Shown piece after piece: positions 1 to 64,000 of a stretch of 64,000 nt of DNA; the first letter of the stretch is position 1, and each line of letters starts with the position of its first letter. The stretch spans positions 124,001-188,000 of the forward strand of contig BRXU01000008.1 in the NCBI GenBank assembly GCA_030267565.1, read 5' to 3'. The translations under genes and the position numbers were made by a program. Under the pieces are notes generated by a model. The model was not told the origin of the DNA. It did no database searches and saw only the letters and a list, made by a program, of their open reading frames with translations. Source of the stretch: Pleodorina starrii. Lineage: Eukaryota > Chlorophyta > Chlorophyceae > Chlamydomonadales > Volvocaceae.

Positions 1-1032
1 AGGCCCCAACAGCGACCACAGCGACAACACAACCACAACCTGCACAACCGCAACAACCAAGGGGCGAACCCTACACCCAGGGTGACAGCAACAGGAACGG
101 CAAACAAAACCGGGCAACCGCCACAGCGAACCATGGCGGACAAGCCCCTCCCCACCGGGGAGCACCAGATGAAACAGGAAAGCCACAGCACGCCCGAAGA
201 GAACCCCGCACCACCTAAACCACCTCCCAGAGCCACAAAAGCCGCAGGAACGGCGCCACACGAAGCGCACCAGAGACAAACAACAACCGACCCCACCCTG
301 GGGGCGTCCCCGCAAGACAGCAGGCCCCAAGACACACCTCCCTCCCAAGACACCCCGCACCACAGGAAACGCACTCCCCCGGCCCCCCGGCTCCCAAGAA
401 CCCCCACGGGCGCAGCAGGGGCAGCACCGCCTGGCTGGAAGCCAGGGCACAAGCGTGCCGGCGACAAGACTCCCGCAGACCCCACCCTGGGGGCGTCCCC
501 TCCAGACAGCGACCCCCGAACCGCACCTGCCTCCCACGGCAGCCTGCACCACACCAGCCCTGCACCGAAGCCCCCCCACCCCTCCCCAGACCCCCTCCGA
601 AACCCTCCCCAGTCCCCCCCGTGCTGCGCGCACCCCGCTCCCAAGACCCCCCGTCCCCCAAAAACCCCCTCCAGGCCGCAGGGAGAGCACCGCCGGGTCG
701 GAGACCAGAGCACGAGAGCGCCTGCGACAAGACACCCACAGACCCCACACAGGGGGCGTCCCCTCCAGACAGCGACCCGCGAACCGCACCTGCCTCCCAC
801 GTCAGCCTGCACCACACCAACCCTGCACCGAAGCTCCCCCGACCCCCAAGACCCCCTCAGGCCCCACCCACAGCAAGCCCCGCACCGCACTCCCCTCCCT
901 AGGCAACCCGCACCGCACTCCCCCCACCCTCGAAGCCCATCACACCCTAAGAACCTCAGACACCGAGACTCCCGACTCCCAACACCCCGCTCACGACGGC
1001 CCCGGCTGCCCTGTCAGCTGAGCTGCTGCCTG
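1..1032 (-). mobile_element. LINE delta, 3' UTR fragment (runs off left edge)
   Basis: Read on the minus strand this is the end of the LINE ORF2 (the shared stop region at about 1010-1032) followed by the G/T-rich 3' UTR seen in the other LINE copies (about 1043-2240 and 33980-35410). The poly-A end lies beyond base 1. It is cut at 1032 by the poly-T of LINE alpha. Long open frames here on both strands come from base composition with few stops; I do not call genes in them. Confidence 0.75.
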
Positions 1033-2244
1033 TTTTTTTTTTCTGCGAGGGACGTTACAAGGACTGGGAAAGCGAAGCCCAACGGGCAAGCCGAGCAAGA
1101 CCGGCAAGCCGCAACAGCCTGGCAAGAAGCCCAAAAAACCACCGCAAGGAGCCAAGGAGAGAGAAAAAGCCAAGCAACGCCTAAACTCGCAGACAGGACA
1201 GGGACAGGGACGGGGGCAGCAAGGGGCCAGGAGCCACTGCTGCACGGGCGGCACACACGGCCACCCCTACCTCCAAGACACCGAGGAGGGAACTGAAACC
1301 AACACCAGGGCCCAACACCAGGGCCAAACCCCAGGGCCCAACACCAGGGCCAACACCACGGCCCAACACCAGGGCCAACCCCACAGCCCAACACCAGGGC
1401 CCAACACCAGGGCCCAAAACCAGAGCCAACACCACGGCCCAACACCAGGGCCAAAACCACGGCCCAACACCCGGGCCAGCACCACGGACCAACAACAGGG
1501 CCCGTCACCGGAGACAAGCCCCAGGGATGGGCAAAGGCCCCAACAGCGACCACAGCGACAACACAACCACAACCTGCACAACCTCAACAGCCAAGGGGCG
1601 AACCCTACACCCTGGGCGACAGCAACAGGAACAACAAACAAAACCGGGCAACCGCCGCAGTGAACCAGGGCAAACGAGCCCCCCCCCACCGGGGAGCACC
1701 AGAGAAAACAGAAAACCCACAGCACGCCCGAAGAGAACCCCGCACCACCGAAACCGCCTCCCAGAGCCACAAAAGCCGCAGGGACGGTGCCACACAAGCG
1801 CACCGGAGACAAACAACAACCGACCCCACCCTGGGGGCGTCCCCGCAAGACAGCAGGCCCGAAGACACACCTCCCTCCCAAGACACCCCGCACCGCAGGA
1901 ACCTCACTCCCACGTCCCCCCGGCTCCCAAGAACCCCCACGGGCGCAGCAGGGGCAACACTGCCTGGCTGGAAGCCAGGGCACAAGCGCGCCGGCGACAA
2001 GACACCCGCAGACCCCACCCTGGGGGCGACCCCCGAACCGCACCTGCCTCCCGCGGCAGCCTGCACCACACCAACCCTGCTCCTAAGCTCCCCCGACCCC
2101 CAAGACCCCCTCCGGCCCCACCCACAGCAAGCCCCGCACCGCACCCCCCTCCCTAGGCAACCCGCACCGCACTCCCCCCACCCTCGAGGCCCCTCGCACC
2201 CTGAGGACCTCAGACACCGAGATCCCCCACTCCCAACACCCCGC

Positions 2245-4916
2245 TCACGACGGCCCCGGCTGCCCTGTCAGCTGAGCTGCTGCCTGGCTGGGCTGGGCGC
2301 TGATGGCTGACCCGGATGGGGAGACCTGCTGTGCTGCCTGGGCGCCCCCGGCGGGCGCTGATGGTCCTCCCCGCCTCGCCCGCCGGGGGCCGCTGCAAGC
2401 CCGGTCAGCCACCCAGCCCCACCCAGTGGTCCCATCCGGCCTGTACTCGTCGAGCAGACCCCGCATGATCTGCTTCCATGGCTGCTGGCCGGGCTGAGCG
2501 AGCTGGGCGAGGGGCTTCGCATGCAGGGCGACCATGAATGCGTCGAGGTCGAGATGGCCGACACCGCCACAGTCGTGATCCTGGCAGGCGATCTCCGGGC
2601 CAGGCTTCAGCAGGGCCCGTCCGTGGCACACCAGGGACGCGTCTTCCTCCAGGAGCGACCAGGCCACAAAGCCGTCGATATGCTTGCGGAGTGCCGCCAG
2701 CTGGGGTGGGGTGGGGCGGATGATGGAGAGGTGGTATGCCAGGGTGTTTCCCAGCACCTGTTTGGCCACATGCACCCTGCCCACGAGGCTGAGGCCGTGT
2801 CGCCGCCACACATGGCCGAGACGCTGAACCCGCTGAATTCTGCTGGTGTAGCAGAGCCGCGCGGCCTCCACCGGGTCCAGAGTGAGAGGGATTCCCAGGT
2901 GGCGTGGGGGTTCATCACCGGGAGTCGGGAAACTCGCACCAGTTGCGGCGTTGGGCCCCACCACCGGCTCGTGGGTACCCAGCACCATCCCCTTCCCCTT
3001 GCTGGCATTGACCCGTGCGTTGCTGGCCCTGCAGAACAGCTGGACTGCCGCGGTAGAGACCTCCCCATCCCTGTCGACATTGCTGACCGTGAGCACCGTA
3101 TCGTCCGCGTGGTGGGTGACAGGGGGGGCTGGCACGTTGTTGGGGAGGGTGGGTGTGCGGAGAGCGTTGGTGCTGCGCAGGTGGTGCAGGTACGAGGTGA
3201 GAGGTTCCAGCTGCATGACCCACAGGACGGGCGACAGGGTGCTGCCCTGCTGAAGGCCGTTGCGGACCGGGAAAGGTGCTGACTGGTGCCCATTGACCAC
3301 CACCCGGCAGGAGCCATCTGACGTGAGCAGGCGCAGCCAGCGCTGTGTGTGCTGACCGAAGCCCATGGCCTCGGCCACCCGGTAGAGCCAGGGGCGATGG
3401 ACCCGGTCGTAGGCCTTCTCGATGTCGAGTATGATGAGGGCTGCCGGTTGCTGCGAGTGCCGCACCCACTCCGCCAGGGCCAGGTGGTAAAGGGTGTTGT
3501 CGCGGATGTCCCGGCCGCTGACGAAGGCAGTCTGCAGCGGGTCTATCAGGTAGTCCAGTGCCGGCTGTAGGCGATTGCTGACGGCCTTGCAGACAAGCTT
3601 GTAGTCGCATTGGAGCAGGGTGATGGGCCGGTAGCTGCTCAGGCTGGGCCGGGGCAGGCCTTTGCCTTTGTAGATGAGAGTGATGACCCCTTCGCGCCAG
3701 CTGAGCGGCAGGGAGTCGGCAGCTGCGGCCCCGGTCTCCACGGATCCCTGGGTGAAGGCTGCGTTGGCGGCGGCGAGCAGCAGCGGGCCCAGCAGCGGCC
3801 ACAGCACCCGGTACACCTCATAAGGCAGGCCGTCCGAGCCAGGGGCGGTGCCATTCAGACAGGACGACAGAGCAGCCGCAAGTTCGTCCAGCTGCAGCTC
3901 GCCGGCGGCTGGGGCTGCGTCGGCAGCTTCCCTGAGGGGCTGGGGGAGCCGGCGGCGGAGGTGCTGCAGGAGCTGGTCTTGGGCTGTCAGGTCCACCTGC
4001 TCCACCCGGAACAGACCCGTGGGGCTGTCACTGCTGTACATGGCGTGGGCCGCGGCTGTGATAGCGGCGGCCGCACCCGGGTCACTGAGCGGAACCGGGA
4101 GGGGCTGACCCGGGACTGAGAGGTGGGTGACTGGCTCCCGGGTGCGCACCTCGCGTCCGAGCTGGTGGAACCAGCCGGTGCCCTTGTCGCCATGCTGCGT
4201 GTACGCGGCGTCCAGCGCTGCTGTGCGGCGGATGGCGGCCTGTTTGACTGCCGTGGTGAGCTGGCTGCAGGCCTGTGCTGCCAAGGCGCCGGCGTCGGGC
4301 CCGGGCATAGCATGCTGCATGGCTGCCAGGGCTGCACACGCAGCGTGTTTGGCCGCCCTCAGGCTGGCGGCCTGGTCCGTCAGGTGCTGTCTGTGGAGGT
4401 GATCGGCTGCACTGCGGAGGCGACCTTTCAGACATTCCCACACCTCACGTGGGTCAGCAGCGGCGTCTTGCTGCTGGACGGCCTGGATTGCCAGCTCCAC
4501 TGCCGACTGCAGGCGGGGCAGCAGGCTGGGGTGGTACAGCAGGTACATGGGGAACGCCCAGCTGCTGCGGCCGAGGGTGGGGAGCCCTGGCAGCGCCAGC
4601 TCCAAGAGCACCCCATGATGATCCCCCGGGGCGCCTGGCACCACCCGAACAGCTGTCACGTACTGCTGCAGAGGTTGGCTAATGAGCCAGCGGTCCAGGC
4701 GTGCCACCGGCGGTCGAGTTGGTGATGCCGGGTGAGTGAAGCCCCCCCCCACGCCGGAAGACAGCCAGGGGTCGACCAGATTGGCCCCGTGGACCAGGGC
4801 CTGCAGTGCAGGCCTCCCGCCGGCCCGATGGGCAGGCAGGCCCGCCGGCCCGATGGGCAGGCAGGCCTCCCGCCGGCCCGATGGGCAGTTCAGGCCTCCC
4901 GCCGGCCCGATGGGCA
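2245..4916 (-). pseudogene. LINE alpha ORF2: end of endonuclease, reverse transcriptase, truncated C-terminus
   Basis: The frame is open for 890 codons. It begins with the last endonuclease motifs (RLDRWL, then GDHHGV), then a coiled linker and the RT: motif A LDIEKAYDRV, motif B NGLQQGSTLSP, motif C HHADD. HADD stands where LINE RTs usually have FADD or YADD; it is the same in the beta and epsilon copies. After GTTGWGW the frame jumps directly to the last 30 or so residues (GGAQAAQQVSPSGSA), so the Cys/His knuckle region is deleted. The start of the ORF lies across the SINE at 4917-5342. At 4800-4916 a GC-rich motif is repeated about four times, unlike the single copy at 9195-9225. Defective copy. 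Confidence 0.85.
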
Positions 4917-5342
4917 AGGTAAGTTCTACACCGAAAGTTAAGGCACTGCTTTCGGCCCGGGTGACCCGGGTTCAAGTCCCATCAAGGACACTTGGAACTT
5001 ACCTGCGCCCCACAGAAGTAGGCAAAGGTTCATCGACCGGCAACAGGGAAACTTTGCAATTCCCCCCGGGATCCCGGGATCGAAACCGGTCAGTGACCAT
5101 TACCTGGGGTATGATGAGAAAGGAGGGTGCCCACCCCTGTCCTTGTCCTGTCCGGAGGTTTACAAGACTCATCATATAGTCATCAGCACCGTCCAGCTGG
5201 CCCGTGGAGTCGCCCAGAAGCCTGGCACGCTAGCTACTCAGCAGAAGTGGCAGCATCAGTGCAGCCGCCAGACAACATGTGTGTCCCATGTCCCGAGTCC
5301 GGGTTCCTCCGGAATTCCAAAAAAAAAAAAAAAAAAAAAAAA
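4917..5342 (+). mobile_element. SINE copy 1, full length, tRNA-like head
   Basis: It starts AGGTAAGTTC and ends in about 24 A after GGAATTCC. The first 84 nt form a tRNA-like head: GTAAGTTC at the start pairs with GAACTTAC at its end, and the B box GGTTCAAGTCCC is clear. Nine more copies in the window share the body and tail. It interrupts the endonuclease part of LINE alpha; compared with the empty site at 9181-9220 I find no target duplication beyond one or two bases. Whether it is still transcribed cannot be told from sequence. Confidence 0.88.
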
Positions 5343-5860
5343 GACGGTTGGGCCTCGTCACCCGCATGCAGGACGCAGTTAAGGTCCCCTCCAAGCAGAA
5401 TGTGGCGGTCTGTCTCGAGGTATGGCTGCAGGCTTTGGAAGAACTCTGGGCGGCTGGCGGCCACCGACGGGGCGTAGATGCATAGGAGGCGTAGGCGAAG
5501 GTGGAGGACATCCCAGTCCCAGCAGCAGACACGGCCGGCAGTGTCCGAGGTGTACGGGTGCTGCACACAGCCCGGCAGGCTGATCCCTGGCCGCGCCAGG
5601 ATGGCTGCCCCACAGCTGAGGTCCGTCCCCGGGCTGTAACCCCATTTGCCCCGCCAGGGGGCCCCCGGGCCGCTGCCTCGTTGTAAAACTGACTGCAGTG
5701 CTGCTTTGCTGCCCAGGTTCGCCTCCTGTACGAAGGTGACATCCGGGTTGCCTGCGACCTGCTGCTGGCAGCAGAGCAGCCTGGAGGCTCGCGCCCGCCC
5801 AAGCCCATTGACGTTTACGGTCAGGAGCTTGAAGGTGGGCGCGGTCCCGTCGGTCCTCAT
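5343..5860 (-). pseudogene. LINE alpha ORF2 start: APE-type endonuclease
   Basis: Begins MRTDGTAPTFK at 5860. The apurinic-endonuclease motifs are visible: TVNVNGLG (Asn), DVTFVQEANLG (catalytic Glu), LCIYAPS (Tyr) and ILLGGDLNCVL (Asp/Asn). The domain nicks the genomic target to prime reverse transcription. The frame is broken by the SINE at 4917-5342 and continues below it. The ATG overlaps the TGA of ORF1 (ATGA), as in the other copies. Confidence 0.85.
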
Positions 5861-6143
5861 GGCTGCACGCCACGCGCCGCCCGTCGGGAGGGGCGGCCGT
5901 CGTGGCGGGCGATTTGGGTTCGGGCCTGCTGCAGTTGGCCCAGAGCAGCGACGATGAAGGAGCGCACGTGCCCGGGGGTGGGGTGCAGGCCCGGCAGGAA
6001 TGGGGCCAGGGAGCGCAGATGGTCATGGTAGACCTTCAGAAATGCGCCGGCAGAGCTGCGATTGCCGGTCTGAGCTTGGAGGGCGGGCTCCAGGGCGGAG
6101 TGGGCCACTGCCAGCACCTCGGGCTGCACATGCGGGCACCGTG
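5857..6143 (-). pseudogene. LINE alpha ORF1, C-terminal piece
   Basis: The last 90-odd codons of ORF1 (ends with RAARGVQP), in frame up to the break at 6143; the rest of the same ORF1 is at 35428-37799. It contains the segment GAFLKVYHDHLRSLAPFLPG, common to all copies. I recognise no domain in this tail. Confidence 0.8.
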
Positions 6144-6146
6144 CGG

Positions 6147-8685
6147 GCAACAGCCCGCCCTCATGTTTGTTGGCCCACGGCCTCGCAGACTGCCGGTGGC
6201 AGCTTTGCACGCCGCCCCCCAGGGTCCCCCACGCTGTGCGGCCTCCACCGGTCAGCTCCCCCGGTCCGCTCGGTATGCGGCCTCCCTCACGGCCAGCCTG
6301 CCCGCTTCAGTCCGGGCTCGCAAGCAGGCCCCGGGGGGCGCCACCACCTCATGGGAGATCGCCCCCGCCCAGCAGCTGCCAGCCTGGCGTGCTGAGGTCC
6401 AGCGGGAGCTTCCAGGGACTGCCCTGTCCTCTGAGCTGCACACCGGCGACCGCCGGGTGGCCCCCAAGCTGATGTTAGGGGCCGCCGCCCCCCGGGAGGC
6501 GGCCGATGAAGCGGTGTGGGAAGCGTGGTGCAATGCAGCCGTCCAGGCCGCCATGAACGCCAGCCCAGGCACTTTCGTCAGCATCAACCTCCTCGGCCAA
6601 GGGCGCCACCGGGGGGTGGTGCTGAACCCAGCACCCAGCCTGCGAGCAGAGAACGCGGCGGGGGCCTTCCTCCGACGGTCCTCGTTACCAGTCGATTTCC
6701 AGGGGACGACCATCGAAGTCGCGGTGCAGCCGTACTACAACCTGGCCCGACCGCACAGCCACAAGCTCCTCATCAAAGGGCTCCCCGGCACTTATGCCCT
6801 CGAAGGGGTCACTGGGGCCTTGCTTAGCTGTGCAGGCCTGGCAGCTACCCCCTCCCAAGGGCAGGACCTGGTTGTGGGGGAAGTCCTGGGCGACGGCATG
6901 ACCCGCTCCGGTACGCCAGGCGCCCTGCCTGATGCATCCCACCTGGTCGCCTTCGTGGCCGCTCCGCCGTCGGACCCCAACCTCCTCTCCCTCCCTCGGT
7001 CGTTCTTGATCGACCAGCTCACTGTCCGCATCTCCGTGTTCGACATGAGGGACGCGCCAGTGACCGACTCACCAGCAGCTCCCGCGGCCGAACCACCACC
7101 ATTGCCCGCCGCAGGGCCCCCACCAGCGGTGCAGGCGGCGCCCGGCGCACCAGCAGCAGGGGACGGCACTCACCCAGCCGCCGAGCCCGCACCAACAGCC
7201 GCCCCGGCCCTCGGGAGGCCGGCTGCCGTGGGGGTGGCTGTGATGGCAGCAGGCGGCAGCCCGGGCCCCCTGCCCGCACCAGCCCAGGCTCCCCGGCCGC
7301 CGGCGGCCCACCCCTCTGGCCCACCCACCCCCTCCACGGCGGGATCAGGGCCCCCAGCCCCCAGCCCTGCCTCGGCTGCCCTCAGCCCTTCCTCCCCTGG
7401 GATGGCTGATGGCCAGGCATGGTGGCGCCGACCCCAGCTGGTGGAGGCCCCGGACGGCCCCAACAGCCTCCCAGCTGTGTTGCGGACCATCCAGGATGTG
7501 CAGAACCGGCGTCTGTCCCCATACCCCCGGGCCGGGGTTGGCGCCAACCCCCAGGGCTGGGGCCCCGACTCCACTCCCATCGGCGGCACCTTCTCCCCTC
7601 CCGAGGCTGAGCCGGCCACGCTGGCGGCCCCCCCAGGGGCCCACCAGGGCAGCCCCAGTGGGACCCCCCACCAGGAGCAGCAGGGCCCCTCCAGAGCCCC
7701 CACATCTCTCCAGGCCGGCAGCACCGGGCAGTGGTGGCGACAACCGGACGCCTTCACCCGCCACCACCAGCCCCTCGACCCCACCTCGGCCAGGGGCGGG
7801 CCCACGCTGACCCAGCCACCGCCCCAGGCTCCACCCACAGGCACGGCTGGCCACCACGGCCCCGGGGGGGACGGGGGGCCCGAGCTGCCCCCCCAGCTGA
7901 CGCCCAGCCCCGGCTGGGCAGCTCACGGCCCGCCGCCCCAGCTGGCCGCCCACAGCCCCACAGCGCAGGCCGCCAGCCCTCCACACCAGCCCCCGCCGGG
8001 CCCCAGCACTGCCCCGGGCCTGGGACTGCCGACCGCGGAGCTCGACGTGCTGCGGGCCGCTAGCTTGATCACAGCCACGCCCAGCCAGTGGGTCCCCCCC
8101 GCAGACACCCTTGCGGCTGGGTACCACGACCAGTTCGTGGACTACTTTTTTTTTTTTTTCTGCTTCGCGGCATGCCCCCACCCCGCCTGCTCGTCCATCG
8201 CCTTCCAGGCGGTTCTGCGAAAGCTCTTCATCCGCCACCACCCCCGACTGGAGTCTCCGGAGCTCGTCGATCCCCGCCCCGTCGTGGTCGCCTTCTGCCG
8301 CCGGGCACTGCACCAGCTGGACCTGTCGCCCCCAGCGCCCCTCGGCGCAATGGAACTGGACGCCCTCCTCCTGCGCGAGAACCACAGCTATCTGTCCCCA
8401 CGGTGCCCGCATGTGCAGCCCGAGGTGCTGGCAGCGGCCCAATCCGCCCTGGAGCCCGCCCTCCAAGCTCAGACCGGCAATCGCAGCTCTGCCGGCGCAT
8501 TTCTGAAGGTCTACCACGACCATCTGCGCTCCCTGGCCCCATTCCTGCCGGGCCTGCACCCCACCCCCGGGCACGTGCGCTCCTTCATCGTCGCTGCTCT
8601 GGGCCAACTGCAGCAGGCCCGAACCCAAATCGCCCGCCACGACGGCCGCCCCTCCCGACGGGCGGCGCGTGGCGCGCAGCCATGA
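6147..8685 (+). CDS. LINE beta ORF1 (5'-truncated), RRM-like and proline-rich
   Basis: About 845 codons remain. The order is: basic N-terminal stretch; an RRM-like segment around the residues KLLIKGLPGTYALEGV (6765-6830); a VRISVFDMRD strand; then about 330 residues very rich in Pro, Ala and Gly; and a folded-looking C-terminal part. ORF1 proteins of L1-type elements bind element RNA. Six codons (five Phe and a Cys) at 8146-8163 come from a poly-T/LINE-tail insertion and keep the frame. TGA at 8683-8685 overlaps the ORF2 ATG at 8682. The true start is missing because the copy is truncated. The RRM assignment is from pattern only. Confidence 0.75.
8146..8163 (-). mobile_element. Tail-only LINE insertion (poly-T plus CTGC)
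   Basis: Fourteen T then CTGC interrupt ORF1. The same site at 35662-35668 (minus) and near 47166 lacks it. CTGC is the first four bases next to the tail in the LINE 3' end, so this looks like a minus-strand LINE copy truncated to about 4 nt plus poly-A. The insert is 18 nt and keeps the frame. Confidence 0.75.
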
Positions 8686-10546
8686 GGACCGACGGGACCG
8701 CGCCCACCTTCAAGCTCCTGACCGTAAACGTCAATGGGCTTGGGCGGGCGCGAGCCTCCAGGCTGCTCTGCTACCAGCAGCAGGTCGCAGGCAACCCGGA
8801 TGTCACCTTCGTACAGGAGGCGAACCTGGGCAGCAAAGCAGCACTGCAGTCAGTTTTACAACGAGGCAGCGGCCCGGGGGCCCCCTGGCGGGGCAAATGG
8901 GGTTACAGCCCGGGGACGGACCTCAGCTGTGGGGCAGCCATCCTGGCGCGGCCAGGGATCAGCCTGCCGGGCTGTGTGCAGCACCCGTACACCTCGGACA
9001 CTGCCGGCCGTGTCTGCTGCTGGGACTGGGATGTCCTCCACCTTCGCCTACGCCTCCTATGCATCTACGCCCCGTCGGTGGCCGCCAGCCGCCCAGAGTT
9101 CTTCCAAAGCCTGCAGCCATACCTCGAGACAGACCGCCACATTCTGCTTGGAGGGGACCTTAACTGCGTCCTGCATGCGGGTGACGAGGCCCAACCGTCT
9201 GCCCATCGGGCCGGCGGGAGGCCTGCACTGCAGGCCCTGGTCCACGGGGCCAATCTGGTCGACCCCTGGCTGTCTTCCGGCGTGGGGGGGGGCTTCACTC
9301 ACCCGGCATCACCAACTCGACCGCCGGTGGCACGCCTGGACCGCTGGCTCATTAGCCAACCTCTGCAGCAGTACGTGACAGCTGTTCGGGTGGTGCCAGG
9401 CGCCCCGGGGGATCATCATGGGGTGCTCTTTTTTTTTTTCAATTCCGGAGGAACCCGGACTCGGGACATGGGACACATATGTTGTCTGGCGGCTCCACTG
9501 ATGCTGCCACTTCTGCTGAGTAGCTAGCGTGCCAGGCTTCTGGGCGACTCCACGGGCCAGCTGGACGGTGCTGATGACTGTATGATGAGTCTTGTAAACC
9601 TCCGGACAGGACAAGGACAGGGGTGGGCACCCTCCTTTCTCATCACACCCTGTGCTGCCAGGGCTCCCCACCCTCGGCCGCAGCAGCTGGGCGTTCCCCA
9701 CGTACCTGCTGTACCACCCCAGCCTGCTGCCCCGCCTGCAGTCGGCAGTGGAGCTGGCAATCCAGGCCGTCCAGCAGCAAGACGCCGCTGCTGACCCACG
9801 TGAGGTGTGGGAATGTCTGAAAGGTCGCCTCCGCAGTGCAGCCGATCACCTCCACAGACAGCACCTGACGGACCAGGCCGCCAGCCTGAGGGCGGCCAAA
9901 CACGCTGCGTGTGCAGCCCTGGCAGCCATGCAGCATGCTATGCCCGGGCCCGACGCCGGCGCCTTGGCAGCACAGGCCTGCAGCCAGCTCACCACGGCAG
10001 TCAAACAGGCCGCCATCCGCCGCACAGCAGCGCTGGACGCCGCGTACACGCAGCATGGCGACAAGGGCACCGGCTGGTTCCACCAGCTCGGACGCGAGGT
10101 GCGCACCCGGGAGCCAGTCACCCACCTCTCAGTCCCGGGTCAGCCCCTCCCGGTTCCGCTCAGTGACCCGGGTGCGGCCGCCGCTATCACAGCCGCGGCC
10201 CACGCCATGTACAGCAGTGACAGCCCCACGGGTCTGTTCCGGGTGGAGCAGGTGGACCTGACAGCCCAAGACCAGCTCCTGCAGCACCTCCGCCGCCGGC
10301 TCCCCCAGCCCCTCAGGGAAGCTGCCGACGCAGCCCCAGCCGCCGGCGAGCTGCAGCTGGACGAACTTGCGGCTGCTCTGTCGTCCTGTCTGAATGGCAC
10401 CGCCCCTGGCTCGGACGGCCTGCCTTATGAGGTGTACCGGGTGCTGTGGCCGCTGCTGGGCCCGCTGCTGCTCGCCGCCGCCAACGCAGCCTTCACCCAG
10501 GGATCCGTGGAGACCGGGGCCGCAGCTGCCGACTCCCTGCCGCTCA
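8682..10546 (+). pseudogene. LINE beta ORF2, first half (endonuclease to start of RT)
   Basis: Starts MRTDGTAPTFK. The APE motifs are intact (TVNVNGLG, FVQEANLG, GGDLNCVL, RLDRWL and GDHHGV up to 9420). The truncated SINE at 9429-9650 breaks the frame; the linker then resumes (LGRSSWAFPTYLL) and runs to ADSLPL at about 10546, where the 20-kb transposon enters. The rest of the same ORF is 30782-33979. Confidence 0.85.
9429..9650 (-). mobile_element. SINE copy 2, 5'-truncated, minus strand
   Basis: Poly-T at 9429-9439 (the tail), then the SINE 3' end and body in reverse, stopping at CATCACACCC, so the tRNA-like head is missing. It replaces about ten bases of ORF2 compared with the empty site at 48437-48460. 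Confidence 0.85.
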
Positions 10547-10735
10547 CGTCTGTAATCTTGAGGGCCGTGTATAAATGGCAACCCCGTGTAATAAATGAGG
10601 GAAAATTTGACACCGTTTCAACACGGCTCGTGTTTGACACGGGGCGACACGGGCTGTTTCAACACGGCTCGTGTTTGACACGGGGGCGACACGGGCTGTT
10701 TCAACATGGTCTCGACTATACATGAGGCATTCACC
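10547..10735. repeat. Left terminal inverted repeat and subterminal repeats
   Basis: After the 8-bp terminal repeat come CCGTGTATAAATGG, then two near-identical 43-bp copies around 10616-10705, each containing CAACACGGCTCGTGTTTGAC and a GACACGGG motif. The motif ACACGG recurs in inverted sense near the right end. Arrays of this kind are where CACTA-type transposases bind; binding here is inferred. Confidence 0.75.
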
Positions 10736-10849
10736 GAATGCAGTTCGCATCTCCCAGATACTCGCTAGCGACTAAAACGGCTCATGGGGCATGCGTCCGT
10801 AGATTTTTACAGTGCCTTGCCTTGACAGCGACCACGAAGGATCTGTACG

Positions 10850-11431
10850 AATCCACCAGCCGCCAAAGCCACCCAAGCTCCTGTCCGGTCCCTCAGCCTG
10901 TCACCACAAAGCAAGCCCGGGACACACACCCCTATCCACAACCAGCAGCCAAACGGCGGAAGCAAACGGCACCCAAGCGCCCGTTGCTGCCTGGAACGAA
11001 AAGCCGGCCAGCCGATACAAACACAGTTGTCTAACGAAGAGGTCCCTAAAAGACGGCCGGGTCACCAGAACACACACACTCCCTAGGTCCCTACCCGGCG
11101 GAGCTAAGGAGGGCTGTTCACCTGCCGCCTACAGCCCCGTTTGCAGAGGACGGCTAGAACCCCACCAGGGCGAGCTCGACGGCCTCGTTCGTGGGCTAAC
11201 TGCTGAGCGAGAGGGGCTAACTGCCATGCCAGCCACAGCGCCCACGACAACCGCACCACGCATTGTTTCGAAGTGCAAGCCCGGGACACAACCCCCTATC
11301 CACAACCAGCAGCCAAACAGCGGGAACAAGTAAATGGCACCCAAGCACCCGTTGGCTGCTTGAAACGAAAAGCCAGCCAATACGAATATCGGCGTTACCT
11401 ACGCGTTCTCTTAAAGACGGCCAGCCTACCG

Positions 11432-11464
<33 letters not shown>

Positions 11465-11560
11465 TCCCCCTGCGGAGGGCCGGCCAAATGCTACCTACGG
11501 CGCCTATCACAGAGGACGGCTAGAACCCCGCCTGGGCGATCTCGATGGCCTCGCACGTAA
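10850..11560. repeat. Imperfect tandem duplication of the 3' end of the 545-aa gene, with (AC)n
   Basis: Two diverged copies offset by about 363 bp. 10916-11030 matches 11279-11395 (both contain CTATCCACAACCAGCAGCCA), and 11145-11190 matches 11508-11555. The right copy contains the real stop codon of the minus-strand gene; the left copy still encodes a related ending (EAVELALVGF then stop, against EAIEIAQAGF). So the last codons and downstream sequence were duplicated. A (CA)n run lies at 11433-11462. No other gene is seen from 10736 to 11519. Confidence 0.75.
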
Positions 11561-14196
11561 GCATCTTCTTGGACTTGTCCATTTGCCCCAGCACGTCGGA
11601 AGCGGGCACGACGTGCAGCCCCAAAGCGGACACCTCCCATCGCTTCATGATGGCCAGCCGGGTCTCGTACATCCGGTAGATCTCCTCGGAGATGGGCACA
11701 TTGTTCCCCGTCGTCTGTGCCACGTCCCCGTTCAGTGTCCGCCTCACCTACGGGTCACACAAGCACAAAATAAAATGGCGAGCCACGTACATATAGTTTT
11801 GAACTAGGACCAATTTGAGGTGTTGTACTCGAGCAGGGGGCAAGCACCAAACCAGCAATTCCTGAATGCTGTGGAGGTTTGCATCTCAATATACCATTAG
11901 CAGCCCATGGCATCCACCCGCGTCTTGTCCAACTCAAACCCCCACCTGCAAGTCGATGCAGGCCATCTCCTCCAGTGTAAATTCCGCCAGCTCGAGGTCG
12001 ACCTTCCAGCCCTTGCGGATGCGGCGAGCCGCGACGTACCAGGCGTGCGCGCACTGCTGGAACTCTGGCGCCGCCAGCCGCTTGTCGGGCTTGTCCCGGT
12101 AGCTGTTATCATCCAGCAACGCCTTCGCCACCTCACCACCCGGCTCGTGCCCAGAGCCGCTTGTCGACGGCGCCAGCCCGTAGGCCGCAATGGCCGCCGT
12201 CCGCACAGCAGCCTCCGCCTTGCCCTTGAAGTTGGCCCTGAAGTTCCCACTCGCCTGCAGGTTACACGGTTGCCAGTGCGGTCTGGTCACGTTGTTGATG
12301 CGATTACGTAGTGAGGAACAGTATTAATACTGGGCATAGCATGACTTATTAGAGCACGCGCATGCCATTTGTTGTATCCGCCTTTAGCAAAGGCCCCATC
12401 GGAACATGTCAGATACATGCTGGATACTACCCAGGATACTACACCATGCAAACACCCACCTGGCGCACAGCAGCCTCAAAGCCTTCTCTCTTCTCCCTGT
12501 CCATGCTCTTGAGGGAGGTCGGGTCGGTGCTGATCCCCATGTAGTCGCCAATCTCCCGCATGAAGGCCATGCCATCCTCCAACTTCAGGATGTAAGGCTG
12601 GGTCCGCAGCAGCAGCACCATCTTACCCGACACCGGATCCGCCTGGGGGAAAAAGGCAGCACACAAGAGCCGGGGGCCCAATGAAGCCGATCCTGTACAT
12701 ACTTGTCGGTGTGAGCAAGGTAGTGTGCGGGCGTGAATTGCTATGGCTGCCTACATCCTGGGGTTGGGTCCCCTGATGCAGTACAACCACCACACTCACC
12801 ACCCACCTCGACCGCAGAGGACCGCCTCCCCGACGGCCTCGGGCTCTTCAGCTCCTTCATGTCCTTGGACAGCGAACCCAGCACGCTGTGAACGGCCTTG
12901 AAGTGCGCCACCAACACCGAGAAAGCACGATCTTGACCGTGATCAGCGTCAGAACCCTCCCCGGTAGGCGCCTGCTGGCCGGGATCTGGCTGAAGATGAC
13001 CTGCAACGATGCAGTGTGAGGCTAGGTTCGACAGGGTCATGCTTGACTTTGCTGTGACATCTGCCAACCGGGCTAAGGCTCATATGGGTATGCCAGCAAA
13101 ACACCAGGCAACAGTACATACGCCTGTCTGTTGGAGCAAACATACACGCTGCGTGGGACGTATCAAGGCTTACCAGCCGCGAGGTCGTACAGGAGCACCT
13201 TGGCCGCCTCGATCGCGTCGTCTGTCTTTGGCTTGGTGGCTGGGCGTCCCCCACCTGAGAGCATACGAACATCGACGTCAGCGAGGCTCAATCTCCCCGT
13301 GAAGAAATTATGTACCACACGAGTCCGTATATCACCCTTCCCCCAGCGAAAACTTGAAGCAAGAGCCCCCCAAGTGTACCTACCGAGCTTGGTGGCCCTG
13401 CCGCACTTCAGGCCCACAGCCTCGGCCTCCAACACACCCAGATCGTCCTCCTCCTCATCGTCTTCGCCAGCTTGTAGTGCCGCCGCGTACTCTTGCTCGG
13501 AGTCACTGACATCGCCATCTGCGCAAGCCGCATCATCGCGCTCAGCGACCAAGTTGCCGTCACACCGGGCCGCTCTCCGGGGCTGCACCCGTGGTCCGGG
13601 ACCTGTCACCTGTGCGTGCACCAATTAGGCAGCAGAAGACCGTCAAAAATATATTATAGATTATTATATATATATAATATAGATTATTATACATCGCTTA
13701 TTTTTGGCAGCGAGCATAAGCTTAAGACCATAGCGAGACCCAGGCGGCATCCAACACTATTTTCAAAGAACCTACTTACCGGGGCCGGTGGTGCCCAGTT
13801 CTTGTCGGCCTCCTTGACGTAAATGTGCATGCCGTTGTTAAGGGCCATGGCAACGTCCAGCGCATCCAGCACCGCGCCCGCCGTCTTGACATTAGGCTTT
13901 GGCGTGTAAAAGGGCAGTTGCTTGTCCGCACGGGAGTACAAACATGTACCGTAGACAACGCAAGCTTCTTCCTTCCACAAGGCAAAGGATGGCCGAAAGG
14001 CCATCAGGGGGTTGGCAGCGTCACGCCCATTGACCACGACGAGGACGTTGCTGGCCTTGAACTCTGTCTTCTTGCTGCTCAATTTGTGCGTGTCTTTCAA
14101 GGACAAGCTCTTAAAAGAAGCTTTGTTTGCGTAAAGCGGCATGGAGCCTGGCTCGCACCAGTCCTCACCATGGGTGACCTTAGTTATCTTTGACAT
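11520..14196 (-). CDS. Transposon cargo gene 1: 545-aa protein of unknown function, 7 exons
   Basis: Exons (minus): 14196-13780, 13609-13384, 13254-13174, 13000-12807, 12642-12460, 12254-11946, 11747-11520. All introns are GT-AG, phases match throughout, and the joined frame is 545 codons plus TAG. Start ATG at 14196 (MSKITKVTHGEDW). Exon 1 (1-139) is a compact mixed alpha/beta region with VLVVVNGRD; exon 2 is acidic (EDDEEEDDLG), probably disordered; exon 5 holds LLLRTQPYILKLEDGMAFM; exon 6 is helical and charged with CAHAWYVAARRI. I recognise no family. The divergent neighbour starts at 14579, leaving a shared 382-bp promoter region. An AT-rich palindromic tract at 13646-13690 lies in intron 1. 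No signal peptide or membrane segment; probably a nuclear or cytosolic accessory factor. Confidence 0.85.
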
Positions 14197-14578
14197 TTGG
14201 TGGTGAGCGCACGTTGACGTAGCACGTAAACTTTCGTGTTACTTAATTATTTAAATGTTCGTGTTATTTAATTGTGTCGAAATGAGCATAAATAGTTTGG
14301 ATGACCTTCGTGTTTATATGGTCGAGTCAAAATGGACGAGCGGTTGTACGGGTGGCGCGGTGAGCCGACCTCGCAACGGTCACAGCAAACTGCAACTTCC
14401 ATGTAAAATTATAAAAGTGTAAAAGCTGTCATTTAACCTACATGTTAGTGAGGTTGATCAAGGCGCACACGCCAAGAGCATTCAGTACGTGCAAGCTGGA
14501 GTAAACTTTCCGACATTCGCTCGCTCCCTCGTTCGTGTATGGCTTAACATACCTCGCTGAGTGCCGCAGTCGCCAGAC
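14197..14578. promoter_or_regulatory. Divergent intergenic region, cargo genes 1 and 2
   Basis: 382 bp between two ATGs pointing away from each other. It is clearly more AT-rich than the surroundings, with TTAATTATTTAAATG at about 14243-14257 and TTAATTGTG at about 14269. It must contain both promoters unless the transcripts start inside the genes. I do not see a convincing TATA box at a fixed spacing. Confidence 0.5.
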
Positions 14579-16204
14579 ATGGACTATATTTCCTCTCCCG
14601 GCCGTAAATACCGGTCCCTAAAGAAAAACATAAGTGACATACTCGTATATTTTGGGCAGGAAGAGGGCGAGGTCGCGTCACTGGACTGTGCCGGTGTAGT
14701 TGATTACCTCGAAGCCATTGAGACTGGGACGACACGGTGCAAGCCCGTGGAGTTTTGCAACTTCCTTGTCGACGCAGCCGGTGCCAGGCCGGTTGCCGGT
14801 CACCCGCTCCGCGTCGAATGGGATGTGGGACACCATGGGGCAGCGTTGGCGTTGCTTACGCCACTCGAGGCCATATTCGAGCCCCTAGGTACAGGCGGCT
14901 GCTCTGTCGGGGTGGACATACGTTCCTCTTCTTGAGGCCCGCCCGTTGCCCGCCGATCACATGCATGCAGAGCCAAACATGACCTCCCTGGAGAGCTGTG
15001 GCAGCCCTGGCCAGCCAGTGGCAACCAGCCAGCGGGCCACCACCATTACCACAGAGCCAGGTGCCCCGCTCATGCTGTCGGCCTCGTCGGTTGTCTGCCA
15101 ATCGGGGGGTAAGTTCAGTGGTCGCAAGTACTGAGTACTTGCAGAAATTCAGCGGGCGTGAAGGACTGGACAAATGATCGATTGGGTTTTTGTACTGTCT
15201 GTGTGCAGGCACGTGCACTAGGACTGAGGCGCCCCCTGATGAAGCCGCCTGCATAGCAAAGCCGATGCCACAGTGTGTGGCCGCAGGCAGGCCCCCACGC
15301 TGCCCACGACGTTGACCTGTGCTTTGGCGTGTTTTCCACAGGCAACACGCCAGCATGGGCTGGAGTTCCGGGGGCTGCAGTTCCCGTGTGGCGATCCAAC
15401 CTTTGCGCGCCAGACACCGTTGCTGTGGCCATGGCCGTGGTTACACCTCCGTCACTGTTGCATGGCTCAAGTAGCAGGCTGGCCAGGTTCTGGTACTTAC
15501 TTGGGGAGGCCATAAGGAGCCAGGACCACACAGCAGTGAGAACCGTGCAGGACGAGATCAGTGGCGAGCTGCTAGGTCTGGCCCAGCGGTGTGGCAGGGG
15601 CTCATGGCAGGCCGGCGACTTTTTGGGGGTAAATGAGATTTGGGACATGCTGTGCACGGAAGACCCACGGTTCCGTCACGGCTTGTGCGCCTCGCTCGAG
15701 TGTGGAAGGTGTGGGGCTTTCGCGGTTGTGGACAGTGGCGTGCACCAGTCGAACAACTACTGTGTGTTGGACTTATTTGCTGGCAACCAGAGTGTGGAGG
15801 GTGTGTGTTGTGCGACGAGTATCGGGCAGTTCCCTAAGCGCTGGCAAAACTGCAAAGCTTGCGGTGTCCCCATGTCTCTTGCATCGGTAGAAATTTCTGC
15901 TAGCGCCCCTGTGCTGGCCGTGTACGTGGAGCACGGGCCGGGACCCGCCAGCACGCACCCAAGGCTGGGGGGGATATGTCTACAGGGCCGTGTGTTCTCA
16001 ATGGAGGCTGTCATTGTTCGGCTGCCGGGGCCACACTTCGCTGCATACATTTACGCCCGCGGAATGGGTGCCATACAGAATGGGTGGCACTACTATGATG
16101 GCATGGACCGTCCGATGCTCCATTGGGTCGGTGCATCCTTGGCTCTGCGTCCCCAGCATGCGGATGCCATTGTCATGCTCATGTACCGTGAGGTGATGTC
16201 GTAG
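14579..16204 (+). CDS. Transposon cargo gene 2: ubiquitin-specific-protease-like (C19) protein, 436 aa
   Basis: Exons 14579-14888, 14971-15108, 15342-16204, GT-AG, phase 1 at both joins, TAG at the end. The C-terminal two thirds follows the order of a USP domain: a Cys box SNLCAPDTVAVAMAVVTPPSL (Cys about 171; families usually show NTC), a QAGDFL segment where QQDAxEFL is usual, two zinc-type CxxC pairs (ECGRCG about 270-273, NCKACG about 320-323), the strand PVLAVYVEHG, and a His box GPHFAAYIYA (His about 381) with HYYDGM (Asp about 402). USPs remove ubiquitin from proteins. The N-terminal 150 residues (MDYISSPGRKYRSLKK) match nothing I know. The match is by motif order only and divergence is large; a Ulp/USP-related fold without activity is possible. 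An extra small exon between 15109 and 15341 cannot be excluded. Confidence 0.65.
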
Positions 16205-17046
16205 GTTTGACACTCGGGTGTAGTAGCTCTGCTGTGCTGATTCTGTGTGTGCAATGTGTCATGGAGAGTGTCGGGCCCTATGTGTGCGTGTGGGTTACAA
16301 AAACGCAAGGGAATGAATGTGGTGCGTGGGGGGTGTCAGCATGGCAAGCGTTTTATGTAGACGTGTACGGAACCCTGTGAACCCTGTGTACCAGACTCAT
16401 GGCCCCCCTACATCGATTGCATGGTCGAACCTGTTCGGCCGTCTGTTAATGAATCGCCTGTCAATTTACCGGTATGTTTGCCGGGCCCCAGGAATCAAGC
16501 ACGCACCTAATAACCCACTGCACCACATCAGCAGAGTACAAGCCAGTACACATCCCAGCCATTAGACACTGCACAGCTGCTCATCATCATCCGAGACTTC
16601 TTCTCCTCGTTCCTAAATCAGCAATCACGCTCATTCAACGGAAGTACGACAGCAAATACCAATGTACTTCGTCCGTGTACCCGCCTTCTCCTTTTCTGGT
16701 TTTCGTTTCCTGGCTGAACAAGGCAATTAGTCTGCACATTCTCGGTGTGCAGGGGGTCTACACGCACACGAGTCGTTTCCGCCAAACACAGCGCCAAACA
16801 CAGCGCCAAGAAGCCTCCCGGCATACAAAGTCACCAATCTCATGTATCCGTCCGGCATCAGGCAGGCCCGCAAGGACCCCAACTGAAGAAAGCCCAGCAA
16901 CCCCGTGCCCTTCCTATGGTCACCTGTCACAGTCATGTCGGCCAGGCCCACTCCAGCCAATTATTCCGCCCGTCACATGTGTCTCTTCCTAATTACGTGT
17001 GTCCCCCGCCACCCATCACAGTGAACACGGCCACTCTCCCAGCACA
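16205..17046. other. Convergent intergenic region, no gene seen
   Basis: 842 bp between the stop codons of cargo genes 2 and 3, so it holds two 3' ends. A short direct duplication of CCAAACACAGCG lies near 16780-16805. I found no AATAAA or TGTAA placed convincingly for either gene and no further reading frame I would support. Confidence 0.5.
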
Positions 17047-20000
17047 CTAAAAGAGGGCCGCAAACAAGGACCCCATGGGCTCCACGGGGTGGGTTTCGTT
17101 GTCAACACTGCCCCGGTACACGTAAAAGTGGATGCGCGGGGACCAGGTGTTGAGCACACCTGCATCCCCGGCATGCACCGTGTTAACGTGCAGCAGGACG
17201 ATCTGGCCAGGCTTCATGTGCATCCGCACCATCTTCGGTGCCGACACACTGAGCATGATCCCCTCATCTGGCACCTGAGGCTGCGCCTCCTTCAGCTTGT
17301 GGTACAGCTGGACGGCAGTGTGGCTGCCGGGGGAAACAAGGACCGAGACCGGCTCCAGGGGCAGGAAACCAACGAAGCCGCTAACCCCCGGCGCCAGATC
17401 CACGTGGGTAGCCTGCACCCCGACAGGCGGATCCCCGGGTTTGCCAGGGTGATTGGCCAGCACCACCGCCTTCTGAACGCTCTCTCCTTTGCGTGCCACC
17501 TTTCGCAGGTATTTGGAGCCGAACCTCCGGATCGGTAGCAGCCTTTCGTACAGCTTTAGTACTTGCTTCTGGCTGGCCTCCTGCTCACCCTCACCCCCCT
17601 CCGCCCCCCCACTCCCACCCCCCTCCTCCTTACTCCCGTCCTCCTCCTCAGCTCCATCCTCCTCACCCATCTCGCTCCCGCTCTCACCCCGATCCGTGCA
17701 CCCGCTCGCCGCGTGCCTGACTGCCGGCATGGTTGGCCGCTGGAGGTTCACCATCCAACGCTGTCCGCCGGTGCCGTAGTCCATGAGCAACCGCCCCTCG
17801 TCGTGCTCGTCGTAGCAGTAGTTGCCAGCATTGTTTTGTCGCAGCTCCTGGAAGATTGGCCCACCCTTGAGCCTGCAGAGCTGTTTCGCCGCCTCTGCTG
17901 CATCGGGGATCTTTTCGAGCAGCTCTTTCAGCTCCGGCGGCTCCAGGGTCACCATACCCGCCATCTCGAGGTAGGAACGGGCATGTTTGATGCCGTCACA
18001 CTTGTAAAGGGCCGCCGGGACACTTTTGTAGCCGACCTGCAAAAAAGCACAAAAAGCGCAAGCATTCTATGGACTACTGCGGCGGGTCGGCGTGTCTGCA
18101 GTGCTAACCGTTATCGAGGCCAACACTGTACACACCTGACTGCTTGGCCCAGCACCGGAGTCTGTGACAATGCCAGCCACCCACGCGCTGATGTCTGGGT
18201 CGAGCTCCTGCATGGAGTGTGGGTTTGTTAGTCATCCAACCGTCATGGCAGAAGCGCAATGTCGTGGCAATAACAAAGGTATCGTGGTACCTGCTCGGCC
18301 GAAGATCCCGCCTGCATGGCGCTTGGGGAGGGCTTTCGCCGCTTCACTGGGCGCCTGCTGGCGTACGTGACCTCCTTCCCCTGCAACCGGGCCTCCGTCT
18401 CCTGCGCAATTGAATCCACACGTTACATTTCGACCAGAAAATCAGATTCCCGACATTCAACTCACCCCAAAATACAATCTTTGTGGGCGCTTGGAGCCTG
18501 CCGCACCCTCAGCGACAGCCTGCATGCGGAGCGGCATGGCAGGCACGGGGGTCCATACTTAAGTCGGGGGGGGGGGGAAAAACGAATACAGATGCGCCGC
18601 TGCCTGGTTGACCCATCCCACCTCCAGCGTTACACAGGACGGCGTCCAAGGCTCGAGTGCTCACCTCCACGGCCGGGGACTGGACCTCGGCATCTGTGCT
18701 GCCCTCCTCCATCTCCGAAACAAAGGATCCTTCTGTGCCGTCGATGGCCGTAGCGCCCGGCACGTCGCCCAGCCCTCCAGCTCGCGGGGCGTCCTCGTCG
18801 CCCTGCCTTGGCTGCTCGGCAGCGGCCTGGGCGGGTGGGGCGGCGCAAAGGTGCGGGGACGTGAGGGTTGATGCGGGGAGGGGCGTGCGAGGGCGCGTGG
18901 ATGCCCACCGACAGCCAACCAGCTGCACAGCTTGAACGTTGGGGAGCCCGCGTGCTTCCCCACAAAAGCCAGTGTGCCCCGTAATGGCCGACCGCACAGC
19001 AGGCACCCAGCCCCCTCCCGAGGCACGGAACGCGTCCAACCCACCGCCGTGAGGTCTCGGAGCTGTCCGCCATCAGCGGGGGCGGCGCCCCCACCGTCGC
19101 CCAGCCCTCCAGCTCGCGGGGCGTCCTCGTCGCCCTGCCTTGGCTGCTCGGCAGCGGCCTGGGCGGGTGGGGCGGCGCAAAGGTGCGGGGACGTGAGGGT
19201 TGATGCGGGGAGGGGCGTGCGAGGGCGCGTGGGTGCCCACCGACAGCCAACCAGCTGCACAGCTTGAACGTTGGGGAGCCCGCGTGCTTCCCCACAAAAG
19301 CCAGTGTGCCCCGTAATGGCCGACCGCACAGCAGGCACCCAGCCCCCTCCCGAGGCACGGAACGCGTCCAACCCACCGCCGTGAGGTCTCGGAGCTGTCC
19401 GCCATCAGCGGGGGCGGCGCCCCCACCGTCGCCCAGCCCTCCAGCTCGCGGGGCGTCCTCGTCGCCCTGCCTTGGCTGCTCGGCAGCGGCCTGGGCGGGT
19501 GGGGCGGCGCAAAGGTGCGGGGACGTGAGGGTTGATGCGGGGAGGGGCGTGCGAGGGCGCGTGGATGCCCACCGACAGCCAACCAGCTGCACAGCTTGAA
19601 CGTTGGGGAGCCCGCGTGCTTCCCCACAAAAGCCAGTGTGCCCCGTAATGGCCGACCGCACAGCAGGCACCCAGCCCCCTCCCGAGGCACGGAACGCGTC
19701 CAACCCACCGCCGTGAGGTCTCGGAGCTGTCCGCCATCAGCGGGGGCGGCGCCCCCACCGTCGCCCAGCCCTCCAGCTCGCGGGGCGTCCTCGTCGCCCT
19801 GCCTTGGCTGCTCGGCAGCGGCCTGGGCGGGTGGGGCGGCGCAAAGGTGCGGGGACGTGAGGGTTGATGCGGGGAGGGGCGTGCGAGGGCGCGTGGATGC
19901 CCACCGACAGCCAACCAGCTGCACAGCTTGAACGTTGGGGAGCCCGCGTGCTTCCCCACAAAAGCCAGTGTGCCCCGTAATGGCCGACCGCACAGCAGGC

Positions 20001-23000
20001 ACCCAGCCCCCTCCCGAGGCACGGAACGCGTCCAACCCACCGCCGTGAGGTCTCGGAGCTGTCCGCCATCAGCGGGGGCGGCGCCCCCACCGTCGCCCAG
20101 CCCTCCAGCTCGCGGGGCGTCCTCGTCGCCCTGCCTTGGCTGCTCGGCAGCGGCCTGGGCGGGTGGGGCGGCGCAAAGGTGCGGGGACGTGAGGGTTGAT
20201 GCGGGGAGGGGCGTGCGAGGGCGCGTGGGTGCCCACCGACAGCCAACCAGCTGCACAGCTTGAACGTTGGGGAGCCCGCGTGCTTCCCCACAAAAGCCAG
20301 TGTGCCCCGTAATGGCCGACCGCACAGCAGGCACCCAGCCCCCTCCCGAGGCACGGAACGCGTCCAACCCACCGCCGTGAGGTCTCGGAGCTGTCCGCCA
20401 TCAGCGGGGGCGGCGCCCCCACCGTCGCCCAGCCCTCCAGCTCGCGGGGCGTCCTCGTCGCCCTGCCTTGGCTGCTCGGCAGCGGCCTGGGCGGGTGGGG
20501 CGGCGCAAAGGTGCGGGGACGTGAGGGTTGATGCGGGGAGGGGCGTGCGAGGGCGCGTGGGTGCCCACCGACAGCCAACCAGCTGCACAGCTTGAACGTT
20601 GGGGAGCCCGCGTGCTTCCCCACAAAAGCCAGTGTGCCCCGTAATGGCCGACCGCACAGCAGGCACCCAGCCCCCTCCCGAGGCGCGGAACGCGTCCAAC
20701 CCACCGCCGTGAGGTCTCGGAGCTGTCCGCCATCAGCGGGGGCGGCGCCCCCACCGTCGCCCAGCCCTCCAGCTCGCGGGGCGTCCTCGTCGCCCTGCCT
20801 TGGCTGCTCGGCAGCGGCCTGGGCGGGTGGGGCGGCGCAAAGGTGCGGGGACGTGAGGGTTGATGAGGGGAGGGGCGTGCGAGGGCGCGTGGGTGCCCAC
20901 CGACAGCCAACCAGCTGCACAGCTTGAACGGTGGGGAGCCCGCGTGCTTCCCCACAAAGCCAGTGTGCCCCGTAATGGCCGACCGCACAGCAGGCACCCA
21001 GCCCCCTCCCGAGGCGCGGAACGCGTCCAACCCACCGCCGTGAGGTCTCGGAGCTGTCCGCCATCAGCGGGGGCGGCGCCCCCACCGTCGCCCAGCCCTC
21101 CAGCTCGCGGGGCGTCCTCGTCGCCCTGCCTTGGCTGCTCGGCAGCGGCCTGGGCGGGTGGGGCGGCGCAAAGGTGCGGGGACGTGAGGGTTGATGAGGG
21201 GAGGGGCGTGCGAGGGCGCGTGGGTGCCCACCGACAGCCAACCAGCTGCACAGCTTGAACGTTGGGGAGCCCGCGTGCTTCCCCACAAAAGCCAGTGTGC
21301 CCCGTAATGGCCGACCGCACAGCAGGCACCCAGCCCCCTCCCGAGGCGCGGAACGCGTCCAACCCACCGCCGTGAGGTCTCGGAGCTGTCCGCCATCAGC
21401 GGGGGCGGCGCCCCCACCGTCGCCCAGCCCTCCAGCTCGCGGGGCGTCCTCGTCGCCCTGCCTTGGCTGCTCGGCAGCGGCCTGGGCGGGTGGGGCGGCG
21501 CAAAGGTGCGGGGACGTGAGGGTTGATGCGGGGAGGGGCGTGCGAGGGCGCGTGGGTGCCCACCGACAGCCAACCAGCTGCACAGCTTGAACGTTGGGGA
21601 GCCCGCGTGCTTCCCCACAAAAGCCAGTGTGCCCCGTAATGGCCGACCGCACAGCAGGCACCCAGCCCCCTCCCGAGGCGCGGAACGCGTCCAACCCACC
21701 GCCGTGAGGTCTCGGAGCTGTCCGCCATCAGCGGGGGCGGCGCCCCCACCGTCGCCCAGCCCTCCAGCTCGCGGGGCGTCCTCGTCGCCCTGCCTTGGCT
21801 GCTCGGCAGCGGCCTGGGCGGGTGGGGCGGCGCAAAGGTGCGGGGACGTGAGGGTTGATGAGGGGAGGGGCGTGCGAGGGCGCGTGGGTGCCCACCGACA
21901 GCCAACCAGCTGCACAGCTTGAACGGTGGGGAGCCCGCGTGCTTCCCCACAAAGCCAGTGTGCCCCGTAATGGCCGACCGCACAGCAGGCACCCAGCCCC
22001 CTCCCGAGGCGCGGAACGCGTCCAACCCACCGCCGTGAGGTCTCGGAGCTGTCCGCCATCAGCGGGGGCGGCGCCCCCACCGTCGCCCAGCCCTCCAGCT
22101 CGCGGGGCGTCCTCGTCGCCCTGCCTTGGCTGCTCGGCAGCGGCCTGGGCGGGTGGGGCGGCGCAAAGGTGCGGGGACGTGAGGGTTGATGAGGGGAGGG
22201 GCGTGCGAGGGCGCGTGGGTGCCCACCGACAGCCAACCAGCTGCACAGCTTGAACGTTGGGGAGCCCGCGTGCTTCCCCACAAAAGCCAGTGTGCCCCGT
22301 AATGGCCGACCGCACAGCAGGCACCCAGCCCCCTCCCGAGGCGCGGAACGCGTCCAACCCACCGCCGTGAGGTCTCGGAGCTGTCCGCCATCAGCGGGGG
22401 CGGCGCCCCCACCGTCGCCCAGCCCTCCAGCTCGCGGGGCGTCCTCGTCGCCCTGCCTTGGCTGCTCGGCAGCGGCCTGGGCGGGTGGGGCGGCGCAAAG
22501 GTGCGGGGACGTGAGGGTTGATGAGGGGAGGGGCGTGCGAGGGCGCGTGGGTGCCCACCGACAGCCAACCAGCTGCACAGCTTGAACGTTGGGGAGCCCG
22601 CGTGCTTCCCCACAAAAGCCAGTGTGCCCCGTAATGGCCGACCGCACAGCAGGCACCCAGCCCCCTCCCGAGGCGCGGAACGCGTCCAACCCACCGCCGT
22701 GAGGTCTCGGAGCTGTCCGCCATCAGCGGGGGCGGCGCCCCCACCGTCGCCCAGCCCTCCAGCTCGCGGGGCGTCCTCGTCGCCCTGCCTTGGCTGCTCG
22801 GCAGCGGCCTGGGCGGGTGGGGCGGCGCAAAGGTGCGGGGACGTGAGGGTTGATGCGGGGAGGGGCGTGCGAGGGCGCGTGGGTGCCCACCGACAGCCAA
22901 CCAGCTGCACAGCTTGAACGTTGGGGAGCCCGCGTGCTTCCCCACAAAAGCCAGTGTGCCCCGTAATGGCCGACCGCACAGCAGGCACCCAGCCCCCTCC

Positions 23001-24242
23001 CGAGGCGCGGAACGCGTCCAACCCACCGCCGTGAGGTCTCGGAGCTGTCCGCCATCAGCGGGGGCGGCGCCCCCACCGTCGCCCAGCCCTCCAGCTCGCG
23101 GGGCGTCCTCGTCGCCCTGCCTTGGCTGCTCGGCAGCGGCCTGGGCGGGTGGGGCGGCGCAAAGGTGCGGGGACGTGAGGGTTGATGCGGGGAGGGGCGT
23201 GCGAGGGCGCGTGGGTGCCCACCGACAGCCAACCAGCTGCACAGCTTGAACGTTGGGGAGCCCGCGTGCTTCCCCACAAAAGCCAGTGTGCCCCGTAATG
23301 GCCGACCGCACAGCAGGCACCCAGCCCCCTCCCGAGGCGCGGAACGCGTCCAACCCACCGCCGTGAGGTCTCGGAGCTGTCCGCCATCAGCGGGGGCGGC
23401 GCCCCCACCGTCGCCCAGCCCTCCAGGCAAGGACGATACAGCGGTGTCATCCTCGCCTGGAGCCTCGTTGTCTAGCAGGGCGCTGCCACTCGCCCGGCAT
23501 GCCGACGCTACAATAGAAGCGGTTCTCGAACCAGGGAGTGTGGGGACTGTGTACATGCTGGCCGAGGTGTGAGCCTGCAATTATCAGGAGGTGTGTCGTT
23601 AATGCAGCGGACTTTGCATGGTAACAGCGACGTATCCTGCATGCACGGCCACTCAAAGCACAATACTTGCCCATGGAGGCAGCTGGCTGGGCTCGGCCAT
23701 GCTTCCCGAAGGCATGCCACTGCTCTCGGGATGCTCCAGAACGCTCGATGTAGCGGCCTTCTCCAAGGCCTACGGGTTTTTTTGCTGCTGTAAGCGACAC
23801 TTGAAACGAACACAGAGTGCCGGACAGCAGGGCCGTATAGTTTGACACTCACCTCATACAGCTCCTTCACCAGGTTGAGCCACGCAACTTGTGGCCAGTG
23901 GTACTGGTAGTATGTCGTCGGGCGGCCACCGATGGTGACGGTTTGCACTGTGTTTTGGGCCGCGCCTACCATCCAGCTCTTGGGGCGCTCTGCATCCACC
24001 TCCGCCCAGGCCACGTCGAGGGCCGCCCTAACAATTGCTATGTCGGGGCCCTCAACGTTGCCCAGGTTAATGTCACCGATGTGAATGCCCAGAGACGCGA
24101 GCTTTGTAAGGGCATGGAGCCGAGCACCGCGTTTTATATGCTCGTTAAAGTGCGTTCTGTCACTTTTACCATCGAAACCAGCCAGAGGCCCCAGTGCTTC
24201 TTGTCTCTGGGGCAGCACGGCAGAGCGAAGTGTGCGAGACAT
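17047..24242 (-). CDS. Transposon cargo gene 3: 2OG/Fe(II) dioxygenase-like protein with amplified 38-aa exon, about 1,158 aa
   Basis: Exons (minus): 24242-23853; 23574-23359; thirteen copies of a 114-nt exon from 23140-23027 stepping about 332 bp down to about 19158-19045; 18826-18665; 18519-18466; 18401-18291; 18207-18136; 18036-17047. Every join is phase 0. The last exon (329 aa) has a double-stranded beta-helix dioxygenase signature: HVD (about 1040-1042), distal His in NTVHAGD (about 1117) and Arg in SPRIHFY (about 1130), the residues that bind iron and 2-oxoglutarate in PhyH, AlkB and TET/JBP-type enzymes. An acidic insert precedes it. Residues 1-130 (MSRTLRSAVLPQRQ) are a conserved-looking domain I cannot name. 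The middle is a repeated, probably disordered linker (unit AAAEQPRQGDED...LRDLTA). The substrate is unknown: DNA base, RNA or protein. Divergent from the transposase gene. Confidence 0.78.
18665..23574 (-). repeat. 332-bp tandem array: amplified exon-intron unit (13 full exons)
   Basis: Fourteen donor sites (TAACGGCG-type exon end then GTGGGT, on minus) and fourteen acceptors (CGCCCAG then GCCGCTGCC) alternate at a 332-bp period; two units are 331 bp because of a single A lost in the intron (near 20956 and 21951). Each unit is a 114-nt exon starting and ending in phase 0 plus a 218-bp intron, so any copy number keeps the frame. In the copies I compared by eye the exon sequence was identical, and the few variants (CGGGG/AGGGG, GGATG/GGGTG, GGCAC/GGCGC, GTTGG/GGTGG, the A deletion) were all intronic. 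Confidence 0.85.
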
Positions 24243-25130
24243 TCATTCCGTGTGCATTTTGGCGCCAAACACATTTACTGATTCACTCACCGTGTGCGTG
24301 CTGTCCCTGAATACAATATCGTATATGGATGTACCATTGCACATTGCTGGTGCGTATCCACATAGCAGGCGGTAGTGAAGCGCCGAACCAGGAGGGCACT
24401 TTGAAATTTTCGACGCCAAAGCATACGAGCCCGAAGCCACCTCATGTGTGGCGCGTTTTAAGGTGGCGACACGTCTTGACAGAGCGCAAATCTCGAGCTC
24501 TAGTGAAGTCATAGTGCCAGACTTCATATAACTATCATATCACATTTCATGACTACACGATTCTGGTTTCGCCAAAATTTAGAGCTTGCCTAAGAGTTGG
24601 GCAAAATCAAGGCGGCACTGAAATCCTGACACCAAAGAACATTAGCAAAATGTAAGCGCCGAGCTTGATTGTCAAAAGACAAGTTATACTCAAATGTGGA
24701 TGTTTAGAATCCAGGTTTACTTCGCCGGGGTGGAGGGCGAAGGTTGTAGACGGCGTGCCGTACTTTGCCCCAATCCTAGGGCAGAGTACGACAGTGGTTT
24801 GACTGCAGCTTGACTGTATCATGAAGAGATAACTCGAACAGCACAGGTCACGGCCGCGAAATGAGCTATTCAGTATACTGGATTACTGTTAATAAGAAAG
24901 ATTGAAATTGATAGACAATTTCTCACTTGCAACCAAGCCCCAACATCCGGCACATATTACTTACCACATCGTCTGGATATCAAAATGCAATTCACGTCGT
25001 AATGCAATGCCGACTGAACGACAAACGCGGGGACAGTCAACAACCTTTGACCGTGTTACTGTTCCATCTTAGCTTCCTATTGTTAACAACGCACATACCT
25101 ATCAAGAACGTAGTGGTATTAGTAGTAAGG
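24243..25130. promoter_or_regulatory. Divergent intergenic region, dioxygenase and transposase genes
   Basis: 888 bp between two outward-facing ATGs, lower in GC than the rest of the element. Two direct AGGCGG/AAGGTGGCG-like stretches occur around 24365-24475. No open frame longer than about 100 codons is convincing. It should contain the promoters of both genes; I cannot point to individual elements. Confidence 0.45.
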
Positions 25131-28100
25131 ATGAGCGGTTTGCGTAAATGCGAGCATTGCGGAGAGCTCTTCAGGGAGACTTCATTCCACATCCACAAGC
25201 GAACATTTCCGCTCGGGACCTGTCGTCGTGACGCTTCGGGTGAAATCGCTGTGGCATCCGATGTTGGGACTTTAGGAGCCGCTGCTGCTAAACCGTCTGT
25301 GGCGGCGGACACTATGGCGATTGGGACTGAGACGTTCTTCGGGCACATGGAGGAGCTTGGGCAGCCAGATCAAGTCCAGTCATTGCCGCGGCTGGCAGGA
25401 AACCCGGCATTCGAACGATTCCTGATAACTAATCTTTCGGGTACGGAATACGATTGCGCACAGGCTTTTAGAGCGTTGCAATGTTGAGTCCATCTTTATT
25501 TGCGAGTATCCATAGAACCTCTCTTGCATGCCAGGAGCGAAAATAAATGAGCTCTTAAGACTACACGAAGAGGGCGGTGGGTGGCAGCCCAGCGCGTCAA
25601 ATGCCACTGGTATCGCAGCCAACCTCAGGGAGCAGTACGCCGGCCAGGGCTTTCAGCACCGGGACCTCTCCGCCATGTTCAACCGGGGCCCGGGGGAGGT
25701 GGTGCTCTCAGTGCATCACGACGTTCTGGGGTTAGTTCAGGAACTGTTCCGCCACCCGCTAGGAGCAAGTGGCCTGGCGTTGAGGCCAACCATGCGGTAC
25801 GACAAGCACGGTCAGCGTGAGTACAACGAGATGTACACTGCCGACAGGTGGAATAAGGACCAGGTGAGTGTGTATGCCATGTTGGTGTGGGGATCGACTG
25901 CCGAGCCTCTGCGTGGCAGCAATGGTCTGCAATTTCCTAGCAGGCGAGATACCCCAAGGACACGATGATCTACGTCATGGCCTGGTCCGACAAAATGGCC
26001 TTTGACAAGGCAGGGCGGCAAACAGGACATCCGCTGACCATCTCGCTGGGTACGGTTGCCTGTTAGGAAGCCACGCCGTGTCCGTGCGAGCGGGCGTGCA
26101 CCCATACATATACTTATTTGGACTTGTGCTTCGAGCAGGAAATCATTCGGTGGAGTTCCAGCGCTCACGGGAGGGGACGAAAATCCTTGCACTGCTGCCA
26201 CAGCTCCGCCCCTTGGAAGGTAATGCACCCACATGCGCAAACGTGGCACTATTCCATCAGTTCTGTCGTGTGCTCACCCCGTTCGTGCCATCTTTTGGTC
26301 GCCCGGCAGGCCAGTCCTCCGACAGTGTGGAGTTCAGGGACCAGCGACGCAAACTGCTGCAGGAAGCCCTGCGCCAGTCACTTGAGGTTCTCATGGAGGC
26401 CAGCAAAGGGTAAGCACGCCCCCCCCTGGCATGCCATTACATTGGTGCTTTCAGCAAGTAATAATACCGACCAACCCCCATTTCGCAGTGTTGTGCGGCT
26501 GTACGACCACACCGGCACCATCCGAGAGTGCCGTGTAGTCCTCGGTGCTTTCCTGGCGGACCTGCAGGAGCAGTGGGACGCGCTAAGTCTTGCCCACTAC
26601 CCTGCATCCCGCTGCGACGTGGCGACACTGGCTACCCGCGAGGACTTCATCAAGCCAGATGCAGCTCCAGCTGCACGGACGGAGGAGATAATGCGGAAGG
26701 TACGTGGGCCCCACCGGGGCTAGCGTTCACATCACCCCACGTGTTCGAGCCAAACCACCTTCTTCCGTGCACTTGAAGGTGACGGCCGTTGCGATGGACT
26801 TGGAGGCCGGGAAGCTGCGGGGTTGGAAGACCACGTACGATAACCTGTGCCGTGGCTTCGGGTTCCATCCCAACGAGGTGCGATTACCCATGCATGAATG
26901 GTATGGTTGCGCTACCTTGCCTAGAGCAGATACACAGTCCATATGGGGGCATGCATGGGGCCGCAGTGTGATCCCCCCACACCAGCCACCGTCGGCAACG
27001 AACACCCCACCTCCCCCTTGCACAACTAACGGACAGCCACTGCGCGGGCGGACTGCACACCACATGCCGCGCAGGTGGCACTGTGGGGCTTCCACGGAAC
27101 GGACATTTACAGCTGTGTGCCGGCGGACACGCTGCATCAGTGCTTTAACGGCATGACCAAGCACTTGTTCGCGTGCCTCCTGGACTATATCAACGAGAAC
27201 TGCCGTGACCACAAGGAAAGTGTGGTCTGCATCCTCCGCGACCGACTGTCATCTTACCGCCGGCTGCACTATGGCGGCCGGATCCCAGCTAACAGCCTCT
27301 GGGCAATTAAGACCTGCGGCGAGGTACGTGCACGGGGGCTGATGTAACCATTGGTGCACTTAATGGTGGAACAATGCCATTATACCCCGTCCTTTGCAGG
27401 AAAACGAGGCCATAATGCGGTTCATTGGCATTGCACTGTACGGACTGATGGAATTTGGGGTGGCCGACGAGGTGGTGGAGCTTTTTGCGAGTAAGCCTTG
27501 ATGGAAGGGGTGGCTCCGTGTGCGCGTGCCACTGTGTGTGCCAGGAGGGGGGGGGGGGGGTGGGAGCCGACACGGGTGCTGGGGCTGGGCACTTGGTGTG
27601 TAGGCTGTCCCTGTGGGCTGTTTGATCTGTGGCCGGGGGATGCGGGCAGGGCGCATGCTGGTATGTACTGGGGAGGAGGCTGTTTACGCGGCTTGAACCG
27701 CTGTCCCTTTGCCCCGGGCCTGGCCACGCAGAGTACGCCCGCTACGTGCAACTGAGGGACACCCATGTGCACACCACTGGAAGCCTGCGGATGCTGGAGG
27801 ACCTCGTGGCCGGGTAGGGTTAATTGCAATTCTTACATAACCGCGCAGCTTTCCCATCCAGTGACGCAAGACTGCCGCACGTATTTGCAGGCTGCAGGGC
27901 GATATCCTGAAGGTGTTTCCCACCAAGAACTGGGACTTCCCCAAGTTCTTTCACATGCGGAAGTACGCTGCAGACATCCGCATGTACGGCATGACGGACC
28001 TCACCACCACGGGCCCAAAGGAGAGCCTGGTCAAGGACATCAGGAAGGCATGGATGAACACCAACAAGAAGAACGACACCTACAACCAGCAGGTGCGCTG

Positions 28101-29570
28101 TATGTCCACGATCAGCTAAGGCGGTTCGAGAAACTGTTTACTATCCGTTACACGCTACTGGTTACGTACGTAACGCCTGGATGCGTGCAGGTGGCAGACA
28201 AATTGCACTTGCTCTCTATTCCAACAGGGAAGGCAGCGGACGAGGAGGGGAGCAGCGTGGTAAGTGTCCTGGAATTACGTCATACATCACGTAGTATGTG
28301 GACTTATCTGCCATGTCACTACTGTCACCTGCACGATGCCCAGGGTGCAGAGGCACAGCGCTCCCGGAAGCACATCATGGGGCGATCTGGGCGGACACTG
28401 GCGTGGGACCGTGTTGCGAGTACCGTTGCAGGCGCAACGCGGGACGGTGAGTGGTGCTGACAAAAGCGGGTTTGTGCAGGGGTTCATGCAGTCGAGTATT
28501 GCTCTCTTCACCTACTGCTGTTTATGCAGGAGACGTGGAGGACACCAGTGCGGCGCGGGCCTTCAGGCCGTGTCTGGCTGCGTTCCTGAAAGAGCAATGG
28601 CAGGGCATCGCACCCGTCGAGCTGGATGAAGCCACGGTATGCGCCAGTTGTCCTGCTTAGCTCAGGCAACGGTGTGGAGGAACAATGCTTGCTGCGGTTG
28701 TACGTAGGATGTGTGCGTGCATGCCATGCTCTGGCTTGCATGCTGCCTATCCCTGACATATGCGTGGGACGCGACTTGCACCACCGTGCAGATTGAGCTG
28801 CGGCGGGTTGCGGCGTTGTTCTACGAGCCGTACGGCACAAGCAACCTGATCCGACCCGCACGGGCATTCTCGGCCTTGTTTGGCCCTGGATCTAAGCGCC
28901 AGGGGTTCTGTGACCTCTCAATGTTGGGCACTGGTGATGTGGGCTATGGTAAGCACGACGGGCAGAACGACTTGTCCGAGATCGTCACGGACACGTGGTA
29001 CGGCCGGTGCTTGCTCCTCTTCACGGCAAGGATGCGTGGGCAGGAGGTCAACGGCGTGTACGTGCGATGGTTTGGCCCGTCCGAGCACGTCTGGAACAGG
29101 ACCCTGAACCTGCGACCGCTGGAGTGGCACAAGTAAGTTGTTTCGTGGGAATGAAGCTGGGTAGATACAATCTCAAGGCTGGAACGGCTGTGCTACATCC
29201 CCATGTTTCGAAGGGGAATGTCAGACGTGACCGGCTTGGGTCGGACAGGCTTGTGTCTTCTCTTGTTGATTGCAACCTTCATGGTACCATGCCTTACTAC
29301 TCTGCTCTTTTGGCCTGCCATGTACGCAGGCGGACGGGTGACGTGGAGGGATACGGCTGCGTATCCCTGGAGAGCGTGATGGAGAGGGTGTGCATTGTGC
29401 GTGTTGTACCGAGGCGGATCCCAGGGATTGCGCCGAGCAAGAAGCGGAAGGGTGCTGCCACGGAGGGCAGGCCCTCCGACGGGCCGGGCTACTTCATCCT
29501 CAACGACATGGTTGGGCCCGTTCCCGTCGATTACACGTACATCCACACTGACCAGCCACGCCCGGAGTAG
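25131..29570 (+). CDS. Plavaka-like transposase, 906 aa, 16 exons
   Basis: Exons: 25131-25440, 25535-25863, 25944-26049, 26139-26219, 26310-26409, 26489-26699, 26779-26877, 27075-27323, 27400-27490, 27732-27813, 27891-28092, 28191-28259, 28344-28446, 28530-28636, 28792-29132, 29330-29570; all GT-AG with matching phases, ending TAG. An N-terminal zinc finger CEHCGELF...HIHKR (7-25) suits DNA binding. Family landmarks follow in order: REYNEMYTADRW; AWSDK (Asp 229); LTISLGNHSVEFQRSREG; YDHTGTIRECRVVLGAFLAD (Asp 333); VPADTLHQCFNGMTKHL (Asp 430); FPTKNWDFPKFFHMRKY; and TGPKESLVKDIRKAW (Glu 597) with NTNKKNDTYNQQ. These match the transposases of Plavaka/CACTA-like elements as I know them from fungi; which acids are catalytic is inferred. 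The enzyme would cut at the 8-bp ends of the 20-kb element. No frame break, so it could be active. Confidence 0.88.
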
Positions 29571-30480
29571 CAGGGCTGGGATGACTGAGGTGGCAGGATG
29601 ATGAAGCCTTTGCTTGTACGTAAGAGTAATAAAAATACGCCCGACCGGAGGCCGGGGCGTGGATGAAGGAAGCAGAAGAGGTGGGGTGACGAGTTTCCCC
29701 GGTCCCATTCCTCCCCCGCCGCCGCAGTGGGGGTTGACAACGAATTTTGGTTGCTATGTGCCCGTCGGCTGTTGCATCTCGAGCGGCGCGCGATCCATTT
29801 GCCGCTTGGTGACCACAATCTTATTTAACGCCCGGACAGCGTGGTCCCGGACTTCATTGCGGCATGTCTTGGCCGCTTCACTGCCCGCCCCTGGGTGCAG
29901 ATTAGGGGACGTAGACCCTTTCGGATCTTACCGGGCTGTACGTACCTACGTAATCGTTAGAGCTTCTGCTTTTATTTTGGTGGGTTGCTACACTGACATA
30001 CGTGTGATAAGGGTTTTTAGGGTTTTAGGTTTTTAGTGTGATATGATCGATGGAAGTGCGTGTTTGTAACTGCTGTGCAAGCAAACAGGCGTGTGGGTGC
30101 GTGCGTGCGTGACTGCGCTCTAAATCGGGTTTGACAGATGTGATGCGGTGGGGACAGGGCTTGCCTTGGTGGAGACCTGGTTTCATGGAGATACCTGGTT
30201 TGATGACGGTCAGGCTGTACGTATGTGCTCTACATAAACTGATACCGAAGTTCGGTATGTTCGGGATTGCTGCAAGGGAGAACACGTACATTCGAGGGTA
30301 TGTACGAGGGTACGTACGTACTTGGAGATGTTGGATGTGGGGTCAATGGAAACTGGCGTCGGTACAGGCAAGCAAATTTGTGCAGGTGTGTGCATGGGGT
30401 ACAAACGGAAGTAGTCACAGCTGCCGCCTGGCGTGCGTAACTAGCCACGGGCACTGTGATCTGTCCGACAAGCGTGTAAG
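29571..30480. other. 3' region of the transposase gene, no further gene
   Basis: An AATAAA lies at about 29627-29632, some 57 bp after the stop, a likely polyadenylation signal. The remaining 850 bp is of mixed composition with repeated GTACGTAC-type steps around 30285-30320. No reading frame is convincing. Confidence 0.5.
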
Positions 30481-30781
30481 AAATGGCTAGTCTCAACACG
30501 GATGTGTGTACACGATAATATACATCTCCTGAAGTCGACTCCATGGACTATACACAAGCCGTGTCTACACGAACATTTATACACGAACCGTGTCCACACG
30601 CACATGTACACTCCACCCGTGTCTACACGGGGCGATATACATGGCCGTGTTGGACACGGCCATCTGTACACGGCCGTGTTGAAGCGGCCGTGTATGACAC
30701 TATCCGTATCTTTTTGCAATACACGGCCATGTTGAAGCAGACCGAACACCATGTCAACACTAGGCCCCAAAAGTACAGACG
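30481..30781. repeat. Right subterminal repeats and terminal inverted repeat
   Basis: At least fifteen ACACGG or CCGTGT motifs in about 250 bp, many as GGCCGTGTTG...ACACGGCC palindromes, then the terminal TACAGACG at 30774-30781. ATTTATACACGAACCGTG near 30575 mirrors CCGTGTATAAATGG of the left end, showing that the inverted relation reaches beyond the 8 bp. Confidence 0.75.
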
Positions 30782-33700
30782 CAGCTGGCGCGAAGGGGTC
30801 ATCACTCTCATCTACAAAGGCAAAGGCCTGCCCCGGCCCAGCCTGAGCAGCTACCGGCCCATCACCCTGCTCCAATGCGACTACAAGCTTGTCTGCAAGG
30901 CCGTCAGCAATCGCCTACAGCCGGCACTGGACTACCTGATAGACCCGCTGCAGACTGCCTTCGTCAGCGGCCGGGACATCCGCGACAACACCCTTTACCA
31001 CCTGGCCCTGGCGGAGTGGGTGCGGCACTCGCAGCAACCGGCAGCCCTCATCATACTCGACATCGAGAAGGCCTACGACCGGGTCCATCGCCCCTGGCTC
31101 TACCGGGTGGCCGAGGCCATGGGCTTCGGTCAGCACACACAGCGCTGGCTGCGCCTGCTCACGTCAGATGGCTCCTGCCGGGTGGTGGTCAATGGGCACC
31201 AGTCAGCACCTTTCCCGGTCCGCAACGGCCTTCAGCAGGGCAGCACCCTGTCGCCCGTCCTGTGGGTCATGCAGCTGGAACCTCTCACCTCGTACCTGCA
31301 CCACCTGCGCAGCACCAACGCTCTCCGCACCCCCACCCTCCCCAACAACGTGCCAGCCCCCCCTGTCACCCACCACGCGGACGATACGGTGCTCACGGTC
31401 AGCAATGTCGACAGGGATGGGGAGGTCGCTACCGCGGCAGTCCAGCTGTTCTGCAGGGCCAGCAACGCACGGGTCAATGCCAGCAAGGGGAAGGGGATGG
31501 TGCTGGGTACCCACGAGCCGGTGGTGGGGCCCAACGCCGCAACTGGTGCGAGTTTCCCGACTCCCGGTGATGAACCACCACGCCACCTGGGAATCCCTCT
31601 CACTCTGGACCCGGTGGAGGCCGCGCGGCTCTGCTACACCAGCAGAATTCAGCGGGTTCAGCGTCTCGGCCATGTGTGGCGGCGACACGGCCTCAGCCTC
31701 GTGGGCAGGGTGCATGTGGCCAAACAGGTGCTGGGAAACACCCTGGCATACCACCTCTCCATCATCCGCCCCACCCCACCCCAGCTGGCGGCACTCCGCA
31801 AGCATATCGACGGCTTTGTGGCCTGGTCGCTCCTGGAGGAAGACGCGTCCCTGGTGTGCCACGGACGGGCCCTGCTGAAGCCTGGCCCGGAGATCGCCTG
31901 CCAGGATCACGACTGTGGCGGTGTCGGCCATCTCGACCTCGACGCATTCATGGTCGCCCTGCATGCGAAGCCCCTCGCCCAGCTCGCTCAGCCCGGCCAG
32001 CAGCCATGGAAGCAGATCATGCGGGGTCTGCTCGACGAGTACAGGCCGGATGGTACCACTGGGTGGGGCTGGGTGTATGGCACGGCGGAACCGCCCCCCA
32101 GCCTGCCTACGTTCATTGCCAGCCTGGTGCAGTCCTACCGCTCCTCGCTCCCGACCCGGCTGGCCTACCCAGAGACCACGGCCGCGCGTGCCATCCTGCA
32201 TGAGCCCCTGTTCTTCAATGCAGCCCTGCGTGACCCCGCCACCGACCAGCCCTTCACCCCGCCGGCTGGGACCGCCCACATGGGACCCCGCACCCTGGCC
32301 GAGCTCCGTGCAGCGTCGCCCATGACCCAGCACGAACCCCTCATGCAGGCGGTCCTTGGGGCCATCCCAGCCGACTGGCGGAGACTGCTGCCAGCCGACC
32401 CCCTGGACCCTGATCTTCCTCTGGCGCCCGACTGGCTCCTGTCGCCCGATGGCAGCCGGGTACGCAGCCCTACGGGAGTCTTGTGGGCTGTCCTGCCCAA
32501 CGGCCGCTTGGTGCCCCCAGACAGTGAGCAGGCCGGAGCAGCAGGGGACGCCGACTGGCCTTTTTTTTTTGGCCTGCAGCCTGCGTGCTGCCGGGCCGCA
32601 AGCCGCGCCGACACTGGACCTTGGAGGACCATCAGCGATACAGTGAGGCGCCCCCGGCCCAACGCGCCTCCTCATGGCCAGTGGAATACCAGCTGCTGGG
32701 GCTTTGGGACTCGGTCCAGTGCTACCCCCTCAGCCACGGCCACGGCACGCTGCCCCTCATCCACTACACAGTGAGTGAGGTGCGCCACCGCCTCACCGCC
32801 CGCGGTCACAGCTGGGGCCGGGACCAGGACACGGAGCCCCTCATGCCCGCGGCGTGGCCCGAGCAGCCGCACAGCCAGCTACAGCAACAGGAGGCCCGCT
32901 GGCACCAACACTGGCTGGCTCAGCAAGCGCCCAGCCGCAGCCGGTGGTTTGCCATGAACCCCACGCCCAGCCCCGGCTGGATGCGGCCCCGCTCCTCCCC
33001 CCCATCACTGCCCTCGGCCGCTGCAAGCCCGGTCAGCCAGCCTAGCAGCCGCCATGCGGCACCGCACCAGCAGGACCCCGGTGCTGCCGCCGGACCGTCG
33101 GCGCCCGCCGGGCCGGCCCCGGAGGCAGACCCGGCAGCTGATGGCCCGGCTGGCATGTCTCCCCTCGACCGCCGGCGGGCCTGGCAGCGGCTGTGGGACT
33201 GCCCCGCAAGCAACCGGGCCAAGGCGCTCGCCTGGCGGCTGCACCATGGACGGCTCCCGTGCGGGGTGTACCTGGCCTCCAAAGGTCAGCCGCAGCGTGC
33301 CCACTGCTCTGCTCCTAGCTGCTCGGTGGACGGCAACCTGCATGTCGCCAGCCTGACCCACGTCTTCTTGGAGTGCGGGGCTTACACCGCAGCTCGGGTT
33401 TGGCTGGCAGAGCTGTGGGCAACAGTCTCCGGGGCCGCGGACTTGCCTTTCAGACAGCCGGCTGTGCTGCTGGGAGACTGGCCGGGAGGGTGGCCGGCCT
33501 ACCCCACCAGCCCTGGGCTGCAGCTGCTGTGGGCAGCCCTTCGAGCCACTTGGCTGTGGGCGGTCTGGGGCCACTACCACAGGGCGGAGCCTGATGACCA
33601 TCCGTCGGCCACGGTGGTGGGCTGCGTCATTGGGGAGCTGCAGCGTCTCATGAGGGCACATTTCAGCATGGCGGCGCTGTCCGAGGACACTCTGGCGGGG

Positions 33701-33979
33701 CTGCCCCGGGGCCACATCACAGCACAGCTGAAGCCCGGCCGGCTGGATGCCTTCGAAGCCTCCTGGGCGCATGAAGGCGTCCTCTGCTCCGTGCAGCGGG
33801 TGGCTGGCAGCAGCCCGCGTCTGCAGGTTCATCTGTCCCGGGTGGCCCCGGTCCCAGCACCACAGGCACCCGCCGGGGGCGCCCAGGCAGCACAGCAGGT
33901 CTCCCCATCCGGGTCAGCCATCAGCGCCCAGCCCAGCCAGGCAGCAGCTCAGCTGACAGGGCAGCCGGGGCCGTCGTGA
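30782..33979 (+). pseudogene. LINE beta ORF2, RT and C-terminal knuckle
   Basis: RT motifs: LIYKGKG...SYRPITLL, LDIEKAYDRVHRPWL (A), NGLQQGSTLSPVLW (B), HHADD (C). The C-terminal part contains AHCSAPSCSVDGNLHVASLT followed by HVFLEC, a Cys/His cluster like the zf-RVT domain of plant-type L1 elements. It ends LTGQPGPS at 33979. The frame is shifted by a T10 insertion at 32562-32571 and cut off from its start by the 20-kb transposon. Confidence 0.87.
32562..32571 (-). mobile_element. Pure poly-T insertion with 4-bp duplication GGCC
   Basis: Ten T between GGCC and GGCC; the homologous site at 51842-51852 reads GGCCTGCAGCC once. No LINE or SINE sequence is left, only the tail, with a target duplication of the size LINE beta has. 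It shifts the ORF2 frame. Confidence 0.75.
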
Positions 33980-34959
33980 GCGGGGTGTTGGGAGTGGGGG
34001 ATCTCGGTGTCTGAGGTCCTTAGGGTGCGAGGGGCCTCGAGGGTGGGGGGAGTGCGGTGCGGGTTGCCTAGGGAGGGGGGTGCGGTGCGGGGCTTGCTGT
34101 GGGTGGGGCCGGAGGGGGTCTTGGGGGTCGGGGGAGCTTAGGAGCAGGGTTGGTGTGGTGCAGGCTGCCGCGGGAGGCAGGTGCGGTTCGGAGGCTGCTG
34201 TCTTGAGGGGTCGCCCCCTGTGTGGGGTCTGTGGGTGTTTTGTCGCTGGCGCTCTCGTGCCTTGGTCTCTGTCCCGGCGGTGCTGCCCCTGCGGCCTGGA
34301 GGGGGGGGTTCTTGGGAGTGGGGTGCGTGTGGCGCCGGGGGGTCTGGGGAGGGTTTCGGGGGGGGACTGGGGAGGGGCGGGGGGGCTTCGGTGCAGGGTT
34401 GGTGTGGTGCAGGCCGCCGTGGGAGGCAGGTGCGGTTCGGGGGTCGCCCCCAGGGTGGGGTCTGCGGGTGTCTTGTCGCCGGCGCGCTTGTGCCCTGGCT
34501 TCCAGCCAGGCAGTGTTGCCCCTGCTGCGCCCGTGGGGGTTCTTGGGAGCCGGGGGGACGTGGGAGTGAGGTTCCTGCGGTGCGGGGTGTCTTGGGAGGG
34601 AGGTGTGTCTTCGGGCCTGCTGTCTTGCGGGGACGCCCCCAGGGTGGGGTCGGTTGTTGTTTGTCTCCGGTGCGCTTGTGTGGCACCGTCCCTGCGGCTT
34701 TTGTGGCTCTGGGAGGCGGTTTCGGTGGTGCGGGGTTCTCTTCGGGCGTGCTGTGGGTTTTCTGTTTTCTCTGGTGCTCCCCGGTGGGGGGGGGCTCGTT
34801 TGCCCTGGTTCGCTGCGGCGGTTGCCCGGTTTTGTTTGTTGTTCCTGTTGCTGTCGCCCAGGGTGTAGGGTTCGCCCCTTGGCTGTTGAGGTTGTGCAGG
34901 TTGTGGTTGTGTTGTCGCTGTGGTCGCTGTTGGGGCCTTTGCCCATCCCTGGGGCTTGT

Positions 34960-35165
34960 CTCCGGTGACGGGCCCTGTTGTTGGTCCGTGGTGCTGGCCC
35001 GGGTGTTGGGCCGTGGTTTTGGCCCTGGTGTTGGGCCGTGGTGTTGGCTCTGGTTTTGGGCCCTGGTGTTGGGCTGTGGGGTTGGCCCTGGTGTTGGGCC
35101 GTGGTGTTGGCCCTGGTGTTGGGCCCTGGGGTTTGGCCCTGGTGTTGGGCCCTGGTGTTGGTTTC
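34960..35165 (+). repeat. G/T-rich minisatellite of the LINE 3' UTR
   Basis: Units near 12 to 18 bp built from GGCCCTGGTGTTG and GGCCGTGGTGTTG. Versions with different unit numbers occur in the other LINE 3' UTRs: about 1300-1500, 41225-41445, 42010-42265, 45165-45390, 53715-53930, 59450-59670 and 60580-60750. Runs of G on the RNA sense strand could form G-quadruplexes close to the RNA 3' end. Confidence 0.8.
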
Positions 35166-35427
35166 AGTTCCCTCCTCGGTGTCTTGGAGGTAGGGGTGGC
35201 CGTGTGTGCCGCCCGTGCAGCAGTGGCTCCTGGCCCCTTGCTGCCCCCGTCCCTGTCCCTGTCCTGTCTGCGAGTTTAGGCGTTGCTTGGCTTTTTCTCT
35301 CTCCTTGGCTCCTTGCGGTGGTTTTTTGGGCTTCTTGCCAGGCTGTTGCGGCTTGCCGGTCTTGCTCGGCTTGCCCGTTGGGCTTCGCTTTCCCAGTCCT
35401 TGTAACGTCCCTCGCAGAAAAAAAAAA

Positions 35428-37799
35428 ACGTGGGGACAGATAGCTGTGGTTCTCGCGCAGGAGGAGGGCGTCCAGTTCCATTGCGCCGAGGGGCGCTGGG
35501 GGCGACAGGTCCAGCTGGTGCAGTGCCCGGCGGCAGAAGGCGACCACGACGGGGCGGGGATCGACGAGCTCCGGAGACTCCAGTCGGGGGTGGTGGCGGA
35601 TGAAGAGCTTTCGCAGAACCGCCTGGAAGGCGATGGACGAGCAGGCGGGGTGGGGGCATGCCGCGAAGTAGTCCACGAACTGGTCGTGGTACCCAGCCGC
35701 AAGGGTGTCTGCGGGGGGGACCCACTGGCTGGGCGTGGCTGTGATCAAGCTAGCGGCCCGCAGCACGACGAGCTCCGCGGTCGGCAGTCCCAGGCCCGGG
35801 GCAGTGCTGGGGCCCGGCGGGGGCTTTTTTTTTTGTTTTAATTCCGGAGGAACCCCGACTCGGGACATGGGACACACATGTTGTCTGGCGGCTCCACTGG
35901 TGTGGAGGGCTGGTGTGGAGGGCTGGCGGCCTGCGCTGTGGGGCTGTGGGCGGCCAGCTGGGGCGGCGGGCCGTGAGCTGCCCAGCCGGGGCTGGGCGTC
36001 AGCTGGGGGGGCAGCTCGGGCCCCCCGTCCCCCCCGGGGCCGTGGTGGCCAGCCGTGCCTGTGGGTGGAGCCTGGGGCGGTGGCTGGGTCAGCGTGGGCC
36101 CGCCCCTGGCCGAGGTGGGGTCGAGGGGCTGGTGGTGGCGGGTGAAGGCGTCCGGTTGTCGCCACCACCGCCCGGTGCTGCCGGCCTGGGGAGATGTGGG
36201 GGCTCTGGAGGGGCCCTGCTGCTCCTGGTGGGGGGTCCCACTGGGGCTGCCCTGGTGGGCCCCTGGGGGGGTCGCCAGCGTGGCCGGCTCAGCCTCGGGA
36301 GGGGAGAAGGTGCCGCCGATGGGAGTGGAGTCGGGGCCCCAGCCCTGGGGGTTGGCGCCAACCCCGGCCCGGGGGTATGGGGACAGACGCCGGTTCTGCG
36401 CATCCTGGATGGTCCGCAACACAGCTGGGAGGCTGTTGGGGCCGTCCGGGGCCTCCACCAGCTGGGGTCGGCGCCACCATGCCTGGCCATCAGCCATCCC
36501 AGGGGAGGAAGGGCTGAGGGCAGCCGAGGCAGGGCTGGGGGCTGGGGGCCCTGATCCCGCCGTGGAGGTGGTGGGTGGGCCAGAGGGGTGGGCCGCCGGC
36601 GGCCGGGGAGCCTGGGCTGGTGCGGGCAGGGGGCCCGGGCTGCCGCCTGCTGCCATCACAGCCACCCCCACGGCAGCCGGCCTCCCGAGGGCCGGGGCGG
36701 CTGTTGGTGCGGGCTCGGCGGCTGGGTGAGTGCCGTCCCCTGCTGCTGGTGCGCCGGGCGCCGCCTGCACCGCTGGTGGGGGCCCTGCGGCGGGCGCTGG
36801 TGGGGGTTCGGCCGCGGGAGCTGCTGGTGAGTCGGTCACTGGCGCGTCCCTCATGTCGAACACGGAGATGCGGACAGTGAGCTGGTCGATCAAGAACGAC
36901 CGAGGGAGGGAGAGGAGGTTGGGGTCCGACGGCGGAGCGGCCACGAAGGCGACCAGGTGGGATGCATCAGGCAGGGCGCCTGGCGTACCGGAGCGGGTCA
37001 TGCCGTCGCCCAGGACTTCCCCCACAACCAGGTCCTGCCCTTGGGAGGGGGTAGCTGCCAGGCCTGCACAGCTAAGCAAGGCCCCAGTGACCCCTTCGAG
37101 GGCATAAGTGCCGGGGAGCCCTTTGATGAGGAGCTTGTGGCTGTGCGGTCGGGCCAGGTTGTAGTACGGCTGCACCGCGACTTCGATGGTCGTCCCCTGG
37201 AAATCGACTGGTAACGAGGACCGTCGGAGGAAGGCCCCCGCCGCGTTCTCTGCTCGCAGGCCGGGTGCTGGGTTCAGCACCACCCCCCGGTGGCGCCCTT
37301 GGCCGAGGAGGTTGATGCTGACGAAAGTGCCTGGGCTGGCGTTCATGGCGGCCTGGACGGCTGCATTGCACCACGCTTCCCACACCGCTTCATCGGCCGC
37401 CTCCCGGGGGGCGGCGGCCCCTAACATCAGCTTGGGGGCCACCCGGCGGTCGCCGGTGTGCAGCTCAGAGGACAGGGCAGTCCCTGGAAGCTCCCGCTGG
37501 ACCTCAGCACGCCAGGCTGGCAGCTGCTGGGCGGGGGCGATCTCCCATGAGGTGGTGGCGCCCCCCGGGGCCTGCTTGCGAGCCCGGACTGAAGCTGGCA
37601 GGCTGGCCGTGAGGGAGGCCGCATACCGAGCGGACCGGGGGAGCTGACCGGTGGAGGCCGCACAGCGTGGGGGACCCTGGGGGGCGGCGTGCAAAGCTGC
37701 CACCGGCAGTCTGCGAGGCCGTGGGCCAACAAACATGAGGGCGGGCTGTTGCTGATGCTGTTGCTGATGCTGAACTGGCTGTTGCTGCTGCTGCGGCAT
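35428..37799 (-). pseudogene. LINE alpha ORF1, N-terminal and central part
   Basis: Starts within a Gln-rich stretch (MPQQQQQPVQH at 37799), then the same basic region, RRM-like segment and Pro/Ala-rich region as in LINE beta. The SINE remnant at 35825-35900 and the LINE beta insertion at 35427 interrupt it. Upstream CAG/CTG runs (37740-37880 on plus) make the exact start uncertain: another frame there also gives long polyQ. Confidence 0.75.
35825..35900 (-). mobile_element. SINE copy 3, only about 65 nt of 3' end plus tail
   Basis: T10 then GTTTTAATTCCGGAGG and the last part of the SINE in reverse, ending at CCACTGG. A 13-bp stretch next to it (GGTGTGGAGGGCT) is duplicated compared with 7975-7995. 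It interrupts LINE alpha ORF1. Confidence 0.8.
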
Positions 37800-37831
37800 G
37801 CTGATGTTGATACTGCTGTTGCTGGTGTTGC

Positions 37832-37866
<35 letters not shown>

Positions 37867-37880
37867 GTTCTGCTGCTGAA
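37740..37880 (-). repeat. CAG-rich tract encoding polyQ in LINE ORF1
   Basis: CTGCTG and GTTGCTG runs on plus, CAG/CAA on minus. The corresponding tract in LINE epsilon is 43833-43878 (pure CAG). Confidence 0.75.
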
Positions 37881-38804
37881 GCTGCTGCTGTAGAGCCCCC
37901 AACTCTGCTGCTAGGGGCCCGTCCCAGGAGAGCAGGCGGGGGACTTGCACTCCTCCCTGCCTGCACCCTGGCTCTGCGGGAGCTCCTCGAGCGCCTCAGG
38001 TCGTCTGGTCGGTCTGTACTGAGCTGCAGAGCAGCTGAGCTGGACAGGGCAGCAAGGGCACACCGCACAGGCAAAGCACCCCACCTGCACCCCGAAGCCC
38101 ACCCCTGCACCCACAGGGCACCCCAGGCACGAAGCAGCACCCACCTACACAACAAGAGCAAGCCTCACCCCACCGAGGACAAGCCACCCAAAGCAGGCAG
38201 AGGAAGAACCCCTCGCCGGGCAGCCAAGACACCCACCAACGGAAGAAACCAACCCCGCACGGAAGAAACCAACCCCTGGCCCTGCCAGAAACCGACCGCC
38301 AGGCCTGAAGATGTCAAAGGAAACTCCACAGGCCGCTAGGCTCCAAGCGCGGGCTCCACGGAAGTCGTCCAGCACCACAGCTCCACGATGTCGTCCACCA
38401 CGAGCGACCGGAAGGCCAACCGCGCAAGACGCCCGAGAAAACGGCGCTAAAAAGAGGCTGAGCTGCAAGCTTTCGCAGCGCCGGCTTGGCGCCGCGTCAG
38501 GCTGGAAGCACGAGGATGATTGCTGCGCTCGCCGAGGGCGCACTCCGAGAAGACGCGCAATCCGCACGCCCAGTTCCACGAAAAGAAGAAGGAGAAGAAC
38601 AAAGAGAGTAGGCGTGCTGTGCGCCCTGATTGGAGCGCCGAGTCCTGGAGTCGCCGGTCCGATGGCGGCTGCGGCGACAAGAGCGAAAACCGCCGCTGCC
38701 GCAGGTCGCGCCGCTGAAGCAACCAAACGAAAAGAAGCAAAATGTCCTAAAGGAAAGCGGGAAGCGCGCAGCCTGTTGTTGAAGTTGCAGGTGCTGAGTG
38801 AGGC

Positions 38805-39369
38805 GGTCTGTGAAAAACCGGGGGGGGCCTGCGGGGCCTTTGCGGGCCTTGGGGGGACCTATGGGAGCCTGAGCGGACCTAGAATAGCCTGTGGGGACCT
38901 ATGGGAGCCTGAGCGGACCTAGAATAGCCTGTGGGGACCCGGGGGAGTCTGGGGGGGCCTGCTGGAGCCTGTGGGGGCCTGTGGGGACCCTGGGGGGGCC
39001 TTGGGGGAGACTGGGGTGACCTGAGGGGGCTTGCCGGGGTTTGTGGGGCCCTGTGGAAACCCTGGGGGGCCTTGGGGGAGACTGGGGGGACCTGAGGGGG
39101 CTTGCCCGGGTTTGTGGGGCCCTGTTGGGAGCCTGGGGGGCCTTGGGGGAGGTTGGGGGGGCGCAAGGGGGCCTTGTGGGACCTTCGGGGGCGCCTGGGG
39201 GGTCCGGAGAGGGACTGGGAGGGCCTGGGGGGGCCTGGGGGGGCCTGGGGGGGCCTGGGGGCTCCTGTGGGGTTCTGTTTTTTTTTTTTTTTTTCTGTGG
39301 AAAACCTGAGGGGGCCTGCGGGGCCTTTGCGGGCCTTGGGGGGACCTATGGGAGCCTGAGCGGACCTAG
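38805..39369. repeat. G-rich satellite, block 1
   Basis: Short G-runs joined into a higher-order pattern with recurring landmarks GGACCTATGGGAGCCTGAG, GACCTAGAATAGCCTGTG, CTTGCCGGGGTTTGTG and GTTCTGTGGAAAACC. The same landmarks, in the same order, recur at 52439-52832, 61222-61970 and 62391-62473. G-runs are all on the plus strand. Apparent Gly/Pro/Trp-rich frames here are compositional. Confidence 0.8.
39278..39292 (-). mobile_element. Pure poly-T insertion in satellite, duplication TTCTG
   Basis: TTCTG, about fifteen T, TTCTG; the same satellite position at about 52618 and 61350 reads GGTTCTGTGGAAAACC without the T run. Confidence 0.7.
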
Positions 39370-39478
39370 AATTTTTCTTTTCTGCGAGGGACGTTACAAG
39401 GACTGGGAAAGCGAAGCCCAACGGGCAAGCCGAGCAAGACCGGCAAGCCACAACAACCTGGCAAGAAGCCCAAGAAAC
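39370..39478 (-). mobile_element. LINE phi, 3' end
   Basis: A short imperfect poly-T (TTTTTCTTTT), then the LINE 3' end in reverse. It stops at CAAGAAAC, where the gag-type units are inserted; it resumes at 41853. Confidence 0.82.
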
Positions 39479-39711
39479 TGAAGGTTTTCTGAGTGCAACG
39501 CTAGAAAACCAAGGTTTTCTGTGAACTCAGAGGAGTTGTGCCCTCATAAGGGCGTTGGTACGGCACATGGTGCCAGTTAAGGTGTCCGCGAAGGCGTGGA
39601 GGAGTGATTTTCGGGTTTTGTAGCTACATAGGGTGGTTGCTGCGAGGCTGTGGGCATTAAGGCCTTAGCGATAGCTTTCGCGGTAGCCGGCCCTCACCAT
39701 TAATTTTAACA

Positions 39712-40482
39712 ATGTCCATTGACCTTGCGTCCGACCAGCTGGGCTCTCTCGTAGAGGAAGCATCGAAGCGTCTTAACGCTCTTTTGTAACACAAAAATGT
39801 CAAAGCTGCAAAGGTGCAACTTGTGACGGATCCGGGAAAAATTTTGACCGGGCAGCTACGCGAGGCTTACGCGCAGTACATGGATGCGGTGCGCGAGCAC
39901 CAGCAGCTCCTCCAGTTATTGACACAGCGAATGCTGCTTGAACAGCGGGAGACAGTGGAGCCGGCCCCAAAGAGGCAACACATGGTCCTGCCGGACTACG
40001 ACTGCGACTTCGGCACCTTAGAGGGCAAAGGGAACAAGTCGCTCATCGGACAGCGGCAGCGTCTGGTTCACTTACACGACGTGTTCGCAGACGTGCAGCT
40101 CAAGTGGCGCGCGGTCGTTGATGCTCCCGCGGCTAACCGGGCAGAGCGCGCGGAGGCGATGGAGGAGGCGGTTCGCAAGACGCAAGAAGTCTTCGAGCAG
40201 CAGGCAAAAGAGCTGGTCATCGCGCACCACCACGGGTGGGATGTCGTGGGCCAGATGCGGGGAACGCCCTACGCGGCCACGGAGGAAGAGCAGAAGGCGC
40301 TGAAGAAGGCCATCAAGGCCGCAGCTGAGAGCCGGAAGGTTGCTAAGCCCCCCGGGAAGGCGCAACCGGCGCAGGTGGCGGCCGTGGCGGGGCCGTCGGC
40401 GCCGAAGGCTCCCAAGGGGCCGTGTTACAAGTGCAACGCCATGGGCCACTGGGCCAAGGAGTGCCCAAACCCGCCGAAGTAG
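39712..40482 (+). pseudogene. gag-like protein with CCHC zinc knuckle, one in-frame stop
   Basis: From ATG at 39712 (MSIDLASDQLGSLVEEASK) the frame runs to a TAA at 39787-39789 and then on without interruption for about 230 codons to the final stop, ending in the knuckle CYKCNAMGHWAKEC (C-x2-C-x4-H-x4-C), typical of retroelement gag proteins that bind RNA. The middle is helical and charged. Translation from ATG 39814 lies past the TAA, so a shorter protein is also possible. No capsid-type motif that I can name. Confidence 0.7.
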
Positions 40483-40504
40483 CGGACATCATTGGGCTTG
40501 GGTC

Positions 40505-40850
40505 GGTGCAAGCCCTAGCTTGCGGCCGTGGCCCTCTTAAGGGCGGTGGGGTGCAAGCCTCGGTGTGCGTGGTCGGCGCAAGCCCTAGCTTGCGGCCGTG
40601 GCCCTCTTAAGGGCGGTGGGGTGCAAGCCTCGGTGTGCGTGGTCGGCGCAAGCCCTAGCTTGTGGCCATAGCCCTCTTAAGGGCGGTGGGGCGCAAGCCT
40701 CGGTGTGCGTGGTCGGCGCAAGCCCTAGCTTGCGGCCGTAGCCCTCTTAAGGGTGGTGGGGCACAAGCCTCGGTGTGCATGGTCGGCGCAAGCCCTAGCT
40801 TGCGGCCGTGGCCCTCTTAAGGGCGTGGGGTACGAACGTCGGCCTGTCTG
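40505..40850 (+). repeat. Five tandem 70-bp repeats after gag
   Basis: Units start with GCAAGCCCTAGCTTG at intervals of exactly 70 bp (40509, 40579, 40649, 40719, 40789) and contain CCTCTTAAGGGCGGTGGGG, which is partly palindromic. Each unit also has CGGTGTGCGTGGTCGG. They lie in the 3' untranslated part of the gag unit. Confidence 0.85.
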
Positions 40851-41046
40851 CGACAGGGGGTTGGTTGGCTTTACCCGCCTCCCTCGATTATTAAAGTTTC
40901 GCGGTAGCCGGCCCTCACCCGGCCTACCTACCGAATAAAGATGGCTTTCATTGCTTGCAGGTACCCTTTGTGTGTAACGAACGATGATTTCTCATGAAAA
41001 CTGAAGGTTTTCTGAGTGCAACGCTAGAAAACCAAGGTTTTCTGTG

Positions 41047-41056
41047 AAAAAAAAAA
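41047..41056 (+). mobile_element. A-run insertion in unit 2
   Basis: TCTGTGA is followed by ten A where unit 1 has only two (39521-39522). Consistent with a tail-only insertion; polymerase slippage cannot be excluded because the site starts with AA. Confidence 0.45.
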
Positions 41057-41162
41057 CTCAGAGGAGTTGTGCCCTCATAAGGGTGTTGGTACGGCACATG
41101 GTGCCAGTTAAGGTGTCCGCGAAGGCGTGGAGGAGTGATTTTCGGGTTTTGTAGCTACATAG

Positions 41163-41701
41163 GTTGTGGTTGTGTTGTCGCTGTGGTCGCTGTTGGGGCC
41201 TTTGCCCGGCCCGGGGGTTTGTCCTCGGTGACGGGCCCTGTTGTTGGTCCGTGGTGCTGGCCCGGGTGTTGGGCCGTGGTTTTTGCCCTGGTGTTGGGCC
41301 GTGGTGTTGGCTCTGGTTTTGGGCCCTGGTGTTGGGCCCTGGTGTTTGGCTGTGGGGTTGGCCCTGGTGTTGGGCCGTGGTGTTGGCCCTGGTGTTGGGC
41401 CGTGGGGTTTGGCCCTGGTGTTGGGCCCTGGTGTTGGTTTCGGTTCCCTCCTCGGTGTCTTGGAGGAAGGGGCGGCCGTGTGTGCAGCCCGTGCAGCAGT
41501 GGCTCCTGGCCTCTTGCTGCCCCCGTCCCTGTCCCTGTCCTGTCTGCGAGTTTAGGCGTTGCTTGGCTTTTTGTCTCTCTTCAGCTCCTTGCGGTGGTTT
41601 CTTGGGCTTCTTGCCAGGTTGTTGTGGCTTGCCGGTCTTGCTCGGCTTGCCCGTTGGGCTTCGCTTTCCCAGTCCTTGTAACGTCCCTCGCAGAAAAAAA
41701 A
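41163..41701 (+). mobile_element. LINE, 5'-truncated to 3' UTR, duplication ACATAG
   Basis: Only about the last 530 bp of the 3' UTR plus poly-A. ACATAG stands on both sides (41157-41162 and 41702-41707), and unit 1 shows the empty site (GCTACATAGGGTGG). Confidence 0.92.
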
Positions 41702-41852
41702 ACATAGGGTGGTTGCTGCGAGGCTGTGGGCATTAAGGCCTTAGCGATAGCTTTCACGGTAGCCGGCCCTCACCCGGCCTACCTACCGAATAAAGACGGC
41801 TTTCATTGCTTGCAGGTACCCTTTGTGTGTAACGAACGATGATTTCTCATGA

Positions 41853-42865
41853 AAACCACTGCAAGGAGCCGAGGAGAGAGAAAAAGCCAAGCAACGCCTA
41901 AACTAGCAGACAGGACATGGACAGGGACGGGGGCAGCAAGAGGCCAGGAGCCACTGCTGCACGGGCGGCACACACGGCCGCCCCTTCCTCCAAGACACCG
42001 AGGAGGGAACCGAAACCAACACCAGGGCCCAACACCAGGGCCAAACCCCAGGGCCCAACACCAGGGCCAACACCACGGCCCAACACCAGGGCCAACCCCC
42101 AGGGCCCAACGCCAGGGCCAACACCACGGCCCAACACCAGGGCCAACCCCACAGCCCAACATCAGGGCCCAACACCAGGGCCCAAAACCAGAGCCAACAC
42201 CACGGCCCAACACCAGGGCAAAAACCACGGCCCAACACCCGGGCCAGCACCACTGACCAACAACAGGGCCCGTCACCGAGGACAAACCCCAGGGCCGGGC
42301 AAAGGCCCCAACAGCGACCACAGCGACAACACAACCACAACCTGCACAACCTCAACAGCCAAGGGGCGAACCCTACACCCAGGGCGACAGCAACAGGAAC
42401 GGCAAACAAAACCGGGCAACCGCCACAGCGAACCAGGGCGGACAAGCCCCCCCCCGCCGGGGAGCACCAGAGGAAACAGGAAAACCACAGCACGCCCGAA
42501 GAGAACCCCGCACCACCTAAACCGCCTCCCAGAGCCACAAAAGCCGCAGGGACGGTGCCACACGAAGCGCACCGGAGACAAACAACAACCGGCCCCACCC
42601 TGGGGACGTCCCCACAAGACAGCAGGCCCCAAGACACACCTCCCTCCCAAGACCCCCGCACCACAGGAACCGCACTCCCACGGCCCCCCGGCTCCCAAGA
42701 ACCCACACGGGTGCAGCAGGGGCAGCACCGCCTGGCTGGAAGCCAGGGCACAAGAGCGCCGGCGGGGGCGCCCAGGCAGCCGCCGGGGGCGCCCAGGCAG
42801 CACAGCAGGTCTCCCCATCCGGGTCAGCCATCAGCGCCCAGCCCAGCCAGGCAGCGGCTCAGCTT
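41853..42865 (-). mobile_element. LINE phi, 3' UTR plus inverted ORF2 end (twin-priming form)
   Basis: 41857-42753 continues the minus-strand 3' UTR cut at 39478. At 42753 the orientation switches: 42754-42865 is plus-strand sequence coding for the last residues of ORF2 (GGAQAAQQVSPSGSA), which normally lies upstream of the 3' UTR, with a small partial repeat of the switch sequence. This is the form expected from twin priming during LINE insertion. Confidence 0.72.
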
Positions 42866-42912
42866 ATAGCTTATAGCTTATAGCTTATAGCTTATAGCTT
42901 ATAGCTTATAGC
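42864..42912 (+). repeat. Microsatellite (TTATAGC)7
   Basis: Seven perfect copies at the border between LINE phi and the 5' flank of LINE epsilon. AT-rich in a GC-rich setting. Confidence 0.92.
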
Positions 42913-43847
42913 TTTCGCTACTTCAACGCCTCGTCGACATTTTATGCTGGCAATGCCTCACTCAGCACCTGCGACTTCAACAACAGGCTGCGCGCTTCAC
43001 GATTTCCTTTAGGAAATTTTGCTTCTTTTCGTTTGGTTGCTTCAGCGGCGCGACCTGCCGCAGCCGCCATCGGACCGGCGACTCCAGGACTCGGCGCTCC
43101 AATCAGGGTGCACAGCGTGCCTACTCTCTTTGTTCTTCTCCTTCTTTTTTTTCGTGGAACTGGGCGTGCGGCTTGCGCGTCTTCTCGGAGTGCGCCCTCG
43201 GCGACCGCAGCAATCATCCTCGTGCTTCCAGCCTGACGCGGCGCCAGGCCGGGCGCTGCGAAAGCTTGCAGCTAAGCCTATTTTTGGCGACGTTTTCTCG
43301 GGCGTGTTGCGCGGTGGGCCTTCCGGTCGCTCGTGGTGGACGACATCGTGGAGCTGTGGTGCTGGACGACTTCCGTGGAGCCCGCACCTGGAGCCTAGCG
43401 GCCTGTGGAGTTTCCTCTGATGTCTTCAGGCCTGGCGGTCGGTTTCTGGCAGGGCCAGGGGTTGGTTTCTTCCGTGCGGGGTGCTGTTGGTGGGTGTCTT
43501 GGCTGCCCGGCGAGGGGTTCTTCCTCTGCCTGCTTTGGGCGGCTTGTCCTTGGTGGGGTGAGGCTTGCTCTTGTTGCGTAGGTGGGTGCTGCTTCGCGCC
43601 TGGGGTGCCCTGTGGGTGCAGGGGTGGGCTTCGGGGTGCAGGTGGGGTGCTTTGCCTGTGCGGTGTGCCCTTGCTGCCCTGTCCAGCTCAGCTGCTCTGC
43701 AGCCCAGCACAGACCGACCAGTCGGCCTCAGGTGCTCGAGGAGCTCCCGCAGAGCCAGGGTGCAGGCAGGGAGGAGTGCAAGTCCCCCGCCTGCTCTCCT
43801 GGGACGGGCCCCTAGCAGCAGAGTTGGGGGCTCTACAGCAGCAGCTT

Positions 43848-43879
<32 letters not shown>

Positions 43880-44863
43880 CCGACTCACCAGCAGCTCCCG
43901 CGGCCGAACCACCACCAGCACCCGCCGCAGGGCCCCCACCAGCGGTGCAGGTGGCTCCCAGCGCACCAGCAGCAGGGGACGGCACTCACCCAGCCACCGA
44001 GCCCGCACCAACAGCCGCCCCGGCCCTCGGGAGGCCGGCTGCCTTGGGGGTGACTGCGATGGCAGCAGGTGACAGCCCGGGCCCCCTGCCAGCACCAGCC
44101 CAGGCTCCCCGGCCGCCGGCGGCCCACCTCACTGGCCCATCCACCCCCTCAACGGCGGGATCAGGGCCCCCAGCCCCCAGCCCTGCCTCGGCTGCCCTCC
44201 GCCCTACCTCCCCTGGGATGGCTGATGGTCAGGCATGGTGGCGCCGACCCCAGCTGGTGGAGGCCCCGGACAGCCCCAACAGCCTCCCAGCTGTGTTGCG
44301 GACCGTCCAGGATGCGCAGAACCGGCGTCTGTCCCCATACCCCCGGGCCGGGGTTGGCGCCAACCCCCAGGGCTGGGGCCCCAACTCCACTCCCATCGGC
44401 GGCACCTTCTCCCCCCCTGAGGCTGAGCCGGCCACGATGGCGGCCCCCCCAGGGGCCCGCCAGGACAGCCCCAGTGGGGCCCTCCCCCAGGAGCAGCAGG
44501 GCCCCTCCAGAGCCCCCACCTGTCCCCAGGCCGGCAGCACCGGGCGGTGGTGGCGACAACCGGACGCCTTTTTTTTTTTTTTTCTGCGAGGGACGTTACA
44601 AGGACTGGGAACGCCACCACCAGCCCCTCGACCCCACCTCGGCCAGGGGCGGGCCCACGCTGACCCAGCCACCGCCCCAGGCTCCACCCACAGGCACAGC
44701 TGGCCACCACGGCCCCGGGGGGGACGGGGGGCCCGAGCTGCCCCCCCAGCTGGCGCCCAGCCCCAGCTGGGCAGCTCGCGGCCCGCCGCCCCAGCTGGCC
44801 GCCCACAGCCCCACAGCGCAGGCCGCCAGGCCTCCACACCAGCCCCCGCCGGGCCCCAGCACT
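43880..44863 (+). pseudogene. LINE epsilon ORF1, proline-rich part
   Basis: Matches the Pro/Ala/Gly-rich middle of ORF1 of LINE beta (7065-8005). The RRM-like segment is missing through the deletion at 43878. A LINE-tail fragment at 44569-44611 and the composite insertion from 44864 interrupt it; the ORF1 end is at 46619-47692. Confidence 0.72.
44569..44611 (-). mobile_element. LINE truncated to about 27 bp plus poly-T
   Basis: T15 then CTGCGAGGGACGTTACAAGG and a few more bases of the LINE 3' end in reverse, followed by ACGCC that repeats the left flank. About six bases of the ORF1 target are missing compared with 7745-7760. Confidence 0.85.
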
Positions 44864-46613
44864 GGGGAGGTGTGTCTTAGGGCCTGCTGTCTTGCGGGGA
44901 CGCCCCCAGGGTGGGGTCGGTTGTTGTTTCGGTGGTGCGGGGTTCTCTTCGGGCGTGATGTGGTTTTCCTGTTTCCTCTGGTGCTCCCCGGCGGGGAGGG
45001 GGGGCTTGTCCGCCCTGGTTCGCTGTGGCGGTTGCCCGGTTTTGTTTGCCGTTCCTGTTGATGTCGCCCTGGGTGTAGGGTTCGCCCCTTGGCTGTTGTG
45101 GTTGCGCAGGTTGTGGTTGTGTTGTTTCTGAGATCGTTTGTTGGGGCCTTTGCCCGGCCCTAGGGTTTGTCCCCGGTGACGGGCCCTGTTGTTGGTCCGT
45201 GGTGCTGGCCCGGGTGTTGGGCCGTGGCTTTGGCCCTGGTGTTGGGCCGTGGTGTTGGCTCTGGTTTTGGGCCCGGGTGTTGGGCCCTGGTGTTGGGCTG
45301 TGGGGTTGGCCCTGGTGTTGGGCCGTGGTGTTGGCCCTGGTGTTGGGCCCTGGTGTTGGCCCTGGTGTTGGGCCCTGGGGTTGGTTTCGGTTCCCTCCTC
45401 GGTGTCTTGGAGGAAGGGGTGGCCGTGTGTGCCGCCCGTGCAGCAGTGGCTCCTGGCCTCTTGCTGCCCCCGTCCCTGTCCCTGTCCTGTCTGCGAGTTT
45501 AGGCGTTGCTTGGCTTTTTCTCTCTCCTCGGCTCCTTGCGGTGGTTTCTTGGGCTTCTTGCCAGGTTGTTGTGGCTTGCCGGTCTTGCTCGGCTTACCCT
45601 TTGGGCTTCGCTTTCCCAGTCCTTGTAACGTCCCTCGCAGGAAAAAAAAATGATGCAGCCCACCACCGTGGCCGACGGATGGTCATCAGGCTCCGCCCTG
45701 TGGTAGTGGCCCCAGACCGCCCACAGCCAAGTGGCTCGAAGGGCTGCCCACAGCAGCTGCAGCCCAGGGCTGGTGGGGTAGGCCGGCCACCCTCCCGGCC
45801 AGTCCCCCAGTAGCACAGCCGGCTGGCTGAAGGGCAAGTCCGCGGCCCCGGAGACTGCCGCCCACAGCTTTGCCAGCCAAACCCGAGCTGCGGTGTAAGC
45901 CCCGCACTCCAAGAAGACGTGGGTCAGGCTGGCGACATGCAGGCTGCCGTCCACCGAGCAGCTAGGAGCAGGGCCCCCCACAGAAGCAGGCAATGGTTCA
46001 TTGGCTGGCAACAGGGAAACCTTGCAATTCCCCCCGGGATCCCGGGATCGAAACCAGTCAGTGACCATTACCCGGGGTGTGATGAGAAAGGAGGGTGCCC
46101 ACCCCTGTCCCTGTCCCATCCGGAGGTTTACAAGACTCATCATACAGTCATCAGCACCATCCAGCTGGCCCTTGGAGTCGCCCAGAAGCCTGGCACGCTA
46201 GCTACTCAGCAGAAGTGGCAGCATCAGTGGAGCCGCCAGACAACATGTGTGTCCCATGTCCCGCGTCGGGGTTCCTCCGGAATAAAAAAAAAAGGGCAGT
46301 GGGCAACGCTGCGGCTGACCTTTGGAGGCCACCCCGCACGGGAGCCGTCCATGGTGCAGCCACCAGGCTAGCGCCTTGGCCCGGTTGCTTGCGGGGCGGT
46401 CCCACAGCCGCTGCCAGGCCCGCCGGCGGTCGAGGGGAGACATGCCAGCAGGGCCATCAGCTGCCTGGTCTACCTCCGGGGCCGGCCCGGCGGGTGCCAA
46501 CGGTCCGGCGGCAACACCGGGGTCCTGCTGGTGCGGTGCCACATGGCGGCTGCCAGGCTGGCCGACCGGGCTTGCAGCGGCCGAGGGCAGTGATGGGGGG
46601 GAGGATCGGGGCC
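44864..46613. mobile_element. Composite insertion: LINE 3' UTR (+) joined to LINE ORF2 fragment (-), duplication GCACT
   Basis: 44864-45650 is a plus-strand LINE 3' UTR ending in A9; 45651-46613 is a minus-strand fragment of an ORF2 C-terminal region (Cys/His knuckle part), containing SINE copy 4. GCACT stands at 44859-44863 and 46614-46618, and LINE beta shows the empty site at about 8007. The poly-A lies inside, not next to the duplication, so more than one event is needed. Confidence 0.75.
45975..46293 (+). mobile_element. SINE copy 4, lacking most of the head, duplication GGGC
   Basis: Begins at CCCCCACAGAAGCAGG, 3' of the tRNA-like head, and ends in A10. GGGC at 45971-45974 and 46294-46297; the empty site is near 55543. 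Confidence 0.88.
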
Positions 46614-46618
46614 GCACT

Positions 46619-47692
46619 GCCCCGGGCCTGGGACTGCCGACCGTGGAGCTCGACGTGCTGCGGGCCGCTAGCTTGATCACAGCCACGCCCAGCCAGGTAA
46701 GTTCTACACCGAAAGTTAAGGCACTGCTTTCGGCCCGGGTGACCCGGGTTCAAGTCCCGCCACGGACATTTGGAAATTACCTGCACCCCACAGAAGCAGG
46801 CAATGGATCATAGGCTGGCAACAGGGAAACCTTGCAATTCCTCCCGGGATCCCGGGATCGAAACCAGTCAGTGACCATTCCCCGGGGTGTGATGAGAAAG
46901 GAGGGTGCCCACCCCTGTCTCTGTCCCGTCCGGAGGTTTACAAGACTCATCATACAGTCATCAGCACCATCCAGCTGGCCCTTGGAGTCGCCCAGAAGCC
47001 TGGCACGCTAGCTACTCAGCAGAAGTGGCAGCATCAGTGGAGCCGCCAGACAACATGTGTGTCCCATGTCCCGAGTCGGGGTTCCTCCGGAATTAAAAAA
47101 AAAAAAAAAAAAAGTGGGCCCCCCCCGCAGACACCCTTGCGGCTGGGTACCACGACCAGTTCGTGGATTACTTCACGGCATGCCCCCACCCCGCCTGCTC
47201 GTCCATCGCCTTCAGGGCGGTTCTGCGAAAGCTCTTCATCCGCCACCACCCCCGACTGGAGTCTCCAGAGCTCGTCGACCCCCGCCCCGTCGTGGTCGCC
47301 TTCTTCCGCCGGGCACTGCACCAGCTGGACCCCCGCCCCCAGCGCCCCTCGGTGCAATGGAACTGGACGCCCTCCTCCTGCGCGAGAACCACAGCTATCT
47401 GTCCCCACGGTGCCCGCCTGTGCTGCCCGAGGTGATGGCAGCGGCCCAATCAGCCCTGGAGCCCGCCCTCAAAGCTCAGACCGGCAATCGCAGCTCGGCC
47501 GGTGCATTTCTGAAGGTCTACCATGACCATCTGAGCTCCCTGGCCCCATTCCTGCCGGGCCTGCACCCCACCCCCGGGCACGTGCGCTCCTTCATCGTCG
47601 CTGCTCTGGGCCAACTGCAGCAGGCCCACGCTCAACTCGCCCGCCACGACGGCCGCCCCTCCCGACGGGCGGCGCATGGCGCGCAGCCATGA
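46619..47692 (+). pseudogene. LINE epsilon ORF1, C-terminal part
   Basis: Resumes after the composite insertion, is cut by SINE copy 5, then runs from 47114 to the TGA at 47690-47692, overlapping the ORF2 ATG at 47689. Matches 8006-8685 of LINE beta. Confidence 0.78.
46697..47113 (+). mobile_element. SINE copy 5, full length
   Basis: Starts GTAAGTTCTACACC right after CCCAGCCAG of ORF1 and ends in A19. The insertion leaves a perfect exon-like ...CAG|GTAAGT junction. The empty site at 8088-8100 shows at most AG as duplication. Its T-stem (GGGTTCAAGTCCCG) pairs better than in copy 1. Confidence 0.88.
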
Positions 47693-48770
47693 GGACCGAT
47701 GGGACCGCGCCCACCTTCAAGCTCCTGACCGTAAACGTCAATGGGCTTGGGCGGGCGCGAGCCTCCAGGCTGCTCTGCTACCAGCAGCAGGTCGCAGGCA
47801 ACCCGGATGTCACCTTCGTACAGGAGGCGAAACTGGGCAGCAAAGCAGCACTACAGTCAGTTTTACAACGAGGCAGCGGCCCGGGGGCCCCCTGGCGGGG
47901 CAAATGGGGTTACAGCCCGGGCACGGACCTCAGCTCGTCAGCTGTGGGGCCGCCATCCTGGCGCGGCCAGGGATCAGCCTGCCGGGCTGTGTGCAGCACC
48001 CGTACACCTCGGACACAGCCGGCCGTGTCTGCTGCTGGGACTGGGATATCCTCCACCTTCGCCTCCGCCTCCTCTGCATCTACGCCCCGTCGGTGGCCGC
48101 CAGCCGCCCAGAGTTCTTCCAAAGCCTGCAGCCATACCTCGAGACAGACCGCCACATCCTGCTTGGAGGCGACCTTAACTGCGTCCTGCATGCGGGTGAC
48201 GAGGCCCGTCTGCCCATCGGGCCGGCGGGAGGCCTGCACTGCAGGCCCTGGTCAACGGGGCAAATCTGGTCGACCCCTGGCTGTCTTCCGGCGTGGGGGG
48301 GGGGCTTCACTCACCCGGCATCACCCACCAGACCGCCGGTGGCACGCCTGGACCGCTGGCTCATTAGCCAACCTCTGCAGCAGTACGTGACCGCTGTTCG
48401 GGTGGTGCCAGGCGCCCCGGGGGATCATCATGGGGTGCTCTTGGAGCTGGTGCTGCCAGGGCTCCCCACCCTCGGCCGCAGCAGCTGGGCATTCCCCACG
48501 TACCACCCCGGCCTGCTGCCCCGCCTGCAGTCGGCAGTGGAGCTGGCAATCCAGGCCGTCCAGCAGCAAGACGCCGCTGCTGACCCGCGCGAGGTGTGGG
48601 AATGTCTGAAAGGTCGCCTGCGCAGTGCAGCCGATCACCTCCACAGACAGCACCTGAAGGACCAGGCCGCCAGCCTGAGGGCAGCCAAACACGCTGCGTG
48701 TGCAGCCCTGGCAGCCATGCAGCATGCTGTGCCCGGGCCCGACGCCGGCGCCCTGGCAGCACAGGCCTGC

Positions 48771-48780
48771 TGAAAAAAAA
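48771..48780 (+). mobile_element. Short TGA8 insertion in ORF2
   Basis: TG plus eight A inside GCCTGCAGCCAGC (compare 9977-9990). It introduces a stop and shifts the frame. A tail-only insertion is likely; duplication at most GC. Confidence 0.55.
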
Positions 48781-49112
48781 GCCAGCTCACCACGGCAGTC
48801 AAACAGGCAGCCATCCGCCGCACAGCAGCGCTGGATGCCGCGTACACGCAGCATGGCGACAAGGGTACCGGCTGGTTCCACCAGCTCGGACGCGAGGTGC
48901 GCACCCGGGAGCCAGTCACCCACCTCTCAGTCCCGGGTCAGCCCCTCCCGGTTCCACTCAGTGACCCGGGTGCGGCCGCCGCTATAACAGCTGCGGCCCA
49001 CGCCATGTACAGCAGTGACAGCCCCACGGGTCTGTTCCGGGTGGAGCAGGTGGACGTGACAGCCCAAGACCAGCTCCTCCACTGGCTCCCCCAGCCCCTC
49101 AGGGAAGCTGCC

Positions 49113-49380
49113 CCCCGGGATCCCGGGATCGAAACCGGTCAGTGACCATTACCCGGGGTGTGATGAGAAAGGAGGGTGCCCACCCCTGTCCTTGTCCTGT
49201 CCGGAGGTTTACAAGACTCATCATACAGTCATCAGCACCGTCCAGCTGGCCCGTGGAGTCGCCCAGAAGCCTGGCACGCTAGCTACTCAGCAGAAGTGGC
49301 AGCATCAGTGGAGCCGCCAGACAACATATGTGTCCCATGTCCTGAGTCCGGGTTCCTCCGGAATTAAAAAAAAAAAAAAA
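49113..49380 (+). mobile_element. SINE copy 6, 5'-truncated, duplication GCTGCC
   Basis: Begins at CCCCGGGATCCCGGG, without the tRNA-like head, and ends in A15. GCTGCC at 49107-49112 and 49381-49386; about 30 bp of ORF2 upstream also differ from LINE beta. Confidence 0.88.
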
Positions 49381-49597
49381 GCTGCCGACGCAGCCCCAGC
49401 CACCGGCGAGCTGCAGCTGGACGAACTTGCGGCTGCTCTGTCGTCCTGTCTGAATGGCACCACCCCTGGCTCGGACGGCCTGCCTTATGAGGTTTACCGG
49501 GTGCTGTGGCCGCTGCTGGGCCCGCTGCTGCTCGCCGCAGCCAACGCAGCCTTCACCCAGGGATCCGTGGAGTCCGGGGCCGCAGCTGCCGACTCCC

Positions 49598-49633
49598 TTT
49601 TTTTTCTGCGAGGGACGTTACAAGGACTGGGAC
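49598..49633 (-). mobile_element. LINE truncated to about 27 bp plus T8, in frame
   Basis: T8, CTGCGAGGGACGTTACAAGG and a few bases, between CCC and CCC; the empty site is at 10532-10545. The 36-nt insert keeps the RT frame and would add FFLRGTLQGLGP. Confidence 0.85.
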
Positions 49634-50908
49634 CCCTGCCGCTCAGCTGGCGCGAAGGGGTCATCACTCTTATCTACAAAGGCAAAGGCCTGCCCCGGCC
49701 CAGCCTGAGCAGCTACCGGCCCATCACCCTGCTCCAATGCGACTACAAGCTTGTCTGCAAGGCCGTCAGCAATCGCCTACAGCCGGCACTGGACTACCTG
49801 ATAGACCCGCTGCAGACGGCCTTCGTCAGCGGCCGGGACATCCGGGACAACACCCTTTACCACCTGGCCCTGGCGGAGTGGGTGCGGCACTCGCAGCAAC
49901 CAGCAGCCCTCATCATACTCGACATTGAGAAGGCCTACGACCGGGTCCATCGCCCCTGGCTCTACCGGGTGGCCGAGGCCATGGGCTTCGGTCAGCACAC
50001 ACAGCGCTGGCTGCGCCTGCTCACGTCCGATGGCTCCTGCCGGGTGGTGGTCAATGGGCACCGGTCAGCACCTTTCCCGGTCCGCAACGGCCTTCAGCAG
50101 GGCAGCACCCTGTCGCCCGTCCTGTGGGTCATGCAGCTGGAACCCCTCACCTCGTACCTGCACCACCTGCGCAGCACCAACGCTCTCAGCACCCCCACCC
50201 TCCCCAACAACGTGCCAGCCCCCCCAGTCACCCACCACGCGGACGATACGGTGCTCACGGTCAGCAATGTCGACAGGGATGGGGAGGTCGCTACCGCGGC
50301 AGTCCAGCTGTTCTGCAGGGCCAGCAACGCACGTGTCAATGCCAGCAAGGGGAAGGGGATGGTGCTGGGCACCCACGCGCCGGTGGTGGGGCCCAACGCC
50401 GCAACCGGTGCGGGTTTCCTGACTCCCGGTGAGGAACCCCCACGCCACCTGGGAATCCCTCTCACTCTGGACCCGGCGGAGGCCGCGCGGCTCTGCTACA
50501 CCAGCAGAATTCAGCGGGTCCAGCGTCTCGGCCATGTGTGGCGGCGACACGGCCTCAGCCTCGTGGGCAGGGTGCATGTGGCCAAACAGGTGCTGGGCAA
50601 CACCCTGGCATACCACCTCTCCATCATTCGCCCCACCCCACCCCAGCTGGCGGCACTCCGCAAGCATATCGACGGCTTTGTGGCCTGGTCACTCCTGGAG
50701 GAAGACGCCTCCCTGGTGTGCCACGGACGGGCCCTGCTGAAGCCTGGCCCGGAGATCGCCTGCCAGGATCACGACTGTGGCGGTGTCGGCCATCTCGACC
50801 TCGACGCATTCATGGTCGCCCTGCATGCGAAGCCCCTCGCCCAGCTCGCTCAGCCCGGCCAGCAGCCATGGAAGCAGATCATGTGGGGTCTGCTCGACGA
50901 GTACAGCC

Positions 50909-51328
50909 CTCGTAAGTACTACACCGAAAGTTAAGGCACTGCTTTCGGCCCGGGTGACCCGAGTTCAAGTCCCATTAAGGACATTTGGAACTTACCTGCG
51001 CCCCACAGAAGTAGGCAATGGTACATTTGCCGGCAACAGGGAAACCTTGCAATTCCCCCCGGGATCCCGGGATCGAAACCGGTCAGTGACCATTACCCGG
51101 GGTGTGATGAGAAAGGAGGGTGCCCACCCCTGTCCTTGTCCTGTCCGGAGGTTTACAAGACTCATCATACAGTCATCAGCACCGTCCAGCTGGCCCGTGG
51201 AGTCGCCCAGAAGCCTGGCACGCTAGCTACTCAGCAGAAGTGGCAGCATCAGTGGAGCCGCCAGACAACATATGTGTCCCATGTCCCGAGTCCGGGTTCC
51301 TCCGGAATTAAAAAAAAAAAAAAAAAAA
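50909..51328 (+). mobile_element. SINE copy 7, full length
   Basis: Head starts CGTAAGTACTACACC; tail A19. It splits ORF2 at GAGTACAG/CCAGGCCGG; duplication CAG at most. Confidence 0.88.
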
Positions 51329-51949
51329 CCAGGCCGGATGGGACCACTGGGTGGGGCTGGGTGTATGGCACGGCGGACCCGCCCCCCAGCCTGCCTACGT
51401 TCATTGCCAGCCTGGTGCAGTCCTACCGCTCCTCGCTCCCGACCCGGCTGGCCTACCCAGAGATCACGGACGCACGTGCCATCCTGCATGAGCCCCTGTT
51501 CTTCAATGCAGCCCTGCGTGACCCCGCCACCAAACAGCCCTTCACCCCGCCGGCTGGGACCGCCCACCTGGGACCCCGCACCCTGGCCGAGCTCCGTGCA
51601 GCGTCGCCCATGACCCAGCACGAGCCCCTCATGCAGGCGGTCCTTGGGGCCATCCCAGCCGACTGGCGGAGACTGCTGCCAGCCGACCCCCTGGACCCCG
51701 AACTGCCGCCGGCGCCCGACTGGCTCCTGTCGCCCGATGGCAGCCGGGTACGCAGCCCTACGGGAGTCTTGTGGGCCGTCCTGCCCAACGGCCGCTTGGT
51801 GCCCCCAGACAGCGAGCAGGCCGGAGCAGCAGGGGACGCCGACTGGCCTGCAGCCTGCGTGCTGCCGGGCCGCAAGCCGCGCCGACACTGGACCTTGGAG
51901 GACCATCAGCATTACAACGAGGCGCCCCCGGCACCCCCGCCCCCGCCCC

Positions 51950-52234
51950 CCGGGAAACTTTGCAATTCCCCCCGGGATCCCGGGATCGAAACCGGTCATT
52001 GACCATTACCTGGGGTGTGATGAGAAAGGAGGGTGCCCACCCCTGTCCTTGTCCTGTCCGGAGGTTTACAAGACTCATCATACAGTCATCAGCACCGTCC
52101 AGCTGGCCCGTGGAGTCGCCCAGAAGCCTGGCACGCTAGCTACTCAGCAGAAGTGGCAGCATCAGTGGAGCCACCAGACAACATGTGTGTCCCATGTCCC
52201 GAGTCCGGGTTCCTCCGGAATTCCAAAAAAAAAA
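51950..52234 (+). mobile_element. SINE copy 8, 5'-truncated
   Basis: Begins at GGGAAACTTTGCAATTCC behind a C-rich stretch and ends in A10. Interrupts ORF2 of LINE epsilon. Confidence 0.87.
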
Positions 52235-52438
52235 CGCGCCTCCTCATGGCCAGTGGAATACCAGCTGCTGGGGCTTTGGGACTCGGTCCAGTGCTACCCC
52301 CTCAGCCACGGCCACGGCGTGCTGCCCCTCATCCACTACACAGTGAGTGAGGTGCGCCACCGCCTCACCGCCCGCGGTCACAGCTGGGGCCGGGACCAGG
52401 ACACGGGGCCCTTCATGCCCGCGGCGTGGCCCGAGCAA

Positions 52439-52832
52439 GTTGGGGGAGACCGGGGGGACCTGAGGGGGCTTGCCGGGGATTGTGGGGCCCTGTTGGGAGC
52501 CTGGGGGGCCTTGGGGGAGGTTTGGGGGGCGCAAGGGGGCCTGTGGGACCTTCGGGGGCGCCTGGGGGGTCCGGAGAGGGACTGGGAGGGCCTGGGGGGG
52601 CCTGGGGGGGCCTGTGGGGTTCTGTGGAAAACCTGGGGGGGCCTGCGGGGCCTTGGCGGGCCTTGGGGGGACCTATGGGAGTCTGAGAGGACCTAGAATA
52701 GCCTGTGGGGACCCGGGGGGGCCTTGGGGGAGTCTGGGGGGGCCTGCTGGGGCCTGTGGGGCCCTGTGGGGACCCTGGGGGCCTTGGGGGAGACTGGGGG
52801 GACCTGAGGGGGCTTGCCGGGGTTTGTGGGGC
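52439..52832. repeat. G-rich satellite, block 2, inside LINE epsilon
   Basis: Same landmarks as block 1. It replaces about 110 bp of ORF2 (between CGAGCA and CCCGGCTGGATG) and has no poly-A or duplication, so it probably arrived by recombination or template switching, not by retroposition. Confidence 0.75.
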
Positions 52833-52880
52833 CCCGGCTGGATGCGGCCCCGATCCTCCCCCCCATCACTGCCCTCGGCC

Positions 52881-53288
52881 CAGGGTTGCTATCTTAGGAT
52901 AAAAATATCTATTTGCCCAAAAATTTGAAACTTTATAGAAGTTTTTTTTACGATTTTGAGTGTCCAGTAGGATATTTTAGGGAGAATTCTGACCATACAA
53001 TCTGATCATCCATAGAACTTCGGAAGCCCATTTCCCCATAAAATCACGTCGCCGGCTCCCTCCCGACGGCGAAAAAGATGTTTTCGGCTCCGAACAACTG
53101 TGCTGGATATTACTGAAAACAAGTTCCTACATTGCACATGGTCATGGTTGATATCTGGCCACTGCACACAGATACTTTTGGGCCTTCCCAGCCAAAAAAC
53201 TTCTCGTCATCCATAGAAGTTTTTGGAACATTTGAGCAACGAATATCTGAGCCCGTAGATACTCCCGTCAAGGAAGATAGCAACCCTG
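52881..53288. mobile_element. hAT-type MITE, 408 bp
   Basis: Perfect 15-bp terminal inverted repeats (CAGGGTTGCTATCTT and AAGATAGCAACCCTG) and an 8-bp duplication CCTCGGCC (52873-52880, 53289-53296). Eight-base duplications and CAGGG ends are typical of hAT elements. No coding capacity. Interior is AT-rich, in strong contrast to the LINE around it. Confidence 0.9.
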
Positions 53289-54917
53289 CCTCGGCCGCTG
53301 CAAGCCCGGTCAGCCAGCCTGGCAGCCGCCATGTGGCACCGCACCAGCAGGACCCCGGTGCTGCCGCCGGACCGTCGGCACCCGCCGGGCCGGCCCCGGA
53401 GGTAGACCAGGCCGCTGATGGCCAGGCTGGCATGTCTCCCCTCGACCGCCGGCGGGCCTTTTATTTTCTGCGAGGGACGTTACAAGGACTGGGAAAGCGA
53501 AGCCCAACGGGCAAGCCGAGCAAGACCGGCAAGCCACAACCACCTGGCAAGAAGCCCAAGAAACCACCGCAAGGAGCCGAGGAGAGAGAAAAAGCCAAGC
53601 AACGCCGAAACTCGCAGACAGGACAGGGACAGGGACGGGGGCAGCAAGAGGCCAGGAGCCACTGCTGCACGGGCGGCACACACGGCCGCCCCTTCCTCCA
53701 AGACACCGAGGAGGGAACCGAAACCAACACCAGGGCCCAACACCAGGGCCAAACCCCAGGGCCCAACACCAGGGCCAACACCACGGCCCAACACCAGGGC
53801 CAACCCCACAGCCCAACACCAGGGCCCAACACCAGGGCCCAAAACCAGAGCCAACACCACGGCCCAACACCAGGGCCAAAGCCACGGCCCAACACCCGGG
53901 CCAGCACCACTGACCAACAACAGGGCCCGTCACCGAGGACAAACCCCAGGGCCGGGCAAAGGCCCCAACAGCGACCACAGCGACAACACAACCACAACCG
54001 GCACAACCTCAACAGCCAAGGGGCGAACCCTACACCCAGGGCGACAGCAACAGGAACGGCAAACAAAACCGGGCAACCGCCACAGCGAACCAGGGCGGAC
54101 AAGCCCCCCCCCGCCGGGGAGCACCAGAGGAAACAGGAAAACCACAGCACGCCCGAAGAGAACCCCGCACCACCGAAACAACAACCGACCCCACCCTGGG
54201 GGCGTCCCCGCAAGACAGCAGGCCCTAAGACACACCTCCCTCCAAAGACACCCCGCACCACAGGAACCGCACTCCTGCGGCCCCCCGGCTCCCAAGAACC
54301 CCCACGGGCGCGGCAGGGGCAGCACCACCTGGCTGGAAGCCAGGGCACAAGCGTGCCGGCGACAAGACTCCCGCAGACCCCACCCTGGGGGCGGCCCCTC
54401 CAGACAGCGACCCCCGAACCGCACCTGCCTCCCACGGCAGCCTGCACCGCACCAACCCTGCACCGAAGCCCCCCCACCCCTCCCCAGACCCCCTCCGAAA
54501 CCCTCCCCAGTCCCCCCCGCGCCGCGCGCACCCCACTCCCAAGACCCCCCGTCCCCCAAAAACCCCCTCCAGGCCGCAGGGAGAGCACCGCCAGGTCGGA
54601 CCCCAGAGCACGAGAGCGCCTGCGACAAGACACCCACAGACCCCACACAGGGGGCGTCCCCTCCAGACAGTGACCCCCGAACCGCACCTGCCTCCCACGG
54701 CCGCCTGCACCACACCAACCCTGCACCGGAGCTCCCCCGACCCCCAAGACCCCCTCAGGCCCCACCCACAGCAAGCCCAGCACCGCACCCCCCTCCCTAG
54801 GCAACCCGCACCGCACTCCCCCCACCCTCGAAGCCCCTCGCACCCTAAGAACCTCAGACACCGAGACCCCCGACTCCCAACACCCCGCTCACGACGGCCC
54901 CGGCTGCCCTGTCAGCT

Positions 54918-57518
54918 GAGCCGCTGCCTGGCTGGGCTGCTGATGGCTGACCCGGATGGGGAGACCTGCTGTGCTGCCTGGGCGCCCCCGGCATCGGATG
55001 CCTGTGGTGCTGGGACCGGGGCCACCCGGGACAGATGAACCTGCAGACGTGGGCTGCTGCCAGCCACCCGCTGTACGGAGCAGAGGACGCCTTCATGCAC
55101 CCAGGAGGCTTTGAAGGCATCCAACTGGCCGGGCTTCAGCTGCGCTGTGATGTGGCCCCGGGGCAGCCCCGCCAGAGTGTCCTCGGAGAGCGCCTTCATG
55201 TGCCCTAATGAGACGCTGCAGCTCCCCAATGACGCAGCCCACCACCATGGCCGACGGATGGTCATCAGGCTCCACCCTGTGGTAGTGGCCCCAGACCGCC
55301 CACAGCCAAGTGGCTCGAAGGGCTGCCCACAGCAGCTGCAGCCCAGGGCTGGTGGGGTAGGCCGGCCACCCTCCCGGCCAGTCCCCCAGTAGCACAGCCG
55401 GCTGGCTGAAGGGCAAGTCCGCGGCCCCGGAGACTGCCCACAGCTCTGCCAGCCAAACCCGAGCTGCGGTGTAAGCCCCGCACTCCAAGAAGACGTGGGT
55501 CAGGCTGGCGACATGCAGGCTGCCGTCTACCGAGCAGCTAGGAGCAGGGCAGTGGGCACGCTGCGGCTGACCTTTGGAGGCCAGGTACACCCCGCACGGG
55601 AGCCGTCCATGGTGCAGCCGCCAGGCTAGCGCCTTGGCCTGGTTGCTTGCGGGGCAATCCCACAGCAAAGGTAAGTTCTACACCGAAAGTTAAGGCACTG
55701 CTTTCGGCCCGGGTGACCCGGGTTCAAGTCCCATCAAGGACATTTGGAACTTACCTGCGCCCCACATAAGGAGGTAATGGTTCATTGGCCGGCAACAGGG
55801 AAACCTTGCAATTCCCCCCGGGATCCCGGGATCGAAACCGGTCAGTGACCATTACCCGGGGTGTGATGAGAAAGGAGGGTGCCCACCCCTGTCCTTGTCC
55901 TGTCCGGAGGTTTACAAGACTCATCATACAGTCATCAGCACCGTCCAGCTGGCCCGTGGAGTCACCCAGAAGCCTGGCACGCTAGCTACTCAGCAGAAGT
56001 GGCAGCATCAGTGGAGCCGCCAGACAACATGTGTCCCATGTCCCGAGTCCGGGTTCCTCCGGAATTCAAAAAAAAAAAAAACAGCCGCTGCCAGGCCCGC
56101 CGGTGGTCGAGGGGAGACATGCCAGCCGGGCCATCAGCTGCCTGGTCTGCCTCCGGGGCCGGCCCGGTGGGTGCCGACGGTCCGGCGGCAGCACTGGGGT
56201 CCTGCTGGTGCGGTGTCACATGGTGGCTGCCAGGCTGGCTGACCGGGCTGTCAGCGGCCGAGGGCAGTGATGGGGGGGAGGATCGGGGCCGCATCCAGCC
56301 GGGGCTGGGTGTGGGGTTCATGGCAAACCACCGGCTGCGGCTGGGTGCTTGCTGAGCCACCCAGTGTTGGTGCCAGCGGGCCTCCTGGTGCTGTAGCTGG
56401 CTGTGCGGTTGCTCGGGCCACGCCGCGGGCATGAGGGGCCCCGTGTCCTGGTCCCGGCCCCAGCTGTGACCGCGGGTGGTGAGGCGGTGGCGCACCTCAC
56501 TCACTGTGTAGTGGATGAGGGGCAGCACGCCGTGGCCGTGGCTGAGGGGGTAGCACTGGACCGAGTCCCAAAGCCCCAGCAGCTGGTATTCCACTGGCCA
56601 TGAGGAGGCGTGTTGGGCCGGGGGCGCCTCGTTGTAATGCTGATGGTCCTCCAAGGTCCAGTGTCGGCGCGGCTTGCGGCCCGGCAGCACGCAGGCTGCA
56701 GGCCAGTCGGCGTCCCCTGCTGCTCCGGCCTGCTCGCTGTCTGGGGGCACCAAGCGGCCGTTGGGCAGGACGGCCCACAAGACTCCCGTAGGGCTGCGTA
56801 CCCGGCTGCCATCGGGCGACAGGAGCCAGTCGGGCGCCGGCGGCAGTTCGGGGTCCAGGGGATCGGCTGGCAGCAGTCTCCGCCAGTCGGCTGGGATGGC
56901 CCCAAGGACCGCCTGCATGAGGGGCTCGTGCTGGGTCATGGGCGACGCTGCACGGAGCTCGGCCAGGGTGCGGGGGCCCAGGTGGGCGGTCCCATCTGGC
57001 GGGGTGAAGGGCTGATCGGTGGCGGGGTCACGCAGGGCTGCGTTGAAGAAGAGGGGCTCATGCAGGACGGCACGTGCGTCCATGGTCTCTGGGTAGGCCA
57101 GCCGGGTCTGGAGCGAGGAGCGGTAGGACTGCACCAGGCTGGCAATGAACGTAGGCAGGCTGGGGTGCGGGTCCGCCGTGCCATACACCCAGCCCCACCC
57201 AGTGGTCCCATCTGGCCTGTACTCGTCGAGCAGACCCCGCATGATCTGCTTCCATGGCTGCTGGCCGGGCTGAGCGAGCTGGGCGAGGGGCTTTGCATGC
57301 AGGGCGACCATGAAGGCGTCGAGGTCGAGATGGCCGACACCGCCACAGTCGTGATCCTGGCAGGCGATCTCCGGGCCAGGCTTCAGCAGGGCCCGTCCGT
57401 GGCACACCAGGGAGGCGTCTTCCTCCAGGAGCGACCGGGCCACAAAGCCGTCGATATGCTTGCGGAGTGCCGCCAGCTGGGGTGGGGTGGGGCGAATGAT
57501 GGAGAGGTGGTATGCCAG
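54918..57518 (-). pseudogene. LINE iota ORF2, C-terminal half
   Basis: Begins after the RT catalytic motifs (LSIIRPTPPQLAALRKHIDG) and runs through the Trp-rich linker (EYRPDGTTGWGWVYGTADP) and the Cys/His knuckle (CSVDGSLHVASLTHVFLEC). SINE copy 9 breaks it at 55667-56080. No endonuclease or RT core, so 5'-truncated at insertion. Confidence 0.8.
55667..56080 (+). mobile_element. SINE copy 9, full length, duplication ACAGC
   Basis: Starts AAAGGTAAGTTCTACACC, ends GGAATTC plus A13. ACAGC at 55662-55666 and 56081-56085. The clearest target duplication among the full-length copies. Confidence 0.9.
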
Positions 57519-57527
57519 AGAGGTGGT

Positions 57528-58419
57528 AGCTGCCATGTGGCACCGCACCAGCAGGACCCCGGTGTTGCCGCCGGACCGTTGGCACCCGCCGGGCCGGCCC
57601 CGGAGGTAGACCAGGCAGCTGATGGCCCTGCTGGCATGTCTCCCCTCGACCGCCGGCGGGCCTGGCAGCGGCTGTGGGACTGCCCCGCATGCAACCGGGC
57701 CAAGGCGCTAGCCTGGCGGCTGCACCATGGACGGCTCCCGTGCGGGGTGTACCTGGCCTCCAAAGGTCAAAAAAAAAGGTCAGCCGCAGCGTGCCCACAG
57801 CCTGCATGTCGCCAGCCTGACCCACGTCTTCTTGGAGTGCGGGGCTTACACCGCAGCTCGGGTTTGGCTGGCAGAGCTTTGGGCGGCAGTCTCTGGGGCC
57901 GCGGACTTGCCCTTCAGCCAGCCGGCTGTGCTACTGGGGGACTGGCCGGGAGGGTGGCCGGCCTACCCCACCAGCCCTGGGCTGCAGCTGCTGTGGGCAG
58001 CCCTTCGAGCCACTTGGCTGTGGGCGGTCTGTGGCCACTACCACAGGGCGGAGCCTGATGACCATCCGTCGGCCACGGTGGTGGGCTGCGTCATTGGGGA
58101 GCTGCAGCGTCTCATGAGGGCACATTTCAGCATGGCGGCGCTCTCCGAGGACACTCTGGCGGGGCTGCCCCGGGGCCACATCACAGCGCAGCTGAAGCCC
58201 GGCCGGTTGGATGCCTTCGAAGCCTCCTGGGTGCATGAAGGCGTCCTCTGCTCCGTACAGCGGGTGGCTGGCAGCAGCCCGCGTCTGCAGGTTCATCTGC
58301 CTGGGTGGCCCCGGTCCCAGCACCACAGGCATCCACCGGGGGCGCCCAGGCAGCACAGCAGGTCTCCCCATCCGGGTCAGCCATCAGCGCCCAGCCCAGC
58401 CAGGCAGCAGCTCAGCTGA
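57528..58419 (+). pseudogene. LINE epsilon ORF2, C-terminal end
   Basis: Continues ORF2 after LINE iota: RRRAWQRLWDCPACNRAKAL to LTGQPGPS-type end (AAAQLTGQPGPS). A8 at 57769-57776 shifts the frame and about 37 bp encoding the Cys pair of the knuckle (CSAPSC region) are deleted, so the domain is damaged. Confidence 0.8.
57769..57776 (+). mobile_element. Pure A8 insertion, duplication GGTC
   Basis: GGTC, eight A, GGTC; the empty site at 33283-33292 and 55568-55575 (minus) has one GGTC. No element body is left. Confidence 0.75.
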
Positions 58420-59734
58420 CAGGGCAGCCGGGGCCGTCGTGAGCGGGGTGTTGGGAGTCGGGGGTCTCGGTGTCTGAGGTTCTTAGGGTGCGAGGGGCTT
58501 CGAGGGTGGGGGGAGTGCGGTGCGGGTTGCCTAGGGAGGGGGGTGCGGTGCGGGGCTTGCTGTGGGTGGGCCTGAGGGGGTCTTGGGGGTCGGGGGAGCT
58601 TCGGTGCAGGGTTGGTGTGGTGCAGGCTGCCGTGGGAGGCAGGTGCGGTTCAGGGGTCGCTGTCTGGAGGGGACGCCCCCTGTGTGGGGTCTGTGGGTGT
58701 CTTGTCGCAGGCGCTCTCGTGCTCTGGGGTCCGACCTGGCGGTGCTCTCCCTGCGGCCTGGAGGGGGTTTTTGGGGGACGGGGGGTCTTGGGAGTGGGGT
58801 GCGCGCGGCGCGGGGGGGACTGGGGAGGGTTTCGGAGGGGGTCTGGGGAGGGGTGGGGGGGCTTCGGTGCAGGGTTGGTGTGGTGCAGGCTGCCGTGGGA
58901 GGCAGGTGTGGTTCGGGGGTCGCTGTCTGGAGGGGACGCCCCCAGGGTGGGGTCTGCGGGAGTCTTGTCACCGGCGCGCTTGTGCCCTGGCTTCCAGCCA
59001 GGCGGTGCTGCCCCTGCTGCGCCCGTGGGGGTTCTTGGGAGCCGGGGGGCCGCGGGAGTGCGGTTCCTGCGGTGCGGGGTGTCTTGGGAGGGAGGTGTGT
59101 CTTGGGGCCTGCTGTCTTGCGGGGACGCCCCCAGGGTGGGGTCGGTTGTTGTTTGTCTCTGGTGCGCTTCGTGTGGCGCCGTCCCTGCGGCTTTTGTGGC
59201 TCTGGGAGGCGGTTTAGGTGGTGCGGGGTTCTCTTCGGGCGTGCTGTGGTTTTCCTGTTTCCTCTGGTGCTCCCCGGCGGGGGGGGGGCTTGTCCGCCCT
59301 GGTTCGCTGTGGCGGTTGCCTGGTTTTGTTTGCCGTTCCTGTTGCTGTCGCCCTGGGTGTAGGGTTCGCCCCTTGGCTGTTGAGGTTGTGCAGGTTGTGG
59401 TTGTGTTGTCGCTGTGGTCGCTGTTGGGGCCTTTGCCCGGCCCTGGGGTTTGTCCTCGGTGACGGGCCCTGTTGTTGGTCAGTGGTGCTGGCCCGGGTGT
59501 TGGGCCGTGGTTTTTGCCCTGGTGTTGGGCCGTGGTGTTGGCTCTGGTTTTGGGCCCTGGTGTTGGGCCCTGGTGTTGGGCTGTGGGGTTGGCCCTGGTG
59601 TTGGGCCGTGGTGTTGGCCCTGGTGTTGGGCCCTGGGGTTTGGCCCTGGTGTTGGGCCCTGGTGTTGGTTACGGTTTCCCTCCTCGGTGTCTTGGAGGAA
59701 GGGGCGGCCGTGTGTGCCGCCCGTGCAGCAGTGG

Positions 59735-61015
59735 TGTGGTGCAGGCTGCCGTGGGAGGCAGGTGCGGTTCGCGGGTCACTGTCTGGAGGGGACGCCCCCT
59801 GTATGGGGTCTGTGGGTGTCTTGTCGCAGGCGCTCTCGTGCTCTGGTCTCCGACCCGGCGGTGCTCTCCCTGCGGCCTGGAGGGGGTTTTTGGGGGACGG
59901 GGGGTCTTGGGAGTGGGGTGCGCACGGCGCGGGGGGTCTGGGGAGGGTTTCGGAGGGGGTCTGGGGAGGGGCGGGGGGGCTTCGGTGCAGGGTTGGTGCG
60001 GTGCAGGCTACCGTGGGAGGCAGGTGCGGTTCGGGGGTCGCTGTCTGGAGGGGACGCCCCCAGGGTGGGGTCTGCGGGAGTCTTGTCGCCGGCACGCTTG
60101 TGCCCTGGCTTCCAGCCAGGCGGTGCTGCCCCTGCTGCGCCCGTGGGGGTTCTTGGGAGCCGGGGGGCCGCAGGAGTGCGTTTCCTGTGGTGCGGGGTGT
60201 CTTGGGAGGGAGGTGTGTCTTGGGGCCTGCTGTCTTGCGGGGACGCCCCCAGGGTGGGGTCGGTTGTTGTTTGTCTCTGGTGTGCTTCGTGTGGCGCCGT
60301 TCCTGCGGCTTTTGTGGCTCTGGGAGGCGGTTTAGGTGGTGCGGGGTTCTCTTCGGGCGTGCTGTGGCTTTCCTGTTTCCTCTGGTGCTCCCCGGCGGGG
60401 GGAGGGGCTTGTCCACCCTGGTTCGCTGTGGCGGTTGCCCGGTTTTGTTTGCCATTCCTGTTGCTGTCGCCCTGGGTGTAGGGTTCGCCCCTTGGCTGTT
60501 GAGGTTGTGCAGGTTGTGGTTGTGTTGTCGCTGTGGTCACTGTTGGGGCCTTTGCCCGGCCCGGGGGTTTGTCCTCGGTGACGGGCCCTGTTGTTGGTCC
60601 GTGGTGCTGGCCCTGGTGTTGGGCCGTGGTGTTGGCTCTGGTTTTGGGCCCTGGTGTTGGGCTGTGGGGTTGGCCCTGGTGTTGGGCCGGGGTGTTGGCC
60701 CTGGTGCTGGGCCCTGGGGTTTGGCCCTGGTGTTGGGCCCTGGTGTTGGTTTCGTTTCCCTCCTCGGTGTCTTGGAGGAAGGGGCGGCCGTGTGTGCCGC
60801 CCGTGCAGCAGTGGCTCCTGGCCTCTTGCTGCCCCCGTCCCTGTCCCTGTCCTGTCTGCGAGTTTAGGCGTTGCTTGGCTTTTTCTCTCTCCTCAGCTCC
60901 TTGCGGTGGTTTCTTGGGCTTCTTGCCAGGTTGTTGTGGCTTGCCGGTCTTGCTCGGCTTGCCCGTTGGGCTTCGCTTTCCCAGTCCTTGTAACGTCCCT
61001 CGCAGAAAAAAAAAA
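59735..61015 (+). mobile_element. LINE kappa, 5'-truncated to 3' UTR, duplication GCAGTGG
   Basis: About 1.27 kb of 3' UTR ending in A11. GCAGTGG at 59728-59734 and 61016-61022, and LINE beta shows the empty site (CGTGCAGCAGTGGCTCC, 35213). It splits the 3' UTR of LINE epsilon, whose last 200 bp follow at 61016-61221. Confidence 0.92.
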
Positions 61016-61221
61016 GCAGTGGCTCCTGGCCTCTTGCTGCCCCCGTCCCTGTCCCTTTCCTGTCTGCGAGTTTAGGCATTGCTTGGCTTTTTCTCTCTCC
61101 TCGGCCCCTTGCGGTGGTTTCTTGGGCTTCTTGCCAGGTTGTTGTGGCTTGCCGGTCTTGCTCGGCTTGCCCGTTGGGCTTCGCTTTCCCCGTCCTTGTA
61201 ACGCCCCTCGCAGAAAAAAAA

Positions 61222-61970
61222 GCATGGGGGGCCTTGGGGGAGGTTGGGGGGGCGCAAGGGGGCCTTGTGGGACCTTCAGGGGCGCCTGGGGGGTCCGGAA
61301 GGGGACCGGGAGGGCCTGGGGGGGCCTGGGGGGGGCCGGGGGCTCCTGTGGGGTTCTGTGGAAAACCTGGCGGGGCCTGCGGGGCCTTTGCGGGCCTTGG
61401 GGGGACCTATGGGAGCCTGAGTGGACCTAGAATGGCCTGGGGGGACCCGGGGGGGGGCCTGAGCGGACCTAGAATAGCCTGTGGGGACCTATGGGAGCCT
61501 GAGCGGACCTAGAATAGCCTGTGGGGACCTGGGGGGGGCCGTGGGGGAGTCTGGGGGGGCCGGCTGGGGCCTGTGGGGGCCTGTGGGGACCCTGGGGGGG
61601 CCTTGGGGGAGTCTGGGGGGACCTGAGGGGGCTTGCCGGGGTTAGTGGGGCCCTGTGGGGACCCTGGGGCCTTGGGGGAGACTGGGGGACCTGAGGGGGC
61701 TTGCCGGGGTTTGTGGGGCCCTGTTGGGAGCCTGGGGGGACTTGGGAAAGGTTTGGGGGGCGCAAGGGGGCCTTGTGGGACCTTCGGGGGCGCCTGGGGG
61801 GTCCGGAGGGGGACTGGGAGGGCCTGGGGGGGCCTGGGGGGGCCTGCTGGGGCCTTGGCGGGCCTTGGGGGGACCTATGGGAGTCTGAGAGGACCTAGAA
61901 TAGCCTGTGGGGACCCGGGGGGGGGCCTTGGGGGAGTCTGGGGGGGCCTGCTGGGGCCTGTGGGGCCCTG
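61222..61970. repeat. G-rich satellite, block 3
   Basis: Same landmarks as block 1 (GTTCTGTGGAAAACC at about 61352, GACCTAGAATAGCCTGTG at about 61466, 61513 and 61894). Interrupted at 61971 by SINE copy 10. Confidence 0.8.
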
Positions 61971-62390
61971 TTTTTTTTTTGAATTCCGGAGGAACCCGGA
62001 CTCGGGACATGGGACACACATGTTGACATGGGACACACATGTTGTCTGGCGGCTCCACTGATGCTGCCACTTCTGCTGAGTACTTCTGCTGAGTAGCTAG
62101 CGTGCCAGGCTTCTGGGCGACTCCACGGGCCAGCTAGACGATGCTGATGACTGTATGATGAGTCTTGTAAACCTCCGGACAGGACAGGGACAGGGGTGGG
62201 CACCCTCCTTTCTCATCACACCCCGGGAAATGGTCACTGACCGGCTTCGATCCCGGGATCCCGGGGGGAATTGCAAGGTTTCCCTGTTGCCGGCCAATGA
62301 ACCATTGCCTACTTCTGTGGGGCGCAGGTAAGTTCCAAATGTCCTTGATGGGACTTGAACCCGGGTCACCCGGGCCGAAAGCAGTGCCTT
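61971..62390 (-). mobile_element. SINE copy 10, nearly full length, minus strand
   Basis: T10, then the SINE in reverse to AAGGCACTGC of the head; the first 20 nt of the head are missing. Two short internal duplications (GACATGGGACACACATGTT at about 62010-62042; ACTTCTGCTGAGTA at about 62068-62094) are private to this copy. Confidence 0.88.
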
Positions 62391-62473
62391 GGGGGAGACT
62401 GGGGGCACCTGAGGGGTCTTGTCGGGGTTTGTGGGGCCCTGTTGGGAGCATGGGGGGCCTTGGGGGAGGTTGG
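62391..62473. repeat. G-rich satellite, block 4
   Basis: Continuation of block 3 beyond the SINE; ends where the LTR begins (GGAGGTTGG then TGTTGTA). Confidence 0.7.
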
Positions 62474-62855
62474 TGTTGTATCACGCGCTGTGTGTATCCT
62501 GTTAATTTCCCTATCTTTGGCTGTTTCGCTGTTACTTCACTGTTACTGTTACTAACTGACTTCTGAGTACGTCCCGTCTGACTGGGTTCGTAATGTGTCA
62601 TCTGCGACACTTCGCTGATTCTGTAACGCTGTGTTACAGGGGATATGTGTAAACTGTACACATCTGGGATACTGGTCCCGGCAGACTGTTCTGTTCTGTT
62701 CCGATTGGAGTTACTCTGGAGCTACTGGCTGCGGGTCGGGTCGCTGTGACCGCCGTACACTACAACCGCTCACCTCGTGCTCTTAAGCACTCTACATCTC
62801 TAATCGGCAGTTCTAACTGCCCCCATGCAGTTGGACATTTCTAAAGCTTACAACA
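62474..62855 (+). repeat. 5' LTR of an LTR retrotransposon
   Basis: 382 bp, from TGTTGTATCACGCG to CTTACAACA: TG...CA ends inside a perfect 7-bp inverted repeat TGTTGTA/TACAACA. AT-rich relative to the neighbours. The 3' LTR would lie beyond the window. A short TGTTACAG and TGTACA-rich area near 62630-62660 may belong to U3/R; a transcription start cannot be fixed. Confidence 0.85.
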
Positions 62856-62857
62856 AG

Positions 62858-62870
62858 TTGGTATCGAGAC
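62858..62870 (+). promoter_or_regulatory. Primer binding site of the LTR retrotransposon
   Basis: TTGGTATCGAGAC directly after the LTR resembles the complement of the initiator-Met tRNA 3' end (TGGTATCAGAGC in many elements), where minus-strand DNA synthesis starts. Confidence 0.7.
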
Positions 62871-62906
62871 AAGGTTACTGGCCATTTTCGCTGCAATAGC
62901 TGTTAC

Positions 62907-63190
62907 CATGGAGGACGACCTCCACTTCGGTGATGTCCCTGCGGACATGAATGTTGATGAGCTGGTTGCTGCTGCTGCGGCAGGTTTGTAGATTCCCAGC
63001 TTTAGTTTGCCCTGCTTGGCTTGGCTTTGCGTTACCTTTCCTAGCTGTTGCAGAGCCCCCAGCCGCCGTTGACGGCGCTGACACCGCTGTCGACACCACC
63101 GAGCAGGAGGCCCAGACCCTCCCGCTCGTCCCTGATCTGACCCTCGTCCCTACGGAGGATTTGCTGCGTGAGGTTGCTGCGCGCTGCACC
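62907..63190 (+). CDS. Leader ORF or first gag exon(s)
   Basis: ATG at 62907 gives MEDDLHFGDVPADMNVDEL and stops after 27 codons. A possible intron (GTTTGTAG... from 62983 to TTGCAG at 63051) would join it to an acidic frame (VDGADTAVDTTEQEAQ) that runs to about 63190. It could be a short upstream ORF, or a spliced N-terminal part of the gag; the sequence does not decide. Confidence 0.35.
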
Positions 63191-63223
63191 CGTGGTACGG
63201 TTACCTGTCTGATTTGACCTGCC

Positions 63224-64000
63224 ATGGCGAACCCCCACCCTGAGGGACCTGAGTTCATTTCTGAGACACCTCTGGATGGTGTTGATCATACTGCTGCTGA
63301 CCCTCCTGCGAACCCTGCTGCTGCCGCGGGTCGCACCACTGCTGTTACTGAGAATGCGCCGATGCATACCGCTGACCACACTGCTCGCACCGGCCGGACT
63401 GCTGCTGACGATGACTATGACCCTGACGATCCCTATGGCATTGACCGTTATATTCCTCGTCATGCCCTGAACCCGCACCGCCGTCGCTCAGGTGCTCCGA
63501 CCGGCGCTGGCGCTGGCGCCGCTGCTGAGACGGACGCCATGGCTGTCGACGACGAGGTACTTAAGCTGAATGTACCTCCTCCTAAGCTGTCGATTCCGGT
63601 TGAGGGCAAGCTGAATGTCCGAGCCGCTGCTGATGCTACTCGCGTCTTTGTCCGTGACGTTAAAAAGTTCTTCCCTTTAGTTAAAGGTGGTCACATTGAT
63701 GAGGTTCACTGCTTGTTCCTGTCCTCTGCCCTTGACGGCTTGGCTAAGCGCTACCATGACGAGTGGACCCTAGCGCAGACTGATGGCTATACGTCTGACC
63801 AGTTCCTTGCTGCTTTGCTTGCTCGTTTTGCTCCGCAAGTCCAGTCGTGTGAGCAGGAGGCTAGGCAGAAACTGTCCACTGGTCGTTACCGCATGCGTAC
63901 TGCTGAGACTGTTTCCTCGTACCAGGTGCGGTTTGAGGCGTTAGTCACTGCTATTCCTGACTTCTCTGAGGGCGAGTGCAAGTTCTGGTTCCAATCTGGC
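63224..64000 (+). CDS. gag polyprotein of LTR retrotransposon (5' part)
   Basis: ATG at 63224 (MANPHPEGPEFISETPLDG), open for 259 codons to the window end. About 115 residues of acidic, probably disordered sequence come first, then a helical region with the pattern of Retrotrans_gag capsid domains: VRDVKKFFPLVKGG, LFLSSALDGLAKRYHDEW, SDQFLAALLARFAPQ and TVSSYQVRFEALVTAI. This forms the particle around element RNA; the type points to Ty3/gypsy-like elements. Codon choice (many GCT, CCT, CTG) differs from the C/G-ending codons of the LINEs. Protease, RT and integrase would lie to the right. Confidence 0.8.
   Translation, partial: MANPHPEGPEFISETPLDGVDHTAADPPANPAAAAGRTTAVTENAPMHTADHTARTGRTAADDDYDPDDPYGIDRYIPRHALNPHRRRSGAPTGAGAGAAAETDAMAVDDEVLKLNVPPPKLSIPVEGKLNVRAAADATRVFVRDVKKFFPLVKGGHIDEVHCLFLSSALDGLAKRYHDEWTLAQTDGYTSDQFLAALLARFAPQVQSCEQEARQKLSTGRYRMRTAETVSSYQVRFEALVTAIPDFSEGECKFWFQSG

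Follow-up and report, generated by a model that had tools for sequence, protein, structure and literature searches.

A 20-kb Plavaka-type transposon with a candidate oxygenase gene in a photosynthetic host

An element of about 20 kb, inserted in an L1-type LINE at positions 10547-30781 of the window (the whole stretch of 64,000 nucleotides that was analysed), is very probably an autonomous cut-and-paste transposon of Plavaka type (DDE, EnSpm/CACTA-related) in an alga, probably a green one, and apparently it is young and complete. Its transposase type is known mostly from fungi and is here found in an apparently algal genome; the alga-like host surmised in a preliminary description of this DNA is indeed photosynthetic, as seen from 65 Chloroa_b-bind matches. 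The features of the element and its insertion site are as follows.

3302..4101, minus strand: empty site, a LINE copy without the transposon, 800/800 bp identical to the joined flanks
10545..10546: target-site duplication CA, left copy, read directly; the empty LINE copy has one CA here
10547..10554: left terminal inverted repeat, CGTCTGTA
10565..10694: 8 ACACGG motifs clustered next to the left end, some of them in a 41-bp tandem repeat
11520..14196, minus strand: gene A, 7 exons, 545 aa
14579..16204, plus strand: gene B, 2 exons (14579-14888, 15342-16204), 390 aa
17047..24344, minus strand: gene C, 1129 aa in 21 predicted exons, of which the N-terminal ones are uncertain
17047..18036, minus strand: last exon of gene C, with a candidate 2-oxoglutarate/Fe(II) oxygenase domain (HVD...H...R)
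18763..23426, minus strand: 332-bp tandem array of 14.1 units within gene C
25131..29570, plus strand: gene D, Plavaka transposase, 16 exons, 907 aa, with an N-terminal CxxC zinc-finger-like motif
30496..30726: 11 ACACGG motifs clustered next to the right end
30774..30781: right terminal inverted repeat, TACAGACG
30782..30783: target-site duplication CA, right copy, read directly; the empty LINE copy has one CA here

The edges lie in the sequence as CA followed by CGTCTGTA at 10545-10554 and TACAGACG followed by CA at 30774-30783. The preliminary description had cut the element out exactly by comparing the split LINE with intact copies, and had named a CA duplication, 8-bp inverted ends and subterminal ACACGG arrays, all of which we find: the LINE copy on the minus strand equals the joined flanks over the full 800 bp with one CA only, the window termini agree at 8 of 8 bp (12 of 14 over the first 14 bp, by eye), and ACACGG/CCGTGT, of which no interior 300-bp stretch holds more than 2, is present 8 times within 300 bp of the left end and 11 times within 300 bp of the right end. 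Where the flanks can be aligned further, the host LINE and the empty copy disagree at 1 of 893 bp (left) and 4 of 1292 bp (right).

Matches to the ends are dispersed through the genome (42 right-end and 51 left-end, several per copy in places and the window's own included). From these lists we picked by hand 16 pairs of left and right matches in the same orientation that reach the tip, and the terminal 14 bp common to all 16, window included, as well as the CGTCTGTA..TACAGACG termini seen in 16/16, are therefore shared partly by construction. They amount to 14 independent insertions, since contigs C15 and C32 each hold two copies with the same flanks. A 2-bp duplication, its sequence varying, flanks 15 of the 16 pairs, a count that covers paired ends and leaves unpaired left and right ends out, or 15 of 17 when the copy on contig C43 is added. 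The family includes short copies with the same ends, for instance one of 604 bp on contig C17. The preliminary description would have given up its reading had no second copy shared both ends, and it proposed a search for copies with the same four genes; 15 further paired copies exist, and contig C43 holds another copy that has the whole set of four, but one that is broken by insertions, has its right terminal 204 bp 19 kb away and shows no target duplication at its ends. Two four-gene copies were found in all. A copy on contig C62 (22.7 kb, both ends, AG duplication) was considered as a second long element and rejected, as its interior consists of an LTR-like insertion and a frame of LINE type. 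That the window holds ordinary host genes between repeats that flank them by chance, and no transposon, is refuted by the empty site, the target duplications and the dispersed copies; nothing was found in its favour and we regard its probability as negligible.

Our gene models total 46 exons over four genes, all open, the same number as in the preliminary description. The models of B and D were edited by hand, and the splice-site weights in the gene finder were set by hand, from recall. In a shuffle control for genes A, B and D, with codon tables trained on the other genes and 25 shuffles, the finder's own best models scored 117.8 for A (shuffle maximum 6.4), 133.4 for D (4.6) and just 8.0 for B (2.7). 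The finder returned A at 545 aa in 7 exons, D at 790 aa in 15 exons and B at 358 aa in 6 exons, so that the control is no exact test of the hand-edited B and D. Coding statistics speak strongly for A and D and weakly for B, and the 3' exons of gene C are backed by a relative.

The assignment of gene D to Plavaka, already made in the preliminary description, is confirmed by an HMM search with the 907-aa model, which matches Pfam Plavaka (PF18759) at 116.4 bits (cut-off 26.3, E 2.1e-33) over profile positions 47-322 of 325. A six-frame search for the family in the whole genome gave no match, but neither did its controls; exons are short, and detection needed the spliced protein. Gene D lacks the C(2)C and H(3-4)H motifs that have been described in Plavaka between the second D and the last E; its sole CxxC lies at residue 7 and it has no HxxxH or HxxxxH, a result that depends on the exon model. 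The 2-bp duplication agrees with the 2-bp or 3-bp duplications described for Plavaka, and the termini match neither TGT..ACA of PlavakaA nor CATCA..TGATG of PlavakaB as given in the consulted part of PMC12730594, which places the element in neither described sublineage.

How would such an element move? The transposase would bind the ACACGG arrays and the 8-bp ends and excise the element, which would reinsert elsewhere with a 2-bp stagger, and the same transposase may also mobilise the short copies. Alternatively, the window copy may be dead or silenced, its open frames a mark of youth and the short copies moved by other elements. The small number of four-gene copies, one of them broken, speaks for this, whereas the four open models, the GT-AG introns in gene D and in 13/13 checked array units of gene C, and the 5 differences in 2185 bp between the host LINE and its empty copy speak against it, and we consider it unlikely.

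Comparison of the window copy (contig C8) with that on C43, after dropping low-identity secondary alignments and alignments inside the array, gave dN/dS ratios on the final models of 1.03 (A), 0.64 (B), 0.49 (C, 3' exons) and 0.60 (D). These hint at mild constraint on D, B and the 3' part of C, and by this ratio gene A shows none. Exons also diverge less than introns, another mild hint of constraint; in gene D, which has 2 stops in this comparison, the figures are 2.8% and 4.3%. Uncorrected models, with synonymous/non-synonymous codon counts of 11/41 (A), 3/10 (B), 18/45 (C) and 20/43 (D) and 0, 0, 1 and 2 new stops, respectively, had suggested neutrality of all four genes; the final models leave A alone neutral.

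The last exon of gene C shows an HxD...H...R pattern as in 2-oxoglutarate oxygenases, residues that we take to be those of a 2-oxoglutarate/Fe(II) oxygenase. In an alignment of six members the distal H and R are invariant (6/6), and HxD is present in the five whose rows reach it. This pattern speaks for the dioxygenase-type protein of the preliminary description as a candidate, and the PhyH match is sub-threshold: the window domain scores 21.9 bits against a Pfam cut-off of 22 (0.1 bit under), and five of six members match PhyH, with a best E of 2.2e-4. The gene is under purifying selection, judging by dN/dS of 0.34 between the window copy and its open relative on C6, 0.37 between the window copy and that on C24, and 0.50 between the two relatives (0.18, 0.30 and 0.31 for the domain only). 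Could it be a highly diverged TET/JBP that oxidises 5-methylcytosine, akin to the PE type carried by fungal transposons? Fungal members of the same transposon superfamily carry TET/JBP genes (consulted part of PMC12730594), and PE-type members were recognised by structure-based comparison only. However, no member of the six matches Tet_JBP at E up to 1, and PDB searches, by single sequence and by profile (E up to 10), gave no match; we think this improbable. For the oxygenase exon, AlphaFold without relatives reached a mean pLDDT of 34.1, not good enough to search for its fold.

The 3' exons of a second, distant Plavaka-type transposase occur at four loci (C4, C6, C31 and C5); its C4 member is identical in amino acid to gene D at 194 of 376 compared codons. 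Oxygenase sequence adjoins this transposase at two of the four, C4 and C6, in divergent order as in the window, the C4 piece being partial and in two frames; no oxygenase match lies near C31 or C5. Between the window and C4, dS is 0.32 for the oxygenase and 1.42 for the transposase, which suggests that the oxygenase was exchanged between transposon families, as reported for fungal transposon TET genes. Of the mobile module seen in the preliminary description, the pair of transposase and oxygenase is thus repeated in a second family, at two loci, where neither A nor B has a match.

What could the oxygenase do for the element? Quite possibly, though short of probably, it would act on modified DNA or chromatin at the element and counter silencing, a role by analogy with that proposed for fungal TET/JBP, and A and B would be accessory proteins. 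There is a smaller chance, in our view, that the element picked up the oxygenase, A and B from the host as passengers and has no benefit from them. The lack of A and B matches beside the C4/C6 family, the relatives of the oxygenase and gene B at loci where no Plavaka transposase was detected, the second-type transposase exons without a detected oxygenase at C31 and C5, and the unconstrained gene A (dN/dS 1.03) are what passengers would predict; what they would not predict is an oxygenase that is under purifying selection and that stands, at two loci and in one and the same orientation, next to another transposase type.

Genes A and B offer few clues. Residues 360-499 of A resemble DUF6532 below threshold (E 0.094). 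The USP-like protease label of the preliminary description goes back, for gene B, to a motif; profile searches with B matched no protease family and no UCH profile, no catalytic Cys box was seen by eye, and the label is unproven. Two weak matches of gene B were taken as chance, namely PDB matches to subtilisin-inhibitor only (E 0.4 or worse) and an MSP1a match (E 0.0028, below cut-off) that covers open-frame residues 10-59, some of which precede exon 2. An AlphaFold model of a gene B piece, made without relatives, was too poor for a fold search (mean pLDDT 34.7), and a PADLOC search gave no match.

Fungi are already known to have Plavaka elements with an oxygenase, and the name Plavaka has been used for transposons of one green alga, as the consulted parts of the literature show. 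Like fungal TET-carrying PlavakaB, the element combines a Plavaka transposase and an oxygenase gene, makes a 2-bp target duplication (2-bp or 3-bp there) and belongs with elements whose oxygenase genes pass between transposon lineages, as is suggested here; unlike PlavakaB, it has a photosynthetic host, an oxygenase unmatched to TET/JBP and two more predicted genes, and its CGTCTGTA..TACAGACG ends differ from those of both PlavakaA and PlavakaB (PMC12730594, in part). In fungi the function of TET, thought to fight silencing by DNA methylation, is described there as not experimentally validated. To call the element undescribed in algae, as the preliminary description ventured, is too strong, as an EnSpm-Plavaka, likewise a cut-and-paste element of Plavaka type, is named in the green alga Auxenochlorella, potentially active and with insertion polymorphism; the text consulted mentions neither its cargo nor its ends nor its size (PMC12633428, in part). 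Kyakuja and Zisupton of Chlamydomonas relatives are also little-studied DNA transposon superfamilies of green algae, but have a transposase of the KDZ superfamily, and the word Plavaka is absent from the main text of that report (PMC8226300). The Plavaka giant repeats of Amoebidium are likewise very large units with extra genes outside fungi; unlike the present element, they reach 50 kb, carry tyrosine-recombinase genes and are intron-poor (PMC11244446, in part).

An algal element with an oxygenase outside the TET/JBP profile and many short copies as reporters makes the silencing question testable outside fungi: whether the enzyme acts on DNA, on which base, and whether the element needs it. 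If the exchange is real, the swapping of oxygenases among transposon families extends to a second eukaryotic group and may help these families escape silencing. More speculatively, and with rather less confidence than in the counter-silencing role itself, the algae may hold a Plavaka lineage of their own with a recurrent transposase-oxygenase pair, in which a non-TET/JBP oxygenase, swapped between families, is a portable tool against silencing whose evolution parallels that of the fungal transposon TET, and in which in-frame growth of the 38-aa exon array would tune a binding part.

The 332-bp array itself, with its repeated gene C exon, is absent from the preliminary description. Each of the 13 units checked carries one 114-bp (38-aa) exon with GT-AG introns, and across this stretch the C43 copy is shorter by about 2.7 kb, close to 8 units.

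Inspection of the sequence places the ends of the Plavaka-type element exactly where the preliminary description had set them, with CA flanking each tip. Matches were sought across 136 Mb in 95 contigs, the window lying on contig C8, and the host is a photosynthetic eukaryote (65 genome matches to the chlorophyll-binding family PF00504), most likely a green alga.

Features of the element (window positions)
10545–10554, left end: CA followed by CGTCTGTA
30774–30783, right end: TACAGACG followed by CA
Gene A, minus strand: 7 exons, 545 aa
Gene B, plus strand: 2 exons, 390 aa
Gene C, minus strand: 21 exons, 1129 aa
Gene D, plus strand: 16 exons, 907 aa
18763–23426, inside gene C: tandem array of 332-bp units, 14.1 copies

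The element is flanked by an L1-type LINE, with a reverse transcriptase domain in the right flank (E 1.8e-29). Joined through one CA, 400 bp of each flank are identical over 800/800 bp to the LINE copy at 3302–4101 (minus strand), and longer comparisons with that copy give 1 mismatch in 893 bp and 4 in 1292 bp. This suggests that the insertion is younger than a LINE pair differing by ~0.2%, unless homogenisation has made these LINE copies more alike. The flanks (1–10546 and 30784–64000) contain A and T runs and match many other window stretches at ~75–99.9% identity in both orientations. We read this flanking sequence as LINE copies grouped in a cluster, much like the Zepp-like L1 clusters that have been reported from Chlamydomonas centromeres (PMC8226300).

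The ends define a family. The right 302 bp have at least 42 genome matches and the left 214 bp at least 51, the window included in each; these counts are lower bounds, and some single copies contribute several matches. Left and right ends are paired in 16 copies (window included) of 604 bp to 22.7 kb, 14 of them 0.6–5.3 kb and far shorter than the window element. All 16 have the terminal 14 bp in common on both sides, partly by construction, as matches reaching the tip were chosen. A 2-bp direct duplication (CA, TT, TA, AA, CG or AG) is present in 15, the sole exception being C45:380153–383636; C15 and C32 each hold two copies with the same flanks, leaving 14 independent insertions. The element fits Plavaka in its transposase match and these duplications but does not match the termini or zinc motifs described, and we therefore regard it as a novel variant. 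One published sentence, on Auxenochlorella (PMC12633428), already places Plavaka in a green alga; among the papers listed by a literature search of mostly open-access main texts, we recognised no algal Plavaka with an oxygenase.

The 22.7-kb copy, on C62, was considered as a second long element and rejected: in place of the four genes its interior holds a LINE-type frame and an LTR-like insertion. The frame (C62:159001–168990) exceeds 3,300 aa, with endonuclease, reverse transcriptase and RNase H, a Josephin (deubiquitinase-type) domain above its cut-off (E 1.2e-6) and a sub-threshold PCIF1_WW match. In the minus-strand reading of C62:149577–172270, two direct repeats of 335 bp (13275–13609 and 20083–20417), 100% identical, enclose long open frames, an assembly that we take to be a young LTR-type insertion within this copy.

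Genes were modelled with a simple spliced-gene finder made for this analysis, B and D then being corrected by hand. The 46 exons of genes A–D agree with the earlier models (A 545 aa in both, D 907 versus 906 aa). As a control, the finder's best models were scored against 25 shuffles and the opposite strand, using codon tables that had been trained on the other genes; A and D lie far above both controls and B just slightly above. The B and D models so compared differ from the final ones. The gene D product scores 116.4 bits against Pfam Plavaka (profile positions 47–322 of 325), and its model is supported by conservation of the hand-found exon 26139–26219 in a relative on C4 (28 aligned residues, 54% identical). 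Gene A has a sub-threshold DUF6532 match (E 0.094); a C1 sequence related to its C-terminal portion (39% identical) does not match DUF6532. As a lead only, one fungal paper names both DUF6532 and Plavaka in its list of added domains (PMC8955403). Gene B also has relatives; the best two retrieved are 41–42% identical to it, with conserved H...Y...GW residues. These resemble the histidine box of ubiquitin-specific proteases, an identity that no profile supports.

A second copy of the four-gene interior lies on C43, where 722472 down to 689753 aligns collinearly with window 10547–30548 at 91–97% identity per block. Six stretches absent from the window (76 bp to 9.1 kb) break it, one in the oxygenase exon, each with the 3–8 bp overlap that nested insertions leave. 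The final 204 bp of the right end come a further 19 kb on; this distant end may belong to another copy, because the outer flanks show no target duplication. Gene D carries two stops here, and the copy looks dead. Exons differ between the two copies by 2.5–3.4% and introns by 3.9–4.3%; gene A has a dN/dS of 1.03, against 0.64 in B, 0.49 in the 3' exons of C and 0.60 in D. On these ratios genes B, C and D, but not A, may have been under mild constraint in the past. Partial copies occur on C2, C5, C22 and C38. Separately, ~80 bp of a gene A intron (12364–12444) are missing from the C43 copy and give 19 short matches at other genome positions; this stretch is probably a small insertion gained by the window copy.

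In the array of gene C, each of the 13 units checked has a 114-bp exon; its CAG acceptor, its GT donor and the 38 residues that it encodes are the same throughout. From alignment coordinates, the C43 copy is ~2.7 kb shorter here, near eight units. Since 114 is divisible by three, unit number should be free to vary without breaking the frame. Exons 3' of the array are recognisable in a C6 relative.

The last exon of gene C (17047–18036), the candidate oxygenase, has the pattern HVD...NTVHAGD...R.H.Y. In an alignment of six members, one of them from the window, the distal His and the Arg never vary, and all five rows that extend to HxD contain it; these correspond to the residues of the 2-oxoglutarate oxygenase pattern. 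Pfam PhyH is matched by five of the six (best E 2.2e-4), and the window domain scores 21.9 bits where the cut-off is 22. None of the six matches Tet_JBP, NCBIfam gives no match, and PHROGs matches are solely at E 0.04 or worse. The frame is open in two relatives (C6:4010629 and C24:1424997), and dN/dS values of 0.34 (C8–C6), 0.37 (C8–C24) and 0.50 (C6–C24) overall, or 0.18, 0.30 and 0.31 within the domain, argue that the oxygenase is under purifying selection. Both C37 copies have stops, and the C4 piece is divided over two frames. Remoter copies, 43% or 58% identical, fall into a set of three loci and another of seven, which makes the oxygenase a repeated gene family.

Transposase and oxygenase also occur together elsewhere. 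On C4, a relative of gene D (194 of the 376 codons compared encode the same amino acid, with double counting of some where matches overlap) starts ~2 kb from the oxygenase piece, the two being arranged divergently as in the window. On C6, transposase 3' exons (45–50% identical) lie 2.9 kb from an oxygenase exon. Similar 3' exons on C31 and C5 (38–50%) have no oxygenase match nearby, so that the pair is found at two of four such loci. The C24 oxygenase has no adjacent transposase match, and no match to gene A or gene B was found beside the C4 and C6 loci. In the comparison of C8 with C4, dS is 1.42 for the transposase, with changes at 54 of the 90 four-fold sites compared, and 0.32 for the oxygenase, with changes at 14 of 78. 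Since protein-level selection alone does not explain the lower synonymous rate, we infer gene exchange between families as the simplest reading, with a possible contribution from gene conversion or uneven codon bias. Such exchange would parallel fungal TET/JBP genes, likewise reported to transfer between transposon lineages (PMC12730594).

The stop-bearing C37 copies (259826–260665, minus; 260686–261628, plus) are inverted and 20 bp apart, and could give a long hairpin RNA if transcribed. Seven loci (C33:300108, C10:1797205, C45:244640, C40:571682, C1:9197101, C21:356394, C10:1894512) share a 138–142-bp fragment of the oxygenase exon at 87–89% identity; at six of them the match stops at identical query positions, as though another repeat had carried the fragment along. 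Three loci on C6 (839381, 990283 and 1021077) have equal match positions to the 43%-identical frame, apparently another multi-copy element.
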